Below are positions 1 to 64,000 of a stretch of 64,000 bases of DNA, piece by piece (the first letter of the stretch is position 1; every line of letters begins with the position of its first letter). This DNA comes from Spinacia oleracea (taxonomy: Eukaryota > Streptophyta > Magnoliopsida > Caryophyllales > Amaranthaceae): positions 1,426,001-1,490,000 of the forward strand of contig NC_079492.1 in the NCBI RefSeq assembly GCF_020520425.1, read 5' to 3'. The position numbers and the translations under genes were made by a program. The notes under the pieces were generated by a model. The model saw only the letters and a program-made list of their open reading frames with translations, did no database searches and was not told the origin of the DNA.

Positions 1-1489
1 GAGAATGGCGTTTTTTGACAGACAAGCGGCTGCTGTAAGTAGATTCTCTTCTAGGGGACCTGATATCATTGACAGCCATAGAAATCCTGCAGATGTTCTC
101 AAGCCTGATTTTGTGGCTCCAGGACAGCAGATTTGGGCAGCTTGGAGCCCTCTCAGTGCTTTAGAGCCCATTTTTAAAGGTAAGTTCAAACAAGAAATTC
201 ACTTGATTTCATGCAGCCAAAAGAAATGAAACCTATATATTCCCTCCTTCCCTAAAAGTAAACATGTAACATATTTGGGTGGCCCACATTGAAGTATACA
301 TTCCCTTGCTATAGACCTGATCAAATTGCGGGCCGGGCTAGGGCTGGGCCACTGCATAAAAAGTCTCCCCGTTGGGTCAGGCCAGGCGGGGCCAAACTTC
401 CGACTGAAGATTTCTGCCCAAACCCCATTATTTCGGGTAAAAAATAGAGGCCTTTTCGGGCCATGTTCGGACGGGTCAAATTTATAACTAAAAGTACAGT
501 TTTAAGTTGCCCAAAACCCACGCAAAAATTTAAAAACTCGGTCGGGCCAATGTATACTTCTTTGAAGGATAGAGGGAGTATCAGCTAAGAATTGCACAAG
601 AATATTTTATGCACAGTAAATAAGAATCAAGTTTCTAATAACAGGGAACGATTTCGCTATGATGTCTGGAACTAGTATGGCAGCACCTCATATTGCAGGA
701 ATAGCTGCACTGATCAAGCAACATAACCCTTCATGGACTCCGTCTATGATTGCATCAGCAATCTCCACTACTGCCACAAAATACGACAATTCCAGAGATA
801 TTATACTCTCGGAAGGATTTGATCTTGGTAGCTTCTATCCTTCAACTCCCTTTGATATAGGTGCTGGCCTGGTGAACCCAGCAAGAGCAATAGATCCCGG
901 TCTAACAATTATTCCAGGTACGCTATCATAAAAGCAGAGTTGTAGGAAGAAATGACAACTTTTTACAAAAAAACTAATAAGATTTTTACTGTCTAGTTTT
1001 AATTAGTGCTGGAAAATACTGCATTCTTGCAAATAAATACTTTGTGTAAGTAGGATGATGCTTACTTTGTGTTCAGGAGAAGGAGAATACGTAGCTTTCC
1101 TGTGCTCTTTGCCAAATATCAACAAAACAGAAGTTGAAGTTATGACAGGTGGCTCGTGCAACCATCCACTCGCACATCCAGCAGACTTGAACCTACCATC
1201 AGTGACGATAACTTCTCTTATTGGATCTCAATTAGTTAGGCGGAATGTGACCAATGTGGGAAACAAACAAGAAACATACCTGTGTGCAGTGCTTCCACCA
1301 ATTGGGGTCACAGTTGATGTATCTCCAACTTGGTTCACCATAGCTCCAACAGAAACTCAAGATCTGGAAATAAAGCTGAATGTTACCCAAGCAAACAAGG
1401 ACTTCAGCTTTGGAGAGATTGTTCTAACAGGTAGCTTGGATCACATTGTCAGGATGCCCTTGTCAGTTTTGCCCGTATCAGTATCTTAA
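1..1489 (+). CDS. Subtilisin-like serine protease, SBT2-like, C-terminal part
   Basis: Three exons are readable: 1-179, 645-917 and 1077-1489 (stop TAA). The frame is kept across both GT-AG introns. The first exon has RFSSRGPDIID and LKPDFVAPGQQIWAAWSP, and the second opens with NDFAMMSGTSMAAPHIAG, which contains the catalytic serine of S8 subtilases. The last exon is the fibronectin-III-like C-terminal domain (NVTNVGNKQETYLCAV, then WFTIAPTETQ). The IWAAWSP and FAMMSGTS wording fits the plant SBT2 group. Members are secreted or membrane-associated proteases that process apoplastic proteins. Signal peptide, propeptide and the catalytic Asp and His lie left of the window, so the gene is cut by the window edge and not shown to be broken. 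Intron 1 carries a MITE. The next gene is convergent. Confidence 0.9.
240..578. mobile_element. Stowaway-like MITE in a subtilase intron
   Basis: Inverted ends TTCCCTCCTTCCCTA and, at the other end read inward, CTCCCTCTATCCTTC are flanked by TA on both sides (238-239 and 579-580). This is the pattern of Stowaway (Tc1/mariner) MITEs. A second inverted pair, AAGTATACATT and AATGTATACTT, lies further in and brackets a GC-rich core. There is no coding capacity. The whole element sits inside intron 1 of the subtilase gene. Confidence 0.65.
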
Positions 1490-2340
1490 GAGATCAAACT
1501 ATAGTTTTACAAACCTCAGGAAAAAAAAAACAGAGTAATTAGAAACAAATCGAGAAGTTCATCACAAAGAAATGGATATATAAAATATGCATAGCTACAT
1601 GTCTCAATAGAAAGTTACTCTCTTGATTCTTCACTGCCATAGCTGATAGCAAAGCTCTGTCCTTTGAGGCGCTGTACCTGAGACATGATAGTACTCTAGT
1701 CTCATACAAGTATTATTTTGCACACATGCATTTTGTGGCTGCCCCAAATATTGCACACTTACTTCTTCAAGTAAACTTTCTCTTGTTCTCTGTCCAAGTT
1801 CCAACAATCCAACCCCAAGTTTTCTATCTCTATCCATTAATCTTAATCTCCATGCCAAAAATTATGTGCGATGCAGGAAGTAATTAATTTAGTCAAAAGC
1901 AGTATAAAACATGATGACAAGAAGAAATAGAATAGATGGAATTTCATTAGGGGGGTTTACCATGCAGCATTGCAGTGTCATTTCTGAGAAATGGATTCCT
2001 TGAACACACCACGAAAGGCTGAAACTGTTATCATCTTAGATAAGCAAGAACACAAGGAGAACGGACATGCATTGATACGCAACAAACAGAAATAACATCT
2101 TCAGCATTGAATAAAAAATCTGTATTAGTGTATCGTACAGGAATGGTACAACACTACAACTCAACACAATCAGAACTCGCTGCTTGCCAAAGTGGAACTC
2201 ACTTTGTACTGTGTAATTTCCCTCTGATGGGTAGAAAAAATCAGTGTACCTTGTAATCTATGCAAGAACAATGGTGGATATATATAACTTGAAAAATATT
2301 AATGTACAACAAATATTCTCTGGCTGGTAACTACAGAAAA
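1490..2340. other. Spacer between convergent genes
   Basis: These 851 bases separate the subtilase stop from the stop of the O-fucosyltransferase gene. They must hold both 3' untranslated regions. I see no further gene. A 75-codon frame on the minus strand at 1631-1858 resembles no family I know and lacks a codon-like pattern. Confidence 0.5.
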
Positions 2341-5300
2341 CTACTCCAACAAGCACATACACTCTTTGCAACGCGGATGCCTATATATACTCCTTGCTGT
2401 TGGCCGTCGGTGGACTTGTTTAGTTTGTCGCACTGCTTTCCTCACTCTCTGTTCAAAAACTTTCCATTCTATAGTGGAATTTTTCAAGAATATGTCTGCA
2501 AGTCGCCGTTTGTTTGGCCGTATTGTTGCCATCTGTCCTCCCCCATAATACATCCGAAAACCAGAAGCTAGAGCTGACAGCTGGCTCCCAGAGTCTGTCA
2601 TGGCGAAGGCTGAGGATGCTGTGCAACCTATAAAGTCCAGTGCTGCCAACTAAGAGAGAGGAAAAAGGGAAAACAATAAGGCCATCATATTTTAGCAAGT
2701 CAATGAACAAAACTAACTATACTTCGTATAACACAATTGCAAACCAAACAATTATGAACTATTTCAATCGAGACTAGATGAGTAGATGGCCAAAAACTGA
2801 TACATGAGTGAGACCAATCAAACCCATTGACTAATCAAAAATTCAAAATAACAGGCCAAAATTAAGTAAAAGTATATATCAAATTATCATTAACTGTTAT
2901 TTGTGAATAGGACAAATAACATGGCATTTTCGTAAATAAATCGGCAGGAAACCTAAAAAAAGGTGGAAATAAAAAAAGAAACGAAAAAGGTGAATTAAGT
3001 GAATAAATATGAGCTTAAATGAATAAAAATTGAAGTTAAATATACATCTTGAAAGTCTATTTATTTACGATTTTGCCATGTGATTTGTACTATTCATCGA
3101 TAACAATTATTGATTTGGAATCACCCTAAAATTAATGTACTTACAAAGATGCGTGAAGTTTAAGAAAAGAGAAAAGATTTTGTCCATGTGCGAGTACCTG
3201 AGATGAAAAATTCTTGAATGGTTCAAGTTCGGATGGTGAAAGCAAATTTTCTTTTGTAACCAAATGTGGATACAGGCTGGTTAAGGAAGCCAGCCTTGAT
3301 GGTCCTCCGTAAATTTGAGCACCCGCAAGAAATATATGCGTCTTACGGTTGAAACCCAGAGCGGCAAGCATAAGTACTGCTTCTTCAGGTGTTAAAGGGC
3401 AAAGACCTTCTGTCCTAAGTTCATCAGGAGTAGGTAACCTGCAGTACAATTTTAAACAATATTATTAAACATCACTCAGCACACTATAACAGTTACAAAA
3501 ACCACCACCTCTATTCTGACTCTAGATTCTGTCTAGGGATATTGAAAAACATACTAAGAAGAGTCATGTGATCCTATCGCTCGACCCTATGTTACATAAG
3601 GCCCAACTTATAGGTGAATTGTTTGTGACCTAAGATGAACCAAGAGATCAAGGGAAAAAACACAAACGAGACTTGTTTGGTTCATACTTCCTCCGTTTTT
3701 CTTAATTGATACATCCACCTTGTGCACGCATAATTAGGAAACTCAAACAGTAAACAAAAGTGATGACCAAGGACGAGATTATGCATATGGGAGGAGAGAG
3801 AATGAGAAAATCACACGGGTAAAAAATTTGTCAATTCACAGCCCAAAACATATCAAATATTAATAGTGAACTTCCATAAAAGGGAAATAAATCAACAAAA
3901 AAGAACAGCGGAAGTACTAGTTCATTTGCAACTTTTAACAAAGACAACATCACATACTTGTCATTCTTCTCAAGACGTGTCAATGCAGGGAAATGAATCT
4001 GGCGATATGCTTCCAACTCCTTCCTCTCTTCTTCACCCCCACCAAAATTACAAAGTGAATGAGCCACCATGTCGATTTCAAATCTCAGGTGCAAAGCAAG
4101 GTACTTTGGGCCTTTCACAGAATGACCTCTTTTTCCTTTCACCATTTTCTTTGCATGTGGACCCAGAAGATAATTATCCAACGGTCCAGCATATGATGAG
4201 TTTTGCCTTATTCTTTGTAGAATCAACGCACCACCTTCTTGAATCTTAGGGACAAATTGCAGTGCATAAAAATTACATCTGCATCGGAGTCTCTGAATGT
4301 AGTCTTCAATCAGGAAAGCTAATAGTTGAAGCAAACAAACATAATGAAAAGAATAGGCAGACGACCATAGATGCTCTAAACGAAACATATTCTATATCCT
4401 TTTTACCTGAAGCTGAGATGGAACTGGATCGAATGCCAAGCGGTTTCCAAATCCAAGAAAATGGAGGACTCTGTTTTTTAACAAGAGAGGAAGGATATTT
4501 TTGCGGTAATAGCTTGGCTTCGCCTCCTTCATGATGTCTTCATCAGTCACCTAGAACAAAGCATTCTAGTTTAGAGCAGATGCAAACAATAAGCTGATAC
4601 TTTTATTTTCTACAAATAGTTCTTGATAAGTTTGAGTGGGGAAAACTGACCACACTATCAATTGCATCCAGATCAAGAGACTGCAGTTCTTTAGGCAGTT
4701 CCTTCACTATCCGGATATCAGGTTTTAAGTAGTTGATAAAATGCTCCTCCTGATAGATATCGCCGAATTGACTAAGAATTATGGAATATGATAGTAGTCA
4801 CTCTTCCATTCAAAGCACTAAAATGCTTGAAAACAGGCATTTAGTCACTACATTATTACCAAATGATCATAAGTGAATAACATTCTTTTAGATTCAAGGC
4901 AGTCTACCCTTATGAAATAATTAGGAAATAAAGATCCAAGAGAGGAGTTCAACTACATGCACTACACTACTACACTTTGACAAAGACCATCAGCTGAAGG
5001 CAGGAACAGTCTACGAACATGAGAATACGAGCACTTAAAGAAAATCAAATAGTGCTATAAGATAAACAGGCAAACAGTAGATTTTCATGGATATAATGCA
5101 GCAAAAGTTAAATATCTTGCACATTCCATAACTATAGAAGCCATCAGACCACAGATAACATCACTGTATTCTCAAAATAACCAATCCCACAAGTCGATCA
5201 TCATAAATAACACATTAGATAAGAGAACCACATCCACAACCAATATCAACCAAATAATATTTGAACATGACAATAAAGAGGAAATTACCTCTATAAAAAA

Positions 5301-7118
5301 AACAGCGTAAACTTAGGGAGAGAACCACACACAAGTAGTAATAAGTGGTTGATAGAAAGAGAAATGTGTCAAGGATTCATAATGATACCTCACATCTCTC
5401 CAAACACTGCTGAACATAAATTTGGGAAGTACGAGAGTTGCATTAAGTAATCGTGCAACAGCAACAGCATTGCACACCTGTCCCCATAAAAGAAAAAGTA
5501 ACGTACTACTCAGAACTCTTGCTATAATCATGAATATCCCAATTATAGCAGCTTAATTAAGCTCCATGAAAACAAGAGAGAGATTTCTTACCGCAACTCT
5601 CTGTTGATTCAACCCACCATTAGCAGTAACCATAATGTATCCATTGTTTCCCTCTGATGAATGGACACAACAGAAGCAGACTAAGTTAATCAAATTACAC
5701 ATTGGTTGAAAATCAATAGGGGGGTTGGTAGTTGAAAGGAAAGGATTACCACTAGGTTCCCAATCACGTTCCTCAGCGCAGGGCTTCCAGTTGGAAGCGC
5801 GATCATAAGGCTCTTCCCACAACCCTTTCGGTTCTGGCTTATTTTGTCCCTACAAATTGTGAAAGGTGTGAACTTTAACAGACTGAAAGACTGGCATAGA
5901 AGATATATGTACTTGCATAAATACCACGCTTAACCGAGTGGTTAATGCAAAAATCAAAGATTAATACCTCTGCCAAAGCATGCGCAGCCAATTTCAACAG
6001 CCTGCCAAATGGTGTCTTTTGAGGCTTATTTACTTTAATTATGTCTCCCAAATCTTCCTACATACAGTAGAAAATAGCAGCACGTATTAATAATGCCTTC
6101 AAAATTCCTAATGCAGATGTCAACTTGGCAATAACAACATTGAACAAAGAATTGATATTGTAATACTGTAATCATCCATCATTTGCAGCATGTTAACAAA
6201 AGTCAGTGTGAAATCTCAGAAGAGCATATAATGATATAAACAAAGACTTAAACTTAGCGAAATTCTCATCCACTAACAAAAGAAAGGTTGCTCCTTTGTT
6301 TCACAAAAGAGTGAATATCCTACCCCCTCAATTCCGAAAAGCCCTTCAAATCTACTACGAAATATTACACTTCAAATACCATAAACTTTCACACAGCATG
6401 AGTTTTTAAACAATGTGCCGAAAATCCATCAACACCCAATAAACTCCTCCACTAATTTCCCTTAATTGGTACCTTCAAATCCAAGAAAGTTGTCTCCTTT
6501 TTCATAGCAATTGTGCAACAAAAGCATACAATATAAGGTTTATTCCAATTGCAAATAAGTTCAAAGATTTGAAGGCTAAACCTAAAAGCATAAATGAAGA
6601 AAATTTAACACTGTCCCTCCATTTTCCCTCCAATTTTTCGTCACCAAACAGATCAAAAGATATCAAAAATTTAACACTTTTGGTACCGCACCTGATAATT
6701 CAGAGCCTACTAGACTTTGAACTAATCCAGATTCAAGCAGGTTAGGGCCTTCTTAATGAACAATTCAACAACATACCATCCAACAAAAAAGGAAAATAAA
6801 TATACATCATCAAAATTCCAGATTAAGAATTAGATTTTATACCTTAATAACCACAGAAGACTTGGAATTTTCTGCAGAAGAACTAATTTCTGGACCAGAC
6901 CCAGAATGATTAAGGCGGGAAAGCATCCACCAATTAACAAGGAAGAACAAACCCAACAATCCAATCAAAAAACCCAATCCTTTAAAACGTTTCCAAGGTG
7001 AAACCCTAGTTGCCCGTTTCCGTGAACCGCGTTTTCTGTTTTGGTAAGTTGGGGTATCCAAAGATTGATCTGAATCAGAGAAATTTTTCGAAACGCCATT
7101 AATGGAGCTCAAATTCAT
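2341..7118 (-). CDS. O-fucosyltransferase family protein (GT106-type, DUF246), complete
   Basis: Ten exons on the minus strand: 7118-6843, 6057-5968, 5849-5750, 5653-5592, 5477-5389, 4771-4651, 4550-4407, 4292-3958, 3438-3198 and 2649-2341. All have GT-AG borders and matching phases, and together they give 588 residues. Residues 1-46 are a short basic cytosolic tail, and about 47-66 (GLGFLIGLLGLFFLVNWWML) form a signal anchor, so this is a type II membrane protein as in Golgi glycosyltransferases. Family landmarks in order: EGNNGYIMVTANGGLNQQR, NAVAVARLLNATLVLPKF, KYLALHLRFEIDMVAHS, FLAGAQIYGG, and TDSGSQLSALASGFRMYYGG followed by IRPNKRRLADIFLKNS. Relatives transfer sugars (fucose or rhamnose) onto pectins or proteins; the substrate here cannot be read from sequence. 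Start: the ATG at 7118 is the only one giving the signal anchor. Confidence 0.93.
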
Positions 7119-9083
7119 GGTTCTAAGCTCAATTTTCTGGAATTTTTTTGAAGATAAAAATAAATAATATAAAAAGAAAGAAAAGAGAAGCTCTAAATAA
7201 ATTAATGGTGAAATTAAGAAAATAAATTAACGGAAAGTGAATAGTTTAGAAAAAGGTTGAAGAAGGAGGTGGAGTTTGATGGAGAAAGTTGGGAGATTAT
7301 TGGAGGGAGGAAAATCACTCGCGTTTTTTTTAGTAAGAATAAAATTATGAATTTAAGACTATATTTGACTAATTTTACATTATTTATTTATTTACTTTTA
7401 ATCTGTATTTTAACGTCATTTTTTCAATTCAAAGTGTGTAATAAGGTGGAAATTATTTAAATTTTGCATGGATTGGTTTATATGCTATTTGATGCGTGCA
7501 AATATAAGAAATAGATTTGTGTCATTGCATTTAAACATGAAATAACATGTAAAAAATATAATGTAAATGCGATGTGTGAATATAAGAAACATATAAGTTA
7601 GATATAGCTTAATGCATATAAACAGATTGATTAAAATGGTAAGGATTTATTTAAGGAACTAGATTATGGTATTTTAGTAATTCAAAGAGGACACCAAAAG
7701 TGGATTTACTAAAATAACTTCACCTCTTCACTTATATAATAGAGATGTACAAAATTAAAATAGGAATTCATTTAAACTTTTGCATGAATAATGATAGAAT
7801 TCTCATATCAATGAATCTCGAAATCATACAAAAAAATAGAAAGCATAAGAAAGGAACGTAAAAAGAAAAGTAGAAAGTATTTCATATAAAGAAATGATGG
7901 GAGTAATTATTGTCAATTATTGGATGATTGATTGGTTAAGACTCCGTTTTATTGAATTATTTTGACTGAACTTATTTTGTCTGAAATGAACTACTTGTGT
8001 GGGAAAATGTCTGAAAAAACTTATTTTTGGTGAACTTGTATTATCTGAACTTAGCTGAACTTATTTGTCTGAAATAAGTCAAAATAAGTCGAACAGAGCC
8101 TAAATAGTTATTGATTGCAAGTGCAACTGTTATTTCCTAATTAGTTTTCATGTTGGCCTCATGCCCTAATTGCATCAACTACCTGTTAGTCATGTTTGTT
8201 TATGGGTAGGCTCTTATGTTCCCCAGAATCTCTCCAAAAAGGGTAGGAAATTAAAGAGGGTGAATTCATAAAGAACCCTTAATTATGTTTAGACTTCTGT
8301 AATCTCATGTTACATGCATGTTTGCTTACAAAGGTGTCCTGTGAGTGTGTAACTGTGTACCATGTGACCAGCCTGTACTGATACATGTTTCACACTCACA
8401 TATTGCTTCTTTCCCAACCCTTTTTATCAGCAACATAAGTGACCCGACCCGAAAATACTGGGTCTTAAGAATAGTTTACTGTTTTTTGAAAAACGGACCC
8501 AAATTAACCCGAACTCTATTTTTTTTTTTTTACAACCCGACCGACCCATTTGACATGTCTACTCTTCATTATACCGCATCTCCTGTGTTCAAGAGGTGGA
8601 AGAAAACGACGACGGATGATCCATGACTGGAAACTGGACAATTGATATCAGATTATCTTCGGTATGTGTGCAAGTCAGGATATCAGATTATCAGCAACAT
8701 ATAATATAAGTATCAGAAATGCAGCACACATTTGCAGCTGAAAGTGGAACAATCTGTACAGATCCTTAGAAACAGGTGATCTGTTTCCCAGAACATGAGA
8801 CATCAATCTTTCTAAATGTACATTCAGTTTATATATTGGATTGGATGGAAAAAAAATTAATTACATTGCCATTGAAATAAATAAATATATTTACCCAAGA
8901 CAAGTTCTGTTACATTCTTAGAGACTAATTACAGATTTTTATAGACTCTGATTAAATGATAAAAACTCTCACACGCTTCGTGTCTTCCCTCAACCGGCAC
9001 AGGCAGAACCAGTATGCCCATCTCGGTTAGGACCGGACCTCAAAACAAAATTTGGTAGCCGATTAATTTCAGTTTATCGGACT
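7119..9083. other. Spacer between two minus-strand genes
   Basis: This holds the 5' leader and promoter of the O-fucosyltransferase gene and the 3' flank of the receptor-kinase gene. It is AT-rich, with a short Tourist-like MITE at 7940-8100. Degenerate runs of the GACCCGACCCG type near 8430-8560 look like remains of old small elements. No gene is visible. Confidence 0.5.
7940..8100. mobile_element. Small Tourist-like (PIF/Harbinger type) MITE
   Basis: The ends read inward are GACTCCGTTTTATTG and GGCTCTGTTCGACTT, both continuing into TTATTTTGACT-type sequence. TAA flanks both sides (7937-7939 and 8101-8103). The interior is non-coding and repeats the word CTGAACTTATTT. The three-base TAA duplication and the GGCTCTG ends suggest PIF/Harbinger, but the termini are degenerate. 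Confidence 0.5.
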
Positions 9084-12000
9084 TTAAAATGACATGTCGA
9101 TTGACTCGTGATCTGGTGTCCTGAACCCGAAACCCGTTTCATCACTGGATCGTCTTTTTGCAACACCTGCCCTTTGCACCAATCGGACCAATGCTTGCAC
9201 TACTTCTGACATTGGTGGTCGAAACTCTGGCTCGGGCTATTAACAGAAACCAAGGATTTTAAAGTAAGATTTACTATAAGTGATTTCATTCTAGGGGAAT
9301 ACAAAGTAGGTAATATGGAGATGACAAGACGTAATTAGGACTACGGTATAAACAATGTTATTAGATCTACAGAAAAATCAAATTTTATATTCCACGGACT
9401 AGACCTGGTTACTGGATAGGGTAGCACAATGGGTATAGGGTTTGGGTCATGTTAATAGGGTTCTTGTAACCACAATAATTTTGAAACCTAAAATAGTTAT
9501 GATATACGAAGTAAAAAATTATATGGATAGCTTTGTATTCACTTGTATTCGCATACAACTCTATTTTTTTTCATTTTTCCTTGTTCGTTTATTGACCCGC
9601 CCGCTATTGACCAGCTAAAATTGACCCTTTCATTACCTGACCCGCTATGGACCCGCACAGACCCTGACCTGACCCGCCCAATAACCAGGTCTACTACTGA
9701 CCACTGCTTAAGTAGCTATTCTCTGAATGAACATACCCCATTGATGGTTTGAGACATTACAGCTTTCTTTGCAGTTCAACGCTTAGTCTAACTAAAACTG
9801 ATATAACACCATTTACGCATCAGCAAAGATAGTTAAAGTAAGTTACCTGAACACAGAGAGCAATGATGTCAGCAAACCGAGACAAGGACTTTGCGGGATA
9901 CATGCCATTAAGAGCGGGATCAACCATTTTGGCTAGAGAATCTATATCATGTAGTTGAGGTGTTGCCCATCTTACAAGCGACTGTTCGGACCGAGGTCTT
10001 GAACTGAAAAAAAGAACAGGATATTTTAAGAAAATAGAGCAAACTAGCTATTACATAAATGAAGCAGAAAAATTTAAGGCGGAGGAAGAAGATTGCACGC
10101 ACCTATCCAAGGGCTTGCGCCCGGTCAAAAGTTCCAACATCACCACCCCGAAACTATATACATCACTTTTTGTGGTGTATATTCCCGATAAAGCAAACTC
10201 TGGAGCGCTGTAACCAAATGAACCTACCATCTGAGTCGATACCTGTATTAAGGATGATGTATCAGAAATTATACCAAGTTTCCTTTGATACTTCAACAGA
10301 TTTACTTGAAATCTCGAAACATTCACCATTAAAACATGTCAAAGCTAACAATTTTACATAGGGTATCAATATTTGACAGAGGATTTCATATCCATCTTCT
10401 AACATCAGAAGTTTAAGAAATTCATACAATATGATTGCTAAAAAAATTGATCCTAAAAGTAAAACGAACTTAAGTGGGTGTCAGTTTTGCTCAAGCATGA
10501 TACTCAAAAATCAACATCTACTTTTAAGTTTTTAGACAGATGATGATTTCACCATGAGAAAACTATGCGCTATCATGCCAAATATGATTAGATATTTCAC
10601 TCCATGGATATTTAGGCTCCGTTTGGTTTGGTGTAAAACGTTTTCAGTGCAAAATGATTCTTCATGTAAAACATTTTCCAAGGGAAAACACAATTCGAAA
10701 CTAGTTTTCCTTTGTTTGGTTCCTTATAAGAAAATGGGAGAAGATGGTGAAGATTGAGGGGAAGAAGGGAGAGGGAGGTAACGAGGAAAGGTGGAAAAGT
10801 GGTTTCCCTCCCTTTCAAATGGAAAATGTTTTTCCAGCTTTGACGGAGTTATGGAAAATTGTTTTTCATCCCTTGCCAAACCAAACAACGTAAAATCATT
10901 GAAAAGGGGAAAATTGTTTTCCATGAAAACGTTTTACACCCTACCAAACAGAGCTTTAAGAATTCAAAAGGCCCAAAAGGAAAGGCTGCACATATCCTAG
11001 CTGCAACAGATTCATTACCTGTCTCTCTGTGTTTGGATTTAAAGCAGCCAATCCGCAATCTGACAAGTGAGGGTTGAACTCTTCGTCAAGTAAAATATTC
11101 GCTGACTTAAAATTTCTATGTACAACAGATGGCAAACAGACTTCATGCAAGTACCTGAAGTTAGAAAAGGACATTAAATTAGGACAAAATAAATTTTAAA
11201 AAATAGGGATGAAGGTGATTTCAAACTTTGTAGTGAAATATAGCATGCATACTCTAGAGCTCTGGCGGTTCCAAGTGAAACACGAACACGTGCATTCCAC
11301 GTTAATCTTTTGCTTCCATCGTCAGAGAAGTGTAGCATATCATGCAGACTCCCGCTTCCAATATATTCATACACCAAAAGACGCTGCCCATGTTCTGTGC
11401 AATATCCTACAAGTGACACAATGTTTGGGTGTCTAAGGCGCGACATATTTGACACAGCTTCAAGAAAATTGTCTTCCTCTTGCAAGGATAATGCTGAATT
11501 ATCAATCTTCTTGATAGCCAACACCTGAATTGTTTAAACATATAATTAAGTAGAAGAAAAATGGTACATGAAATGATATGGAAATGAGATTAATGAATAT
11601 ACGGCAAAACAGGTCTTAAAAAGCACCACCATGTTCACAGGTAGAAGTTGATGCAAAATATTAAAATAATTGTAGCCAAACCAACAGGCTTAAAAATGCT
11701 TGACTAGCTAACTTGATTCCTTATCATTTACTATCAATGACTGCTTCAGAAACAGAAACATTATTCATATGTATTAGAACTCAAGGTACCGTATGTTTGA
11801 ATTTATAAAACAAAATTCTAGAACATACCTTGCTATTAGAAAACTCTGCTCTGTAAACTCGGCCGAGTGAACCTTCACCTACGATATTTTCTTGACTAAA
11901 GCTGTTAGTTGCAGTTTGAAGAGCAGCAACTGTGTACGAAGTAGCAGTAATAGGGGACTTCACTCGTCTCACGGACCCATTTTTCCCATGCATTTTCTCA

Positions 12001-14851
12001 ACCAGCAAACTTTCAGCTGGTGGGGGCTTTAGATCAGCTACTGCAGCCGTGCTTGTTACTCTTTGTTCTTGCATCTCTGAATTAACTGCAAATTATCAAA
12101 CGTACAATTCTAAAAATCATATCCAAACTCAATAGCAAATGCTGAATAAAACTGACTAATGAAGGTAAAAAGACATAATGTGAGAAAGATCTCTACCTTT
12201 TTCGCTGCCATTAGAGACACCTCGAACAGACATACGACCACCATCATTCTTTGTTCTCCGTTTTCTCTTGCAGAAGAGAAGAGCAAGCAAGATGCCGAAC
12301 AAAAGCAAGAAGACAACACCAAATGCTACCCCAATAATAGTTCCAATATGCGAAGATTTTTTCTTTCCATGGGAAGCCTGGCTATTAGGACTCTCGGGCG
12401 ATTGAGATGTACCTCCTGAACTTTTGTGCCTTCGTTTAGCAGGTGGTGGTGTTCCAGGAGGTGGTGGAGGAGCCGGACCATTATCAAATGAATTACCATC
12501 GTAACTGCACAGACACAACCAAGCTTAAGAATGATAATTGATAACCCACAGAAAAGCATCTACAAAGACAAAATGAGAACTATAACACTTACATGAAATT
12601 GGGTAATGACTTGAGCTCCTGTGGTACCCAGCCTGTGAAGTGGTTGTTTGCAACATTTCTGTTCAACATGAATAAATAAAAAATTAACTGTAGAAAAACA
12701 CCGATAATTCTGAAAATAAAGCGTAATGAGGGAAAACTTACAGATTATCTAAAGGCAAAGGAACAAGAATATCAAGAGAACCAGTTAACTGATTGTTTTG
12801 AACCTCGCTGCAAAATAACAGGCCGGTACTATGAGATGTCTGAACAACAGATGAGTCTATAATAGGAATGGCGAGAAGAATTGGTGTTAGCAATTACTCA
12901 CAGTGTTGAAAGATTGGACAAAGCGCTAAAAGAAGCCGGAATATCTCCAGAGAAATTGTTGTTTGAGAGATCTCTGCACAACAATGCAAAGCAACAACAG
13001 GTTATTTTTTCTGAACTGCAAAATATTGTTTCTATGCTACTAAATAGGACAAGAAGTGTGTGACTTTAGTTGTCTTACATGGTCGCGAGGGCTGTATGAT
13101 TAGAAAATACATCTGCGATTGGCTGTGAGACCGAATTACTACTAACATTCCTGCAATGGAAGTGTGAAAAAAAGCAGATAAGCTGACTTGTACGAGAGAA
13201 CCATAATACTATGACCTAACAGATTATGAAAAAAGCAAGAGAACTAGAGAAAGTCACTTACAAATAAGAAAGTGAAAGCATGTTCACAATGGAGTATGGA
13301 AGGCTTCCACTCAGATTATTGTGTGCTAGATTTCTGCACCGACAAAAGAGTAGGCATTTTACAACTATAGACAATTCAACTAATCCTTCGTTCAACCAGA
13401 GCAAAGTGTCATATATATATATACACTTACAAAACTAAAACTTACAGGGACGTTAGATTTGGTGGTAGTGAAAATGGGATGTCATCGTGAATATTGTTAT
13501 TACTCAGATCCCTGTGAACAAGATTAAGCAATCAAAAAAAACATTCAGCATTTTAGAACAAGGGGCAAAGAATCATTCAAAGCTTTCTTACAATGTCTTC
13601 AACGAGGCGAGGTTTGCAAGCAAATATCCCATTGTACCGCTAACTCCTAACCCGGAAATGTCCCTGCCAAAGCAAACAACAATGTGCAAATAAGCTACAT
13701 GTGTAGATAAGAAAAATACACAAAACAATGCATTACAACTCAAAAAGGCACACCATGAGTAGAGCCATACAAGGAAACGACTGCCGAACCATCACACTTA
13801 ACCCCCTTCCAAGACTCTCCACACGGGTCACCGCCACTCATTTTCCAGCCCGTCAGCTGAGAAGGATTATTCAATGCACCATACAAAACTTGAAGTGCTT
13901 GTGCTGTAAAACACAGAAACATGTAGCAATTAAAAATAAATCAAAATAACAACCCAAAAAATCAATGGAATTAAAAAAAGGGTGCCTTTAATTCCTGAAA
14001 AGGTAAAATCATTAGGGGAAGAAAGGAATTCAATTTCCTTTTTCCCATTCAACAAGCTTCATGATGACGACAACAACAATAGCGCGATATAGGGAGGTCC
14101 AGATGTACGCAACCAAACCCTAATCAGTCACCACCATTTCACCACCCAGTATATGGCCAAGGGTGCCCAATTGTACACAATCATACCCCTAAAAACTCAA
14201 AACTAATCAAGAAACTATAATCACACAAAAACATACAAAATTCAACAAATTTTTTGAAACATAACAGCAAAAGATTTAACCACAGTAAAAACTAAATTGA
14301 ACAACAACATGCAACATCTTTTCCTGAAAAAGGTCCCCATCAATTCAGCAAATCAGCAATGAACTTCCAAAATGAGTTTTAGTACTCCACTACCAAAAAA
14401 GGTCCCCCACCCCCCTTAAATTCTCCTCTTTTTAACCTTATCTAAGGTTAATTTTTTTGGCCACATTAGTAACAAATTCCAGTATCTCAGAAGTAACAAC
14501 AACACAAACATGAAACCTACATACAATTTGGTCCCACACTCTGGAAAATGAAGGTAATCCCAGGAAGAAGGGCTCATTTTTCTTTCTTTTTTCCAGTTGA
14601 TTTGAACTTTTCCCAGATTTTATTCAACTCCATAAACAAATTAAAATTTCTAAAAAGACTAAAACTTTAACATACCCAGATGCAAAAAAACTGCATATAA
14701 ACCAAAAATTTCAAGAAACTACTCAAATTACAGCAGGAAATTAGCTTTAAAAGATGGGATTTTTTTTACCGTCATTGGCATCAGTGTTAGCTTGGACCAA
14801 AACCAATGAAACAGCAAGCAAGAAGACAAGATAAAGAGATGTCACCGCCAT
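9084..14851 (-). CDS. SRF: STRUBBELIG-receptor-family LRR receptor (pseudo)kinase, complete
   Basis: Sixteen exons: 14851-14770, 13903-13771, 13663-13592, 13511-13446, 13333-13262, 13150-13079, 12973-12902, 12807-12742, 12658-12593, 12504-12197, 12085-11829, 11524-11253, 11154-11019, 10242-10103, 10003-9847 and 9236-9084. They add up to 707 residues with every phase consistent. Order: signal peptide (residues 1 to about 21), SRF N-terminal motif with paired cysteines ([14 protein letters not shown]), six leucine-rich repeats mostly one per 66- or 72-base exon, a proline-rich juxtamembrane stretch ([13 protein letters not shown]), one transmembrane segment ([20 protein letters not shown]), then a kinase domain. 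The kinase has the glycine loop GEGSLGRVY and lysine LAIKK. The catalytic loop is HRNFKSAN, with Asn for Asp, and DFG is DCG, so it is probably catalytically weak or dead, as is known for STRUBBELIG. The overall form resembles SRF6/7/8. Such proteins act at the plasma membrane in tissue patterning and signalling. Confidence 0.93.
10615..10955. mobile_element. Tourist-like MITE in an SRF intron
   Basis: Long inverted ends start GGCTCCGTTTGGTTTGG on the left and, read inward, AGCTCTGTTTGGTAGGG on the right. Both run into GTAAAACGTTTTC-like sequence. TTA flanks both sides (10612-10614 and 10956-10958), as expected for PIF/Harbinger Tourist elements. It lies between exons 13 and 14 of the receptor gene. 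Open frames inside it run on both strands and are by-products of the palindromic structure. Confidence 0.7.
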
Positions 14852-14899
14852 TAAAGAAGACAAATTGAGCTTCACAAAATCAGGGGAAGAATAAAATTT

Positions 14900-15110
14900 T
14901 GAGTGATAGTTACATCACATTTACAGAAAAGGGAGAAGATGATGTTGAAAGAAGAAGAAGAAAGGGGAGAGAGAGCAAGGGAAGGCGGGTGAGTTTGATC
15001 GCCATTAAAGGAGGAGAGAGAAAGAGGGGAGAGAGATTCGAAGCTTTGTTTGTTTGTTTGGGGGGAGAGTAAATGAGGAAGAAAGGGAGGGAGTAAAAGG
15101 AATTGTAGAG
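14900..15110 (-). promoter_or_regulatory. CT-rich leader of the SRF gene
   Basis: Just upstream of the SRF start the plus strand is dominated by GAGAGA, GAAGAAG and GGGGAGAG runs. Read in the direction of the gene this is a pyrimidine-rich CTCTCT tract, common in plant 5' untranslated leaders and core promoters. No TATA box was assigned with confidence. Confidence 0.45.
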
Positions 15111-15752
15111 TGTGAGTGACAGAGTGAGTGATTAGTTGGAGAAAAAATATTAATTATTACTACTATCAAAAAATAATTATTAATTTATTCTATTCTTTTA
15201 TTAATGTTTGCTCCATTTGACGTTTTAAGTTTACTGTGTAGCTTACTGAATATCACATTTTATACGCGTAAAAATTATGAAAAAGTTTATATTCTAAAAA
15301 TATATTCCATACATTAAACCGAAACTTACAAAACTCACATCGCCATATTATTTCTTGTAGATTAGTGAGAATTAATTGTCAAAATCTTTCAAAGTTTAAT
15401 CTAAATAATACAATACTCCGTAGTGCAAACATTAAGAGAAGGATTTTACAAATTCTTCTAAGAGATCGTCTGAGTCTGACTTAGTTCACGTTACCTGACC
15501 TCTTTCTTACTAGTTATGGAGTACTCCGTACTCCGTAGTCTCATATTAGTTTTACACTTCTCATTTTCATCCGTCTCAGATTAGCTCTACACTTTTCATC
15601 TTTATCCGTCTCAGATTTATTTTGAAACTTATATTTTGAGAAAGATTCAACAATTATTCTAATACATCACTCTTTCCACTACCATAAAGTAAGGGTCTCG
15701 CTTTCTTTCACATTGCATCAAAATAAACCCTTTACTATATGCCTTTCAAGAA
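15111..15752. other. Gene-free stretch upstream of SRF
   Basis: AT-rich sequence with scattered TACTCCGTA-type words typical of decayed Stowaway-like elements near 15410-15540. The word GTAAAAATTATGAAAAAGTTTA near 15270 recurs in similar form near 47260, suggesting two decayed copies of one MITE family. No gene is seen. Confidence 0.35.
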
Positions 15753-15764
15753 AATAATACGGAG

Positions 15765-15958
15765 AACCAACATAAGTTGGTGGAGTTGGTGGGAAACTCA
15801 CCTTGTGACTTGGAGGTCACAAGTTCGAGCCCCATCAACTGTGTAATGCTTGGGAGTGGCTCAAGCAATGACCTGCGGAGTTGGGCTGGTTAACCTGTGC
15901 TAGGTGCTGGTTCAGTTAGGGCCCCTTCTTCTTACCTATTAAAAAAAAAAATAATAAT
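15765..15958 (+). mobile_element. SINE with poly(A) tail and 12-bp target duplication
   Basis: A tRNA-like head carries an A-box-like GTTGGTGGAGTTGGTGGG (from about 15775) and a B-box-like GTTCGAGCCCC (15823-15833). The body ends in an A-run followed by ATAATAATAA. The flanks AATAATACGGAG at 15753-15764 and 15959-15970 match exactly, which is the signature of target-primed insertion. There is no coding capacity. Confidence 0.8.
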
Positions 15959-15970
15959 AATAATACGGAG

Positions 15971-16750
15971 TACCCTACTATAGCTATCGATGTCCCGTCT
16001 ACTATTCTAATAAAATAATACTTCGTACAACGTATTTGATAATCAAATAACAAATTATATCATAAAACTATGTGGTGTTATAAGTGTCAAAACTTATATG
16101 AAAAGGAAGGAGTATGGTTTCACAATTAATTAAATGTAAGGATCTCAGTGGAGAGTGTTTTTCGCTCCGCATCTGCCCCAATTATGTAGGGGGTTTAGCA
16201 GTGATGGCCCAGGTGTGGATTTTGTCTAGAACCTGCCTCATCCCCATCCGCTATGTCCCATCCCCACTCGCCCCGCTACATGCTCGTCAACTTAACTGGG
16301 GCATCATTTTCTACGTGAAATAAATAATTTTAAAAAAGTTTAACAAAAACATTAAGTGAATTTAAGTGAGACGTTTAGATTTTTTTTTGTTTGGCAAACA
16401 CTTTTTCCATTATATATATACATACATTACTTTTAGTCATAGACTATTTTTTGTAAAGTTATTTTTCATTATATACTTTGGTAAACGTTTGCTAAATAAG
16501 AAAAATTAGGCTGGTATTGATGCGGGTATGGGACAGGGGTGAGACGACGATGAATAACCATGCAGGTGGTAGGTCGGGGATGGATTTTAGTTTGTACATG
16601 TTGGGATGAGGATGGAGATGAAATTTGTACCCATCATAGGTGATGGGGCGGGAATGGAGATGAAAATTTTAAATGGTGTCATCATAGGATGGGGATGAAG
16701 GGACCTACATCTGCATTCGTCTCGTTTCATTGAGATCCCTAATTAAATGT
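15971..16750. other. Gene-free stretch
   Basis: AT-rich sequence with two GC-richer stretches (about 16150-16310 and 16510-16740) holding words such as CCCCATCCGC and GATGGGGCGGGAATGGAGATG. These look like decayed inverted ends of an old element with AT-rich DNA between them. I see no duplication and no gene. Confidence 0.3.
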
Positions 16751-17177
16751 AAGACCGTCTAACGGTTAGACCACTTTTTTTGAATAACAAAATAGTTAAG
16801 GTATAAAGACATATAGTTAAATTTAACTAAACTAGTGTAAAACATAACTATAAGTAATAAAATCATAACTAATTGAATAACAAAATAGTTAAGGTATAAA
16901 GACATATAGTTAAATTTATGAGTCGAATAGTTATTATTTTCCAACAACCTTATTAATAACTAAAACTCATAAAATCTTAACTAATTTATCTCATTGCTTA
17001 ACTAATCAGTTTAATTGTTTAACTAATTAGTTCAGTGCTTAACTAATAGGTTCGGTTGCATAACTAATTGGTTTCGTTGCTTAACTAATTGAATTTCAAA
17101 GTTAACTAATTGATTTCAGCGGTTTAATAATCAGTTAAAGTGCATGCATAAAAGTGGTCTAACCGTTAGACCGTCTT
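16751..17177. mobile_element. MITE-like element with 28-bp terminal inverted repeats
   Basis: The left end (16751-16778) and the right end (17150-17177) are inverted copies with one mismatch. Their core GTCTAACGGTTAGAC is itself a palindrome. Inside, a stretch of about 40 bases starting GAATAACAAAATAGTTAAGG occurs twice (16782 and 16876), followed by repeated TTAACTAATT words. There is no coding capacity. I found no clear target duplication, so the superfamily is open. Confidence 0.6.
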
Positions 17178-19507
17178 TCCTAAAAGTTTGTAAATTAAAT
17201 GTTATCATCCCAGATTATTTAAATATTTTATTAAAATTGGGATTTTTTAGGACTTTTGAGGATTTTAATGACTGAATTTTGTCGGCATGAGAAAATGCTA
17301 GGTGGTGGCATCAAAATCAGGAGGAATTAGTGGGAAATTGGGAAATGGGGTTGTTATTATGTAGGGTAGTTTTTCAGAGTGGAATTTGGTCAATTATTTT
17401 ACTCCTTTTTCTTACATGAAAAAAATGATTAATCATCTTTGTCAAATTTTTAACTACACATAATTTCTAGTACAACATCCCTGTAACGAATTTAACGTTG
17501 TATGATTAGACATCTTTCATGAAATTTTTTATAATTAATTAAACAGCTGGAGTTGTAAATAGTAAAAGGAAAAAACTACTCAATATGTTAATTTTCAAAA
17601 GTGGATTTGTCTATAAAAGACTACTCTATAATACAGTTGCAAATGATGTAAGAAAACACATTATAGATAATCAATAACTTCTTTACTATTGATAAAGGGT
17701 AAAAGGGATCAAATTCAATGGTAAAATAAAATGAAAATGGCGATTGGCAAACTGGCTGATCATCCCTAGAAGTTGAAAATAACAACGATATAATGTGTTG
17801 CCTAGGCGAGTATTAATATTATTTTGTGTTAAATGTCTATGGAGGATTATTATGAATGTTGACACTCTTGAATATTTCTGATTAGTTTCAGTGTAACTTT
17901 TTATACAATCTACTTATACTTATATGTAAAATGTAGAATGTCAATAATAATAAAATACTTTGTATATAGGTCAAACATACTCCATCTTTTGAATTTACAA
18001 AATATTGTTCTAGTTTTTATGTGGTTTATTCAAATTCAATGGTAAAACTAAAGATCAATTGAGCACTTCATGGAAAATTCAAAACATGCATAATCACAAA
18101 TTCACAGGAATATATCAACCTACTTCTCCAACACTCCACCAGGAAATCAAGCACATCAATAACGCTGCAAATTGGATAACAAATGTAGATCATCTTGTAA
18201 ATTCATCTGTATACATCAATACTTGTAATTGGCCGTAACTACTCTTGATACTTCAAAATGATAAATTAGGTGTACCCCTTAAGAGGAGGGTCTTCTAATT
18301 ATATATTTTTACCATACAAAACACCGAAATAATTTTCTAGTTTTTTACATAATGGTTTTCATCATACGATTTAACTAGATTACACTATAATTTAACTTAA
18401 GTATTTTTTTTGATAATTAATTTAACTTAAGTTGAAAACTAAATTTTTACAAATATCCTCTTTCTTTATTTAGGCAAATACGAGTGTTGCCATATACGGA
18501 GTAGGTGTATATATAGGCCAATGTTCCTTGTTTTGTTTAGTCAAAAAAGGCCAAGGAGAAGATTGTTATCTACAAAAATATTGTGTGGGCATGGAGCCAT
18601 GACTAATTTGTCGGTGAAAACTTTGTAGGCTCATCAACATCAACCCACTCTATATTGCTATGTGTCAATAATTTTTCATGTGAAGATGTTGTCACAACTT
18701 TGTGACGTAGCTTTTTGAGGAATTTAATAACCCAACGCCTCTTAAATATTTTGAAGTACACTACCTCCGTTTATAAAGATGTTTACAGTTATTATTATTA
18801 TGCTTACAGTTCACAAAGGTGGTAAAAAAATAAATTTTCGATTTTTATAAGTGGTTAAAAATATTTTGTCCTTTAACTTTTTATTTGCTTAATTAAAAAA
18901 CATGTGTTTGTGCCATTGACCATCATAATACATGAGATGAAGTAATTAATTAACTACGTAGTATATATCAAACAACTCTCATAATGTAAAAACTCATGCA
19001 AAATAGTATTAGATCGAGTAGGAACCGCATGGAAAATGTATGCTTCATTAACATAGATATGATTTAACTAATTTTCACTTCTAATAATATCAAATGCATG
19101 ATAATATTTGATAAGTAATAGAACTAGCTAGGTACATTACTTAAAACACGATTTTATATTTGTTCTTTAGAATACAAACTTTTGGCAATTTGTATAAAAT
19201 GTTTCCATCTTGGATCAATTGTTCTAAGCTAACAATTCCCCGAATAACTATAAAAAGCCAGAGAGTAAAAAAAAAAAACAAATATGCATAGAAATAATTT
19301 ACAAGAATATACTAGCACTTAAAGATAAAAGACACCCAAAAAATGTTGTAATTTTAAAGGTTCTTCCAAAAATTTTGATGGACCACTTTAAAATGCTACG
19401 TATTATTATTCTTCCAAGAACAACCATCTTTGGAAATAAAAAAAACAAGAGAAATTTATGACTTTATTGATTTTATTTGCAATATACAAATTTGCCTTGT
19501 TGGAATA
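17178..19507. other. Gene-free AT-rich stretch
   Basis: About 2.3 kb of AT-rich intergenic DNA with no long open frame, RNA gene or complete element that I can recognise. Short decayed MITE-like words (TACTCCATCTTTTGAA near 17970, CTACCTCCGTTTATAAAGATG near 18760) are present. Confidence 0.4.
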
Positions 19508-19512
19508 ATAAG

Positions 19513-19903
19513 TGTTCCGGTGTTGTAAAGATGGAAACAATGGGCTTCGAATGAAGGCCCTTTTGTATGTGTTGAAGATCTTGCTTGTTTGAATGAGTGG
19601 AATCCGAATTCACCTGCACAAGAGCAAAGTCACTAGCCTCGGGGGTGTTTCCGAGGAAAGCCCCTCCGATGCCTAAGTAAGAATGATGCTCGGATTCTAG
19701 AGAGAAGTTCTCTAGAAGAGTAGTCTTAAGGCGGTAAATTGGACGTACCTTGAGGTGTGAGCCTTGGCGGCCTATTTATAGTGTTTGCATAATAAATGCC
19801 CATAGGTCATTTATTGTTATTGGGCCTTGGGCCTTAATGGATGGCTGAATAGCCATTGGTAGGTTTGATGTTGTTGTTTAGAGCCATTGGGCTTTGGACT
19901 TAG
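19513..19903 (-). repeat. Gypsy 3' LTR, outer part
   Basis: This matches 41180-41570 base for base as far as I can compare by eye. It ends at CTTAG, where the Copia element inserted. The remaining 39 bases of this LTR continue at 30386 after the Copia element. Confidence 0.92.
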
Positions 19904-21282
19904 TGAAGGAAATAATGCCCTTGGTCCAAGTATGCATTCTATGTTAAGTCTAATAAATGCGGTTCAGTATTAATTAACAAGTTAATAATTCAGTGAGATC
20001 AAGTGAGCTGAATGCCTAGCTAGAGGCCGCTTCAGTTCAAGTGGAATTAATGATATTAATCCACAGCTTACTCTTGACTGAACCCGTAGGGTCACACAAA
20101 TAGTACGTAAACGGATCAAGTATTTAATGGCATTAAATACTCCATCTATGAATATTCGGAACCGACGGATCTTGGTTTCAGTGGGAGCTAAGATCGTCAC
20201 AGGCAAGAAATGAATACTCCGGAAACGATGATATTGCCGGAAACGGAAATATGGATCGTATCGGAAATATGAATATTATCCAAGTCGTAGATGTTGCCGG
20301 AAACGGAAACATGGTACGTATCGGAAAATATTATCGGAAATGGAAATATTACCAGAATCGGAAATATTGCCGGAAACGGAAATATTGTCAGAATCGGAAA
20401 TATTATCGGAATCGGAAAATAATTCCGGAAACGGAAATATTAAATATTTGTTCGAAACGGAAATTGATTCCGGAATCGGAAATATTAAATATTGTTCGTA
20501 TCGGAAATGAATTCCGGAACCGGGAATTTAATCGGAAGCGTATCGTACGAATTAGCATCGGACGAGGCCTGCCGGACGAAGGCCCAGCACGAAGCCGGGC
20601 CATCGCCCAGCAAGCACGCGCGCCACAAGCCCAGCCAAGGCAGCGCCCAGGCCTACCGCAAGGCAGGCCCAGCGCGCGCCAAGGCCACGGATGCGTGGGC
20701 CGCGCTGCGTGGGCTGCTGCTCGCACGCGCATGGGCAGCCCTTGTGGATGCCGTGTGTGTGTGAGTTTGTGCTCATGCGTGATTCCTAAATCTACAAGAG
20801 TTAGTGTATGATTAAATTCCTATTCCTAAATTGGATAAATTAATTAAATAGAATTCATGTAGGATTCTAATTTCAATTAATTCGTATCCTACTAGGATTA
20901 CGATTCCTTTTCCGTAACTCTATAAATAAAGGCCTAGGGGTCATTATTTATACAGAAGTTTTAAGTATTCAAAACTAAGATTTTTAAGCAGAAAAATCAG
21001 CCAATATTCTTGCCTACCTAACCGAAAATATTAGAACCTTAAGGGCGATTCTAGTTGGTCAATCTTAAGGCGGATCCGGACGTGCTGTGGACTATCTACG
21101 GAGGGACGACACTTGGAGTCCTAAAGACTTGTTCTTGTTCGGTTCGGGCGCAGCTAGGGAAGGCACGCAACAAAGAGTATGCATCTAAACTATGCTAAAT
21201 GATTATGTGTAAATAATATGTTTCCTGGCTTTATGGTTTTTCCGCATGATTTATGAACTGTCATATGAATCATAACCTAACA
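19904..21282 (+). repeat. Copia 5' LTR
   Basis: 1379 bp. A TATA box, TATAAATAAA, lies at 20921-20930 after a CCAAT-poor stretch. Upstream of it are a degenerate CGGAAA/ATATT repeat zone (about 20215-20530) and a GC-rich block (about 20550-20760). It ends ...CATAACCTAACA. Confidence 0.95.
20215..20535 (+). repeat. CGGAAA-rich degenerate repeat zone in the Copia LTR
   Basis: More than fifteen loose copies of CGGAAACGGAAATATT or CGGAATCGGAAATATT follow each other in the U3 region upstream of the TATA box. The same zone recurs at 29318-29638 in the other LTR. It keeps a frame open (186 codons), but the peptide is a low-complexity run of NRKYYRK-like words, so I read it as DNA repeat and not as protein. 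Confidence 0.75.
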
Positions 21283-21283
21283 G

Positions 21284-21297
21284 TGGTATCACGAGCC
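21284..21297 (+). promoter_or_regulatory. Copia primer-binding site with one extra base
   Basis: TGGTATCACGAGCC starts two bases after the LTR. The usual plant Copia site, complementary to initiator tRNA-Met, is TGGTATCAGAGCC. This one has an extra C after TGGTATCA. Confidence 0.75.
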
Positions 21298-24155
21298 CCT
21301 TATTATTTTCATAATCTAAATTGCATGAACATGGTTAAATATTACAAATTTGCAAGAATTAAAAGGGGTGATTAATTTTCGTAATTGTTAATTAATTGCA
21401 AATTGCGTTTATTTAATTATACGTACGCAGTTTTTCGGCAATTTCTTCGTTACTCATCCGAATTGAGTGATTTTTGTGTCAATTCCGCATGTAAAAGGCA
21501 TTCTAAAATTTTGACAAAAATAGTATTTTTCTGCCGAACCCAGAATTCTCAAATTCGAAGCCTAACTATGACTTTTCGAAGGTTTTAGTTTTTCGAATGC
21601 AAAATTTCGTAAATTTAAGATGTTAAATTAAATATTTGCGATTCTTGTTGATAAATCTTGAATTTTTGATTGACCTACTGCATATGTTTAACAAGTTTGA
21701 ATGCCTAGTCTTGTTAATTATGCAATCTAATTTGTAATTATGATTAATTTGTTGAAAATTAGAATAATTTAGAATTAATTTGATTTTCATAATTAATTGT
21801 AATTTAATTAGAAACCTATGATTAAAAACCACCATAAAAATTGTAAATTTACGATAAATTTTAAATTTTTATGACCTAGACTTGAATCCATAACAATCGG
21901 AAATCAATTGGATAATAAATTTTCGATTTTTTCGCCCTAAAATTATGAAATTAATATTATTTATTAATTTGTCATTAATTTTAAATATAAATTTTAAATT
22001 TTTATGCGATTCGTTCATAAAACTTGCACGCACGAAGCAATGGACGCTTCGTGTTACCCTTAAGGGGTGTTGTATAATGCGGGCATGCGACGACGAGCAA
22101 GGGAGCTCGTCGCCCGTGCGGCACGAATGCAATGAGCACGGGCGTAGTGCACGAGCACAAGGCAGCAGCCCTGCCTTGTGTCGTGTGCCACGAGCAATGA
22201 ACGAATGGGCATGGGCGAAGGGCGAGCCAAAACAGTCGCGTGTGGGCAGCAAGCGAGCTGCACCACAACGCGCGCTGCCTCGCACAAGAGCGCGCAGCCT
22301 CGCGCGCAGCGAGCGCAAGCTCGCGTGCCACGAGCGCTGCGCCCAGCATTACTCGCGCGCACAGCGCGCGATGTCGCCCGCCCAGCGAGCGATGTCGCGC
22401 CCCAGCGAGCGATGGCTCGCGCGCACAGCGAGCGATGTCGCGCGCCCAGCGAGCGATGTCGCGCGCCCAGCGAGCGATGGCTCGCGCGCCCAGCGAGCGA
22501 TGTCGCGCGCCCAGCGAGCGATGTCGCGCGCGCGCACTGCGAGCGATAGCTCGCGTGCGATGAGCGCTGGCGCGCGCAGCGAGCACCAATGCGTGCGGAG
22601 GCTTGCGATAGGGAAGCAGCAGCTATGCGACGAGCGCATGGGCTGCGCGCACATGGCCAGCAATGGCTGTGTGCGTACGGTCCATGGGCGTGCAACGCGT
22701 AGGGTGTTTGCGTTACGATTAGATCGTTTTGAATGTTTAATTTGAAATTTTCAGTTCACGTAATTTTAATTAATTTTAAAATTAATAATTTGAATTATTT
22801 TCTTGGATTTTAATTTTGAATATTATAATTATAATAAATGTTATTTATTCTAATTATTTTACTAAAATTAAAATCATGAATTAATTTAAATACGACTGAA
22901 ATTAAATTAAATTTTTGGATTCAATTATAAATTGATATGAGCTTTAAATTTTAATTAAATTTGTATGTTTCCGGTTAGACTAGAAATACATTTTTATGTT
23001 TAAAATTGGTAAAGCATATGAATTTATTGGTTTAAGTGGGAGCGTTTTTTTTTTAGTCATAAACTCTTGATTAGGTCTACAAATCCTTAAGGTTAAAACA
23101 ACTTGATTAGAATTAATAAGGACTGAATAATTGGTAGATTATTGGTGCCCTTGATTAATTGCTGCAAATGTTTACGTGATGCATAATGTGTTTTACTAAC
23201 CAGCTATGTGGGCCATTCATGATAATGAATGGGTGAATGGTATATATTGTATATGTACTGTTTTGCAGGTTATGAAGTGACTAGTATGGCCCAAATAGGA
23301 TAGAAAATATGGTCTGCGTACCATTAATTTGAATGTAATTGGTCTAAAGTACCAAAGTTATTTTTCAATTCAAATATGGTCTGCGAACCATCAAATAAGT
23401 TGTAATTAGTTATAGCTTATCCTATTTGGAGAAAATGGTGCCTCCCACGGAGATTTTCAAGACGGACTTTGAAGTCAAAGCTTCAAGATGAAGTCGGGCC
23501 ATACTAGATCACAAATATCTTATGCATGTTTTAAGTTATTTATTGTTTTAAATATGTCTTAAAATGCATGAGATCAAAAGCTTGATTATGTTGCATGATT
23601 AAGGATTTTAGTTCACTTAAAATCTAACCAACATAGTAAGAGCCTTAAGTTCCAAACTTAAAAATTGAGTTAAAAGGTGCCATGCCAAAATATACACTTG
23701 CTTGGATATCCTTTACATCAATCTAGTAATAGTTTTCGCTCAGCGAGGTGTTACTTATTGGTCCTAAAGGGGCAAGGTACACAAATAATTGTGAGTACAT
23801 GTTAGTTTTGGTGAAACTCAACGATATAAGTAAGGAGTCCTTTTATGTCGTGGCAAATTCGATAGGTTTACCTAATAAGTTCTTAGACGTACCTATCAAC
23901 CAAGAATAGTTTCTAGACTATTAGCAAAAGGCTTTTGCTTACCTAAGATGTTCTAGGATTAAGTCGACAAACTGTGCTTAGTTCTTCAATGATTTTAGGA
24001 TCTTGGAATCATTTTATTCACACCTGCCGGAACACATAATTTGAATAAAATGCTTAATAAACACTGAATTATGCATGTATGCTAGAATTTAAGTTTATTA
24101 AGAGAAACTGTGAATGGTTATTTATTTGTTTATTCTTTTCAATTGTAGTTTTAAT
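21298..24155 (+). other. Long untranslated leader of the Copia element
   Basis: About 2.86 kb lie between the primer site and the first gag codon. Parts around 21300-22070 and 22740-24155 are AT-rich and have no long frame. The middle (about 22076-22720) is extremely GC-rich with 21-base repeats. The leader would also hold the packaging signal. Frames crossing the GC-rich zone on both strands are by-products of repeats whose length is a multiple of three. Confidence 0.7.
22345..22590 (+). repeat. 21-bp GC-rich tandem repeat in the Copia leader
   Basis: Around ten units of the form CCCAGCGAGCGATGTCGCGCG, some with GGCTCGCGCG or CGCACAGCG variants, follow each other. The unit length of 21 keeps several frames open on both strands. 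CGAGCG and CGCTCG-type words make the RNA able to fold strongly. Confidence 0.8.
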
Positions 24156-27100
24156 ATGGCAAACAACAATCAAAACATCATCATGGGTTCTGAGCTTATG
24201 GTCAAGCTGAACCTGACAAATTTTCTTGAATGGGAAGCTAAGCTAGTTGAAATAGTCAAACTCAATGGGCTTGAGTATGTACTGTCACATCCCATGCCAA
24301 GCTACTATGCTAGAGACATGACCCCTGAGAGATTTTACGCCTGGGATGCGGATCTCAAAAAGGTTATGAGTCTCATGCTGAACAATATCCCTGATGATTG
24401 GGCTAGAAGGTTTGTAGCCTATGAACCTTTTACGCTCATCAAAAATCTGAGGGATATCTGTCGTGGAAGTACGGAGGACAGGGACCTGAACGTCCATGAG
24501 TTGATTGAATCAATGTCTGGTCTAAAGGTTAGTTCTCCCAACAGGTGTTATAGGATGGAGGTCCAAGAAACACATGTTCAGCTCCTTCGCACTAAACAAA
24601 GGGTAGGCGTCCCACTGAGGTTCCATGTGGATCTTATGTGTTCATATTTTGATCGCCTAAGTCTACTAGGAACACCAATAAGCGAAAGGATGGCAGTCTC
24701 TGTCTTGCTCAATTCACTACACAGTGGGTTTGGTCGCTTCAAGCAACTATACCTAAGTGAACCAAGAGAAGAAACAGTTGCAGAATTTATTCACCTTGTC
24801 AGAAAGGCTGAAATAGTACTGGACTGTGAAGCCAAAGATTTACTCAAGGCTAGAAAGAGACCATTCAAGAAAGGTGGAAAGTCCAAGGGCAATGCTAAAT
24901 CAAAGCAGGACAAGTCCACATCAAGCTGTCTTTATTGTGATGGAATAGGCCATTACAAAAGAGAATGTCCAAAGCTAAAGGAAGATCAGAAGAACGGAAC
25001 AGTCGTTCCATCTTCAGGTATTTTCGTTATAGACTGTATACTTGCTAATTCAACTTCTTGGGTATTAGATACAGGTTGTGGCTCACACTTATGTTCCAAT
25101 CCACAGGGACTAAGAAGAAGTAGAAAGTTAAGCAAGGGTGAAGTCGACCTACGAGTGGGAAATGGAGCACGGATTGCTGCATTAGCTGTAGGAACTTACT
25201 ATTTGTCGTTGCCCTCCGGGCTAGTTTTGGAACTGGAAGAATGTTTCCATGTTCCAAGTCTTACTAAAAACATCATTTCAGTTTCTTGCTTAGATGCTAA
25301 GGGATTTTCCTTTATAATAAAAGACAATAGTTGTTCGTTTTATTTTAAAGAGATGTTTTATGGATCTGCTAGATTAGTCAATGGACTTTATTTATTAGAT
25401 CACGACAAACAAGTATATAACATAAATACCAAAAAGGCCAAAAAGGATGATTCAGATCTCACCTATCTGTGGCATTGTCGATTAGGCCATATAAACTTGA
25501 AACGCTTAGAAAGACTTCAAAGGGAAGGAATTCTAGAACCATTTGACTTAGAGGATTATGGTAAATGCGAATCATGTTTACTTGGCAAAATGACAAAGCA
25601 ACCTTTCTCTAAAGTTGGAGAAAGAGCAAATGAACTATTGGGTTTAATCCATACAGATGTATGTGGACCAATGAGTACAAATGCTAGAGGTGGTTTCAGC
25701 TACTTTATCACTTTCACTGATGACTTCAGTAGGTATGGTTATGTCTACCTAATGAAGCATAAGTCTGAATCCTTTGACAAATTCAAGGAATTTCAGAGTG
25801 AAGTAGAGAATCAATTAGGCAAGAAGATTAAGGCACTGCGGTCTGATAGAGGCGGTGAATATCTGAGCTATAAATTTGATGACCATCTGAAAGAATGTGG
25901 AATTCTATCAGAATTGACTCCTCCTGGAACACCACAATGGAACGGTGTGTCAGAACGGAGGAACAGAACCTTGCTAGACATGGTCAGGTCAATGATGGGT
26001 CAGGCCAAACTTCCATTAGAATTTTGGGGACATGCACTAAATACAGCTGCACTCACTATAAATAGAGCTCCGTCTAAAGCTGTCGAAAAGACTCCATACG
26101 AATTATGGTTTGGAAAGCCTCCAAATGTGTCTTTTCTTAAGATTTGGGGATGTGAAGTATACGTCAAACGATTAATTTCAGACAAACTTCATCCAAAATC
26201 TGACAAATGTATCCTTGTGGGCTATTCAAAGGAAACAAAGGGGTATTACTTCTACAATACATCTGAGAACAAAGTGTTTGTTGCTCGAGATGGTGTCTTT
26301 TTGGAGAAGGATCACATTTCCAAAATGACAAGTGGGAGAAAAGTAGACCTCGAAGAAATTCGAGTCGAACAACAAACTCTAGAGAATGCTCAAGATGACA
26401 TTCAAGATGAAACTCAGAGATCTTTAGAAGAATCTGGTGAGAATCATGGTCAATCTAGAAATGTTACCCCGCGTAGATCGCAAAGATATAGATCTCAACC
26501 AGAAAGGTACTTGGGTATTTTGACGAACGAGAGCTATGACGTTCTATTACTTGAAAGTGATGAACCTGCGACTTACAAGCAAGCTATGACGAGCCCTAGC
26601 TCCAAGCAATGGCAAGAAGCCATGCAATCTGAATTAGACTCCATGTCTGAAAACCAAGTATGGGATTTGGTCGATTTGCCAGATGGCTACCAAGCCATTG
26701 GAAGCAAATGGGTTTTCAAACTGAAAAAGGACAAGGATGGGAAACTTGAAGTTTTCAAAGCTAGATTGGTTGCAAAAGGTTACAGGCAAGTCCACGGTGT
26801 GGATTACGATGAAACCTTTTCACCAGTTGCAATGCTAAAGTCTATTCGAATAATGTTAGCAATCGCTGCATATTACGATTACGAAATATGGCAGATGGAT
26901 GTCAAAACTGCTTTCTTAAACGGCGTTTTAACAGAAACTGTGTTTATGACACAGCCTGAAGGTTTTGAGGATCCAAAGAATGCTAAAAAGGTATGCAAGC
27001 TAAAGAAGTCAATCTACGGATTGAAGCAGGCATCCAGGAGCTGGAATATACGTTTTGATGAAGCAGTCAGTGACTTTGGTTTCATCAAGAACGCGGACGA

Positions 27101-28142
27101 ATCTTGTGTATACAAGAAGGTCAGTGGGAGCAAAATTGCTTTCCTAGTATTATATGTCGACGACATATTGCTTATCGGAAATGACATTCCTATGTTGAAC
27201 TCTGTCAAGATTTGGCTTGGGAAATGTTTTTCGATGAAGGATCTAGGAGAAGCACAGTACATATTGGGCATCAAGATTTACAGAGATAGATCTAAAAAGA
27301 TGATTGGACTTAGTCAAAGCACTTATATCAATAAGGTGCTTGATAGGTTCAAGATGGCGGACTCCAAGCGAGGCTACCTACCCATGTCTCATGGAATGAC
27401 TCTAAGCAAGACTCAGTGCCCAAAAACACTTGATGAGCGTAGACGAATGAATGGGATTCCATATGCATCATTGATTGGTTCAATAGTGTATGCTATGATA
27501 TGTACACGCCCGGATGTTGCGTACGCACTCAGTGCTACGAGCAGATACCAGTCAGACCCAGGAGAGGCGCATTGGACTGCTGCCAAGAACATTCTGAAGT
27601 ACCTGAAAAGGCACAAAGATGACTTCCTGGTCTATGGTGGAGATGATGAATTAATTGTTAAAGGCTATACGGACGCAAGTTTCCAAACCGACAAAGATGA
27701 TTTCAGATCACAGTCTGGGTTTGTCTTCTGCCTCAACGGAGGAGCAGTAAGCTGGAAAAGTGCTAAGCAAAGCACCATTGCGGATTCTACAACTGAAGCG
27801 GAGTACATTGCTGCACATGAAGCAGCAAAGGAAGCTATATGGCTAAGGAAGTTCATAGGTGAACTTGGTGTAGTCCCCTCCATTAAAGGACCAATAGCCC
27901 TGTATTGTGATAATAACGGAGCTATTGCACAGGCAAAAGAGCCTAGACACCACCAGAGAGTCAAGCATGTACTTCGTAGATTTCACCTTCTACGAGAGTT
28001 CGTTGAAAGAAAAGAAGTCGAGATAAGCAAAATTGGAACTGATGACAACATATCAGATCCATTAACTAAACCTCTGCCGCAAGCGAAGCACAACTCGCAC
28101 ACTGCAGCTATGGGAATCAAGCATATTGGAGAATGGCTTTGA
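24156..28142 (+). CDS. Copia gag-pol polyprotein, uninterrupted
   Basis: The frame opens at 24114, but the ATG at 24156 (MANNNQNII) is the likelier start, since the 14 codons before it are hydrophobic and unlike gag; this gives 1328 residues. Order, numbered from 24114: gag; zinc knuckle CLYCDGIGHYKREC (about 272-285); protease WVLDTGCGSHLC (about 316); integrase zinc-binding LWHCRLGHIN...CESCLLGK and catalytic core with HTDVCGP and SDRGGEY; reverse transcriptase with FLVLYVDDILL (about 1011-1021); RNase H with TEAEYIAAHEAAKE (about 1228). No stop or frameshift is seen. It makes all enzymes needed for copying and inserting the element. It ends 864 bases before the 3' LTR. Confidence 0.95.
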   Translation: MANNNQNIIMGSELMVKLNLTNFLEWEAKLVEIVKLNGLEYVLSHPMPSYYARDMTPERFYAWDADLKKVMSLMLNNIPDDWARRFVAYEPFTLIKNLRDICRGSTEDRDLNVHELIESMSGLKVSSPNRCYRMEVQETHVQLLRTKQRVGVPLRFHVDLMCSYFDRLSLLGTPISERMAVSVLLNSLHSGFGRFKQLYLSEPREETVAEFIHLVRKAEIVLDCEAKDLLKARKRPFKKGGKSKGNAKSKQDKSTSSCLYCDGIGHYKRECPKLKEDQKNGTVVPSSGIFVIDCILANSTSWVLDTGCGSHLCSNPQGLRRSRKLSKGEVDLRVGNGARIAALAVGTYYLSLPSGLVLELEECFHVPSLTKNIISVSCLDAKGFSFIIKDNSCSFYFKEMFYGSARLVNGLYLLDHDKQVYNINTKKAKKDDSDLTYLWHCRLGHINLKRLERLQREGILEPFDLEDYGKCESCLLGKMTKQPFSKVGERANELLGLIHTDVCGPMSTNARGGFSYFITFTDDFSRYGYVYLMKHKSESFDKFKEFQSEVENQLGKKIKALRSDRGGEYLSYKFDDHLKECGILSELTPPGTPQWNGVSERRNRTLLDMVRSMMGQAKLPLEFWGHALNTAALTINRAPSKAVEKTPYELWFGKPPNVSFLKIWGCEVYVKRLISDKLHPKSDKCILVGYSKETKGYYFYNTSENKVFVARDGVFLEKDHISKMTSGRKVDLEEIRVEQQTLENAQDDIQDETQRSLEESGENHGQSRNVTPRRSQRYRSQPERYLGILTNESYDVLLLESDEPATYKQAMTSPSSKQWQEAMQSELDSMSENQVWDLVDLPDGYQAIGSKWVFKLKKDKDGKLEVFKARLVAKGYRQVHGVDYDETFSPVAMLKSIRIMLAIAAYYDYEIWQMDVKTAFLNGVLTETVFMTQPEGFEDPKNAKKVCKLKKSIYGLKQASRSWNIRFDEAVSDFGFIKNADESCVYKKVSGSKIAFLVLYVDDILLIGNDIPMLNSVKIWLGKCFSMKDLGEAQYILGIKIYRDRSKKMIGLSQSTYINKVLDRFKMADSKRGYLPMSHGMTLSKTQCPKTLDERRRMNGIPYASLIGSIVYAMICTRPDVAYALSATSRYQSDPGEAHWTAAKNILKYLKRHKDDFLVYGGDDELIVKGYTDASFQTDKDDFRSQSGFVFCLNGGAVSWKSAKQSTIADSTTEAEYIAAHEAAKEAIWLRKFIGELGVVPSIKGPIALYCDNNGAIAQAKEPRHHQRVKHVLRRFHLLREFVERKEVEISKIGTDDNISDPLTKPLPQAKHNSHTAAMGIKHIGEWL

Positions 28143-28995
28143 TGTCTCTGTTTAATGTTTTAAAGTTTTAGAGTTTAAATCTTTGTAAAACATTATTGGT
28201 TAATCATTCACAATAAATGAAAGGAATTCATTTTTCCATTTAATTTGTGGTTTATTAAATGATGAGTCCCTTCAACTTGACGATATATTCAAGATAGACT
28301 GTCAGGACCAGTCCTGTGACTAAGAAATGTCTATCAAGTGAACTTGAATGTCAAAGGTTGAAAATGGTCCCTAATCGGAGTTTTCTATAAAATTGGACGC
28401 ATAGAAAACGTTAGACGATTAGAATGCAAGATGACTAGTAGTTCTGTTTCTTGAACTATGTGGACATGGCAATGTCATAATCATTTGCATAGATACTTAC
28501 TTTGGGAAGACTAGTATCGGACAAGACCTATGAAACTTTACTGTAAGAGATGAAAGTCTGTCATAAGTAAATTTCATTAAATTATTAGACACTAAATCCT
28601 CAATACCTGAGTGATTTGAGATTACTTGTTTGAGAACTGGTTGCTTTGACGTTGACCAACCGTCGCACCGTAAAAGGAGGCTATAAAGGCAACGCTCAGG
28701 TAATCACCTATCAAACGAAGTCTAATCTCAAGATCGCAAGATTGGGATTGTCCTCCCATAAATCGGGATGAGATGCTTAAAAGTTGTACAAGGCCACTCG
28801 GAGAGCTAGAAACTGTGAAATGCATGGCCGTGCTCGGATGAATCATAGGCTATGATTATCTGTTTATTTGATCAGTTGAACTCTGAAACCGAGGAACGCC
28901 TCTGGACATAATAAGGATGACAACTCTTACCTTATGTTCAAGAGCAAGCATCGAGCGACAAAGGAATTAGGAAATGCACACTTGTCCCTAAGGAC
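28143..28995 (+). other. Copia 3' untranslated region
   Basis: About 850 bases without a long plus-strand frame. It ends in a perfect hairpin, CACTTGTCC-CTAA-GGACAAGTG (28978-28999), directly against the polypurine tract. Confidence 0.6.
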
Positions 28996-29006
28996 AAGTG
29001 GGAGAC
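28996..29006 (+). promoter_or_regulatory. Copia polypurine tract
   Basis: AAGTGGGAGAC lies directly before the 3' LTR. This is the usual purine tract of plant Copia elements and primes plus-strand synthesis. Confidence 0.85.
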
Positions 29007-30385
29007 TGAAGGAAATAATGCCCTTGGTCCAAGTATGCATTCTATGTTAAGTCTAATAAATGCGGTTCAGTATTAATTAACAAGTTAATAATTCAGTGAG
29101 ATCAAGTGAGCTGAATGCCTAGCTAGAGGCCGCTTCAGTTCAAGTGGAATTAATGATATTAATCCACAGCTTACTCTTGACTGAACCCGTAGGGTCACAC
29201 AAATAGTACGTAAACGGATCAAGTATTTAATGGCATTAAATACTCCATCTATGAATATTCGGAACCGACGGATCTTGGTTTCAGTGGGAGCTAAGATCGT
29301 CACAGGCAAGAAATGAATACTCCGGAAACGATGATATTGCCGGAAACGGAAATATGGATCGTATCGGAAATATGAATATTATCCAAGTCGTAGATGTTGC
29401 CGGAAACGGAAACATGGTACGTATCGGAAAATATTATCGGAAATGGAAATATTACCAGAATCGGAAATATTGCCGGAAACGGAAATATTGTCAGAATCGG
29501 AAATATTATCGGAATCGGAAAATAATTCCGGAAACGGAAATATTAAATATTTGTTCGAAACGGAAATTGATTCCGGAATCGGAAATATTAAATATTGTTC
29601 GTATCGGAAATGAATTCCGGAACCGGGAATTTAATCGGAAGCGTATCGTACGAATTAGCATCGGACGAGGCCTGCCGGACGAAGGCCCAGCACGAAGCCG
29701 GGCCATCGCCCAGCAAGCACGCGCGCCACAAGCCCAGCCAAGGCAGCGCCCAGGCCTACCGCAAGGCAGGCCCAGCGCGCGCCAAGGCCACGGATGCGTG
29801 GGCCGCGCTGCGTGGGCTGCTGCTCGCACGCGCATGGGCAGCCCTTGTGGATGCCGTGTGTGTGTGAGTTTGTGCTCATGCGTGATTCCTAAATCTACAA
29901 GAGTTAGTGTATGATTAAATTCCTATTCCTAAATTGGATAAATTAATTAAATAGAATTCATGTAGGATTCTAATTTCAATTAATTCGTATCCTACTAGGA
30001 TTACGATTCCTTTTCCGTAACTCTATAAATAAAGGCCTAGGGGTCATTATTTATACAGAAGTTTTAAGTATTCAAAACTAAGATTTTTAAGCAGAAAAAT
30101 CAGCCAATATTCTTGCCTACCTAACCGAAAATATTAGAACCTTAAGGGCGATTCTAGTTGGTCAATCTTAAGGCGGATCCGGACGTGCTGTGGACTATCT
30201 ACGGAGGGACGACACTTGGAGTCCTAAAGACTTGTTCTTGTTCGGTTCGGGCGCAGCTAGGGAAGGCACGCAACAAAGAGTATGCATCTAAACTATGCTA
30301 AATGATTATGTGTAAATAATATGTTTCCTGGCTTTATGGTTTTTCCGCATGATTTATGAACTGTCATATGAATCATAACCTAACA
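29007..30385 (+). repeat. Copia 3' LTR
   Basis: 1379 bp with the same content and spacing as the 5' LTR, including the TATA box at 30024-30033. It is preceded by a purine tract and followed by the CTTAG duplication. Confidence 0.95.
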
Positions 30386-30424
30386 CTTAGTGGCCCAATT
30401 GAGAATCAATTGGGAGCCCAAACA
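30386..30424 (-). repeat. Gypsy 3' LTR, inner part after the Copia insertion
   Basis: Begins with the second copy of CTTAG and ends ...GAGCCCAAACA, the same end as the other LTR at 41604. Together with 19513-19903, and counting CTTAG once, it rebuilds a 425-bp LTR. Confidence 0.92.
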
Positions 30425-30438
30425 ACATGCCCCCCAGA
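30425..30438 (-). promoter_or_regulatory. Gypsy polypurine tract
   Basis: Directly before the 3' LTR, the minus strand reads GGGTCTGGGGGGCATGT. This is the G-rich tract expected to prime plus-strand DNA synthesis. Confidence 0.65.
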
Positions 30439-30604
30439 CCCGGTCCATTTAGAATTAAATGGGTGGGTTTCCAGCTGTCAGAAGTCCGAAAGTTCCCTCT
30501 CTTTTTTTGAAAAGGGATGATTTGCATTGATGACAAGTGTTGGGAATTGTAATGTGTCATGGAGATCGTGGGTTTGAGGAAGTTGATGCGCCCTTTCTCT
30601 TTTC

Positions 30605-30612
30605 TATAAATA
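30605..30612 (+). promoter_or_regulatory. TATA box of the antisense Gypsy gene
   Basis: TATAAATA lies 262 bases before the ATG at 30867. It is followed at about 25-60 bases by CTTTTTACTCC and TTCTCTCTC, a plausible pyrimidine-rich start region. This is a promoter on the strand opposite to gag-pol, inside the element body. Confidence 0.55.
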
Positions 30613-30866
30613 CTGGGTGCTTTGCTCCTTTTGAACTTTTTACTCCTTATTTCAAACCCATTCTCTCTCTAAATTCCGGCGATCGCAGTGCAATTTGCTT
30701 CTTCAGATCTACGAAATTCGGCCAACTTTAGACTTCGGGAACTTGTGTTGTTCGCTTTATCGGCGAATTCCGCTTCGGAAAAAGGTAATTTGCTTCTGAG
30801 TTCTCCTTTTTTCTTCGCTCTTCCTTCTACCCCTCACTCTAAACCCTAGATCGAGATTTCGCGACC

Positions 30867-33800
30867 ATGGCAAAGAATAGGGGCAAAAGCAAGTTCGTTG
30901 TTGGTTCCTCTAGTGAGAGAGAGAACGTGCCTTCGGGGAGGTTACCGAAATCTTCGAGGGGTCGACCTTCGGAGAGGCCGTTGGTGAAGAGTTCGATTGG
31001 TTGGGATGCTTCCGAAGATGAACGCGCAACCTCTGGTGAGAGAGCTGGCTTTTTGGGTGCTCGTCGTCGTTACTCCGAGTTTCCAGTTCATTGGACGGAA
31101 GCTGATCCGAAGGGTAAGTATGCCTCAATTTTGCACGAGACCACGCAGATCGACGGTCCGTTGGAGAAATCGGTCAGCGGTGACTGGTTGGTGGAAGCGA
31201 AGTTAGGGAATTATCATCGGAAGGCCGAGGAGCTATACGGAATTCAGCATGCCTTGGGGTACTGGTGCGAGCTTCCTGAACAAGAGCGTCCTCGGGTGAC
31301 TCATCCACCGAGGGGGTTCATTTCCGTGTACACTCACCATTTGGAGAATGGTCTCCGCTTTCCTTTGGATCCGTTCGTATCCGAGCTTTTGGTGTCGTAC
31401 AACATTAGTTTGGCCCAGCTCACACCCAAATCTATGAGGCACATAATCGGATTTAGATGGGTGTGTGACTTCGTCAATTTCCCTTGCTCTGTCGCTATTT
31501 TTCGGGATCTTCACGATCTGGTTCTCAACCATGCTTCCAAGGGTGATGGGTATGGTTGGTGGACCATTGTCAACAAGAAGTCCCGAAAGAGGGGGGATCC
31601 GAACTACATCACGGCGTACCCCTACCTTAGCTCTGACCACAATTGGAAGACGGAGTGGTTGCTCGTCCGTGTGCCGACGGATCCGAAGCATCCCAACTTT
31701 TATCGTCCTCCGAAGTGGTTCGTGGCTCCTGATCCTGATATGAGGGGTGTGGCAGCTCCAGATCGGAACCATCGCCACTATGTGGACCTCCTCCAGTGGT
31801 TCTTGGCTCAAGAGGATAACCATCGACTGCCGTCTAGCTGGCTCCCGAATCTCAATTACATTTTGAGGGAGGACATTCTTGCTGTTGCCGGTCTCAGCAG
31901 GATTTTTGACAGGGGTAGGTGTCTTTCGGCTGAGACCGTTTTTTCAGTGAGTTTGTCCTCTTTCCTGTTTCGTTTTGCTGACATGTTTTGTGCTTTGTTT
32001 TTGCAGAGTACGGCTTTAGCTGCATTGATCCTAAGAAGTTGGGCATTTCTTTGGATTTGAAGACTATTCACGACCCGGCTCCCGAGTACAAGTTCGGAAA
32101 AGATAACCCTCGTAATCCTCGTCTGAAGGATTACGTGTTGTCTCCTTCGGGGGTTGCTCGGATATCCGAAGTTCGAGCTGATCCGTGGGATTCCGCCTCT
32201 TCTGTTGAAGCTGTTCCTGTGAAGGTTGTGCTTCCTGAGTTGAAGACAACTTCGGACCCGGTGAGTGTTCATTTATAAGCTCGATTTTCTGTTTATCTTT
32301 TTCTTTTCGGTTGGCCGTCGGCTAACGTCTTGGTCCTGGACCATCTTTTTAGGGTCCTGGGACTGACGCTGTGCCGCGTGCCGTTCCTTCGGTTTCATCT
32401 CCGGCTCGGATAGATATCACTTTATCTAGGAACCGGGTATTTCCCGCTTTTTTCTCTATTTCTTCCTTTTTCTTCTTTTATATTCGTTGACCCTTGGTCT
32501 CCCCTTTTTAGGATCAACGCAAAAGGAAGGGTAGCACTCTTTTGAGGCCGTCCACGCATCCGAAGAAAGCGAAGGCTTCTCAGCCCTCGGAGAAGGTATT
32601 TGTTCTGACTTGGATTTTTTGTAGTTCGTTTCTCCCTTTTTCGGAAACTAATCTTTGAACGCTTGCTATGTAGGAAGCGGTTTCGGAAGTCATGCCTCCT
32701 CCTAAGAATCTTCTTCACTTCATGCCCTTGCCAGGGCAGAAGTTAAAGAGTGTGGTGGTTGCTGAACCGCCGCCCGTGGATCAGCCGCTGATCGAGGAAG
32801 ATATCATCCCTTCTCCCCTTAAACCATCTGCTGCTTTGGGGATCGAAATCCAGGATATCACCGAGGTGATGGAGGCGATTGAAGCCGATTTTGTTCCTGG
32901 TTCGGATGTCCCTGAGGTAGCTGGGGAGAAGAAGGAGTCTGCTGATCTTCCCTTCGAGAGGGAGAAGAGTCCAGACAAGGAGATGATAGATCTCTCGGGC
33001 CCCGAAGCTGCGGTCCCCGAGGTTCAGAAGGAGGTTCCCTCTGCTGGAGAGGAGGAGCAGCCCGAGCAAGGTTTGACGAGGAAGAGGCGCCACTCAACTT
33101 TGGGTTCTACTTCTACCTCGGCCCTGGATAGGCTGATCCATGCTGATCCCTGTTCGGATGTTCCGCTAAAACGGATCCCCGAAGAAGTAAGGGAGGCGAT
33201 GGCTCGATATGCCAGGGCTCCGATTTTGGGAGAGGACCCCTTGGCTCACGTGGGATCCTTGGTGGGCCCCGAGGCTGCTCGGGAGAATCTGCTTCGTGCT
33301 AACCCGCAGTGGAGGGTTCCTGGTGCCGAAGAGAGGAATCCGGCTATGATGGCCCAGTACTATCTGAACGAGGTAATTTGCTAGATTTTTCTCTTTGAGT
33401 TGTGTTTTCGTTTTATGTTTTTCCTATTTTGCTCATCTTTCTCTCGTTCCCAGGCTGTTTTCTGGTCTTCGTTCGCTTCCGAGTGTAGCTCGGTTGAGGA
33501 GAAACAACTGAGGAAATATCGTGAGGCTTATGCTCGTGATATTCCCATTTTGGACCAGAAGGCTGGGCAACTCCTCTCCGAGCTTACGGAACTCAAGCAG
33601 CTGTACCTTCACTATAGTCGCGAGGCTAGAGAGTCTGCTGAGAAGATCGGGACCGAGGTTGGCCAGCTCATCTTCCGAGTTGAAGAGGATGCTGAGAAGA
33701 TCGCTTCCTTTGCTGAGGAAAAGAAGGATATGGCCGCTAAGTTCGCTAGCGAACTTGAGGAAAAAGATAGACTCTTCCAGGAGATGAAGTCTAAATTTGA

Positions 33801-34254
33801 AGCGGCCGACAAGGAGCATAAAGAGGCGGAGTTAAGGCTCCACCATTTTGTCCAGCATCGGGAGCTGATCCAGCAGCAAGCTGATAAGGTGCCTGTCCTT
33901 CGACTGAAGCTTCGGGAAAAGGATGACTATATTCGGAAGCTGGAGCAGGAGCGAGTCAACCTCTACACTGCTGATCAGTGTAGAGAGCAGTACTGGAACG
34001 GCATCCTGGGTGCTCGGCGCATGTTTGCGAAGCACATGCCTCACTTCCCTTGGAACGAGAAAGTTCCTCTATGGATGCAGGCCGAGGACCACTTGGTGGA
34101 ATGCCAAGCTGATCGAGATGAAGCTGAAGCTGAACGCCAAGCTGCTCTTGCAGAGGCTCGGGCCCAGAAGGCAACTTCCGAAGGTGATACCACTGCTGGG
34201 GGTTCTTCGAAGGATGCTCCCCTAGGGGCCGCTCCTGAGACTCCCAAGAGTTAG
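30867..34254 (+). CDS. Antisense six-exon gene of the Tat element ('putative gypsy type transposon' domain)
   Basis: Exons 30867-31914, 32007-32260, 32353-32436, 32512-32595, 32674-33372 and 33454-34254 join in one frame of 989 residues. The five introns are short (75-92 bp) with GT-AG ends, and four of them fall between codons. Residues about 145-260 (GFISVYTHHLENGLRFPLDPF, then SLAQLTPKSMRHIIGFRWVC) match the plant family described as putative gypsy type transposon (Transposase_28). Then come two small exons with a basic, possibly nuclear-targeting stretch (QRKRKG...HPKKAKA), an acidic middle (about 500-640), and a C-terminal coiled coil (exon 6, KKDMAAKFASELEEKDRLFQEMK and on). Antisense ORFs at this place are known in some Tat elements; their job is unknown, and I do not claim a transposase activity. 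A likely poly(A) signal, AATAAA, is at about 34486. Confidence 0.85.
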
Positions 34255-34570
34255 GGATTCGGGCAGTTGTCTTCTTCAGAGTCGGTCGGTTCCAGTTGAG
34301 GACTTCCGAATATGTGCTTGCTTTTCCCCCTTTTGCCTCGGCGCTGCGTTGTACTCATTTCTTTTTGCTTTCTTTTAGTACTTCGGTAGGCCGGTATTGT
34401 CTGTTGATGGCTGCCGATTTTAACTGTTTCATTTTGTTTTCAATTTTTGAGGTTTTCAGTGTATTTGTACTCCCCCCAAATATTGAATAAAAAATGAATG
34501 TTTGTTACTTGGCTGCTTCTTTTCAATTTGTACTTTCGCAATTTTAGGTCTTTAGATCCGTAGATTTCTC

Positions 34571-34970
34571 GAGCTCCTCTTTCTGTAGACTTGCTAAAAA
34601 CCTTTTGATCTTGCGAGCTCTTTACATCCGTAGATCTGTTAAGAGACTTTTTAACTTTTGCGAGTTCTTCAAATCCGTAGATCTGCTAAGAGACTCTTTG
34701 ACTTTGCGAGTTCTTCAAATCCGTAGATCTGTTAAGAGGCTCTTTAGTTTTGCGAGTTCTTCAAATCCGTAGATCTGCTAAGAGACTCTTTAGTTTTGCG
34801 AGTTCTTCAAATCCGTAGATCTGCTAAGAGACTCTTTAGTTTTGCGAGTTCTTCAAATCCGTAGATCTGCTAAGAGACTCTTTAGTTTTGCGAGTTCTTC
34901 AAATCCGTAGATCTGCTAAGAGACTCTTTAGTTTCCAGACTCTTCAAATCCGTCGATCTGCTTAGAGGTT
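34571..34970 (+). repeat. 46-bp minisatellite between the convergent Gypsy genes
   Basis: About eight to nine units, in phase at 34615, 34662, 34708, 34754, 34800, 34846 and 34892, with worn units at both ends. The unit begins GAGTTCTTCAAATCCGTAGA and ends CTCTTTAGTTTTGC. Middle units are nearly identical. It sits between the 3' ends of the antisense gene and pol. Tandem repeats in this 3' region are known in Tat/Ogre-type elements. Confidence 0.9.
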
Positions 34971-35355
34971 TGGATTGTTCTTCCGATCTCTTGTGGTTCG
35001 GAAACCTGGGCAAGAGATCGCTAGTCTGCCTCTTTAGTTATGCCTTCGGCGATCCGTGGATCTGAGCCGGAGTTTTATAACTTGATTCGAGCGACTGTTT
35101 GTTGCGAACAAATTTTATTAGGGTACCGCGAATCCGAGGATTCTGGACGATTCCCTGAAGTGTATGATTTGGTCATTTCTTGCATTTTATCAAGGAATGG
35201 GCAAAGTCAACCTGTTTTTAGTCTCGGATTGATCAGATCCGAGGCTGCATATATATATAAAGGGACAATAATTATAGAGATAAGTTTAATGAAACACATG
35301 GTGCCAATGGCTTTCCTCTTCTCATTAAACAACTTACTTGGTTTACAGACAGGGA
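34971..35355. other. Gypsy spacer between minisatellite and pol stop
   Basis: The 3' untranslated region of the gag-pol transcript. It has no convincing gene; a plus-strand frame at 35040-35375 overlaps the pol end and looks accidental. Confidence 0.5.
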
Positions 35356-38300
35356 TCATACAAAATATTTCTTGAGAACATCGGTATTCCAATGGTTCTT
35401 CAGGATTGTTCCATCTAACTGTTTCAGCATATACGTGCCTGGCCTTTTTTCGGAATGGATGATGTATGGTCCTTCCCAAGTGGCTGAGAGTTTGCCATGG
35501 ATCCGTCCTTTCTGAACCGAGGCGGCGTTTCTGAGTACTAGATCACCGACTTTTAGGGGTCTGGCGTTGACTCTTCGGTTGTAATGCTTGTTGACCCTCT
35601 GCAAATAGGCTGCGTTGAGTGTCCTTGCATCGTTCCGAGCTTCGTCCAGTAGATCGAGAGCTTCGGATAGAAGTTGATTGTTGCTTTCTCCTTGGAGCCC
35701 ATCATATCTGTTGTATGCCTGGATCCTCAGGCTTTCTGTTCCGATTTCCACAGGAATTACAGCTTCGGATCCGTATACAAGGTGGAACGGTGTTTGTCCG
35801 GTAGCTTCTTTTTCAGTGGTCCGAAGGGACCATAGCGTTCCGGGTAGCTCTTCTAACCATTTGTTTTTGTCATCCTCGACTCTTTTCTTGAGTGCGTTGA
35901 GGATGAGTTTGTTAGCAGCTTCGGCTTGCCCGTTGCTTTGTGGGTGACAGACTGCCGAGTACGCTAGGTGTATGCCGAACTGTTTGCACCACTTTTGCAA
36001 CGGGGTGTTGTCGAACTGTTTCCCGTGGTCGAAGACCATCAGTCTTGGTATGCCGAACCTTGTGATGATGTTCTGCCATATGAACTTGCGGACCTGAGGT
36101 TCGGTGATGGAGGAGACAGCTTCGGCTTCGATCCATTTGCTAAAATAGTCGACTCCTACAATCAACCACTTCTTCTGGTTCGTCGCTGAGGGGAAGGGAC
36201 CAATGATGTCTAACCCCCACTGTGCGAATGGTAAGGGATACAGTGTTGATTGTAGGGTTTGAGCTGGTTGATGGATGGCTGGTGCGAACTTTTGGCATTT
36301 CTCGCATTTCCTTGCCATCTGCTTTGCCTCGGAAACCATAGTGGGCCACCAGTACCCAGCCCGAAGGGCTTTATGTGCTAATGTCCTACCTCCAATGTGG
36401 TTTCCGCATATCCCGAGGTGGATTTCCCTTAGGATGTAGTCAGCGTCTGTTGGACCCACACATTTTAGCAACGGAGCAGAGAATGATTTCCTCATGAGCT
36501 CTCCTTCGGCGCTGATGATGAACCATCTGTTGAATCTTTTCAGTTTTCTCGCTTGCAGCTTATCTTCGGGAAGTTCTCCCCTTTCTTTGTATGCAACTAC
36601 TGCGTCCATCCAGCTAGGTTCGGTACGTAAGCTGCATACTGTGGTGGGTAGCAAGTCGATGCTTCTCTTTTGGTGAACTTCCACGTGGACCGACCTGTTT
36701 AGGTCGACGAGTGTTGAGCTTGCGAGTTTTGACAGTGCGTCTGCTTGCGTGTTCTGTCCTCGGGGAATGAGGATGACTTCAAAGGATCTTAACTTTGACG
36801 TTAAGGATTTAATTTTTGCTAAATAGGCTGTCATGCTGGGCCATTTGGCCTCATACTCCCCTCGGATCTGGTTGGCTACAAGCTGGGAATCAGTTTTGAG
36901 GCGAACATGTTCGGCCTCCAGGGATAAACAAAGCTCTATCCCTGCGATTGCGGCCTCGTATTCGGCCTCGTTGTTGGTTGCTTTGAAGCCGAACTTCAAT
37001 GCATACTCTATGCTTTTCCCCGTCGGGGGGATTAGTACAACTCCTGCCCCTGAGCCGTTTACTGTGGAAGATCCGTCAGTGAAGACCTCCCAAGTGCTTT
37101 TCGTATCATCCAACATTTCCTGGTATGAGCACTCGGCCAAGAAGTCTGCCAATGCTTGTGCTTTGATTGCTGTCCTCGGCTGATATTTGATGCCGAACTC
37201 TGATAGTTCGAAGGCCCAGGCAGCCAATCTTCCTGACCTCTCTATTTTGTCGAGTACTTTTTCGAGCGGTTGGTCAGTTAGCACTGTGATCTGGTGGGAG
37301 TCGAAGTATGGCCTCAGTTTTCGTGCAGCTACCACTACTGCATATGCGACTTTCTCGATGAGTGGGTACCGGGTTTCGGCTCCTGTGAGTGTTCGGCTGG
37401 TGAAGTAGATTGGCTGTTGCTTCTTTTCTTCTTCCCGAAGAAGCACTGCGCTGACGGTTCCAGGGCTAACTGCGACATATAGGTACAGGGTTTCCCCCTC
37501 CTTTGGTCTGGCCAGTGTCGGCAGTTGAGCTAGGTGGGCTCTGAGTTGCTGAAAAGCTTCTTTTTGCTCCTGTTCCCATATCAGTTCGGGATCCACTTTC
37601 CTCGGGACCCCCTTTTTCTTGACTGGTTCTGCTTCTCCTCCGGGGAGGTTCTTTGGTTTCAGTGCCTTGAAGAAGGGGGCTCCCTTGTCCGAGGCTTTTG
37701 ATATGAACCTTGTTAGTGCGGCTAACCTGCCGGTTAGCCTCTGCACATCTCTCTTGGTCTTCGGCTCGGGTAAATCCAATGCCGCTTGGACTTTGTCTGG
37801 GTTCGCATCAATTTCTCTTTCGCTCACCATGAATCCGAGGAACTTCCCTGACTTCACCCCGAAGACGCATTTTTTTGGGTTCAGCTTCATGCTGTATTTC
37901 CTCAGATTTCCGAAGGTCTCTGCCAAGTCTTTGACATGGTCTTCCTCCTTGATGCTTTTTACGATGGAGTCATCCACGTAGACCTCCACATTCCTCCCTT
38001 TCTGGTCGGCGAAGACGTGGTCAACTAACCTCTGGTAGGTGGCTCCGGCATTTTTCAAGCCGAAAGGCATCATTTTGTAGTTGAACACTCCTGCGCTTGT
38101 GATGAACGCTGTCTTTGCCCTGTCATCGGGGTGCATGAATACTTGGTGGTAGCCTGAAAAGGCATCCATGAAGCTGAGCAGTGCATGGCCGCTGGTGGAG
38201 TCAACCAGTTGATCTATCCTTGGCAGGGGATAGCAGTCTTTGGGGCAGGCTCGGTTCAGATCTGTGAAATCTACGCACATTCGCCATGAGCCGTTCGCTT

Positions 38301-41109
38301 TCTTGACCATCACCACGTTGGCCAGCCACTTCGGATACATGCATGGTTCGATGAATCCGGCCTCTTGCAACTTCTTAACTTCCTCGGCGATGGCTTTGTT
38401 TTTCTCCGAGGAGTAATTTCTCTTTTTTTGCTTGATTGGCCGAGCTTCAGCGTTGACATCCAGCTTGTGACAAATCAGCTTCGGATTTATCCCTGGCATA
38501 TCTGCTGCTGACCATGCAAAGATGTCTTTGTGATCCCTGAGTAGTCGGATCAAATCGATTCGGAGCCCCGAGCTTAGGCCCTTGCCTATTCGGACGCTCC
38601 TGTCTGAATTATCTTCGAGGAAGATATCCTCCATTTCTTGATCTGTTTCGGGAGATAGGGTTTCGGGGCGGGCATCAACTTCTGCGGGAGACAAGCTTCT
38701 CGTGCTTGCTCTTCTCCTTTTTGCCTCGCTTTCCTCTCCCTTAGCTCCCTTTCCTTCCTCGGGGCCGTCCTCCAATTTGGGTTTTCGGACAGCAGTGTGG
38801 CAGGTTCTTCTCGCCACTTCTTGATCACCTCTGATTCGTTCGGCGAATCCTGCATCCGAGACGTATATCATCAGCTGGTGGTATGTGGAGGGGACTGCTT
38901 GCATCTTGTGAATCATGGTTCTCCCCATGATTACGTTGTATACGGAGTCGCAGTCCATCACCAAAAATTCGTCCCGAAGGGTTTTTGCTGCCTGGCCTTC
39001 GCCCACTGTGACTGGCAGGGTGATCTTTCCTCGAGGGATAGCTGCGGATCCGTTGAATCCGATCAGAGGATAACTGACTTTCGTCAGTGCTTCCTCTGGT
39101 TCTTCGAGGATCAGCTGCTCGAAGCAGTTTCTGAAGATGATGTTGACGGCACTTCCTCCGTCGACTAACACTCGATGTACGTTGTGGTTGTTGAGGTCCA
39201 TGGAAATGACCAGAGGATCGTCATGTTTGTACTGGACTCCGAAGCAATCATCAGCAGTGAAGGTCATGTTCGGGGGGTGTGGTTGGTTGTCTCCAACCGC
39301 GCTGAAGTTGACCCGATGGGAGAGGGCTCTTAGGTGTTTTTTGCTGGCCTGGCCAGACTTCTGTCCCCCGAACACCACTAGGATGTCATTTTTCTTGTGC
39401 CCTGTTGCTTCGTAGACCCTTTTCTGGGGTTGCTCGTGTTGTTTGCCGCTTGCGGCCTTTTCTTTTTCCTCCCTTCGGTCTAACAAGTATTGTTTCAGGT
39501 AGCCTCGGCGAACGAGGTCCTCAATGTTGTCTTTCAGCGAGTTGCATTCTTCGGTATGGTGACCGAAGTCATCATGGAACTCGCACCATTTGTTCTTGTT
39601 TCTCCGAGCTGGGTTGGACTTGAGCTTCCCAGGTAGTTTCCACTTTTCGTCATTTCTATTGAGGCTGAATATCTCCTTTCGGGGCAGAGCTAGTGGAGTG
39701 TAGTTGGTGTACTTGGGTTGAAGTTCACCCCTTCTCCCGTCTTTCTTCGGGCTCATCTCTCTAGCTCCTACTTTCTCTTTCCCCTTCCTTGAGCCGCCCT
39801 CGGGCTTGCTCTGAGTATTCTTTGTGTCTCTCGGATCCGACGATCCTTTCAGTCTTGCAGCGGCCTTGTTGAACTCTTCGGTTCTGATGAACGCATCAGC
39901 CATTTGGAGCACGTCAGCTATTCTGGAGGGGTTCTTCATTGAGAGTTCGTCACGGAACTTCCCTTCCTGGAGCGCGTGCTTCAAGGCGAAGATGGCCACG
40001 TCTGGCTGCAAGTTTGGTATGTTTGTTGATTCCTTCATGAATCTGGCCATGAATTCTCTCAGACTTTCGTCTCTTTCTTGTTGGATTGAGGTCAGTTCTG
40101 CTGTGGTTCGCTCGGGGCGATTGTTGCTCACGAACTGTGTGCAGAATCTCTTTTTCAGCTTTTTCCAACTCTTGATCGATCCCTTCGGCAGCGATCTAAA
40201 CCACTCTCCCGCCACTCCGGTTAGCGTGGTTGGGAAATATTTACACCAGCATGCTTCGGAGTAGGGACTCAAGAACATCTGCTGCTCGTAGGAGATGACA
40301 TGATCCCTCGGATCTGTGATTCCGCTGTAGGTTAGGTGAGCTGGCAGTCTTACCTTCGGTATTTCTTCCATGATCAGCTCGTCCGAGAAAGGGGATGACG
40401 TAGGAGTCATGATTCTTTTCCCGAGTCTAGCCCTGATGCCTTCGTTTGCCGAGGCTCTGTGATTAGAACGTTCGGGCGTACGATGGGGGCTAGGGGTTCG
40501 ATCATGCCTCCCGTCTCGTCTTCTTTCTCGGCTACTGACCTCGGGTCGCTCGCCAGATCTGCTCGACTCACCTACCCCGAGTCTCGTATGGATCGAAGGT
40601 CTTAACCTTGAGTGGACCGAGGGCCTCAACCTGCTGAGTACCGAGCTTCGGATCCGAGGATTACGAGTAGTTGATTCGCTTTGGAGAGCTGTTGGAGTAG
40701 GCGATGGTCTCGCAAACCAATCTGGTTGCTGTTGTGCCCTTTTTTGGGTGTCCCACGTGCTTTCCATCCACCTCGACGTCAAGTGTGTACCTGTCAAGGG
40801 AAGGAGTTCTCGTTCGGGTCTGGACACTTCCACACTGGGTGGCTCGTTCAGCCTTCGCCTGGTCCTCCTCTCTTCTCTGCGGTCATTTGCCAGTCCTTGC
40901 TGCTTCTCATTGAAGAGGAAGTTTTGCATGATGGTCATGGCCGCAGTGAGCTCTTTCCTAGTTGGAATCGGAGGTCCTGCATTTGTGGCGGTCGTAGCTC
41001 TGCTTGGCTGTGACCTCGTCATCGATTGAGGGTGCCCCTCTTGGTCAGATTCTGAATCTGACCGCACCATCATATCGTCGTCATTGTTGTTAACAACATC
41101 GTTCACCAT
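35356..41109 (-). CDS. Gypsy (Tat) gag-pol polyprotein, uninterrupted
   Basis: One frame gives 1917 residues from the ATG at 41109 (MVNDVVNNN), 71 bases inside the LTR; the frame stays open upstream into the LTR to 41286, but only from a GTG. Order, numbered from 41286: gag (retrotransposon gag domain, about 310-480); CEFHDDFGHHTEEC, a zinc-binding motif (about 568-581); protease with LVDGGSAVN (about 707); reverse transcriptase with MPFGLKNAGATYQ and VYVDD (about 1103); RNase H; then WEVFTDGSSTVNGSGAG, the extra archaeal-type RNase H of Tat elements; integrase with an HHCC finger (HLGICGNHIGG...CEKCQKF) and GLDIIGPFPSA core. No stop or shift is seen, so the protein set looks functional. Confidence 0.94.
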   Translation of the reverse strand: MVNDVVNNNDDDMMVRSDSESDQEGHPQSMTRSQPSRATTATNAGPPIPTRKELTAAMTIMQNFLFNEKQQGLANDRREERRTRRRLNEPPSVEVSRPERELLPLTGTHLTSRWMESTWDTQKRAQQQPDWFARPSPTPTALQSESTTRNPRIRSSVLSRLRPSVHSRLRPSIHTRLGVGESSRSGERPEVSSRERRRDGRHDRTPSPHRTPERSNHRASANEGIRARLGKRIMTPTSSPFSDELIMEEIPKVRLPAHLTYSGITDPRDHVISYEQQMFLSPYSEACWCKYFPTTLTGVAGEWFRSLPKGSIKSWKKLKKRFCTQFVSNNRPERTTAELTSIQQERDESLREFMARFMKESTNIPNLQPDVAIFALKHALQEGKFRDELSMKNPSRIADVLQMADAFIRTEEFNKAAARLKGSSDPRDTKNTQSKPEGGSRKGKEKVGAREMSPKKDGRRGELQPKYTNYTPLALPRKEIFSLNRNDEKWKLPGKLKSNPARRNKNKWCEFHDDFGHHTEECNSLKDNIEDLVRRGYLKQYLLDRREEKEKAASGKQHEQPQKRVYEATGHKKNDILVVFGGQKSGQASKKHLRALSHRVNFSAVGDNQPHPPNMTFTADDCFGVQYKHDDPLVISMDLNNHNVHRVLVDGGSAVNIIFRNCFEQLILEEPEEALTKVSYPLIGFNGSAAIPRGKITLPVTVGEGQAAKTLRDEFLVMDCDSVYNVIMGRTMIHKMQAVPSTYHQLMIYVSDAGFAERIRGDQEVARRTCHTAVRKPKLEDGPEEGKGAKGEESEAKRRRASTRSLSPAEVDARPETLSPETDQEMEDIFLEDNSDRSVRIGKGLSSGLRIDLIRLLRDHKDIFAWSAADMPGINPKLICHKLDVNAEARPIKQKKRNYSSEKNKAIAEEVKKLQEAGFIEPCMYPKWLANVVMVKKANGSWRMCVDFTDLNRACPKDCYPLPRIDQLVDSTSGHALLSFMDAFSGYHQVFMHPDDRAKTAFITSAGVFNYKMMPFGLKNAGATYQRLVDHVFADQKGRNVEVYVDDSIVKSIKEEDHVKDLAETFGNLRKYSMKLNPKKCVFGVKSGKFLGFMVSEREIDANPDKVQAALDLPEPKTKRDVQRLTGRLAALTRFISKASDKGAPFFKALKPKNLPGGEAEPVKKKGVPRKVDPELIWEQEQKEAFQQLRAHLAQLPTLARPKEGETLYLYVAVSPGTVSAVLLREEEKKQQPIYFTSRTLTGAETRYPLIEKVAYAVVVAARKLRPYFDSHQITVLTDQPLEKVLDKIERSGRLAAWAFELSEFGIKYQPRTAIKAQALADFLAECSYQEMLDDTKSTWEVFTDGSSTVNGSGAGVVLIPPTGKSIEYALKFGFKATNNEAEYEAAIAGIELCLSLEAEHVRLKTDSQLVANQIRGEYEAKWPSMTAYLAKIKSLTSKLRSFEVILIPRGQNTQADALSKLASSTLVDLNRSVHVEVHQKRSIDLLPTTVCSLRTEPSWMDAVVAYKERGELPEDKLQARKLKRFNRWFIISAEGELMRKSFSAPLLKCVGPTDADYILREIHLGICGNHIGGRTLAHKALRAGYWWPTMVSEAKQMARKCEKCQKFAPAIHQPAQTLQSTLYPLPFAQWGLDIIGPFPSATNQKKWLIVGVDYFSKWIEAEAVSSITEPQVRKFIWQNIITRFGIPRLMVFDHGKQFDNTPLQKWCKQFGIHLAYSAVCHPQSNGQAEAANKLILNALKKRVEDDKNKWLEELPGTLWSLRTTEKEATGQTPFHLVYGSEAVIPVEIGTESLRIQAYNRYDGLQGESNNQLLSEALDLLDEARNDARTLNAAYLQRVNKHYNRRVNARPLKVGDLVLRNAASVQKGRIHGKLSATWEGPYIIHSEKRPGTYMLKQLDGTILKNHWNTDVLKKYFV

Positions 41110-41160
41110 TTTCGCGGAAAGAGGTGATTGATGTCTTTCAAAGGCTTTGAAGTGTTCTTC

Positions 41161-41177
41161 CCCACAGACGGCGCCAA
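41161..41177 (-). promoter_or_regulatory. Gypsy primer-binding site
   Basis: Three bases inside the 5' LTR, the minus strand reads TGGCGCCGTCTGTGGG. TGGCGCCG-type primer-binding sites are usual in Tat/Athila Gypsy elements. I did not assign the tRNA. Confidence 0.75.
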
Positions 41178-41179
41178 AT

Positions 41180-41604
41180 TGTTCCGGTGTTGTAAAGATG
41201 GAAACAATGGGCTTCGAATGAAGGCCCTTTTGTATGTGTTGAAGATCTTGCTTGTTTGAATGAGTGGAATCCGAATTCACCTGCACAAGAGCAAAGTCAC
41301 TAGCCTCGGGGGTGTTTCCGAGGAAAGCCCCTCCGATGCCTAAGTAAGAATGATGCTCGGATTCTAGAGAGAAGTTCTCTAGAAGAGTAGTCTTAAGGCG
41401 GTAAATTGGACGTACCTTGAGGTGTGAGCCTTGGCGGCCTATTTATAGTGTTTGCATAATAAATGCCCATAGGTCATTTATTGTTATTGGGCCTTGGGCC
41501 TTAATGGATGGCTGAATAGCCATTGGTAGGTTTGATGTTGTTGTTTAGAGCCATTGGGCTTTGGACTTAGTGGCCCAATTGAGAATCAATTGGGAGCCCA
41601 AACA
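41180..41604 (-). repeat. Gypsy 5' LTR
   Basis: 425 bp, with TG...CA ends. Read on the minus strand it starts TGTTTGGGCTCCC and ends CACCGGAACA. A TATA-like CACTATAAATAG lies at 41439-41450, giving a likely transcript start around 41410. The gag-pol frame stays open back into this LTR. Confidence 0.92.
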
Positions 41605-41609
41605 ATAAG

Positions 41610-41996
41610 AAAAGATAAATGGATTGAAAACGACCATGTATATGTTAATGTCCAATATCTAGCTAGAATTATTGGCTAAAATGTGTGCCTTTTTTTATAA
41701 CATTTTTAATATTAATTGCTGTTTTTGCTCGTGATGTTTTAAAACCCCACTTCACTTTAATTTTGTGGATCATGAATCATTATTTGGGTGGCATTTTTAA
41801 TTAATTATTTTCTCTTATCTTAGAATAACATTTCCAATAATGATTGATTTTACTTTAGGGCAACATGGTTAAAATCTTCCTCGATCTAAATCATAAATTG
41901 TTACTATAAAACATGTGAAATCATAAGTAGTACAAGTAGCTCTTCTCAAATTAAACCTGTAATTATGAGGGGGAAAAAGTCACAAATAGTTAGTAA
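41610..41996. other. Gene-free stretch between two mobile elements
   Basis: AT-rich sequence with no gene or element recognised. Confidence 0.4.
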
Positions 41997-42005
41997 TATA
42001 GCAAA

Positions 42006-42268
42006 CGGATATTTCATGAAATACCCCCGAGGTTTAAGTTAATTCACCAGGTACCCTCGTTGTTTCAGTAATCTACCAGGTACCCCTCAGGTTTCATTTT
42101 CTCGCATGACTTAACCCTGCCGTTAAGTGGCCGTTAGAAAAAAAAATTTCACCAGGTACCCTCGTAATTTATTTCACCAGGTACCCCTGAGGTTTTTTAG
42201 ATTTTCACCAGGTGCCCTTGTGCTTTATGGTAATTTCACCAGATACCCCTGCTCACCAACGGCTAGTT
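42006..42268 (+). repeat. MULE left inverted repeat
   Basis: Starts CGGATATTTCATGAAATACC. It holds repeated ACCAGGTACCC words and ends in ACGGCTAGTTT. A local hairpin, AACGGCTAGTTT/AAACTAGCCGTT, follows at its inner border. Confidence 0.9.
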
Positions 42269-42398
42269 TTTTTTAAAAAAACTAGCCGTTGGTAAGCCTT
42301 CTCTATTTAAAGGGGGAGCCGCTGCAACTCTTCACTACAAGTTTCTGTTCTTCCCCTTAACCAACTCATATTTTCCCTAATTCCCAACTCACCTTCAA

Positions 42399-42779
42399 AT
42401 GAGCTTATATTCTCAATCCCAATCTTCTTCTACAACGTATGAATCCTCATACGTTGTAGTTCCAAACAAAACATGCAACATATGTGGGAAAAAATTTGCA
42501 ATAAGAAGTTCTGAAACAATGAAAAATCCTCAAAGGCTATATTACAAGTGTGACTTATGTGACAACTTCAAGTGGTGCAAGGGAAGCATTAAGCAACCAC
42601 TGCCAATCAGAAACAACAGAGGTAGCACAAAGGAAGGAGAAATTGAAGAAAACAGAAGCTTGGATGAAGAAATTCACCAAATGAAGAAGAAACTCAAGCA
42701 GCAAAAGAAATTAATGCATGGAACTATCAATATTGGCATTGTAATGTTTTTTATTCTAGTATTTGTAATGAGAAAGTGA
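42399..42779 (+). CDS. GRF-type zinc finger protein with C-terminal membrane segment, inside the MULE
   Basis: 126 residues from ATG at 42399. Residues about 26-62 (CNICGKKFAIRSSETMKNPQ, then LYYKCDLCDNFKWCKG) give the C-x2-C...NP-R-Y-C...F-W pattern of GRF zinc fingers, which bind nucleic acid in other proteins. A charged coiled coil (about 80-106, DEEIHQMKKKLKQQKK) follows, and the end (INIGIVMFFILVFVMRK) is a hydrophobic anchor. GRF-coil-membrane proteins of this size are frequent in plant genomes, often uncharacterised. It lies wholly within the transposon and has a TATA-like TATTTAAA at 42303. It is convergent with the transposase remnant. It may be a helper gene of the element or a captured host gene; sequence alone cannot decide. 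Confidence 0.75.
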   Translation: MSLYSQSQSSSTTYESSYVVVPNKTCNICGKKFAIRSSETMKNPQRLYYKCDLCDNFKWCKGSIKQPLPIRNNRGSTKEGEIEENRSLDEEIHQMKKKLKQQKKLMHGTINIGIVMFFILVFVMRK

Positions 42780-42948
42780 ATGATGACATTTCATCAATAA
42801 TATGATATTTCATTTCCGAATTAAGTAGCTTTACAAAAGTGTGCCCCCGACACGCAAAAACTTTAAGTGTAGCTCTACAAAAACTTGCTCCCATTGGCAA
42901 AAGATATACATGATAAGTTTAGCAAAAAGTTATGCATAAATCACAAAA

Positions 42949-43533
42949 TCAAGTACGCTTCCTTTTTCCCTTACTTGATGCATTACGTTGTTGCTGTGAA
43001 CTGGAAGCACCTTGATCTCCCCCTTGCTGTGAACCAGCTGCACCAGAACCAGCTGCACCAGCAGAACCAGAAGCACCAGCAGCAGCAGCAGCATCCTTCT
43101 TTTGCTTTGCTGTGGCCCCACCTCTGCATGTCCTTGCATTGTGTCCCACCTCCTTGCACTTACCACACCTCACAGTGCTATTTCTCTTTCCCCTTTTTGG
43201 ATCATGTTTACCTATTTTTCTCAGTTTAGGGGGTCTACCTGATGCTCTCTTCATGGGTGGTGGGAGGATAATAGGAAGGTCAAAAGAAGGCCATTGGGTT
43301 GGGTCAGGCATGGGGTGTATGTGCTCTGAGTAAGTTAACTTGTATGCTTGCCCTTTGAAGTAGTGAGACACAAAATCAGTAGCCTCAAGTCTTTGGTGGT
43401 AAATAACCCTAAGGCCATGTCTGCAAGGTATGCCAGATATTTGCCATACACCACAACCACAAGTCCTTGCATCAAACTTAATAGGGTATTTGACAGCCCC
43501 CTCTTTCACTTCATATTCCCCTCCCCCCAGCAA
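42949..43533 (-). pseudogene. MULE transposase, C-terminal remnant (SWIM finger and zinc knuckle)
   Basis: The frame of about 194 codons begins directly inside the right inverted repeat, just after a possible acceptor (GTAACAG), and has no ATG of its own. It shows the SWIM zinc finger CGCGVWQISGIPCRHG, the downstream LPPPMKRASGRPPKLRK and the CCHC knuckle CGKCKEVGHNARTC, followed by a Gly/Ala/Gln-rich tail. These are the last domains of MuDR/MULE transposases. The DDE catalytic domain and everything before it are missing, so it cannot catalyse transposition. Confidence 0.88.
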
Positions 43534-43556
43534 CTGTTACAGAACAAAACCTGGTG

Positions 43557-43819
43557 AAACTAGCCGTTGCTGAGCAGGGGTATCTGGTGAAATTACCATA
43601 AAGCACAAGGGCACCTGGTGAAAATCTAAAAAACCTCAGGGGTACCTGGTGAAATAAATTACGAGGGTACCTGGTGAAAAAAAGTTTCTAACGGCCACTT
43701 AACGGCAGGGTTAAGTCATGCGAGAAAATGAAACCTGAGGGGTACCTGGTAGATTACTGAAACAACGAGGGTACCTGGTGAATTAACTTAAACCTCGGGG
43801 GTATTTCATGAAATATCCG
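43557..43819 (-). repeat. MULE right inverted repeat
   Basis: Inverted copy of the left end with few differences, finishing ...ATTTCATGAAATATCCG next to the 9-bp duplication. Confidence 0.9.
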
Positions 43820-44104
43820 TATAGCAAATCATTGTTATATGTTGTCAATGAGTTGTTGCTCGATTGGCATTTTATTTGTATCGTCCGTGGTCGAATAGTG
43901 AATAAAAACATATTCGGTTAACGTTACCGTCACTATAAGAAATTATACTATTAACGACGGGAAATCCCGTCGTAAAAGGCCAATAATTGTTGATTAACGA
44001 CGGAATTTCCTGTCGCGGACCCGTCATAAAAGGAGTCGTCGTTAATAGAAAATCTCGTCGTTAACTCGTCGCAAAAGACATTTACGACGGTTATTCCCGT
44101 CTTT

Positions 44105-44547
44105 CAGGGCCGTCTCCGGCAATTTGGAGGCCCTGTGCTAAAATACAGATATTGGGCCCATATAATTTTTTACGGGCAATTATTTAATGTAAAACATATA
44201 ATTATTATATTAATATTTTTTTATTTATAAAAAATATAAAGTCAAATTAATAATATGGTTTAACGTTTTGTGTGTGATGGTTTGAGAAAATTGATGTAAA
44301 GGTTTAATGGACATGAAAAAAGCAAATAAAAAAAGGGGGCATTATAAGAATCGAACCCTGGTCTTGGCTACCACACTTATAATTCCTTACCAACTAGGAC
44401 AAAGATTACTTAATGCATAACAAAGCAGCTGTTAAATATATAATATTTGTTATTGGGGGGTTTAACCAACATAATTTCTTTTTGGGGTCCCAAAATTTTG
44501 TGGCCCGGTGCTGGAGGTCCGCCTGGACCTCCCTTTAGCCGGCCCTG
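44105..44547. mobile_element. hAT-like MITE nested in the CACTA element
   Basis: 443 bp with ends CAGGGCCGTCTCCGG and, read inward from the right, CAGGGCCGGCTAAAG. The 8-bp flanks are CCGTCTTT (44097-44104) and ACGTCTTT (44548-44555), one mismatch, as expected for hAT. Interior: AT-rich, plus a tRNA-like segment on the minus strand. Confidence 0.8.
44324..44400 (-). other. tRNA-like segment (A and B boxes) inside the hAT MITE
   Basis: Read on the minus strand: CCTAGTTGGTAAGG resembles a tRNA A box, GGGTTCGATTCT a B box about 30 bases further, and a CCCCCTTTTTTT run follows, usable as a polymerase III stop. It does not fold into a full tRNA that I can draw, so I call it tRNA-like only. Confidence 0.45.
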
Positions 44548-44637
44548 ACGTCTTTGTTAGGTTGTTAGCCCCGTCGTAAAATCTTTTTACGACGGAATTT
44601 TTGATTGTCGTTAAAGATACAAATTCTTGTAGGGCGT

Positions 44638-45898
44638 ATCTTTTAATAAAAATAAATTATAACACGTAAAAATTGAAGTCGTTATTGACGGTTGAACGAG
44701 TGAGTGAGCTTGATGGACTTAGAATCACTCGACTTTGTAGATAGTACACCTTGCAAAATACTAAGATTGTCCATGCCTGACAGATGTCGGCACTCCCTCA
44801 TGTACGTAGTCATGTTGCAAACTTATAACCAGATTTAATTTCTAGAGTCAGTAAATATTTAGATTTACTGTAGCGCATATCTAGATTTATCCCTGAAGCT
44901 ATCGGATTAAAAAAAGAAAAAAAAAGTAGAAGAATGTGATCCAAAATGAAATGAAAATTAGTAGAGTGTAAATGTGTAATTAATGTCACATTCCTTGTAA
45001 TCTAAGATTTGGCGTGGATCACAGATTCACAGTGTAATTGTTAAATATTTTGATTAGAATATAATCTGGTAGATCACCTACCAAAGTTTTAGATCCCATG
45101 TTATTTTTAATTATAATTCTTCTTCTTCTTCTTCGGAAATGTATATCTAGTAGGTGTAGGTCCATCTTGTCTGTGATTAATTAATTAATTAGATAGTATA
45201 TTCTTCAAATTGCATGGTCTAATTAATACTAAACCTAAAAATGCAGCTACCTAATTAACCATGGATTAGAGTTAGGAATTAATAGTCTGAATCAATGTGT
45301 TTGAATTGAGTAAAAGCAATGTATTACTGTCTTAGTAGTAGGGATTTCTTGATTAGAAGTGTCGACATAACACTATAGGATCGAATTATTGTTCTATCCC
45401 GATAAATTTGGATAATATAAGTTCATATATATGAGATAACGTGGTAATTGAGCTGAAAATTAGTGAAAGGCCGAAAATTGTTTAATTAGACAATTAGTTT
45501 ACAAAAATGCATGAACTTCTTTCAAGAAAGTTTAATTTACTTCCTACAAAATGAGATTAGATTCCATCTTCAACTAAACATGTTAGAATATGTCTTGAAT
45601 CGGTCAAACCCCAGACTGCAACACTCTAATACGGGAATCTTGTTGCCCGGTCAGCAATTCGGGGTCCAGGGGTGACGCATCCTGGTTTAGGGGTTCGGGG
45701 ACGCAATGTGGTTCTCGATGGGGGTTCATGGCCAATGACCCCACATTATCTGTTATTCTACACTAGTGTTATCTATTTTGGGTCTATTTTCTGGGATTTT
45801 CGGCATCTGTCGGGAGTACTATAAATAAACTATTTAAGTCATAATCTAGTTGTATTCTGTAATCTTATTCTTTTCCTCATTTTTTCGAAAGTGTATTG
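44638..45898. other. Gene-free AT-rich stretch
   Basis: No gene is seen. It holds a short TTC microsatellite (near 45119-45134) and a GC-richer stretch around 45600-45740 without a clear feature. Confidence 0.4.
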
Positions 45899-45913
45899 AG
45901 TCTTATAGTCCTG

Positions 45914-46035
45914 GTTTGTGGGTGCGTATGAACCACAAGGGCAATATAAATTACAAATGGGAGTTGGGGATTCGAACCTGAGACCTATTGTACACATGCC
46001 CTCAGTCTTATCCACTAGGCCAAGACATCATTGAT
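45914..46035 (-). mobile_element. tRNA-derived SINE with 15-bp target duplication
   Basis: Read on the minus strand, an A box TGGCCTAGTGG (46022-46012) is followed by a perfect B box GGTTCGAATCC (45978-45968), about 34 bases apart. AGTCTTATAGTCCTG flanks it exactly at 45899-45913 and 46036-46050. The element is only 122 bp and its 3' end is short with no long A-run, which differs from the SINE at 15765. Confidence 0.8.
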
Positions 46036-46050
46036 AGTCTTATAGTCCTG

Positions 46051-49000
46051 TTACATGTACACATGTACACTTTCAATAGATAAATGATAACCATCTTTTT
46101 CGAGGCGTTCTGTTTGACAACAAAACCTACATATGTGAGGATGACGAAAATTACAATTTCCACTAAAACTAGATATTTTTGCACTAAAAAGTTAGAGGAT
46201 TTGGCATATTCATGTCATTAACTTTTTACTTCTTTTTACTCTTTTTCCGGCAAAGTATATTGTTTTCATACTCAAAACAATATAAAGTGTACAACTTTAT
46301 GAAATTTCTTTTGTTTGATTATTTAATTATTTTAATGTTAATTTATCATGCTTATAATTAAACGTGCATGGTTGGTGATTATAAGATGCCGCATGCCACA
46401 ATCAAAAGAAACTTTACCTATGCTTAATTATCTTAATTAGTTTAAAAACATCGAGTTAAAGAGTTGAAGGTGAAACTAACATAATCCTATTTCAAAATTA
46501 TGGGCAATTCTTTCTTTAATTTTAAGCACAGATTTAAACATTATAGGCATGCTAATGTACTATGTATGATGTTAATTAAAGTACTCGATACACCCTTCAA
46601 ATTAATTTATAATGCCGTGTAAGATGAACAGTCGTCAATGAAATCATCGAATTTGTTGTTAGACAGTACAAACGGGGGAGGAGGATAAATTAAGGATTTA
46701 AATCATTATCATTCTTTATCACTACGTCAAAATCTCATCAATAAATCAATCACTCTTTCACAAATGTATGTATTTCAAGAATTTGTAGTGGATGCTTCTT
46801 ACGCAATTAACTTCTTTTGGCATTGAAAGCAGCAAAAAAAAGAATAACAAGTAGTGGTTAACTCTACGTAAGGCAAGGAATTAAATTTCCAAGCCTGTCG
46901 AGTCAACTTTACTTTCTCAAATTTCTCTTGAAATCTAAGCAAGGTACTCCCATTTTCAATTATTAAATTAATTAATTAATAAATATTAAGTTCATGAAAT
47001 ATATAATACGATGTACTATGTATTATTCATAAAGTAGGTAGCTCGTAGAATGCTGACAAAAATATATGTGTGCTAATAAAGCTGCATTATGCTCCATCTT
47101 TTAGTTTAATGAAGTATAGTAATAAAATTGCCCGTCTCTTTCTTCGTCTTTTAAATACCACATGTGTTTTATACTTCCTTCGTTGGACAAATATTGCACT
47201 ACGATTGACTTTACACTTTCCAACACATACTTTTGACTCATAATATCTTAAATTGTGTATATGTAAAAATTATAAAAAAGTTGATATTTAGAAAATATAT
47301 ATAGATACAAATCTAACAAGATCCAACAGACTATAATTTTTCTTAGTTATGAGTGACAAAAAATGATCAAAGGTCTAGTATGAATTAATAGTGTAAAAAA
47401 TAAGATGGTGTGATATACTTCAAAGAACAGATGAATTGCAATATATGAGTTTCTTTAGTGTTCGCTACCTAAGCTATATCTCAAGTAGAATAGGAAATGG
47501 GTTAACGGAGTGTGTAAGATGGCTCCAACAAACACAGGCTAACAAACAAGGCGATTTCTATCTTTATAATTTTGTATGTTTTGCAACTTAAGTGATTTAT
47601 ACGGAGTAAAAGCTAACCAGTTGAGCTCAATCAGCTCATATTGAGCCCCTAAACTCGTACGTAGTATTTGTTTTATTTTGTGAACTATTTTGTTTATGTA
47701 AAAAAAAAAAAAAAAAAAAAAAGCAAGTTGCAAAAATTGTGTGTTTTCAAAGATTTCTTTTAGGTAAAGTTTTAGTTCATATATATAAACTAATTAGATG
47801 CCAAATTGGTAGCTATTTGTCCGATTTGAAATGTTTATTTGTTTTTGTATTTTAGCTTACATTATATATATCGTACCAAATTATACAAGAAAGTAACTAG
47901 ATGATGAAGATGAAGACAGGCACTTGCGCACTAGTAGAGAACACATAGATGCATGCATGCATTATTTGCGTGATGTGGGTTCAATTATACAAAAGCATAT
48001 AGTAGGTGTGTAATAGACTACTAATATAAATTGTGTGGAAGTAGAAATAATCTAATATTGGATGGTACGTTTTGTTTTAGTTATGTCTAAATATGTCATT
48101 TATATATATTTTTTTTTTGGCGTGAATATGAATGATCAAGAAATACAATTAATTTGATATTAGAATAGGTCCATGCAGGCGTGCACACACGGATATTATA
48201 AAATCATCATCTGATGAAGTATATAAAATATTTAACTAAAAAGTTTCTTGTCTTAAAGTTATTACATAATCCGTAATTAATAAATCTTGAATAAATTAAT
48301 TTAATCACAAAGTAGTAACATACAATTTTCTTACTACTAGATACACATTACGTTTTTTATATGCTTAATAATATGCTAATTTAATTTGACCGAAATATTG
48401 AGTAAATATATTTTCTATTATTAAATCGATTTAACTAAAATATCCAAAATTCATTTTTAGCAAATTATTATTGCATGGTATGTGTTATTTCCATAATCCT
48501 TAAACATATATATTTCACACACATAAAATGTTCATATAAAAGAATATAAAATAAAAATACTCAGGTTTACTGAAATAAGTCAAGATAAGTTGAAACAAGT
48601 AGACATATTGACTCACTTCCATGTACACTATGTACTATATTGGGTTGAATATTTCATAAGGGGTGGCAATTTCGTTGCGCGTTACCTTGTTAAGCTAATT
48701 CCGTTTGGTGTAGAACAAGTGTGGGTCAGTCTGTCACACGGAGATTTCCCCCTAGGTAATCTTGGACATTTTGTCCCTTCATTAATGCATTAGCTCAACT
48801 TTCCCCTAAAAAAAAATATAATCGGTACACTACATTATCCGATTATACCCGAACCGATTATACCCGATCCGTAACTGAACAATGACCCGATTTGACACCC
48901 CTAGACGGGTTGATATGTCGAAATAGCCATTGGGCCTGTCTAAGCAATATGAATAAGTATGAGGCCCAATTTAAACACCAGCAAACCCAAACAAGAAAAG

Positions 49001-49106
49001 AAAGACAATTGCACAAACAACCGGAAGTTATGGAAAGTGATTTGCAAACAACATACTGTAATAATTTTATCAAACTTTTCTGTAGAAAATCCCGTATGTA
49101 TGAAAT
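46051..49106. other. Gene-free AT-rich stretch upstream of malonyl-CoA decarboxylase
   Basis: About 3 kb of AT-rich DNA. A decayed MITE is likely at about 47165-47450 (CTTCCTTCGTTGGACAAATA at one end). An A-run of about 24 bases lies at 47700-47722. A GACCCGATTTGACACCCCT stretch near 48880 looks like another old element. The last 200 bases should hold the promoter and leader of the next gene; no TATA box was assigned. Confidence 0.4.
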
Positions 49107-52100
49107 ATGAACAAAAAAGGTCTTGCAATTTTGATGAGAACTCGTATGAAACCGAATTCACCCGTTAATCCCACTAAATTCCCTATTTCTCTTGCTACTA
49201 CTGTAAGTTTTCTACTTTTATCCAATCAAAATTTTGCCTTTCATACTTTTTAATTCAACTTTTGTGGGTAGTTTTTTGTATGATTCAATTTCTGGGTATA
49301 GTTTCTTCTTCAAGATATGTTATTGTGTTACCAAGTGATTTTCTGCTTTTTCTGTAGCTGTAATTGTTGTTAATGTTGTGATTATGTAGAACAAAATGTT
49401 GCCAAATTCAGAAGGAAAAGAACCCACAAAACAAATTTCTGCAGAGGATGAAGACCCAGATTTTGATCAAAAGCTCAAAGCCCCAGTAAACCCTAAAAGG
49501 TCTTATCTTAATTATCAAAATATTACTAAGAATTCTGATTCTTTTTTGATGTTTTTAGGGGTTTTATACTGTTAGTTGACTAGAATTGTCAATTTGTCAT
49601 AACAATTTGCGTTTTGTGAATTGAGTGAAATATTTGTAGCTCAAAATTTCGTGCAAAATCCATAGTTTTTGGTTCATTGTCTGAATTGGTTATTAATCTT
49701 ATTATACTTCTATGTAGTTTATACTTCATCTGCCCCTAAATGAGTAGTATAGGTTGCTTAACCAACTTTTATGTTTCATAATATATTTTCAGTTTAGGAT
49801 GTCGATTATCGTACTACATTTGATTATGGATATCAGTAAATATAACCAACAATGTTAAAGCCTTTATCCCAATAGGTTGGGATCGGTTGTATGAACAAAA
49901 AATTCTATCCCCGTTGGTCGTTGAAAAATAATAACCAATTTTAGTTTAGAATATCCGTGTTGCTGTTTATTTGTTGCATGGCATTGTGAACTATAACTTG
50001 TTAAATACAGACTATTTGAGCTTGTGCGGGAAAGAATGCACTCGGCCATATCAATGAACAAGACAGAAATTCAGGATACTGTTCTAAGTGACTTCTCTGA
50101 GGTGGTTTATATGTACTTTTCTCGTTTCTTCTGTGATATGTTGTACTTCATATTTTTATGGCTTCTTGTAGTTATTACTTGTGAGGCTTATCATTGTAAT
50201 TGCTTTTCATATCAGGGTTATTATGGTCTTTCTAGTGAAGACCGATGTAAGTTACTAATGGTGCTTGGAAAAGATTACGATCTAAACAGAACCCATGTTC
50301 ATGATCTTATGAAGCAGTATCTTGGCCTTCAGCTTCCTGCTGGTTGGTCCATTGACTTCGTACACAATGATTTTTGGTGCATTTGTTATTGCCAAGTGAA
50401 GAGGAGTTATTGATATTGTAAGCTGTTTGATAGGCGATAAAGGTGAAATTGGTGATGAGGATGACAGTTCCCTGTCCACTTTTTATCGGACTGAGAAGAA
50501 TTTGAGGCATGCACTACAACCAACATATGAAGTTCTCTTTGATAGGTTGAATACCCATCCTGGAGGATTGAAATTTTTATCAGTACTTCGTGCCGATATT
50601 CTTTCTACTATCAGGTAAGAACATGGAGCTTATCAAAATATTCAGAAATATATTATTTTGCCGCATTCACTATTTATATGCAACTCACAAAGAAACTCAG
50701 GTTGTATAATCGCAAATCGTATTGTGATAAACTTGAGATAAAATGTCACGATGCATGGAAATACAACATGGCTACTCTTGTGGAAGATACTTGTCTTTCA
50801 TTGGAGAATTTCCTTGGTTTGATAAAAGTTATTTCCTCTCCTCTCATCACCCTGGAAAGCGGTGATCATTGGTTCCTTTTCCATTTAATCCCAACATATA
50901 TGAGTTGTGTGATCATTGTCTGTTGCGAAAATTCTTTGGCAAAGATAAAATCAAGACCGGAGAGGAATTTTGTACAAGTTTTGACATTCATGTTGAGGAT
51001 GTAGGTAAAAATGCTATTGATACCGAAAATAACTATAGACAAGGAGAGGATATTACTTGATTGTAGATCTCATAAGAATAGCGTTGCATCGTGGTATGGA
51101 GGCCACCGCCTTAGAAGCGAATTTCACCACCCTAACGGTGCAGGCTTATAGTGACGAACGCCCCAAGGTTAACACAACACCTCTGAATTCTACACCCCGA
51201 ACTTAAATGTTGGAATTGCTCAAGAACTGCTCAGATCTCGAATGCAGATATTAGGGTTTTGTTTAGGGTTATCTGTCTCTCCATACATCTGAATATTATA
51301 TTATGTCAGGAAAATAATAATAGGGAGTATATGTCTCACAAGAAAAGGAAACAAAACAAGATGGGTTCAAGTCCTACCGGACCACTGGGCCAGTTAACCC
51401 AACCGGGCCCAAACTTAAAAAACCTCCGAATGCATTATATTTCCAACAATCCCCCACTAATGCATACGGACATGAGATCTAGAAATCTGAGCAGTAAATG
51501 AATAGCTTGGTACTTAAATGTTAGTATCCTAAAGGTTTGAACTAACACATAGTGGAGTGGGGTGTTCAACGATCTAGAGAGTGTCCAAAGGATTGAACTC
51601 CTAGATAATAGAAGGGACCCGACAACACATACCTTGCCATAGGAGCTTGAGCAATTCCGCGATATAAACGACATGACAGTCGTACACGAGAGACATGGTC
51701 TTTCGTACATGGCCGCGAATACCTTGGGATTCTAGTGAGCGCTCTAGTAAGACATACGCACATTCTTTCATAGAAGGAGGCCATCCCTTCACACTCACGT
51801 AGGTGTTCCACACGAACATTAAGAACATTTAAGTTCATCCTTCCATCTATACAACTCACCGGTCATCTCACGACACCACTAACTCGAATGGCCTATGTCT
51901 GTGAGGCTAGTTATATAGATCTTCTCATGACACCATTAACTCGAATGGCTTCGGTCTATGAGGTTAAGCAAGAACATCCGTATCTACAAGGGCATCTCAT
52001 GACATCACTTAGGCAAGTGACCTCGGTCTATGAGGCTAGATACAAGAAAACCAACCAGAACATCTCATGACATCACTAACACGAGTGACCTCGGTCTATG

Positions 52101-55100
52101 AGGCTATCATACATATCAATGTTCATACCAACCATCTCACAGTTAGTCCAACTGGAAAGCCAACAGGAAAGCCAACAGGTCTATGAAGCTAACACATTAA
52201 GCAATGTATCCACCAGAACTTCTCACGACACCATCCAATCAAGAGGCCTAGGTCTATGAGGCTAAGCATATGTAGAACCTTAATCTCTAGCTCGTTATCA
52301 TCCCCTAAGGATGGATCAACACATAGATTTTAAAACCCACTCCCCTCGGCGCGTAAAGCAAGAACCATGCTTCATTCTTTATATAAGGATCTGAATAAGT
52401 ATTTTCTCACATACTCCAATTGTGTATCACATTCACAAGAAATGCTTCATTAGCTTATGTCTCACACAAGAATGTGTCTCAGATTACCACCAAACACATA
52501 GATCTTGGAAAACACACATATAAACTTGTGAATCAAAATGTAGATAAGTGGAGATCTTATTACCCCCACAATGAACCATCTTCCTTTAGATGTTGCGATC
52601 AATTATCTTCTTGACACATCAGATCCAAAGCAATGAACTCAACTTCATAATGGATATATATAGTGAAACAAACTCCTGGTATGCATCTTCACAAAATATT
52701 ACAATACCACCTAGTGAAAAATAAATTCACTAGTAGTGTTGTGAGTGTACCAGCAAACACTGCAAAGCAACATCAAGTCGAGAGAAATTATCACTATGAT
52801 AGGCTTAAAAACAAATTAGCATATCATTTTGAGAGTACTTTCTCAATAACTATCAACAATAATAGACTAGAACCACATTAAGTCTATACTGACTACTTAA
52901 CATGATAGTTAAGCTTATCAAATATTTTTCTCTACATAATGAGAATGAGATTGTGTACCTTTACTCTTTATATATCGGTCTTAACACCAACATCACAACT
53001 GAATATCTCATCTCGAACCTCCATCTTGGCTCAAGGAAAACTTAGTTTCACACCTAACTTACTAGTTAGTCTCAAACGCTAATTCACCCCCACATGCATA
53101 ATTATTCACCAAAAATAATATCATGCACAAAAATAATCACATAATAAACATATTATGTAAGTTAGAATTTGCCAAATAAAAAGTAGAGAACAAACTTCCC
53201 TGAGTTCTATGAAGCATGTTGGATCCACTAGTTAGACACGCACTTCAAAACTCCTCTTTGATGAGCGTTGCGTTCCACATTTTTAATCAAAACTTGATTT
53301 AATGATATAATGCATATATCTTTAGTTATAAAGAGCTCCTGCAAAGCTTGCCCAAAGTTAGCATTAACATCGTGATATCTTATACCTTACTTTCTGGCAC
53401 CATGTCATCCGCAACCGAACAAGGCAGCCTTGAATAAATTGTTTGCAACCCAACAACTCAATTATGATAGAGCATGAACAGTCCAGATCACAAGTACCCT
53501 GTGGCATCGTACAGAGCCACGGCATTGTTGTGGAGTCCACTGATTACTCCCATACGCTTTAAGCCACAGTGCGTCCACAACAACGTTTTTCAGTAAAACC
53601 ACACCAACTTGATGAGAGCCATTCAATATCAAAATACTCCTAAGGAGGAGTTTGAATCTGCAAAGTCCAAATCATAATTGGAAAGAAAAAAAATAAATTC
53701 CCTGCACATATTAGCACAGCTACTCTACTGTCTGCTGTTGTATCGATCACTAACTGCTACCAGCAATGATTCTCGTCAAAAAAATTAAGTCAATCCCCCT
53801 TAATGCATGCACTTGATTTTATCGTAGTACCCCCAAGGCTCCAACAACAGACGTTATTATCACAATGGAGTAAAAAGGCTAGGCCATCCAAACTCTTTAC
53901 CTCTGTCCCAATTCTTATCCTTTAAAATAGCGTATCAATTTCCATACTTTTGCTCCAATGAATACGACTTGGATATTGGTTAGGAGTAAAGATCGATAGA
54001 CATATAGTAACTACGGCCACAATATTCAAGCATAGAGATTCCACCAAAACCCGCCGCTAGCGGCAAGTCCGAATTTGGGGAACTGACATAAAATTAAATA
54101 TTTTTACCGCAATTGAAATCACATATGAGACAAAATCGATCGTCAAACATATATGGTAACAAAAAAAATTCGCTTCTAAATTGTAGGTAAAAATGCTGTT
54201 GATACCGAAAATAACTATAGACAAGGAGAGGATATTACTTGATTGTAGATCTCATAAGAATAGCGTTGCATCGTGGTATGGAGGCCACTGCCTTAGAAGC
54301 GAATTTCGCCACCCTACCGGTGCAGGCTTATAGTGACGAACGCCCCCCAAGGTTAACACAACACCTCTGAATTCTACACCCCGAACTTAAATGTTGGAAT
54401 TGCTCAAGAACTGCTCAGATCTCGAATGGAGATATTAGGGTTTTGTTTAGGGTTATCTGTCTCTCCATACATCTGAATATTATATTATGTCAGGAAAATA
54501 ATAATAGGGAGTATATGTCTCACAAGAAAAGGAAACAAAACAAGATGGGTTCAAGTCCTACCGGACCACTGGGCCAGTTAACCCAACCGGGCCCAAACTT
54601 AAAAAACCTCCGAATGCATTATATTTCCAACAGAGGAGATTAGTCCCTGGAATATACAAAAAAATTTATTGGCTGTTAGATTGTGGTGCAACTTTGCACT
54701 TGTCTTGTTACGATGACAAATTTTATTTTGCTTCACTAGCTTTTATGCTATTGGTAACAAAGACATGAAGAGGTACATAACCTCTGTATATTGGCCTTAT
54801 CACCTTTATAGGGAACACAACACCCCGTCTTTGCGAGCACTAGATTCCTATTTAAAGGAGAAGCTTATCACATGGCTAAGTCCAGCTGCATTGGAGCTTC
54901 ACCGCATAACTTGGAATGATCCTGCTTCTTTATTGGAGAAGATTGTAGCTTATGAGGTTTTATTATCTTCCTTGGATCTTTTAGTTGGTATTTTTAGTGC
55001 TGGTTGTTTGACTAATAACAATCTGGTTATTTTGGTGTAAAGGCTGTTCATCCTATCAGCAGTCTACTCGATCTTAAGAGGAGACTGGGAGTAGGCCGTC

Positions 55101-58100
55101 GATGTTTTGGGTATTTGCATCCTGCAATTCCTGGTTGGCCCCTCTCCTTATGTTAACCTCCTCCCTTCCCCCCAATTGTCCTTATACTTATGACCGCCGA
55201 GAAACTGCTTGATTATAACTTTCTTGAATTCATGAGTTGACTATATGGCTGGTCCGGTGTAGTTCTGCTGGTTTCCTAATAGTGTATTCTGTATATTGTG
55301 AGAGCATATGCAGTTGTTCTACCGCTTGATATGTATGCAGTTTTTCTTTTCTTTCTTTTTTTCAGACTGACGTTTTTTTTTTCTTGCTCCTCCTGAATAC
55401 TTCTTTTATTTTTTGCTGTGTTGTTGTACACTTCGCCTGTTTCTATGCCCTCTTTTGTGTGTGGTTGTCGTGTGTGTGTTTGGGGAGGGGTGTTAGGATG
55501 ATTTGTTTTTGCTGTATGCTCACTTTCAAGCGTCAATATTTTGACTTGTACAATCTCGATCCAAACCCAGAGGCTAGGTTGGCATCTCAAGTTACCTATT
55601 TGAGAGAGACGTGTTTAATGTTTGTGACTAATTGTGCTTCCACAATTCTTCTATGTAATAAGTTTAGCTGTCAATTGAAATGGTGTACGTGGTTGTGACT
55701 GTATGTTTTCAGCATCGCTGGCGATAGTTTCTATTTGTTGCTCAACCATTGCTATTATGGACAATAGGAAATTTATCCTGTAATGATGTTAATTTTTGGA
55801 GATGATTTTTTATGCATGGAAATATTGAAGTTTGATTATTGAATTTAATTTTCTGATTTTTAGTTTTTGAAACATAATAATGGTAGTAGTTTAATTCAAG
55901 CTAATTCTGGAAAGAATGTTCATATTTCAGGTGAACCTCTTATCTTCATCGAGGTAGCACTATTAAAAGATGTTGCTCAGACTATACAGGTTCCATTTTT
56001 ATTTTGTTGTTTATGCAAATTTCAACATCTTTAATCAGTTTCTTCCTTTTTCCGTGGCTATTTTATTGATGCTTGTTAAATATTTCAGGAAGTTCTTTGG
56101 GATGATCCTCCAATACTTGAATGTGATGCAACTTGCGCACTATTTTACTCAATCTCATCTAGTCAGGTAAATAGCTTTACCTGCCGCACATTTAATGGGC
56201 TTTTGTTTTGAAGAAAATAAATGACATGCTCCTTCTACACCTTGCTTTCTTCTGCTCTTCTTTGTGAGGTTGAGTTTACGTAACCTACTTTCAACATTGT
56301 CTCTTAATACTTTAGTTTCCATTATCTCCTTATGCCCTCTAGGGATGGCATGTGTAAAACCCATCCTGTTTCTTATCTTCAAATAATTTGTATGTTTATT
56401 TATACCTATCAAGTCTTGTTCTTCATGCCTTAATGAGTTAAGATTCTTCTCAAATTTGGCAGCCAGGCTTGACAGGGATTAACCTGGGAAAGTTCCTTAT
56501 TAAACGTGTGATTGAACTGGTTAAACAAGATATGCCACAGATATGTGTAAGTATTTCTGAATTCTGTACCCTTTGTATTTCATCATACTGATGGGATATT
56601 TCTGTTTTTCTCCTTGGTTAAAATTTTCATCCAAGCACTGGTTTTGCAACTCTATGTAATGGTGGAGCTTATGCATTGACGCACATACTGCATCCAGGCT
56701 TATCTCTGTTCTGTCTGATGGAGAAATGATGTTATAAGAACAATTCAAATTAGGATGACCTGCCTTTTGAGATTCTGTATGTAGCCTTTAATAATTGATG
56801 AGGTCCTTTGGTTAGTGGTGCTAAGCTTAGTGAGCCCTGCAATGATAGTGTATAAAAAAAATTTAAATCATGTGGATCTGATTTTGACAGTTTTTTGTTT
56901 TTTCTGCTTTATTGTGAAGACATTTGCAACACTGAGTCCGATCCCTGGGTTCATGAGATGGCTGATATCAAAGTTGGCATTACAATCTAAGCTTGCAGAA
57001 GCAGACACTTTAGAAAGGTCATGTTCTTCCAAGGAAACTGCTGGTTCTGCGTTCAGAGAAGATGTTCTAACAACAGAGGAAGAAAGTCAAGTCCTGGATA
57101 AACTGGGGTGAGTTTGTATTCAATAATGTGCAATGTGAAAACCGAAAACGGGAAACTAGATGTTCCTTTCGCAGCTTTTTAATATGCAATTATGCATGTG
57201 TGGGTCCTGCTTCGAATGAGGTATTCATGCTAGAAGATAACACCAATATTTTTTATTGAAATATGAGGATCTGAGTTTCATTGAATGAGGCAACTTCTCC
57301 ACTAACGTGTTTGATGTTGTGGATGCATGGCATGTTATATCATAAGAGATATCATTTGTGAACTTTATTCTTGTTTCAACTCTAGGTCATCACATTCCGT
57401 ATTCTAAATTTGAATTTCATTTAGTGTTAAGGACATGTAGGAAAAGTCGTGGGTTTTTCTTCCCCTTTGATCCGGGACGTTTAAGGTGGGAGAGTAAGGG
57501 TTAAATAATCAAAATGGTTCTTAATACCTGTTCGCTTCCTTTCCATGAAGTAGAAGATGGTCGTCCCCCATTGTCGTCCCGTTATCGCTTTTGGGTCAAT
57601 TGGAAACAATATCTCTGCAATTGCAGGGGTAAGGTTGCGTACGTCCGACCCCCCCTTACCTCGCTTCTTGCAGGAGCCTCTTTGAGGCATTGGGGTAATG
57701 ATATGATGATGATGACTAAAGAAGGAGTTCAGATTTCAGAAAAAAAATCCTGCTTTCCTCTCCTTCTCTAATCCTGTCTTACTGTACTATTCTGACAATG
57801 GAAGCAGAATATGTTGCCTTGCTACTCTTTAATCACTCTTCAATATTTTGAATAAGCAATGTATGTTATGTTTTAGGCTATGCTAACCAATCCTGGAAAA
57901 AATTTGCCTTGAAAATGCCTGACGTTGATGAGATTGTTGCCATTGCTTTTCTTTGTTGTGATTTTTTCAGCCATATTTGGTTTTGTTTCACTACTATACC
58001 GAAAAACTCGTTAGAATCTTAGACTGGTATTCTGACTTTGTGAGTTGCAGGGTAAGTACATCCAGGAAAAATGGCATCGAAGTGATACTGGAGTTACTGA

Positions 58101-59187
58101 AATCTCCAAACCATGAATGGAGCAAATCTGATGAGGTTTTATCAGTGCTGAAACCTATTCTGCTGCGACTTTGTGCCAGGTACTTAGATGCGAATGTAGG
58201 ATTCTGGAATCTTCAGAGCATTTGACGTAATGAGAAATATTATTGTAGTGATAAAACATGAACTTACCTGATCTGGTAACTCTGCAATTCTGCATGAATG
58301 ATATTATAGCAAATCTGTGTTATGTCATTTCATGAGGTGATCATAGATGTAGGCAATCAACGTAAGTTGTTCATTTTTGTTTATTTTTTAATGAATCTCT
58401 GTTTCATTTTACAGGTATCTTCTTCAAGAAAAAAAGAGAGGGAAAGCTCTAGATGCTGTTGCAAACTTCCATTTGCAGAATGGGGCGGTATGTTCTAGAC
58501 GCTTGAACTTAATTTTCCAGTAGCTGGTTAATTTTGATAATGAAAGTAGGAATCCTTTCATATTTTCAATATAAAAAACAATTGTTGCATTATCACTTGG
58601 AGAATGAACTAGTGCCTTTTTTCTACTTCATTTTTAATTTTCATCATTTAAAACTAATTTTTCCTTCCTTTCCAGGTTTTAGAGTTTGAACTTTGAAGTT
58701 CAATGTGCTTTTATTTTATTTATGTTGAATTTATATTCTGTGCATTGATATTTTACCATGCTACTATGAAACAGATGGTTGAGAGCTTAAACTGGATGGC
58801 TGACCGATCGGAGAAAGGACTCTCACAAAGCAGTGGCATCATGGTAAATTATATCTACAGGTACAATTATATCATGTTTTTTCTGTGCACATTCATTATG
58901 AAAATTATGAAACCTTTAATGAAGAGAATTTTGTTGTGGTCTATTGAAACGTTTTTGCAATTAAACTATATTTAAAGTATGCCCTAACCAAATGGAGCCT
59001 TAACTATGTACACTTATCACTTATGGTCCTGCCATCCTAACCTCTGTACGCGCCTGAAAATTTGCAATGGTTCTGCAGATTGGACAACATTGAAGGAAAT
59101 GCCCAGTCGTATTTCAGTTCGGGCCGCGTTAGTGCTGCATCGAATCTTTGGAGACTTGTAGAACAGATTCAGCTCGCGCCGCGTTAG
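49107..59187 (+). CDS. MCD: Malonyl-CoA decarboxylase, complete
   Basis: Fifteen exons: 49107-49202, 49390-49499, 50011-50101, 50216-50342, 50434-50614, 54812-54956, 55043-55133, 55931-55989, 56089-56166, 56463-56546, 56920-57107, 58051-58179, 58415-58487, 58775-58860 and 59079-59187. All phases agree and total 548 residues, near the usual plant length. Landmarks in order: GYYGLSSEDRCKLLMVLGKDYDL, NTHPGGLKFLSVLRAD, LDSYLKEKLITWLSPAALEL, RRLGVGRRCFGYLHPAIPGEPLIFIEVAL, FATLSPIPGF, RLCARYLLQEKKRGKALD, ESLNWMADRSEKGLSQSSG. The enzyme splits malonyl-CoA into acetyl-CoA and CO2, in plants probably in mitochondria or peroxisomes; I see no SKL-type peroxisomal end. Exon 12 may instead start at 58066, also in frame. 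Intron 5 (4.2 kb) contains an LTR element. The end was altered by a local tandem repeat. Confidence 0.93.
51000..51448 (-). repeat. 3' LTR of the intronic retroelement
   Basis: 449 bp and nearly identical to 54182-54632. Differences include CTATTG for CTGTTG near the end and two missing C in a C-run. Confidence 0.87.
51865..52270. repeat. Degenerate 60-70 bp tandem repeats inside the intronic retroelement
   Basis: About six units share CATCTCATGACATCACTAAC, a variable part and CCTCGGTCTATGAGGCTA. They lie near the 3' end of the element, as internal repeats often do in non-coding LTR elements. Confidence 0.65.
54182..54632 (-). repeat. 5' LTR of the intronic retroelement
   Basis: 451 bp, pairing with 51000-51448. 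It is followed on the plus side by the GAGGA duplication and then by the rest of host intron 5. Confidence 0.87.
57510..57715 (+). mobile_element. SINE-like insertion in intron 11 of malonyl-CoA decarboxylase
   Basis: The stretch contains TGGGTCAATTGGAAACAAT, CTCTGCAATTGCAGGGGTAA, GGTTGCGTACGTCCGACC and CTCTTTGAGGCATTGGGGTA, ending in GATATGATGATGATGA. This wording is typical of the 3' body and short-repeat tail of widespread plant SINE-like repeats. The duplicate copy of this intron at about 62360-62390 lacks it. I cannot define the 5' end or a clean duplication. Confidence 0.6.
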
Positions 59188-59313
59188 TGCTGCCGAATCT
59201 TTGGAGACTTGTAGAACAGATTCAGCTCGGGCCGCGTTAGTGCTGCATCGAATCTTTGGAGACTTGTAGAATAGATTCAGCTCGGGCCGCGTTAGTGCTG
59301 CACCGAATCTTTG
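59113..59313 (+). repeat. 53-55 bp tandem repeat over the end of the malonyl-CoA decarboxylase gene
   Basis: About 3.7 units of the last coding segment follow each other (starts near 59113, 59168, 59221 and 59276; unit TTCAGTTCGGGCCGCGTTAG...GTAGAACAGA). The third unit and the pseudogene copy have GAATAG, where the first two have GAACAG, so the old stop is lost in the first unit and the frame now ends in the second. Confidence 0.85.
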
Positions 59314-59645
59314 GAAATGCCCAGTTGTATTTTTAAAGTATACTTACTTAATCGGATGAGTGGATGTGGTCAAAACATTCTCTAGAATACATATTCCTTA
59401 TTTTATTAAGAAATTTTAATTCTGAGTAATTAAGTGAAATACTATGCTTAAGGTTATAATAGTATGTATTTCAAAAAAATTAATATAATAATCCTATTAA
59501 AATAATACTGTGTACTCCCGTAATTTTTTTTTTTTTAAAATAATACCGTGTACTTTTAGAGTTTTATGATAGACGAAAACGAATATCAAGGTAAGACCGA
59601 AGGTTGAAATGGAGGGATAAAAAATGACAGACTTTTAGAATTATA
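59314..59645. other. 3' flank of malonyl-CoA decarboxylase
   Basis: AT-rich sequence with no gene. It begins AAATGCCCAGTTGTATT, a copy of sequence just before the tandem array, so the array-making event extended slightly past it. Confidence 0.45.
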
Positions 59646-59910
59646 CTTCCTCCATTTTTTTTATTATTGCACCGTTTTCCTTTTTCGGAAGTTGCATATT
59701 AATTGCATCATTTCCTATTTTTAGTAAGTTTACCTACTTGAAATGACATTTCTATCCTTATATGGGTGGTGGGGACCAAACTCCACTTGTTCTTTACATA
59801 AAAACTTGTACTTAATCACATGGGTATTTTTGTCAATCTCTCACCTTTTACCTCATTTCTTAATTCTTGTGCCCAATGTAGATGGTGCAATAATAAAAAA
59901 ATGGAGGAAG
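59646..59910. mobile_element. Stowaway MITE
   Basis: 265 bp. Ends CTTCCTCCATTTTTTTTATT and its inverted copy AATAAAAAAATGGAGGAAG, extended by ATTGCACC/GGTGCAAT. TA flanks both sides (59644-59645 and 59911-59912). There is no coding capacity. Confidence 0.88.
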
Positions 59911-60290
59911 TATCATTTTTTAACGCAAAAGTTGGGATATTATAGATAATTAACCGTAGACCCAGATAAGAGTGTTTTACAAAACGGCTTACAAACGCAA
60001 AATTAAGAGCTTTATTCTGATTAAAACAATTTGCATTTTATTGAAGACAAAACAGTTACTCTATTTTTTAATTTTGTATTAAAGTTTCCTTTTTTAATTC
60101 TTTTCTCCTTTTCCCCTTAATATTGGAAGAAAAACAAAAATCGGGGTCCCAATCTGCCCCTTGACAGTCTTTCTTTTTAAACCTTTCCTCGTATAAAAAT
60201 TCCGGTACTTTACCTAAAATCAAAAACTTAAACCCTAAAAGTCCCTAATCCTAAAAATCCGGCGACGAATTCGGCAACGAAGTTTTTTCA

Positions 60291-60834
60291 ATGGCGGAAA
60301 ATAGGTTGCTACAAGATTTCATGGCCGCTAGAGATGTGGTTGAGCAAGAATCTGCTCTCTTGATAACTGCGCGACAAAACTGCGCGACAAAATCTGGAGA
60401 ACGCTAGAACCGAATTCAACATTCAATTGAATGGAATGATCGAAAATGGGTTGGGCGGAGCTTTAAGCTTTGCGACGATTCGGCGGTGCTGCCACGGTAT
60501 GACATTATGGAGGGCTGCAATGAATGAGGCCAAGGATGCAATTATACTCTTACAATCCCAGGAACAAGAAAATCGTATGCAAAAGGTCGAAGCGCGGTTC
60601 TTTATCCAAATGTTAAAGGCAAAATCATTGTTGGTTGATTCCATTGCCGGTGCGAACGTCATTCTAAGGCTGATGCAGGAATACGGGTGGAGAGGTACTG
60701 CGATAATACCTCCAAATGTCCAGAATCAGGATCAGATAACGATTTTGCTAGAAGGAGCCCACCAAGATGAAACCAACCACCAAGATGGAGCCCAACGGTC
60801 CAGGAGACTGCGTAGTAGAATAGTACACTACTGA
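60291..60834 (+). pseudogene. Small unknown gene with a frame broken by a 13-bp tandem duplication
   Basis: From ATG at 60291 the frame reads MAENRLLQDFMAARDVVEQE and on, then stops at about 60404. At 60367-60379 and 60380-60392 the 13-mer ACTGCGCGACAAA is present twice in a row. Beyond it another frame is open to the stop at 60834 (MIENGLGGALSFATIRRCCHG ... LRSRIVHY), about 130 residues. Counting one 13-mer only, the two frames are continuous, which suggests an ancestral protein of about 176 residues, helical and without recognised domains. A leader with ACCCTAAAA words precedes it and an AATAAA signal is at about 60935. I do not recognise the family. A sequencing or assembly error at the repeat is possible. 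Confidence 0.6.
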
Positions 60835-62149
60835 AGCCTTGATATTTTTCAGTTTTGAGAATCAAACACTCTCAGATTTTAGCTGTTGATATTTTTCAGT
60901 TTTGTAGAATCAAGATTTTAGCTGTTCTGCTGTGAATAAAACAGTCTATTCAGATTCTTTTCTTTTATATTTTCTTGCTTGTTCATCAATTTGCAGATGC
61001 TTTTCATTTTGTTCAAGTTCCTCTTCAGTATTGGTATAATTCTCTCACTTTGTTCTTTAGTTCATACTTTAATTACGAGTGATTATTTTTTGGCTTATTT
61101 TTCATATGTACGAGTGATTATTTTTCATACTTTAATTGTTTGTTCATTTCCTCCCATTCATACTAAATGAGTGCAATTCATCTTATAAATATCTACTATA
61201 TTTAAGAGTGTTAGACTACAATTTTGGTTTGTTGTAATCAACCAAATTTAAAGTTTTATGGAGTACAAATCATGCATGAAGCATGTGAGATATGTGTCAG
61301 TTCTTGTAGTATGAAATAAGTTTCCTATGTTTCTACTTCCTGATGATTATATATCACAATTCACAATATGTTGATCATGAGAACACCTGTTTATATCCAA
61401 GGCCTTTAGTATTAAGTAGTCAGCAACTTATTCATGAGATGAGGCATTGCTTCACCCGTATTCCCAATCCCTGAATACATTCTTTTATACATTTTTTTCG
61501 TCTTCTTTGCTGTACATTGATGCTATCAGTATCTTTTATTCAAGATTGTCTCCTGCTGTTTTCTAACTGATGTAGAAAAGGTGTTAAATTTGCTGTTGAG
61601 AATCTGATGCGTACACATGTTTCTGAAGCTGGTGAACTCCATGCTTCTTCAATTCTTCTGTGGATGAGATTTGCGAGGATAAATCGGTTAGTTAAACATG
61701 TCTACTTTATATGATATTCCTCTATAGTGTTCATTGTTATGGAGTTCTTTGGTCTAATAGTCCTCTTATATTGATGAAGCTTATTTGTTTCCTTCGTCAC
61801 TATTGCAGAATCATTAAAAGAGGACCTCGATACTCTCACTAAAGTGCAAACATCACAGAGAAGTGAGATGAACTTGATAGGGTTGACCTCTCCCTCCTTC
61901 CCTCCCTCTTTACAATGCATTGTTGTGTGTGGATTGGAAGTTCTTCTTTTTCCTTTTATCCGTTAAACAAGAGAATCTAGAATTGATATGCAATGTTATT
62001 TTCATTTAACTAACCATTCCCTTTGTTCTTTCAACTTTGATGCTTTAAGACATGCATGCCTGTATTCCAGAGGCTGATCTTTCATGGTATTAACTGGAAA
62101 TTCATCAGTTTCTCATTGATATAGGAACTAGTTATTGTTCAATTATAAG
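60835..62149. other. Stretch without an intact gene
   Basis: AT-rich. Two short exon-like stretches are seen: 61578-61677 (open frame reading GVKFAVENLMRTHVSEAGEL) and 61808-61885 (ESLKEDLDTLTKVQTSQRSE after a CAG). Both may be pieces of a decayed gene, perhaps once part of the same locus as the unknown gene upstream. I could not name a family. Confidence 0.35.
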
Positions 62150-63845
62150 AATGAGGCAACTTCTCCACTAACGTGTTTGATGTTGTGGATGCATGGCATG
62201 TTGTATCATAAGAGATATCATTTGTGAACTTTATTCTTGTTTCAACTCTAGGTCATTACACTTCCGTTTCTAAATTTGAATTTCATTTAGTGTTCAGGAC
62301 ATGTAGGAAAAGTCCAGTGTTTTTCTTCCCCTTTGATCCGGAAGTTTAGGTTGGTAGAGGAACGGTTAAATAATTTGTCTTCATACTAAAGCAGGAGTTC
62401 AGATTTCAGAAAAATTCCTGCTTCCCTCCTTCTCTAATCCTCTCTTACTGTACTATCCTGACAATGGAAGCAGAATGTGTTGCCTTGCTACTCTTTTAAC
62501 CGCTCTTCTGTATTTTGAATAAGCAATTTATGTTATGTTTTACGCTCTGCTAATCAATCCTGGAACACTTTGCCTTGGAAATGCCTGAAATTGACGAGAT
62601 TGTTGCCATTGGTTTTCTTTGTTGTGTTTTTTTCACCCATATTTGGTTTGTTTCACAAGTATACCGACTGATTAGAATCTTAGACTGGCATTCTGACTTT
62701 GTGACTTGCAGGGTATGTACATCCAGGAAAAATGGCATCAAAGTGATACTGGAATTACTGAAATCTCCAAACCATGAATGGAGCAAATCTGATGAGGTTT
62801 TATCAGTACTGAAACCTATTCTGGTGCGACTTTGTGCCAGGTACTAGATGCGAATCTAGGATTCTGGAATCTTCAGAGCATTTGACGTAATGAGAAATAT
62901 TATTGTAGTGCTAAAACATGAACTTACATGATCTGATAACTCTGCATGCATGATATTATAGCAAATTTGTGTTATGCCATTTCATGAGGTGATCATAGAT
63001 GTAGGCAATCAACTTAAGTTGTTCCTTTTCGTTTATTTTTTAATGAATTTTTGTTTCATTTTACAGGTATCTTCTTCAAGAAAAAAAGAGAGGGAAAGCT
63101 CTAGATGCTGTTGCAAACTTTCATTTACAGAATGGGGTGGTATGTTCTAGAGGGTTGAACTTAAATTTCCAGTAGCTGGTTATTTTGATACTGAAAGTTG
63201 GAATGATTCCACATTTTCAATATAAAAAACAATTGGTACATTATCTCTTGGAGAATGAACTAGTTAGTGCCTTTTGACTTCATCTTAAATTTTCGTCATT
63301 TACAACCTTTTTTTTCCCTTCCTTTCCAGGTTTTAGAGTTTGAACTTTGAAGCTCAAGGCGCTTTATTTATGTTGAAATAATATGTGTGCATTGACATTT
63401 TACCATGCTACTATGAAACAGATGGTTGAGAGCTTAAACTGGATGGCTGACCGGTCAGAGAAAGGACTCTCACAAAGCAGTAGTATCATGGTAAATTATA
63501 TCTACAGGTACATTTACTTGTCCAAACTTGCATGTTTTTTCTGTGCACATTCATTAGAATCATAGTAAGGATTATCTTACTATGATTCTAATTATGAAAC
63601 CTTTAATGAAGAGAATTTGGTGTGCTCTATTGAAACGTTTTTGCAATTAAATTATATTTAATGTATGCCTCAACAAAATGGAGCCTTAATTCTGTACACT
63701 TATGGTCTTGCCATCCTCGCCTCTGTACGATCTTGAAATTTTGCAATGGTTCTGCAGATTGGACAAATTGAAGAAAATGCACAGTCGTATTTCAGCTCGG
63801 GCCACGTTAGTGCTGCATCGAATCTTTGGAGACTTGTAGAATAGA
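62150..63845 (+). pseudogene. Partial duplicate of malonyl-CoA decarboxylase (intron 11 to last exon)
   Basis: Sequence from about 57283 onward recurs here: intron 11, exon 12 (62712-62840), exon 13 (63068-63140), exon 14 (63421-63506) and exon 15 (63759-63840). Exons 1-11 are absent, so there is no start. Exon 15 lacks one base (GACAAATTG for GACAACATTG), which shifts the frame. Other splice sites and frames remain. It keeps GAATAG at the end, apparently the older stop, and has no tandem array and no SINE. It is a tandem segmental duplicate, since introns are kept. Confidence 0.88.
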
Positions 63846-64000
63846 GGTAGTATACTTACTTACACTAGTATCACTTCAATCTTAGTAACATGTGGTATAT
63901 ATAACAAGTTGAAGTTTTCATGTTACAACTATATGCTTCAAGTTTGCTGGTGTAATGTACAAATTATACATATCAAACTGAATTCTTCATGTAAATACCT
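63846..64000. other. Right edge of the window
   Basis: AT-rich, no feature. The first bases (GTATACTTACTTA) still match the flank of the parent gene at about 59336, marking the right limit of the duplication. Confidence 0.4.

Follow-up and report, generated by a model that had tools for sequence, protein, structure and literature searches.

Antisense open reading frames (ORFs) mark one abundant lineage of plant retrotransposons. In HTLV-1, the HBZ gene is expressed from a spliced antisense message and its product is a nuclear regulator. HBZ is named in PMC11963269. Its likeness to the gene described here is one of outline only, namely an antisense message for a regulator that is nuclear in HTLV-1 and is predicted to be so here, with no homology claimed. 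ORFs with the Transposase_28 domain in antisense orientation are a known mark of Retand elements, and DNA binding of their products has been predicted computationally (PMC11963269). Across 63 clusters, that survey, from 2025, reported 104 antisense ORFs, of which 57 carry Transposase_28 and others have Smc-like matches. A survey from 2019, based on ORFs of at least 250 codons extracted by getorf, found the Plant Mobile Domain (PMD) in 57% of Ogre elements and Transposase_28 in 23% of Retand elements, and raised the question whether such extra ORFs function at all (PMC6317226). A search for spliced antisense transcripts was called for in a 2020 review (PMC7264820). In the literature searched, including the accessible text of PMC11963269, PMC7264820 and PMC6317226, splicing of antisense Transposase_28 ORFs is undescribed; an earlier mention for GENE23 or other Tat extra ORFs is possible.

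The locus described here lies in a 64,000-nt stretch of the Spinacia oleracea genome (contig NC_079492.1), referred to as the window. The closest described system is the Retand cluster 'Spinacia oleracea 1' (PMC11963269), which resembles the window element in its antisense ORF between pol and the 3' LTR, in the PF04195 domain and in its dimensions. The cluster was described from unspliced ORFs found by ORF Finder, and the word 'intron' is absent from the accessible text, whereas the window holds six exons and a conserved domain of about 225 residues. GENE23 of maize Grande, compared by description only, is likewise antisense, with an internal promoter of its own and a protein reported to be nuclear (PMC7264820). 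The promoter of the HTLV antisense gene is located in the LTR (PMC7264820), while the candidate promoter of the window gene lies inside the element. An intron in a Tat-lineage element is also known from Ogre gag-pol. Ogre, however, has one sense-strand intron that regulates the polyprotein (PMC6317226), in contrast to five introns on the other strand in the window element.

The host retrotransposon

The antisense gene is located in an element with the following parts:
35356..41442, minus strand: gag-pol open frame, stop to stop, its first part extending into the LTR
41180..41604, minus strand: 5' LTR, 425 bp, with target site duplication (TSD) ATAAG at 41605-41609
30391..30424, minus strand: part of the 3' LTR nearest to the antisense gene, 34 bp
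19513..19903, minus strand: remainder of the 3' LTR, separated by a copia insertion, with TSD ATAAG at 19508-19512
34604..34967, no strand: tandem array of 7.9 copies of a 46-bp unit, between the antisense gene and the end of pol
19904-30385: copia element that splits the 3' LTR, with two identical 1379-bp LTRs and a CTTAG duplication

The two LTRs are identical at 425 of 425 positions (the parts of 391 and 34 bp being compared separately), begin and end with TGT..ACA and are flanked on either side by the 5-bp TSD ATAAG, as expected from the young element with identical LTRs that an earlier note on this DNA had described. A candidate primer binding site, TGGCGCCGT.., adjoins the 5' LTR. The minus-strand frame at 35356-41442 encodes Gag, RT, RNase H, a second RNase H-like domain and integrase. 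The second RNase H-like domain (RVT_3, residues 1456-1573, putatively of the archaeal type) is found between RT_RNaseH, which ends at residue 1416, and the integrase zinc-binding domain, which starts at residue 1669. A second RNase H is also present in Ogre (PMC6317226).

The antisense ORF with Transposase_28 is located between pol and the 3' LTR, an arrangement that serves as a mark of Retand. The earlier note had placed the element in the Tat lineage. This holds and can be narrowed: judged by domain order, antisense ORF, TSD and LTR ends rather than by an RT tree, the element belongs to the Retand branch of Tat (Ty3/gypsy). With an internal region of 10,755 bp, a pol-3' LTR part of 4,931 bp, an LTR of 425 bp and one tandem array, the element fits the cluster 'Spinacia oleracea 1' of Vicient 2025 (LTR 425, internal mean 10,719, pol-3' LTR part 4,850, one array; PMC11963269), a match by dimensions alone, the sequences themselves not being compared. 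Assignment of the gene as an ENV-like sense ORF was rejected, as such an ORF is read from pol's own strand and the gene lies on the opposite one.

Structure of the antisense gene

The exons within 30867-34254 on the plus strand join into 2970 nt, that is, 989 codons and a stop:
30867..31914, plus strand: exon 1, residues 1-350, with the conserved Transposase_28-type domain at about residues 125-349
31915..32006, plus strand: intron 1, 92 nt, phase 1, at a position common to other Retand types
32007..32260, plus strand: exon 2, residues 350-434
32261..32352, plus strand: intron 2, 92 nt
32353..32436, plus strand: exon 3, residues 435-462, 28 codons
32437..32511, plus strand: intron 3, 75 nt (74-95 nt in copies)
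32512..32595, plus strand: exon 4, residues 463-490, with a basic bipartite-like stretch at residues 465-486
32596..32673, plus strand: intron 4, 78 nt (77-85 nt in copies)
32674..33372, plus strand: exon 5, residues 491-723, an acidic linker with prolines
33373..33453, plus strand: intron 5, 81 nt (81-97 nt in copies)
33454..34254, plus strand: exon 6, residues 724-989 and stop, coiled-coil-like at residues 737-905
30605..30612, plus strand: TATA box candidate TATAAATA, 262 nt upstream of the ATG

Joining at these coordinates reproduces the single frame of 989 residues, antisense to gag-pol, that had been proposed earlier. All five introns are of the GT-AG type. They are T-rich, with a GC content of 0.33-0.42 compared to 0.50-0.57 in the exons; introns 2-5 contain in-frame stops and intron 1 causes a frameshift. 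A search for the longest frame, in which up to five GT-AG introns could be chosen freely, yielded 3027 nt in the stretch of the antisense gene, while all 60 dinucleotide shuffles used as control reached at most 1449 nt (mean 1098). Run on the opposite strand, the search yielded 2013 nt, also above the shuffles, perhaps caused by a complementary frame with common third positions.

A TATA box had been claimed as well. All 8 near copies examined, among them that of the window itself, have the candidate motif at -262 or -263, and its role as a promoter is putative. It has no evident fixed place in 13 distant loci. Scanning the leader with a prokaryote promoter model, which is not fit for plant DNA, returned no promoter.

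Introns and indels among near copies

The spinach genome (894,210,420 bases in 242 contigs) was searched for copies. With exon 1 as query, 116 of 3202 candidates were scored, the window included, at 95-100% identity; by eye, 5 of these 116 carry a stop inside exon 1. Twenty of the 116 were compared, chosen from the best-scoring list to span its range, a set that leans to intact copies. One of them, L012, has a short sequence and was left out, leaving 19 full-length copies.

Donors are GT in 95 of 95 cases and acceptors AG in 95 of 95. The frame is kept in length in 16 of the 19 copies and is fully open in 11; three copies are frameshifted (L011, L022, L026) and five have one stop each (L017, L018, L019, L023, L024). 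Relative to the window, the 418 intron bases hold 19 distinct indels, compared to 8 for the 2970 exon bases (odds ratio 17.6, Fisher p 3e-12). Indels that are not multiples of three make up 17 of the 19 in introns and 3 of the 8 in exons (Fisher p 0.011), and the three frame-breaking exon indels belong to the three frameshifted copies. On this comparison, introns tolerate changes that exons do not, and the intron borders hold. Divergence in the intron cores (0.058-0.093, uncorrected) is lower than at synonymous sites (0.078-0.159, corrected) in the same seven copies, a difference that counts against the reading given here.

The introns had been proposed to survive retrotransposition on the ground that the genomic RNA is made from the other strand. 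This fits the copies, as no intronless, spliced retrocopy is found among the matches listed (150 scored of 1138 candidates, with coverage of at most 34 of 88 residues).

Selection on the reading frame

The window gene was compared with the in-frame copies by the Nei-Gojobori method. For 15 of the 16 copies, dN/dS is 0.12-0.22 at dS of 0.03 to 0.16; the remaining copy, L009, differs from the window gene by a single base change. Across 136 pairs, dN/dS falls from 0.44 at dS below 0.01 to 0.15 at dS above 0.06, a drop with age that is expected if dead insertions drift while living lineages are held. In seven divergent copies, the ratio is 0.17 for exon 1, 0.13 for exon 2, and 0.11, 0.11 and 0.12 for exons 4, 5 and 6. 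Exon 3 runs contrary to this reading with a ratio of 3.3 (dN 0.040, dS 0.012), a value from 28 codons with few changes. By region, the ratio is 0.07 for residues 101-350 and 0.14 for residues 738-955.

A piece of pol served as control. It was sought in 14 elements and found in 11, in one of them over 130 nt only; in the other three it is not at the expected distance. Its dN/dS is 0.05-0.11 in 9 of the 11 pieces, with 0.87 in L009 (4 changes) and 0.30 in the 130-nt piece, and the piece of L018 contains one stop. The dN/dS of the antisense gene is thus about twice that of pol. In exons 1, 5 and 6, the remaining frames have ratios of at least 1.0, except for one complementary frame with common third positions (0.22, 0.28 and 0.24), which in the window is broken by 14, 5 and 8 stops across these exons. 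A sense-strand protein is therefore not behind the constraint.

As far as a comparison of copies can show, the gene is protein-coding and has been kept by purifying selection through many rounds of copying with the element. The earlier note had reached recent selection on the frame by another route, from the intactness of the gene. The conclusion stands on the ratios, with dN/dS near 1, which had been named as the opposing outcome, absent from the copies; the argument from intactness is weak since identical LTRs allow no time for decay.

Position of intron 1 in distant families

The Transposase_28 model was also run against the whole genome, where 150 of 2698 candidate places were scored, all those listed being over the cut-off, and the best 30 were used. 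The control of this search gave one match, in E. coli, below the cut-off. Sorted by best-matching representative, the 30 loci form three types with 15, 11 and 4 members. Six loci drawn from all three types align with exon 1 of the window at 25-29% identity. In 27 of the 30 loci, a G|GT donor in the phase of the window's intron 1 comes after the position equivalent to residue 349, which lies six residues past an invariant Gly-Leu. The exceptions are L040, with AT in place of GT, and L046 and L055, which cannot be aligned at the exon end. As loci within a type are related, the 27 loci count as three independent families.

Downstream of exon 1, 14 loci were examined by eye, and in most of them acceptor-like AGs are followed by short open stretches. 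Two loci were traced further (L053 with L073, L057 with L074). Judged again by eye, both have a basic stretch and, at the end, an open stretch that resembles a coiled coil and closes with a stop of its own. Past exon 1, the window protein has no match in these two loci (tblastn, E up to 1), so that the parts after exon 1 are alike in order and not in sequence. On the opposite strand of L073, a frame reads by eye like gag and protease, which gives this locus the same orientation as the window. By this comparison, the gene has a long history in these elements and is spliced.

Strand composition

At fourfold sites, gag-pol has A at 0.33 and T at 0.14 on its own strand, and the antisense gene has T at 0.42 and A at 0.08, which likewise means A over T on the genomic strand. 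The A-T skew of the plus strand is -0.63 in the introns, 0.02 in the nested copia frame and 0.09 and -0.06 in the flanks. Read on one strand, the fourfold compositions of the two genes are alike yet unequal (chi-square 16, p 0.001), compared to a chi-square of 196 when each is read in its coding direction. In the antisense gene, the first two codon positions run counter to the strand bias. The codon usage of the gene has a rank correlation of -0.17 with that of gag-pol; for the complementary frame the value is 0.79. A is below T at fourfold sites in all 13 distant loci examined. Since the bias at fourfold sites is common to both genes, the antisense gene has probably been copied inside such elements long enough to acquire their strand bias at free sites; ordinary plant codon preference may be a partial source of the T-over-A lean.

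Predicted features of the protein

PF04195 (Transposase_28) matches residues 154-216 with an E-value of 1.3e-10 and 41.8 bits (gathering cut-off 26.2). The conserved block comprises about 225 residues and ends at intron 1, so the Pfam model, with 69 residues, covers about a third of it. The basic bipartite-like stretch and a heptad-like periodicity over residues 737-905 (shuffling p 0.0025) predict a nuclear, self-associating protein. AlphaFold without an alignment gave a mean pLDDT of 35 for residues 61-349 and of 49.5 for residues 145-282, with helices over the Transposase_28 part, values too low for a reliable fold.

Pfam returned no further family over the cut-off and one match below it, Herpes_ori_bp in L053 (E 0.049). 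Homologues of exon 1 were sought in plasmids, phages, viral contigs and prokaryote contigs and none was found there; the pol piece has no match among viral contigs.

Discussion

The antisense Transposase_28 ORF of Retand was already known, and what is added here, as read from the DNA, is the six-exon spliced structure. That the gene is spliced and protein-coding is held with high confidence, and its product is likely to be nuclear. RNA polymerase II would transcribe the gene from a promoter within the element, immediately inward of the 3' LTR, and splicing at five sites would yield a nuclear protein of about 989 residues. Its 225-residue Transposase_28-type domain may contact DNA or chromatin, the basic stretch would act as a nuclear signal, and an acidic linker would lead to a coiled coil for pairing. 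The protein would then regulate the chromatin or transcription of its own element, as an activator or as an anti-silencing factor. The introns could be retained without selection for them, since the message is opposite to the genomic RNA and its splicing spares the template of reverse transcription. As selection on the gene is within about twofold of that on pol, the protein appears to pay for itself in replication. Taken as a whole, this explanation is considered reasonably probable; its last step, a regulatory or anti-silencing role rather than, for example, integration targeting, is put forward tentatively, with a chance slightly short of even.

The same strength of selection would suit a protein that acts later in the life cycle, either in nuclear import of the pre-integration complex or in the choice of insertion site. 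The domain is named after transposases, and for GENE23, reported as nuclear, a role in import has been suggested (PMC7264820). Solved structures, however, offer no sequence link (best E 0.66 and 0.22), nor does the Pfam result add a family that would point to such a step. Nuclear entry or site choice is ranked second, as an unlikely though serious alternative, behind a regulatory role in the chromatin or transcription of the element itself. The model for such a role is provided by anti-silencing proteins of other plant transposons, such as the Vandal case mentioned in PMC11728184.

Antisense transcripts of retrotransposons can form double-stranded RNA and feed silencing (PMC7264820, PMC12786077), and the antisense strand could thus act as RNA that pairs with the genomic RNA to tune silencing, the protein being incidental. 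Distinct changes in the seven divergent copies are distributed as 162 at codon position 3, 56 at position 1 and 48 at position 2. A double-stranded RNA role would hold neither positions 1 and 2 nor the frame, which makes this reading improbable.

A plain search of the plus strand of 30425-35355 with the published limit of 600 nt yields exactly three ORFs, of 397, 230 and 279 residues from ATG, and in published surveys such ORFs count as separate units (PMC11963269, PMC6317226). Each could be an unspliced gene of its own. The three ORFs, however, correspond to exon 1 extended by read-through and to exons 5 and 6, and the end of the read-through differs among copies, where the open frame of exon 1 is mostly 368, 405 or 415 residues long. 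Exons 2 and 4 are too short for genes and yet are constrained in the seven divergent copies (exon 3 being unlike them), and none of the 19 copies has lost any of the ten splice dinucleotides, while the introns collect frame-breaking indels. Three separate genes are therefore very improbable. Least probable of all is that the gene is the Retand version of the Ogre PMD ORF. Sister lineages do bear extra ORFs at the frequencies given above (PMC6317226), but an hhalign comparison of seven Transposase_28-type with seven PMD (PF10536) domains of the spinach genome gave a probability of 0.4% over 21 columns, a weak test since both profiles are shallow (Neff about 2.5).

For the spliced antisense gene, the simplest reading of the surveys is that many of the antisense ORFs are exons of one gene and that the Smc-like matches are its coiled coil; for plants beyond spinach, this reading is an extrapolation. 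A wider possibility, offered as a speculation, is that the Retand antisense ORFs of flowering plants in general belong, as exons, to a single ancient gene that is spliced, with introns that predate the split of the families and have come through each retrotransposition since. The introns might be kept since a spliced message passes as a gene transcript and escapes double-stranded RNA silencing, which would let the element express a nuclear anti-silencing protein.

If the antisense ORFs belong to one spliced gene, plain ORF surveys have split its protein and scored its domain on a third of the length, and work on expression, localisation and structure would need the joined gene. The antisense gene provides a selection test for such genes. 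It would also mean that a gene with several introns can persist in a retrotransposon over the long term, provided that the gene sits on the non-genomic strand.

Repeats in and around the Retand element

The Retand element, a Tat-lineage LTR retrotransposon with gag-pol on the minus strand, carries a tandem array in the spacer that separates the end of pol from the six-exon antisense gene. Tandem arrays of this kind are described as common in Retand elements (PMC11963269). Further repeats in the window include a copia element that sits inside the Retand 3' LTR.

19904-30385, copia element, frame on the plus strand at 24114-28142
34604-34967, tandem array, 46-bp unit, 7.9 copies
42005-43820, inverted arms of ~265 bp (97%) flanking 1.3 kb, with a 195-aa frame on the minus strand, just beyond the Retand LTR
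51000-54632, one pair of direct repeats of 450 bp each (98.4%), spaced 2.7 kb apart
57283-63845, long direct repeats (87-93%, up to 1.5 kb), partly tandem

The two 1379-bp LTRs of the copia element are identical to each other, and its target site duplication is CTTAG. The inverted-arm unit looks like a DNA transposon, and the 450-bp pair is perhaps a small LTR element.

Base composition and intron divergence

Across the internal region of the Retand element (30400-41599), A exceeds T on the genomic strand, by 0.03 to 0.36, in every one of 14 windows that are 800 bases long. The same lean is found at fourfold sites of both the antisense gene and gag-pol; it is absent from the nested copia frame. 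When compared with seven divergent copies in the same genome (L020, L021, L023-L025, L027 and L028), the synonymous sites of the antisense gene diverge more than its introns (31915-33453).

Transposase_28 and Plant Mobile Domain loci in the same genome

At 15.59 Mb on contig C1, two Transposase_28 frames (L039 and L040) lie in opposite orientation, ~1 kb apart; the pair represents nested or inverted elements. In a PF10536 (Plant Mobile Domain) search, nine of the 12 best matches fall inside 2 Mb on contig C4. Open frames with this domain (L079, L082-L089) are clustered there at 141.8-143.7 Mb, perhaps as a host gene cluster.
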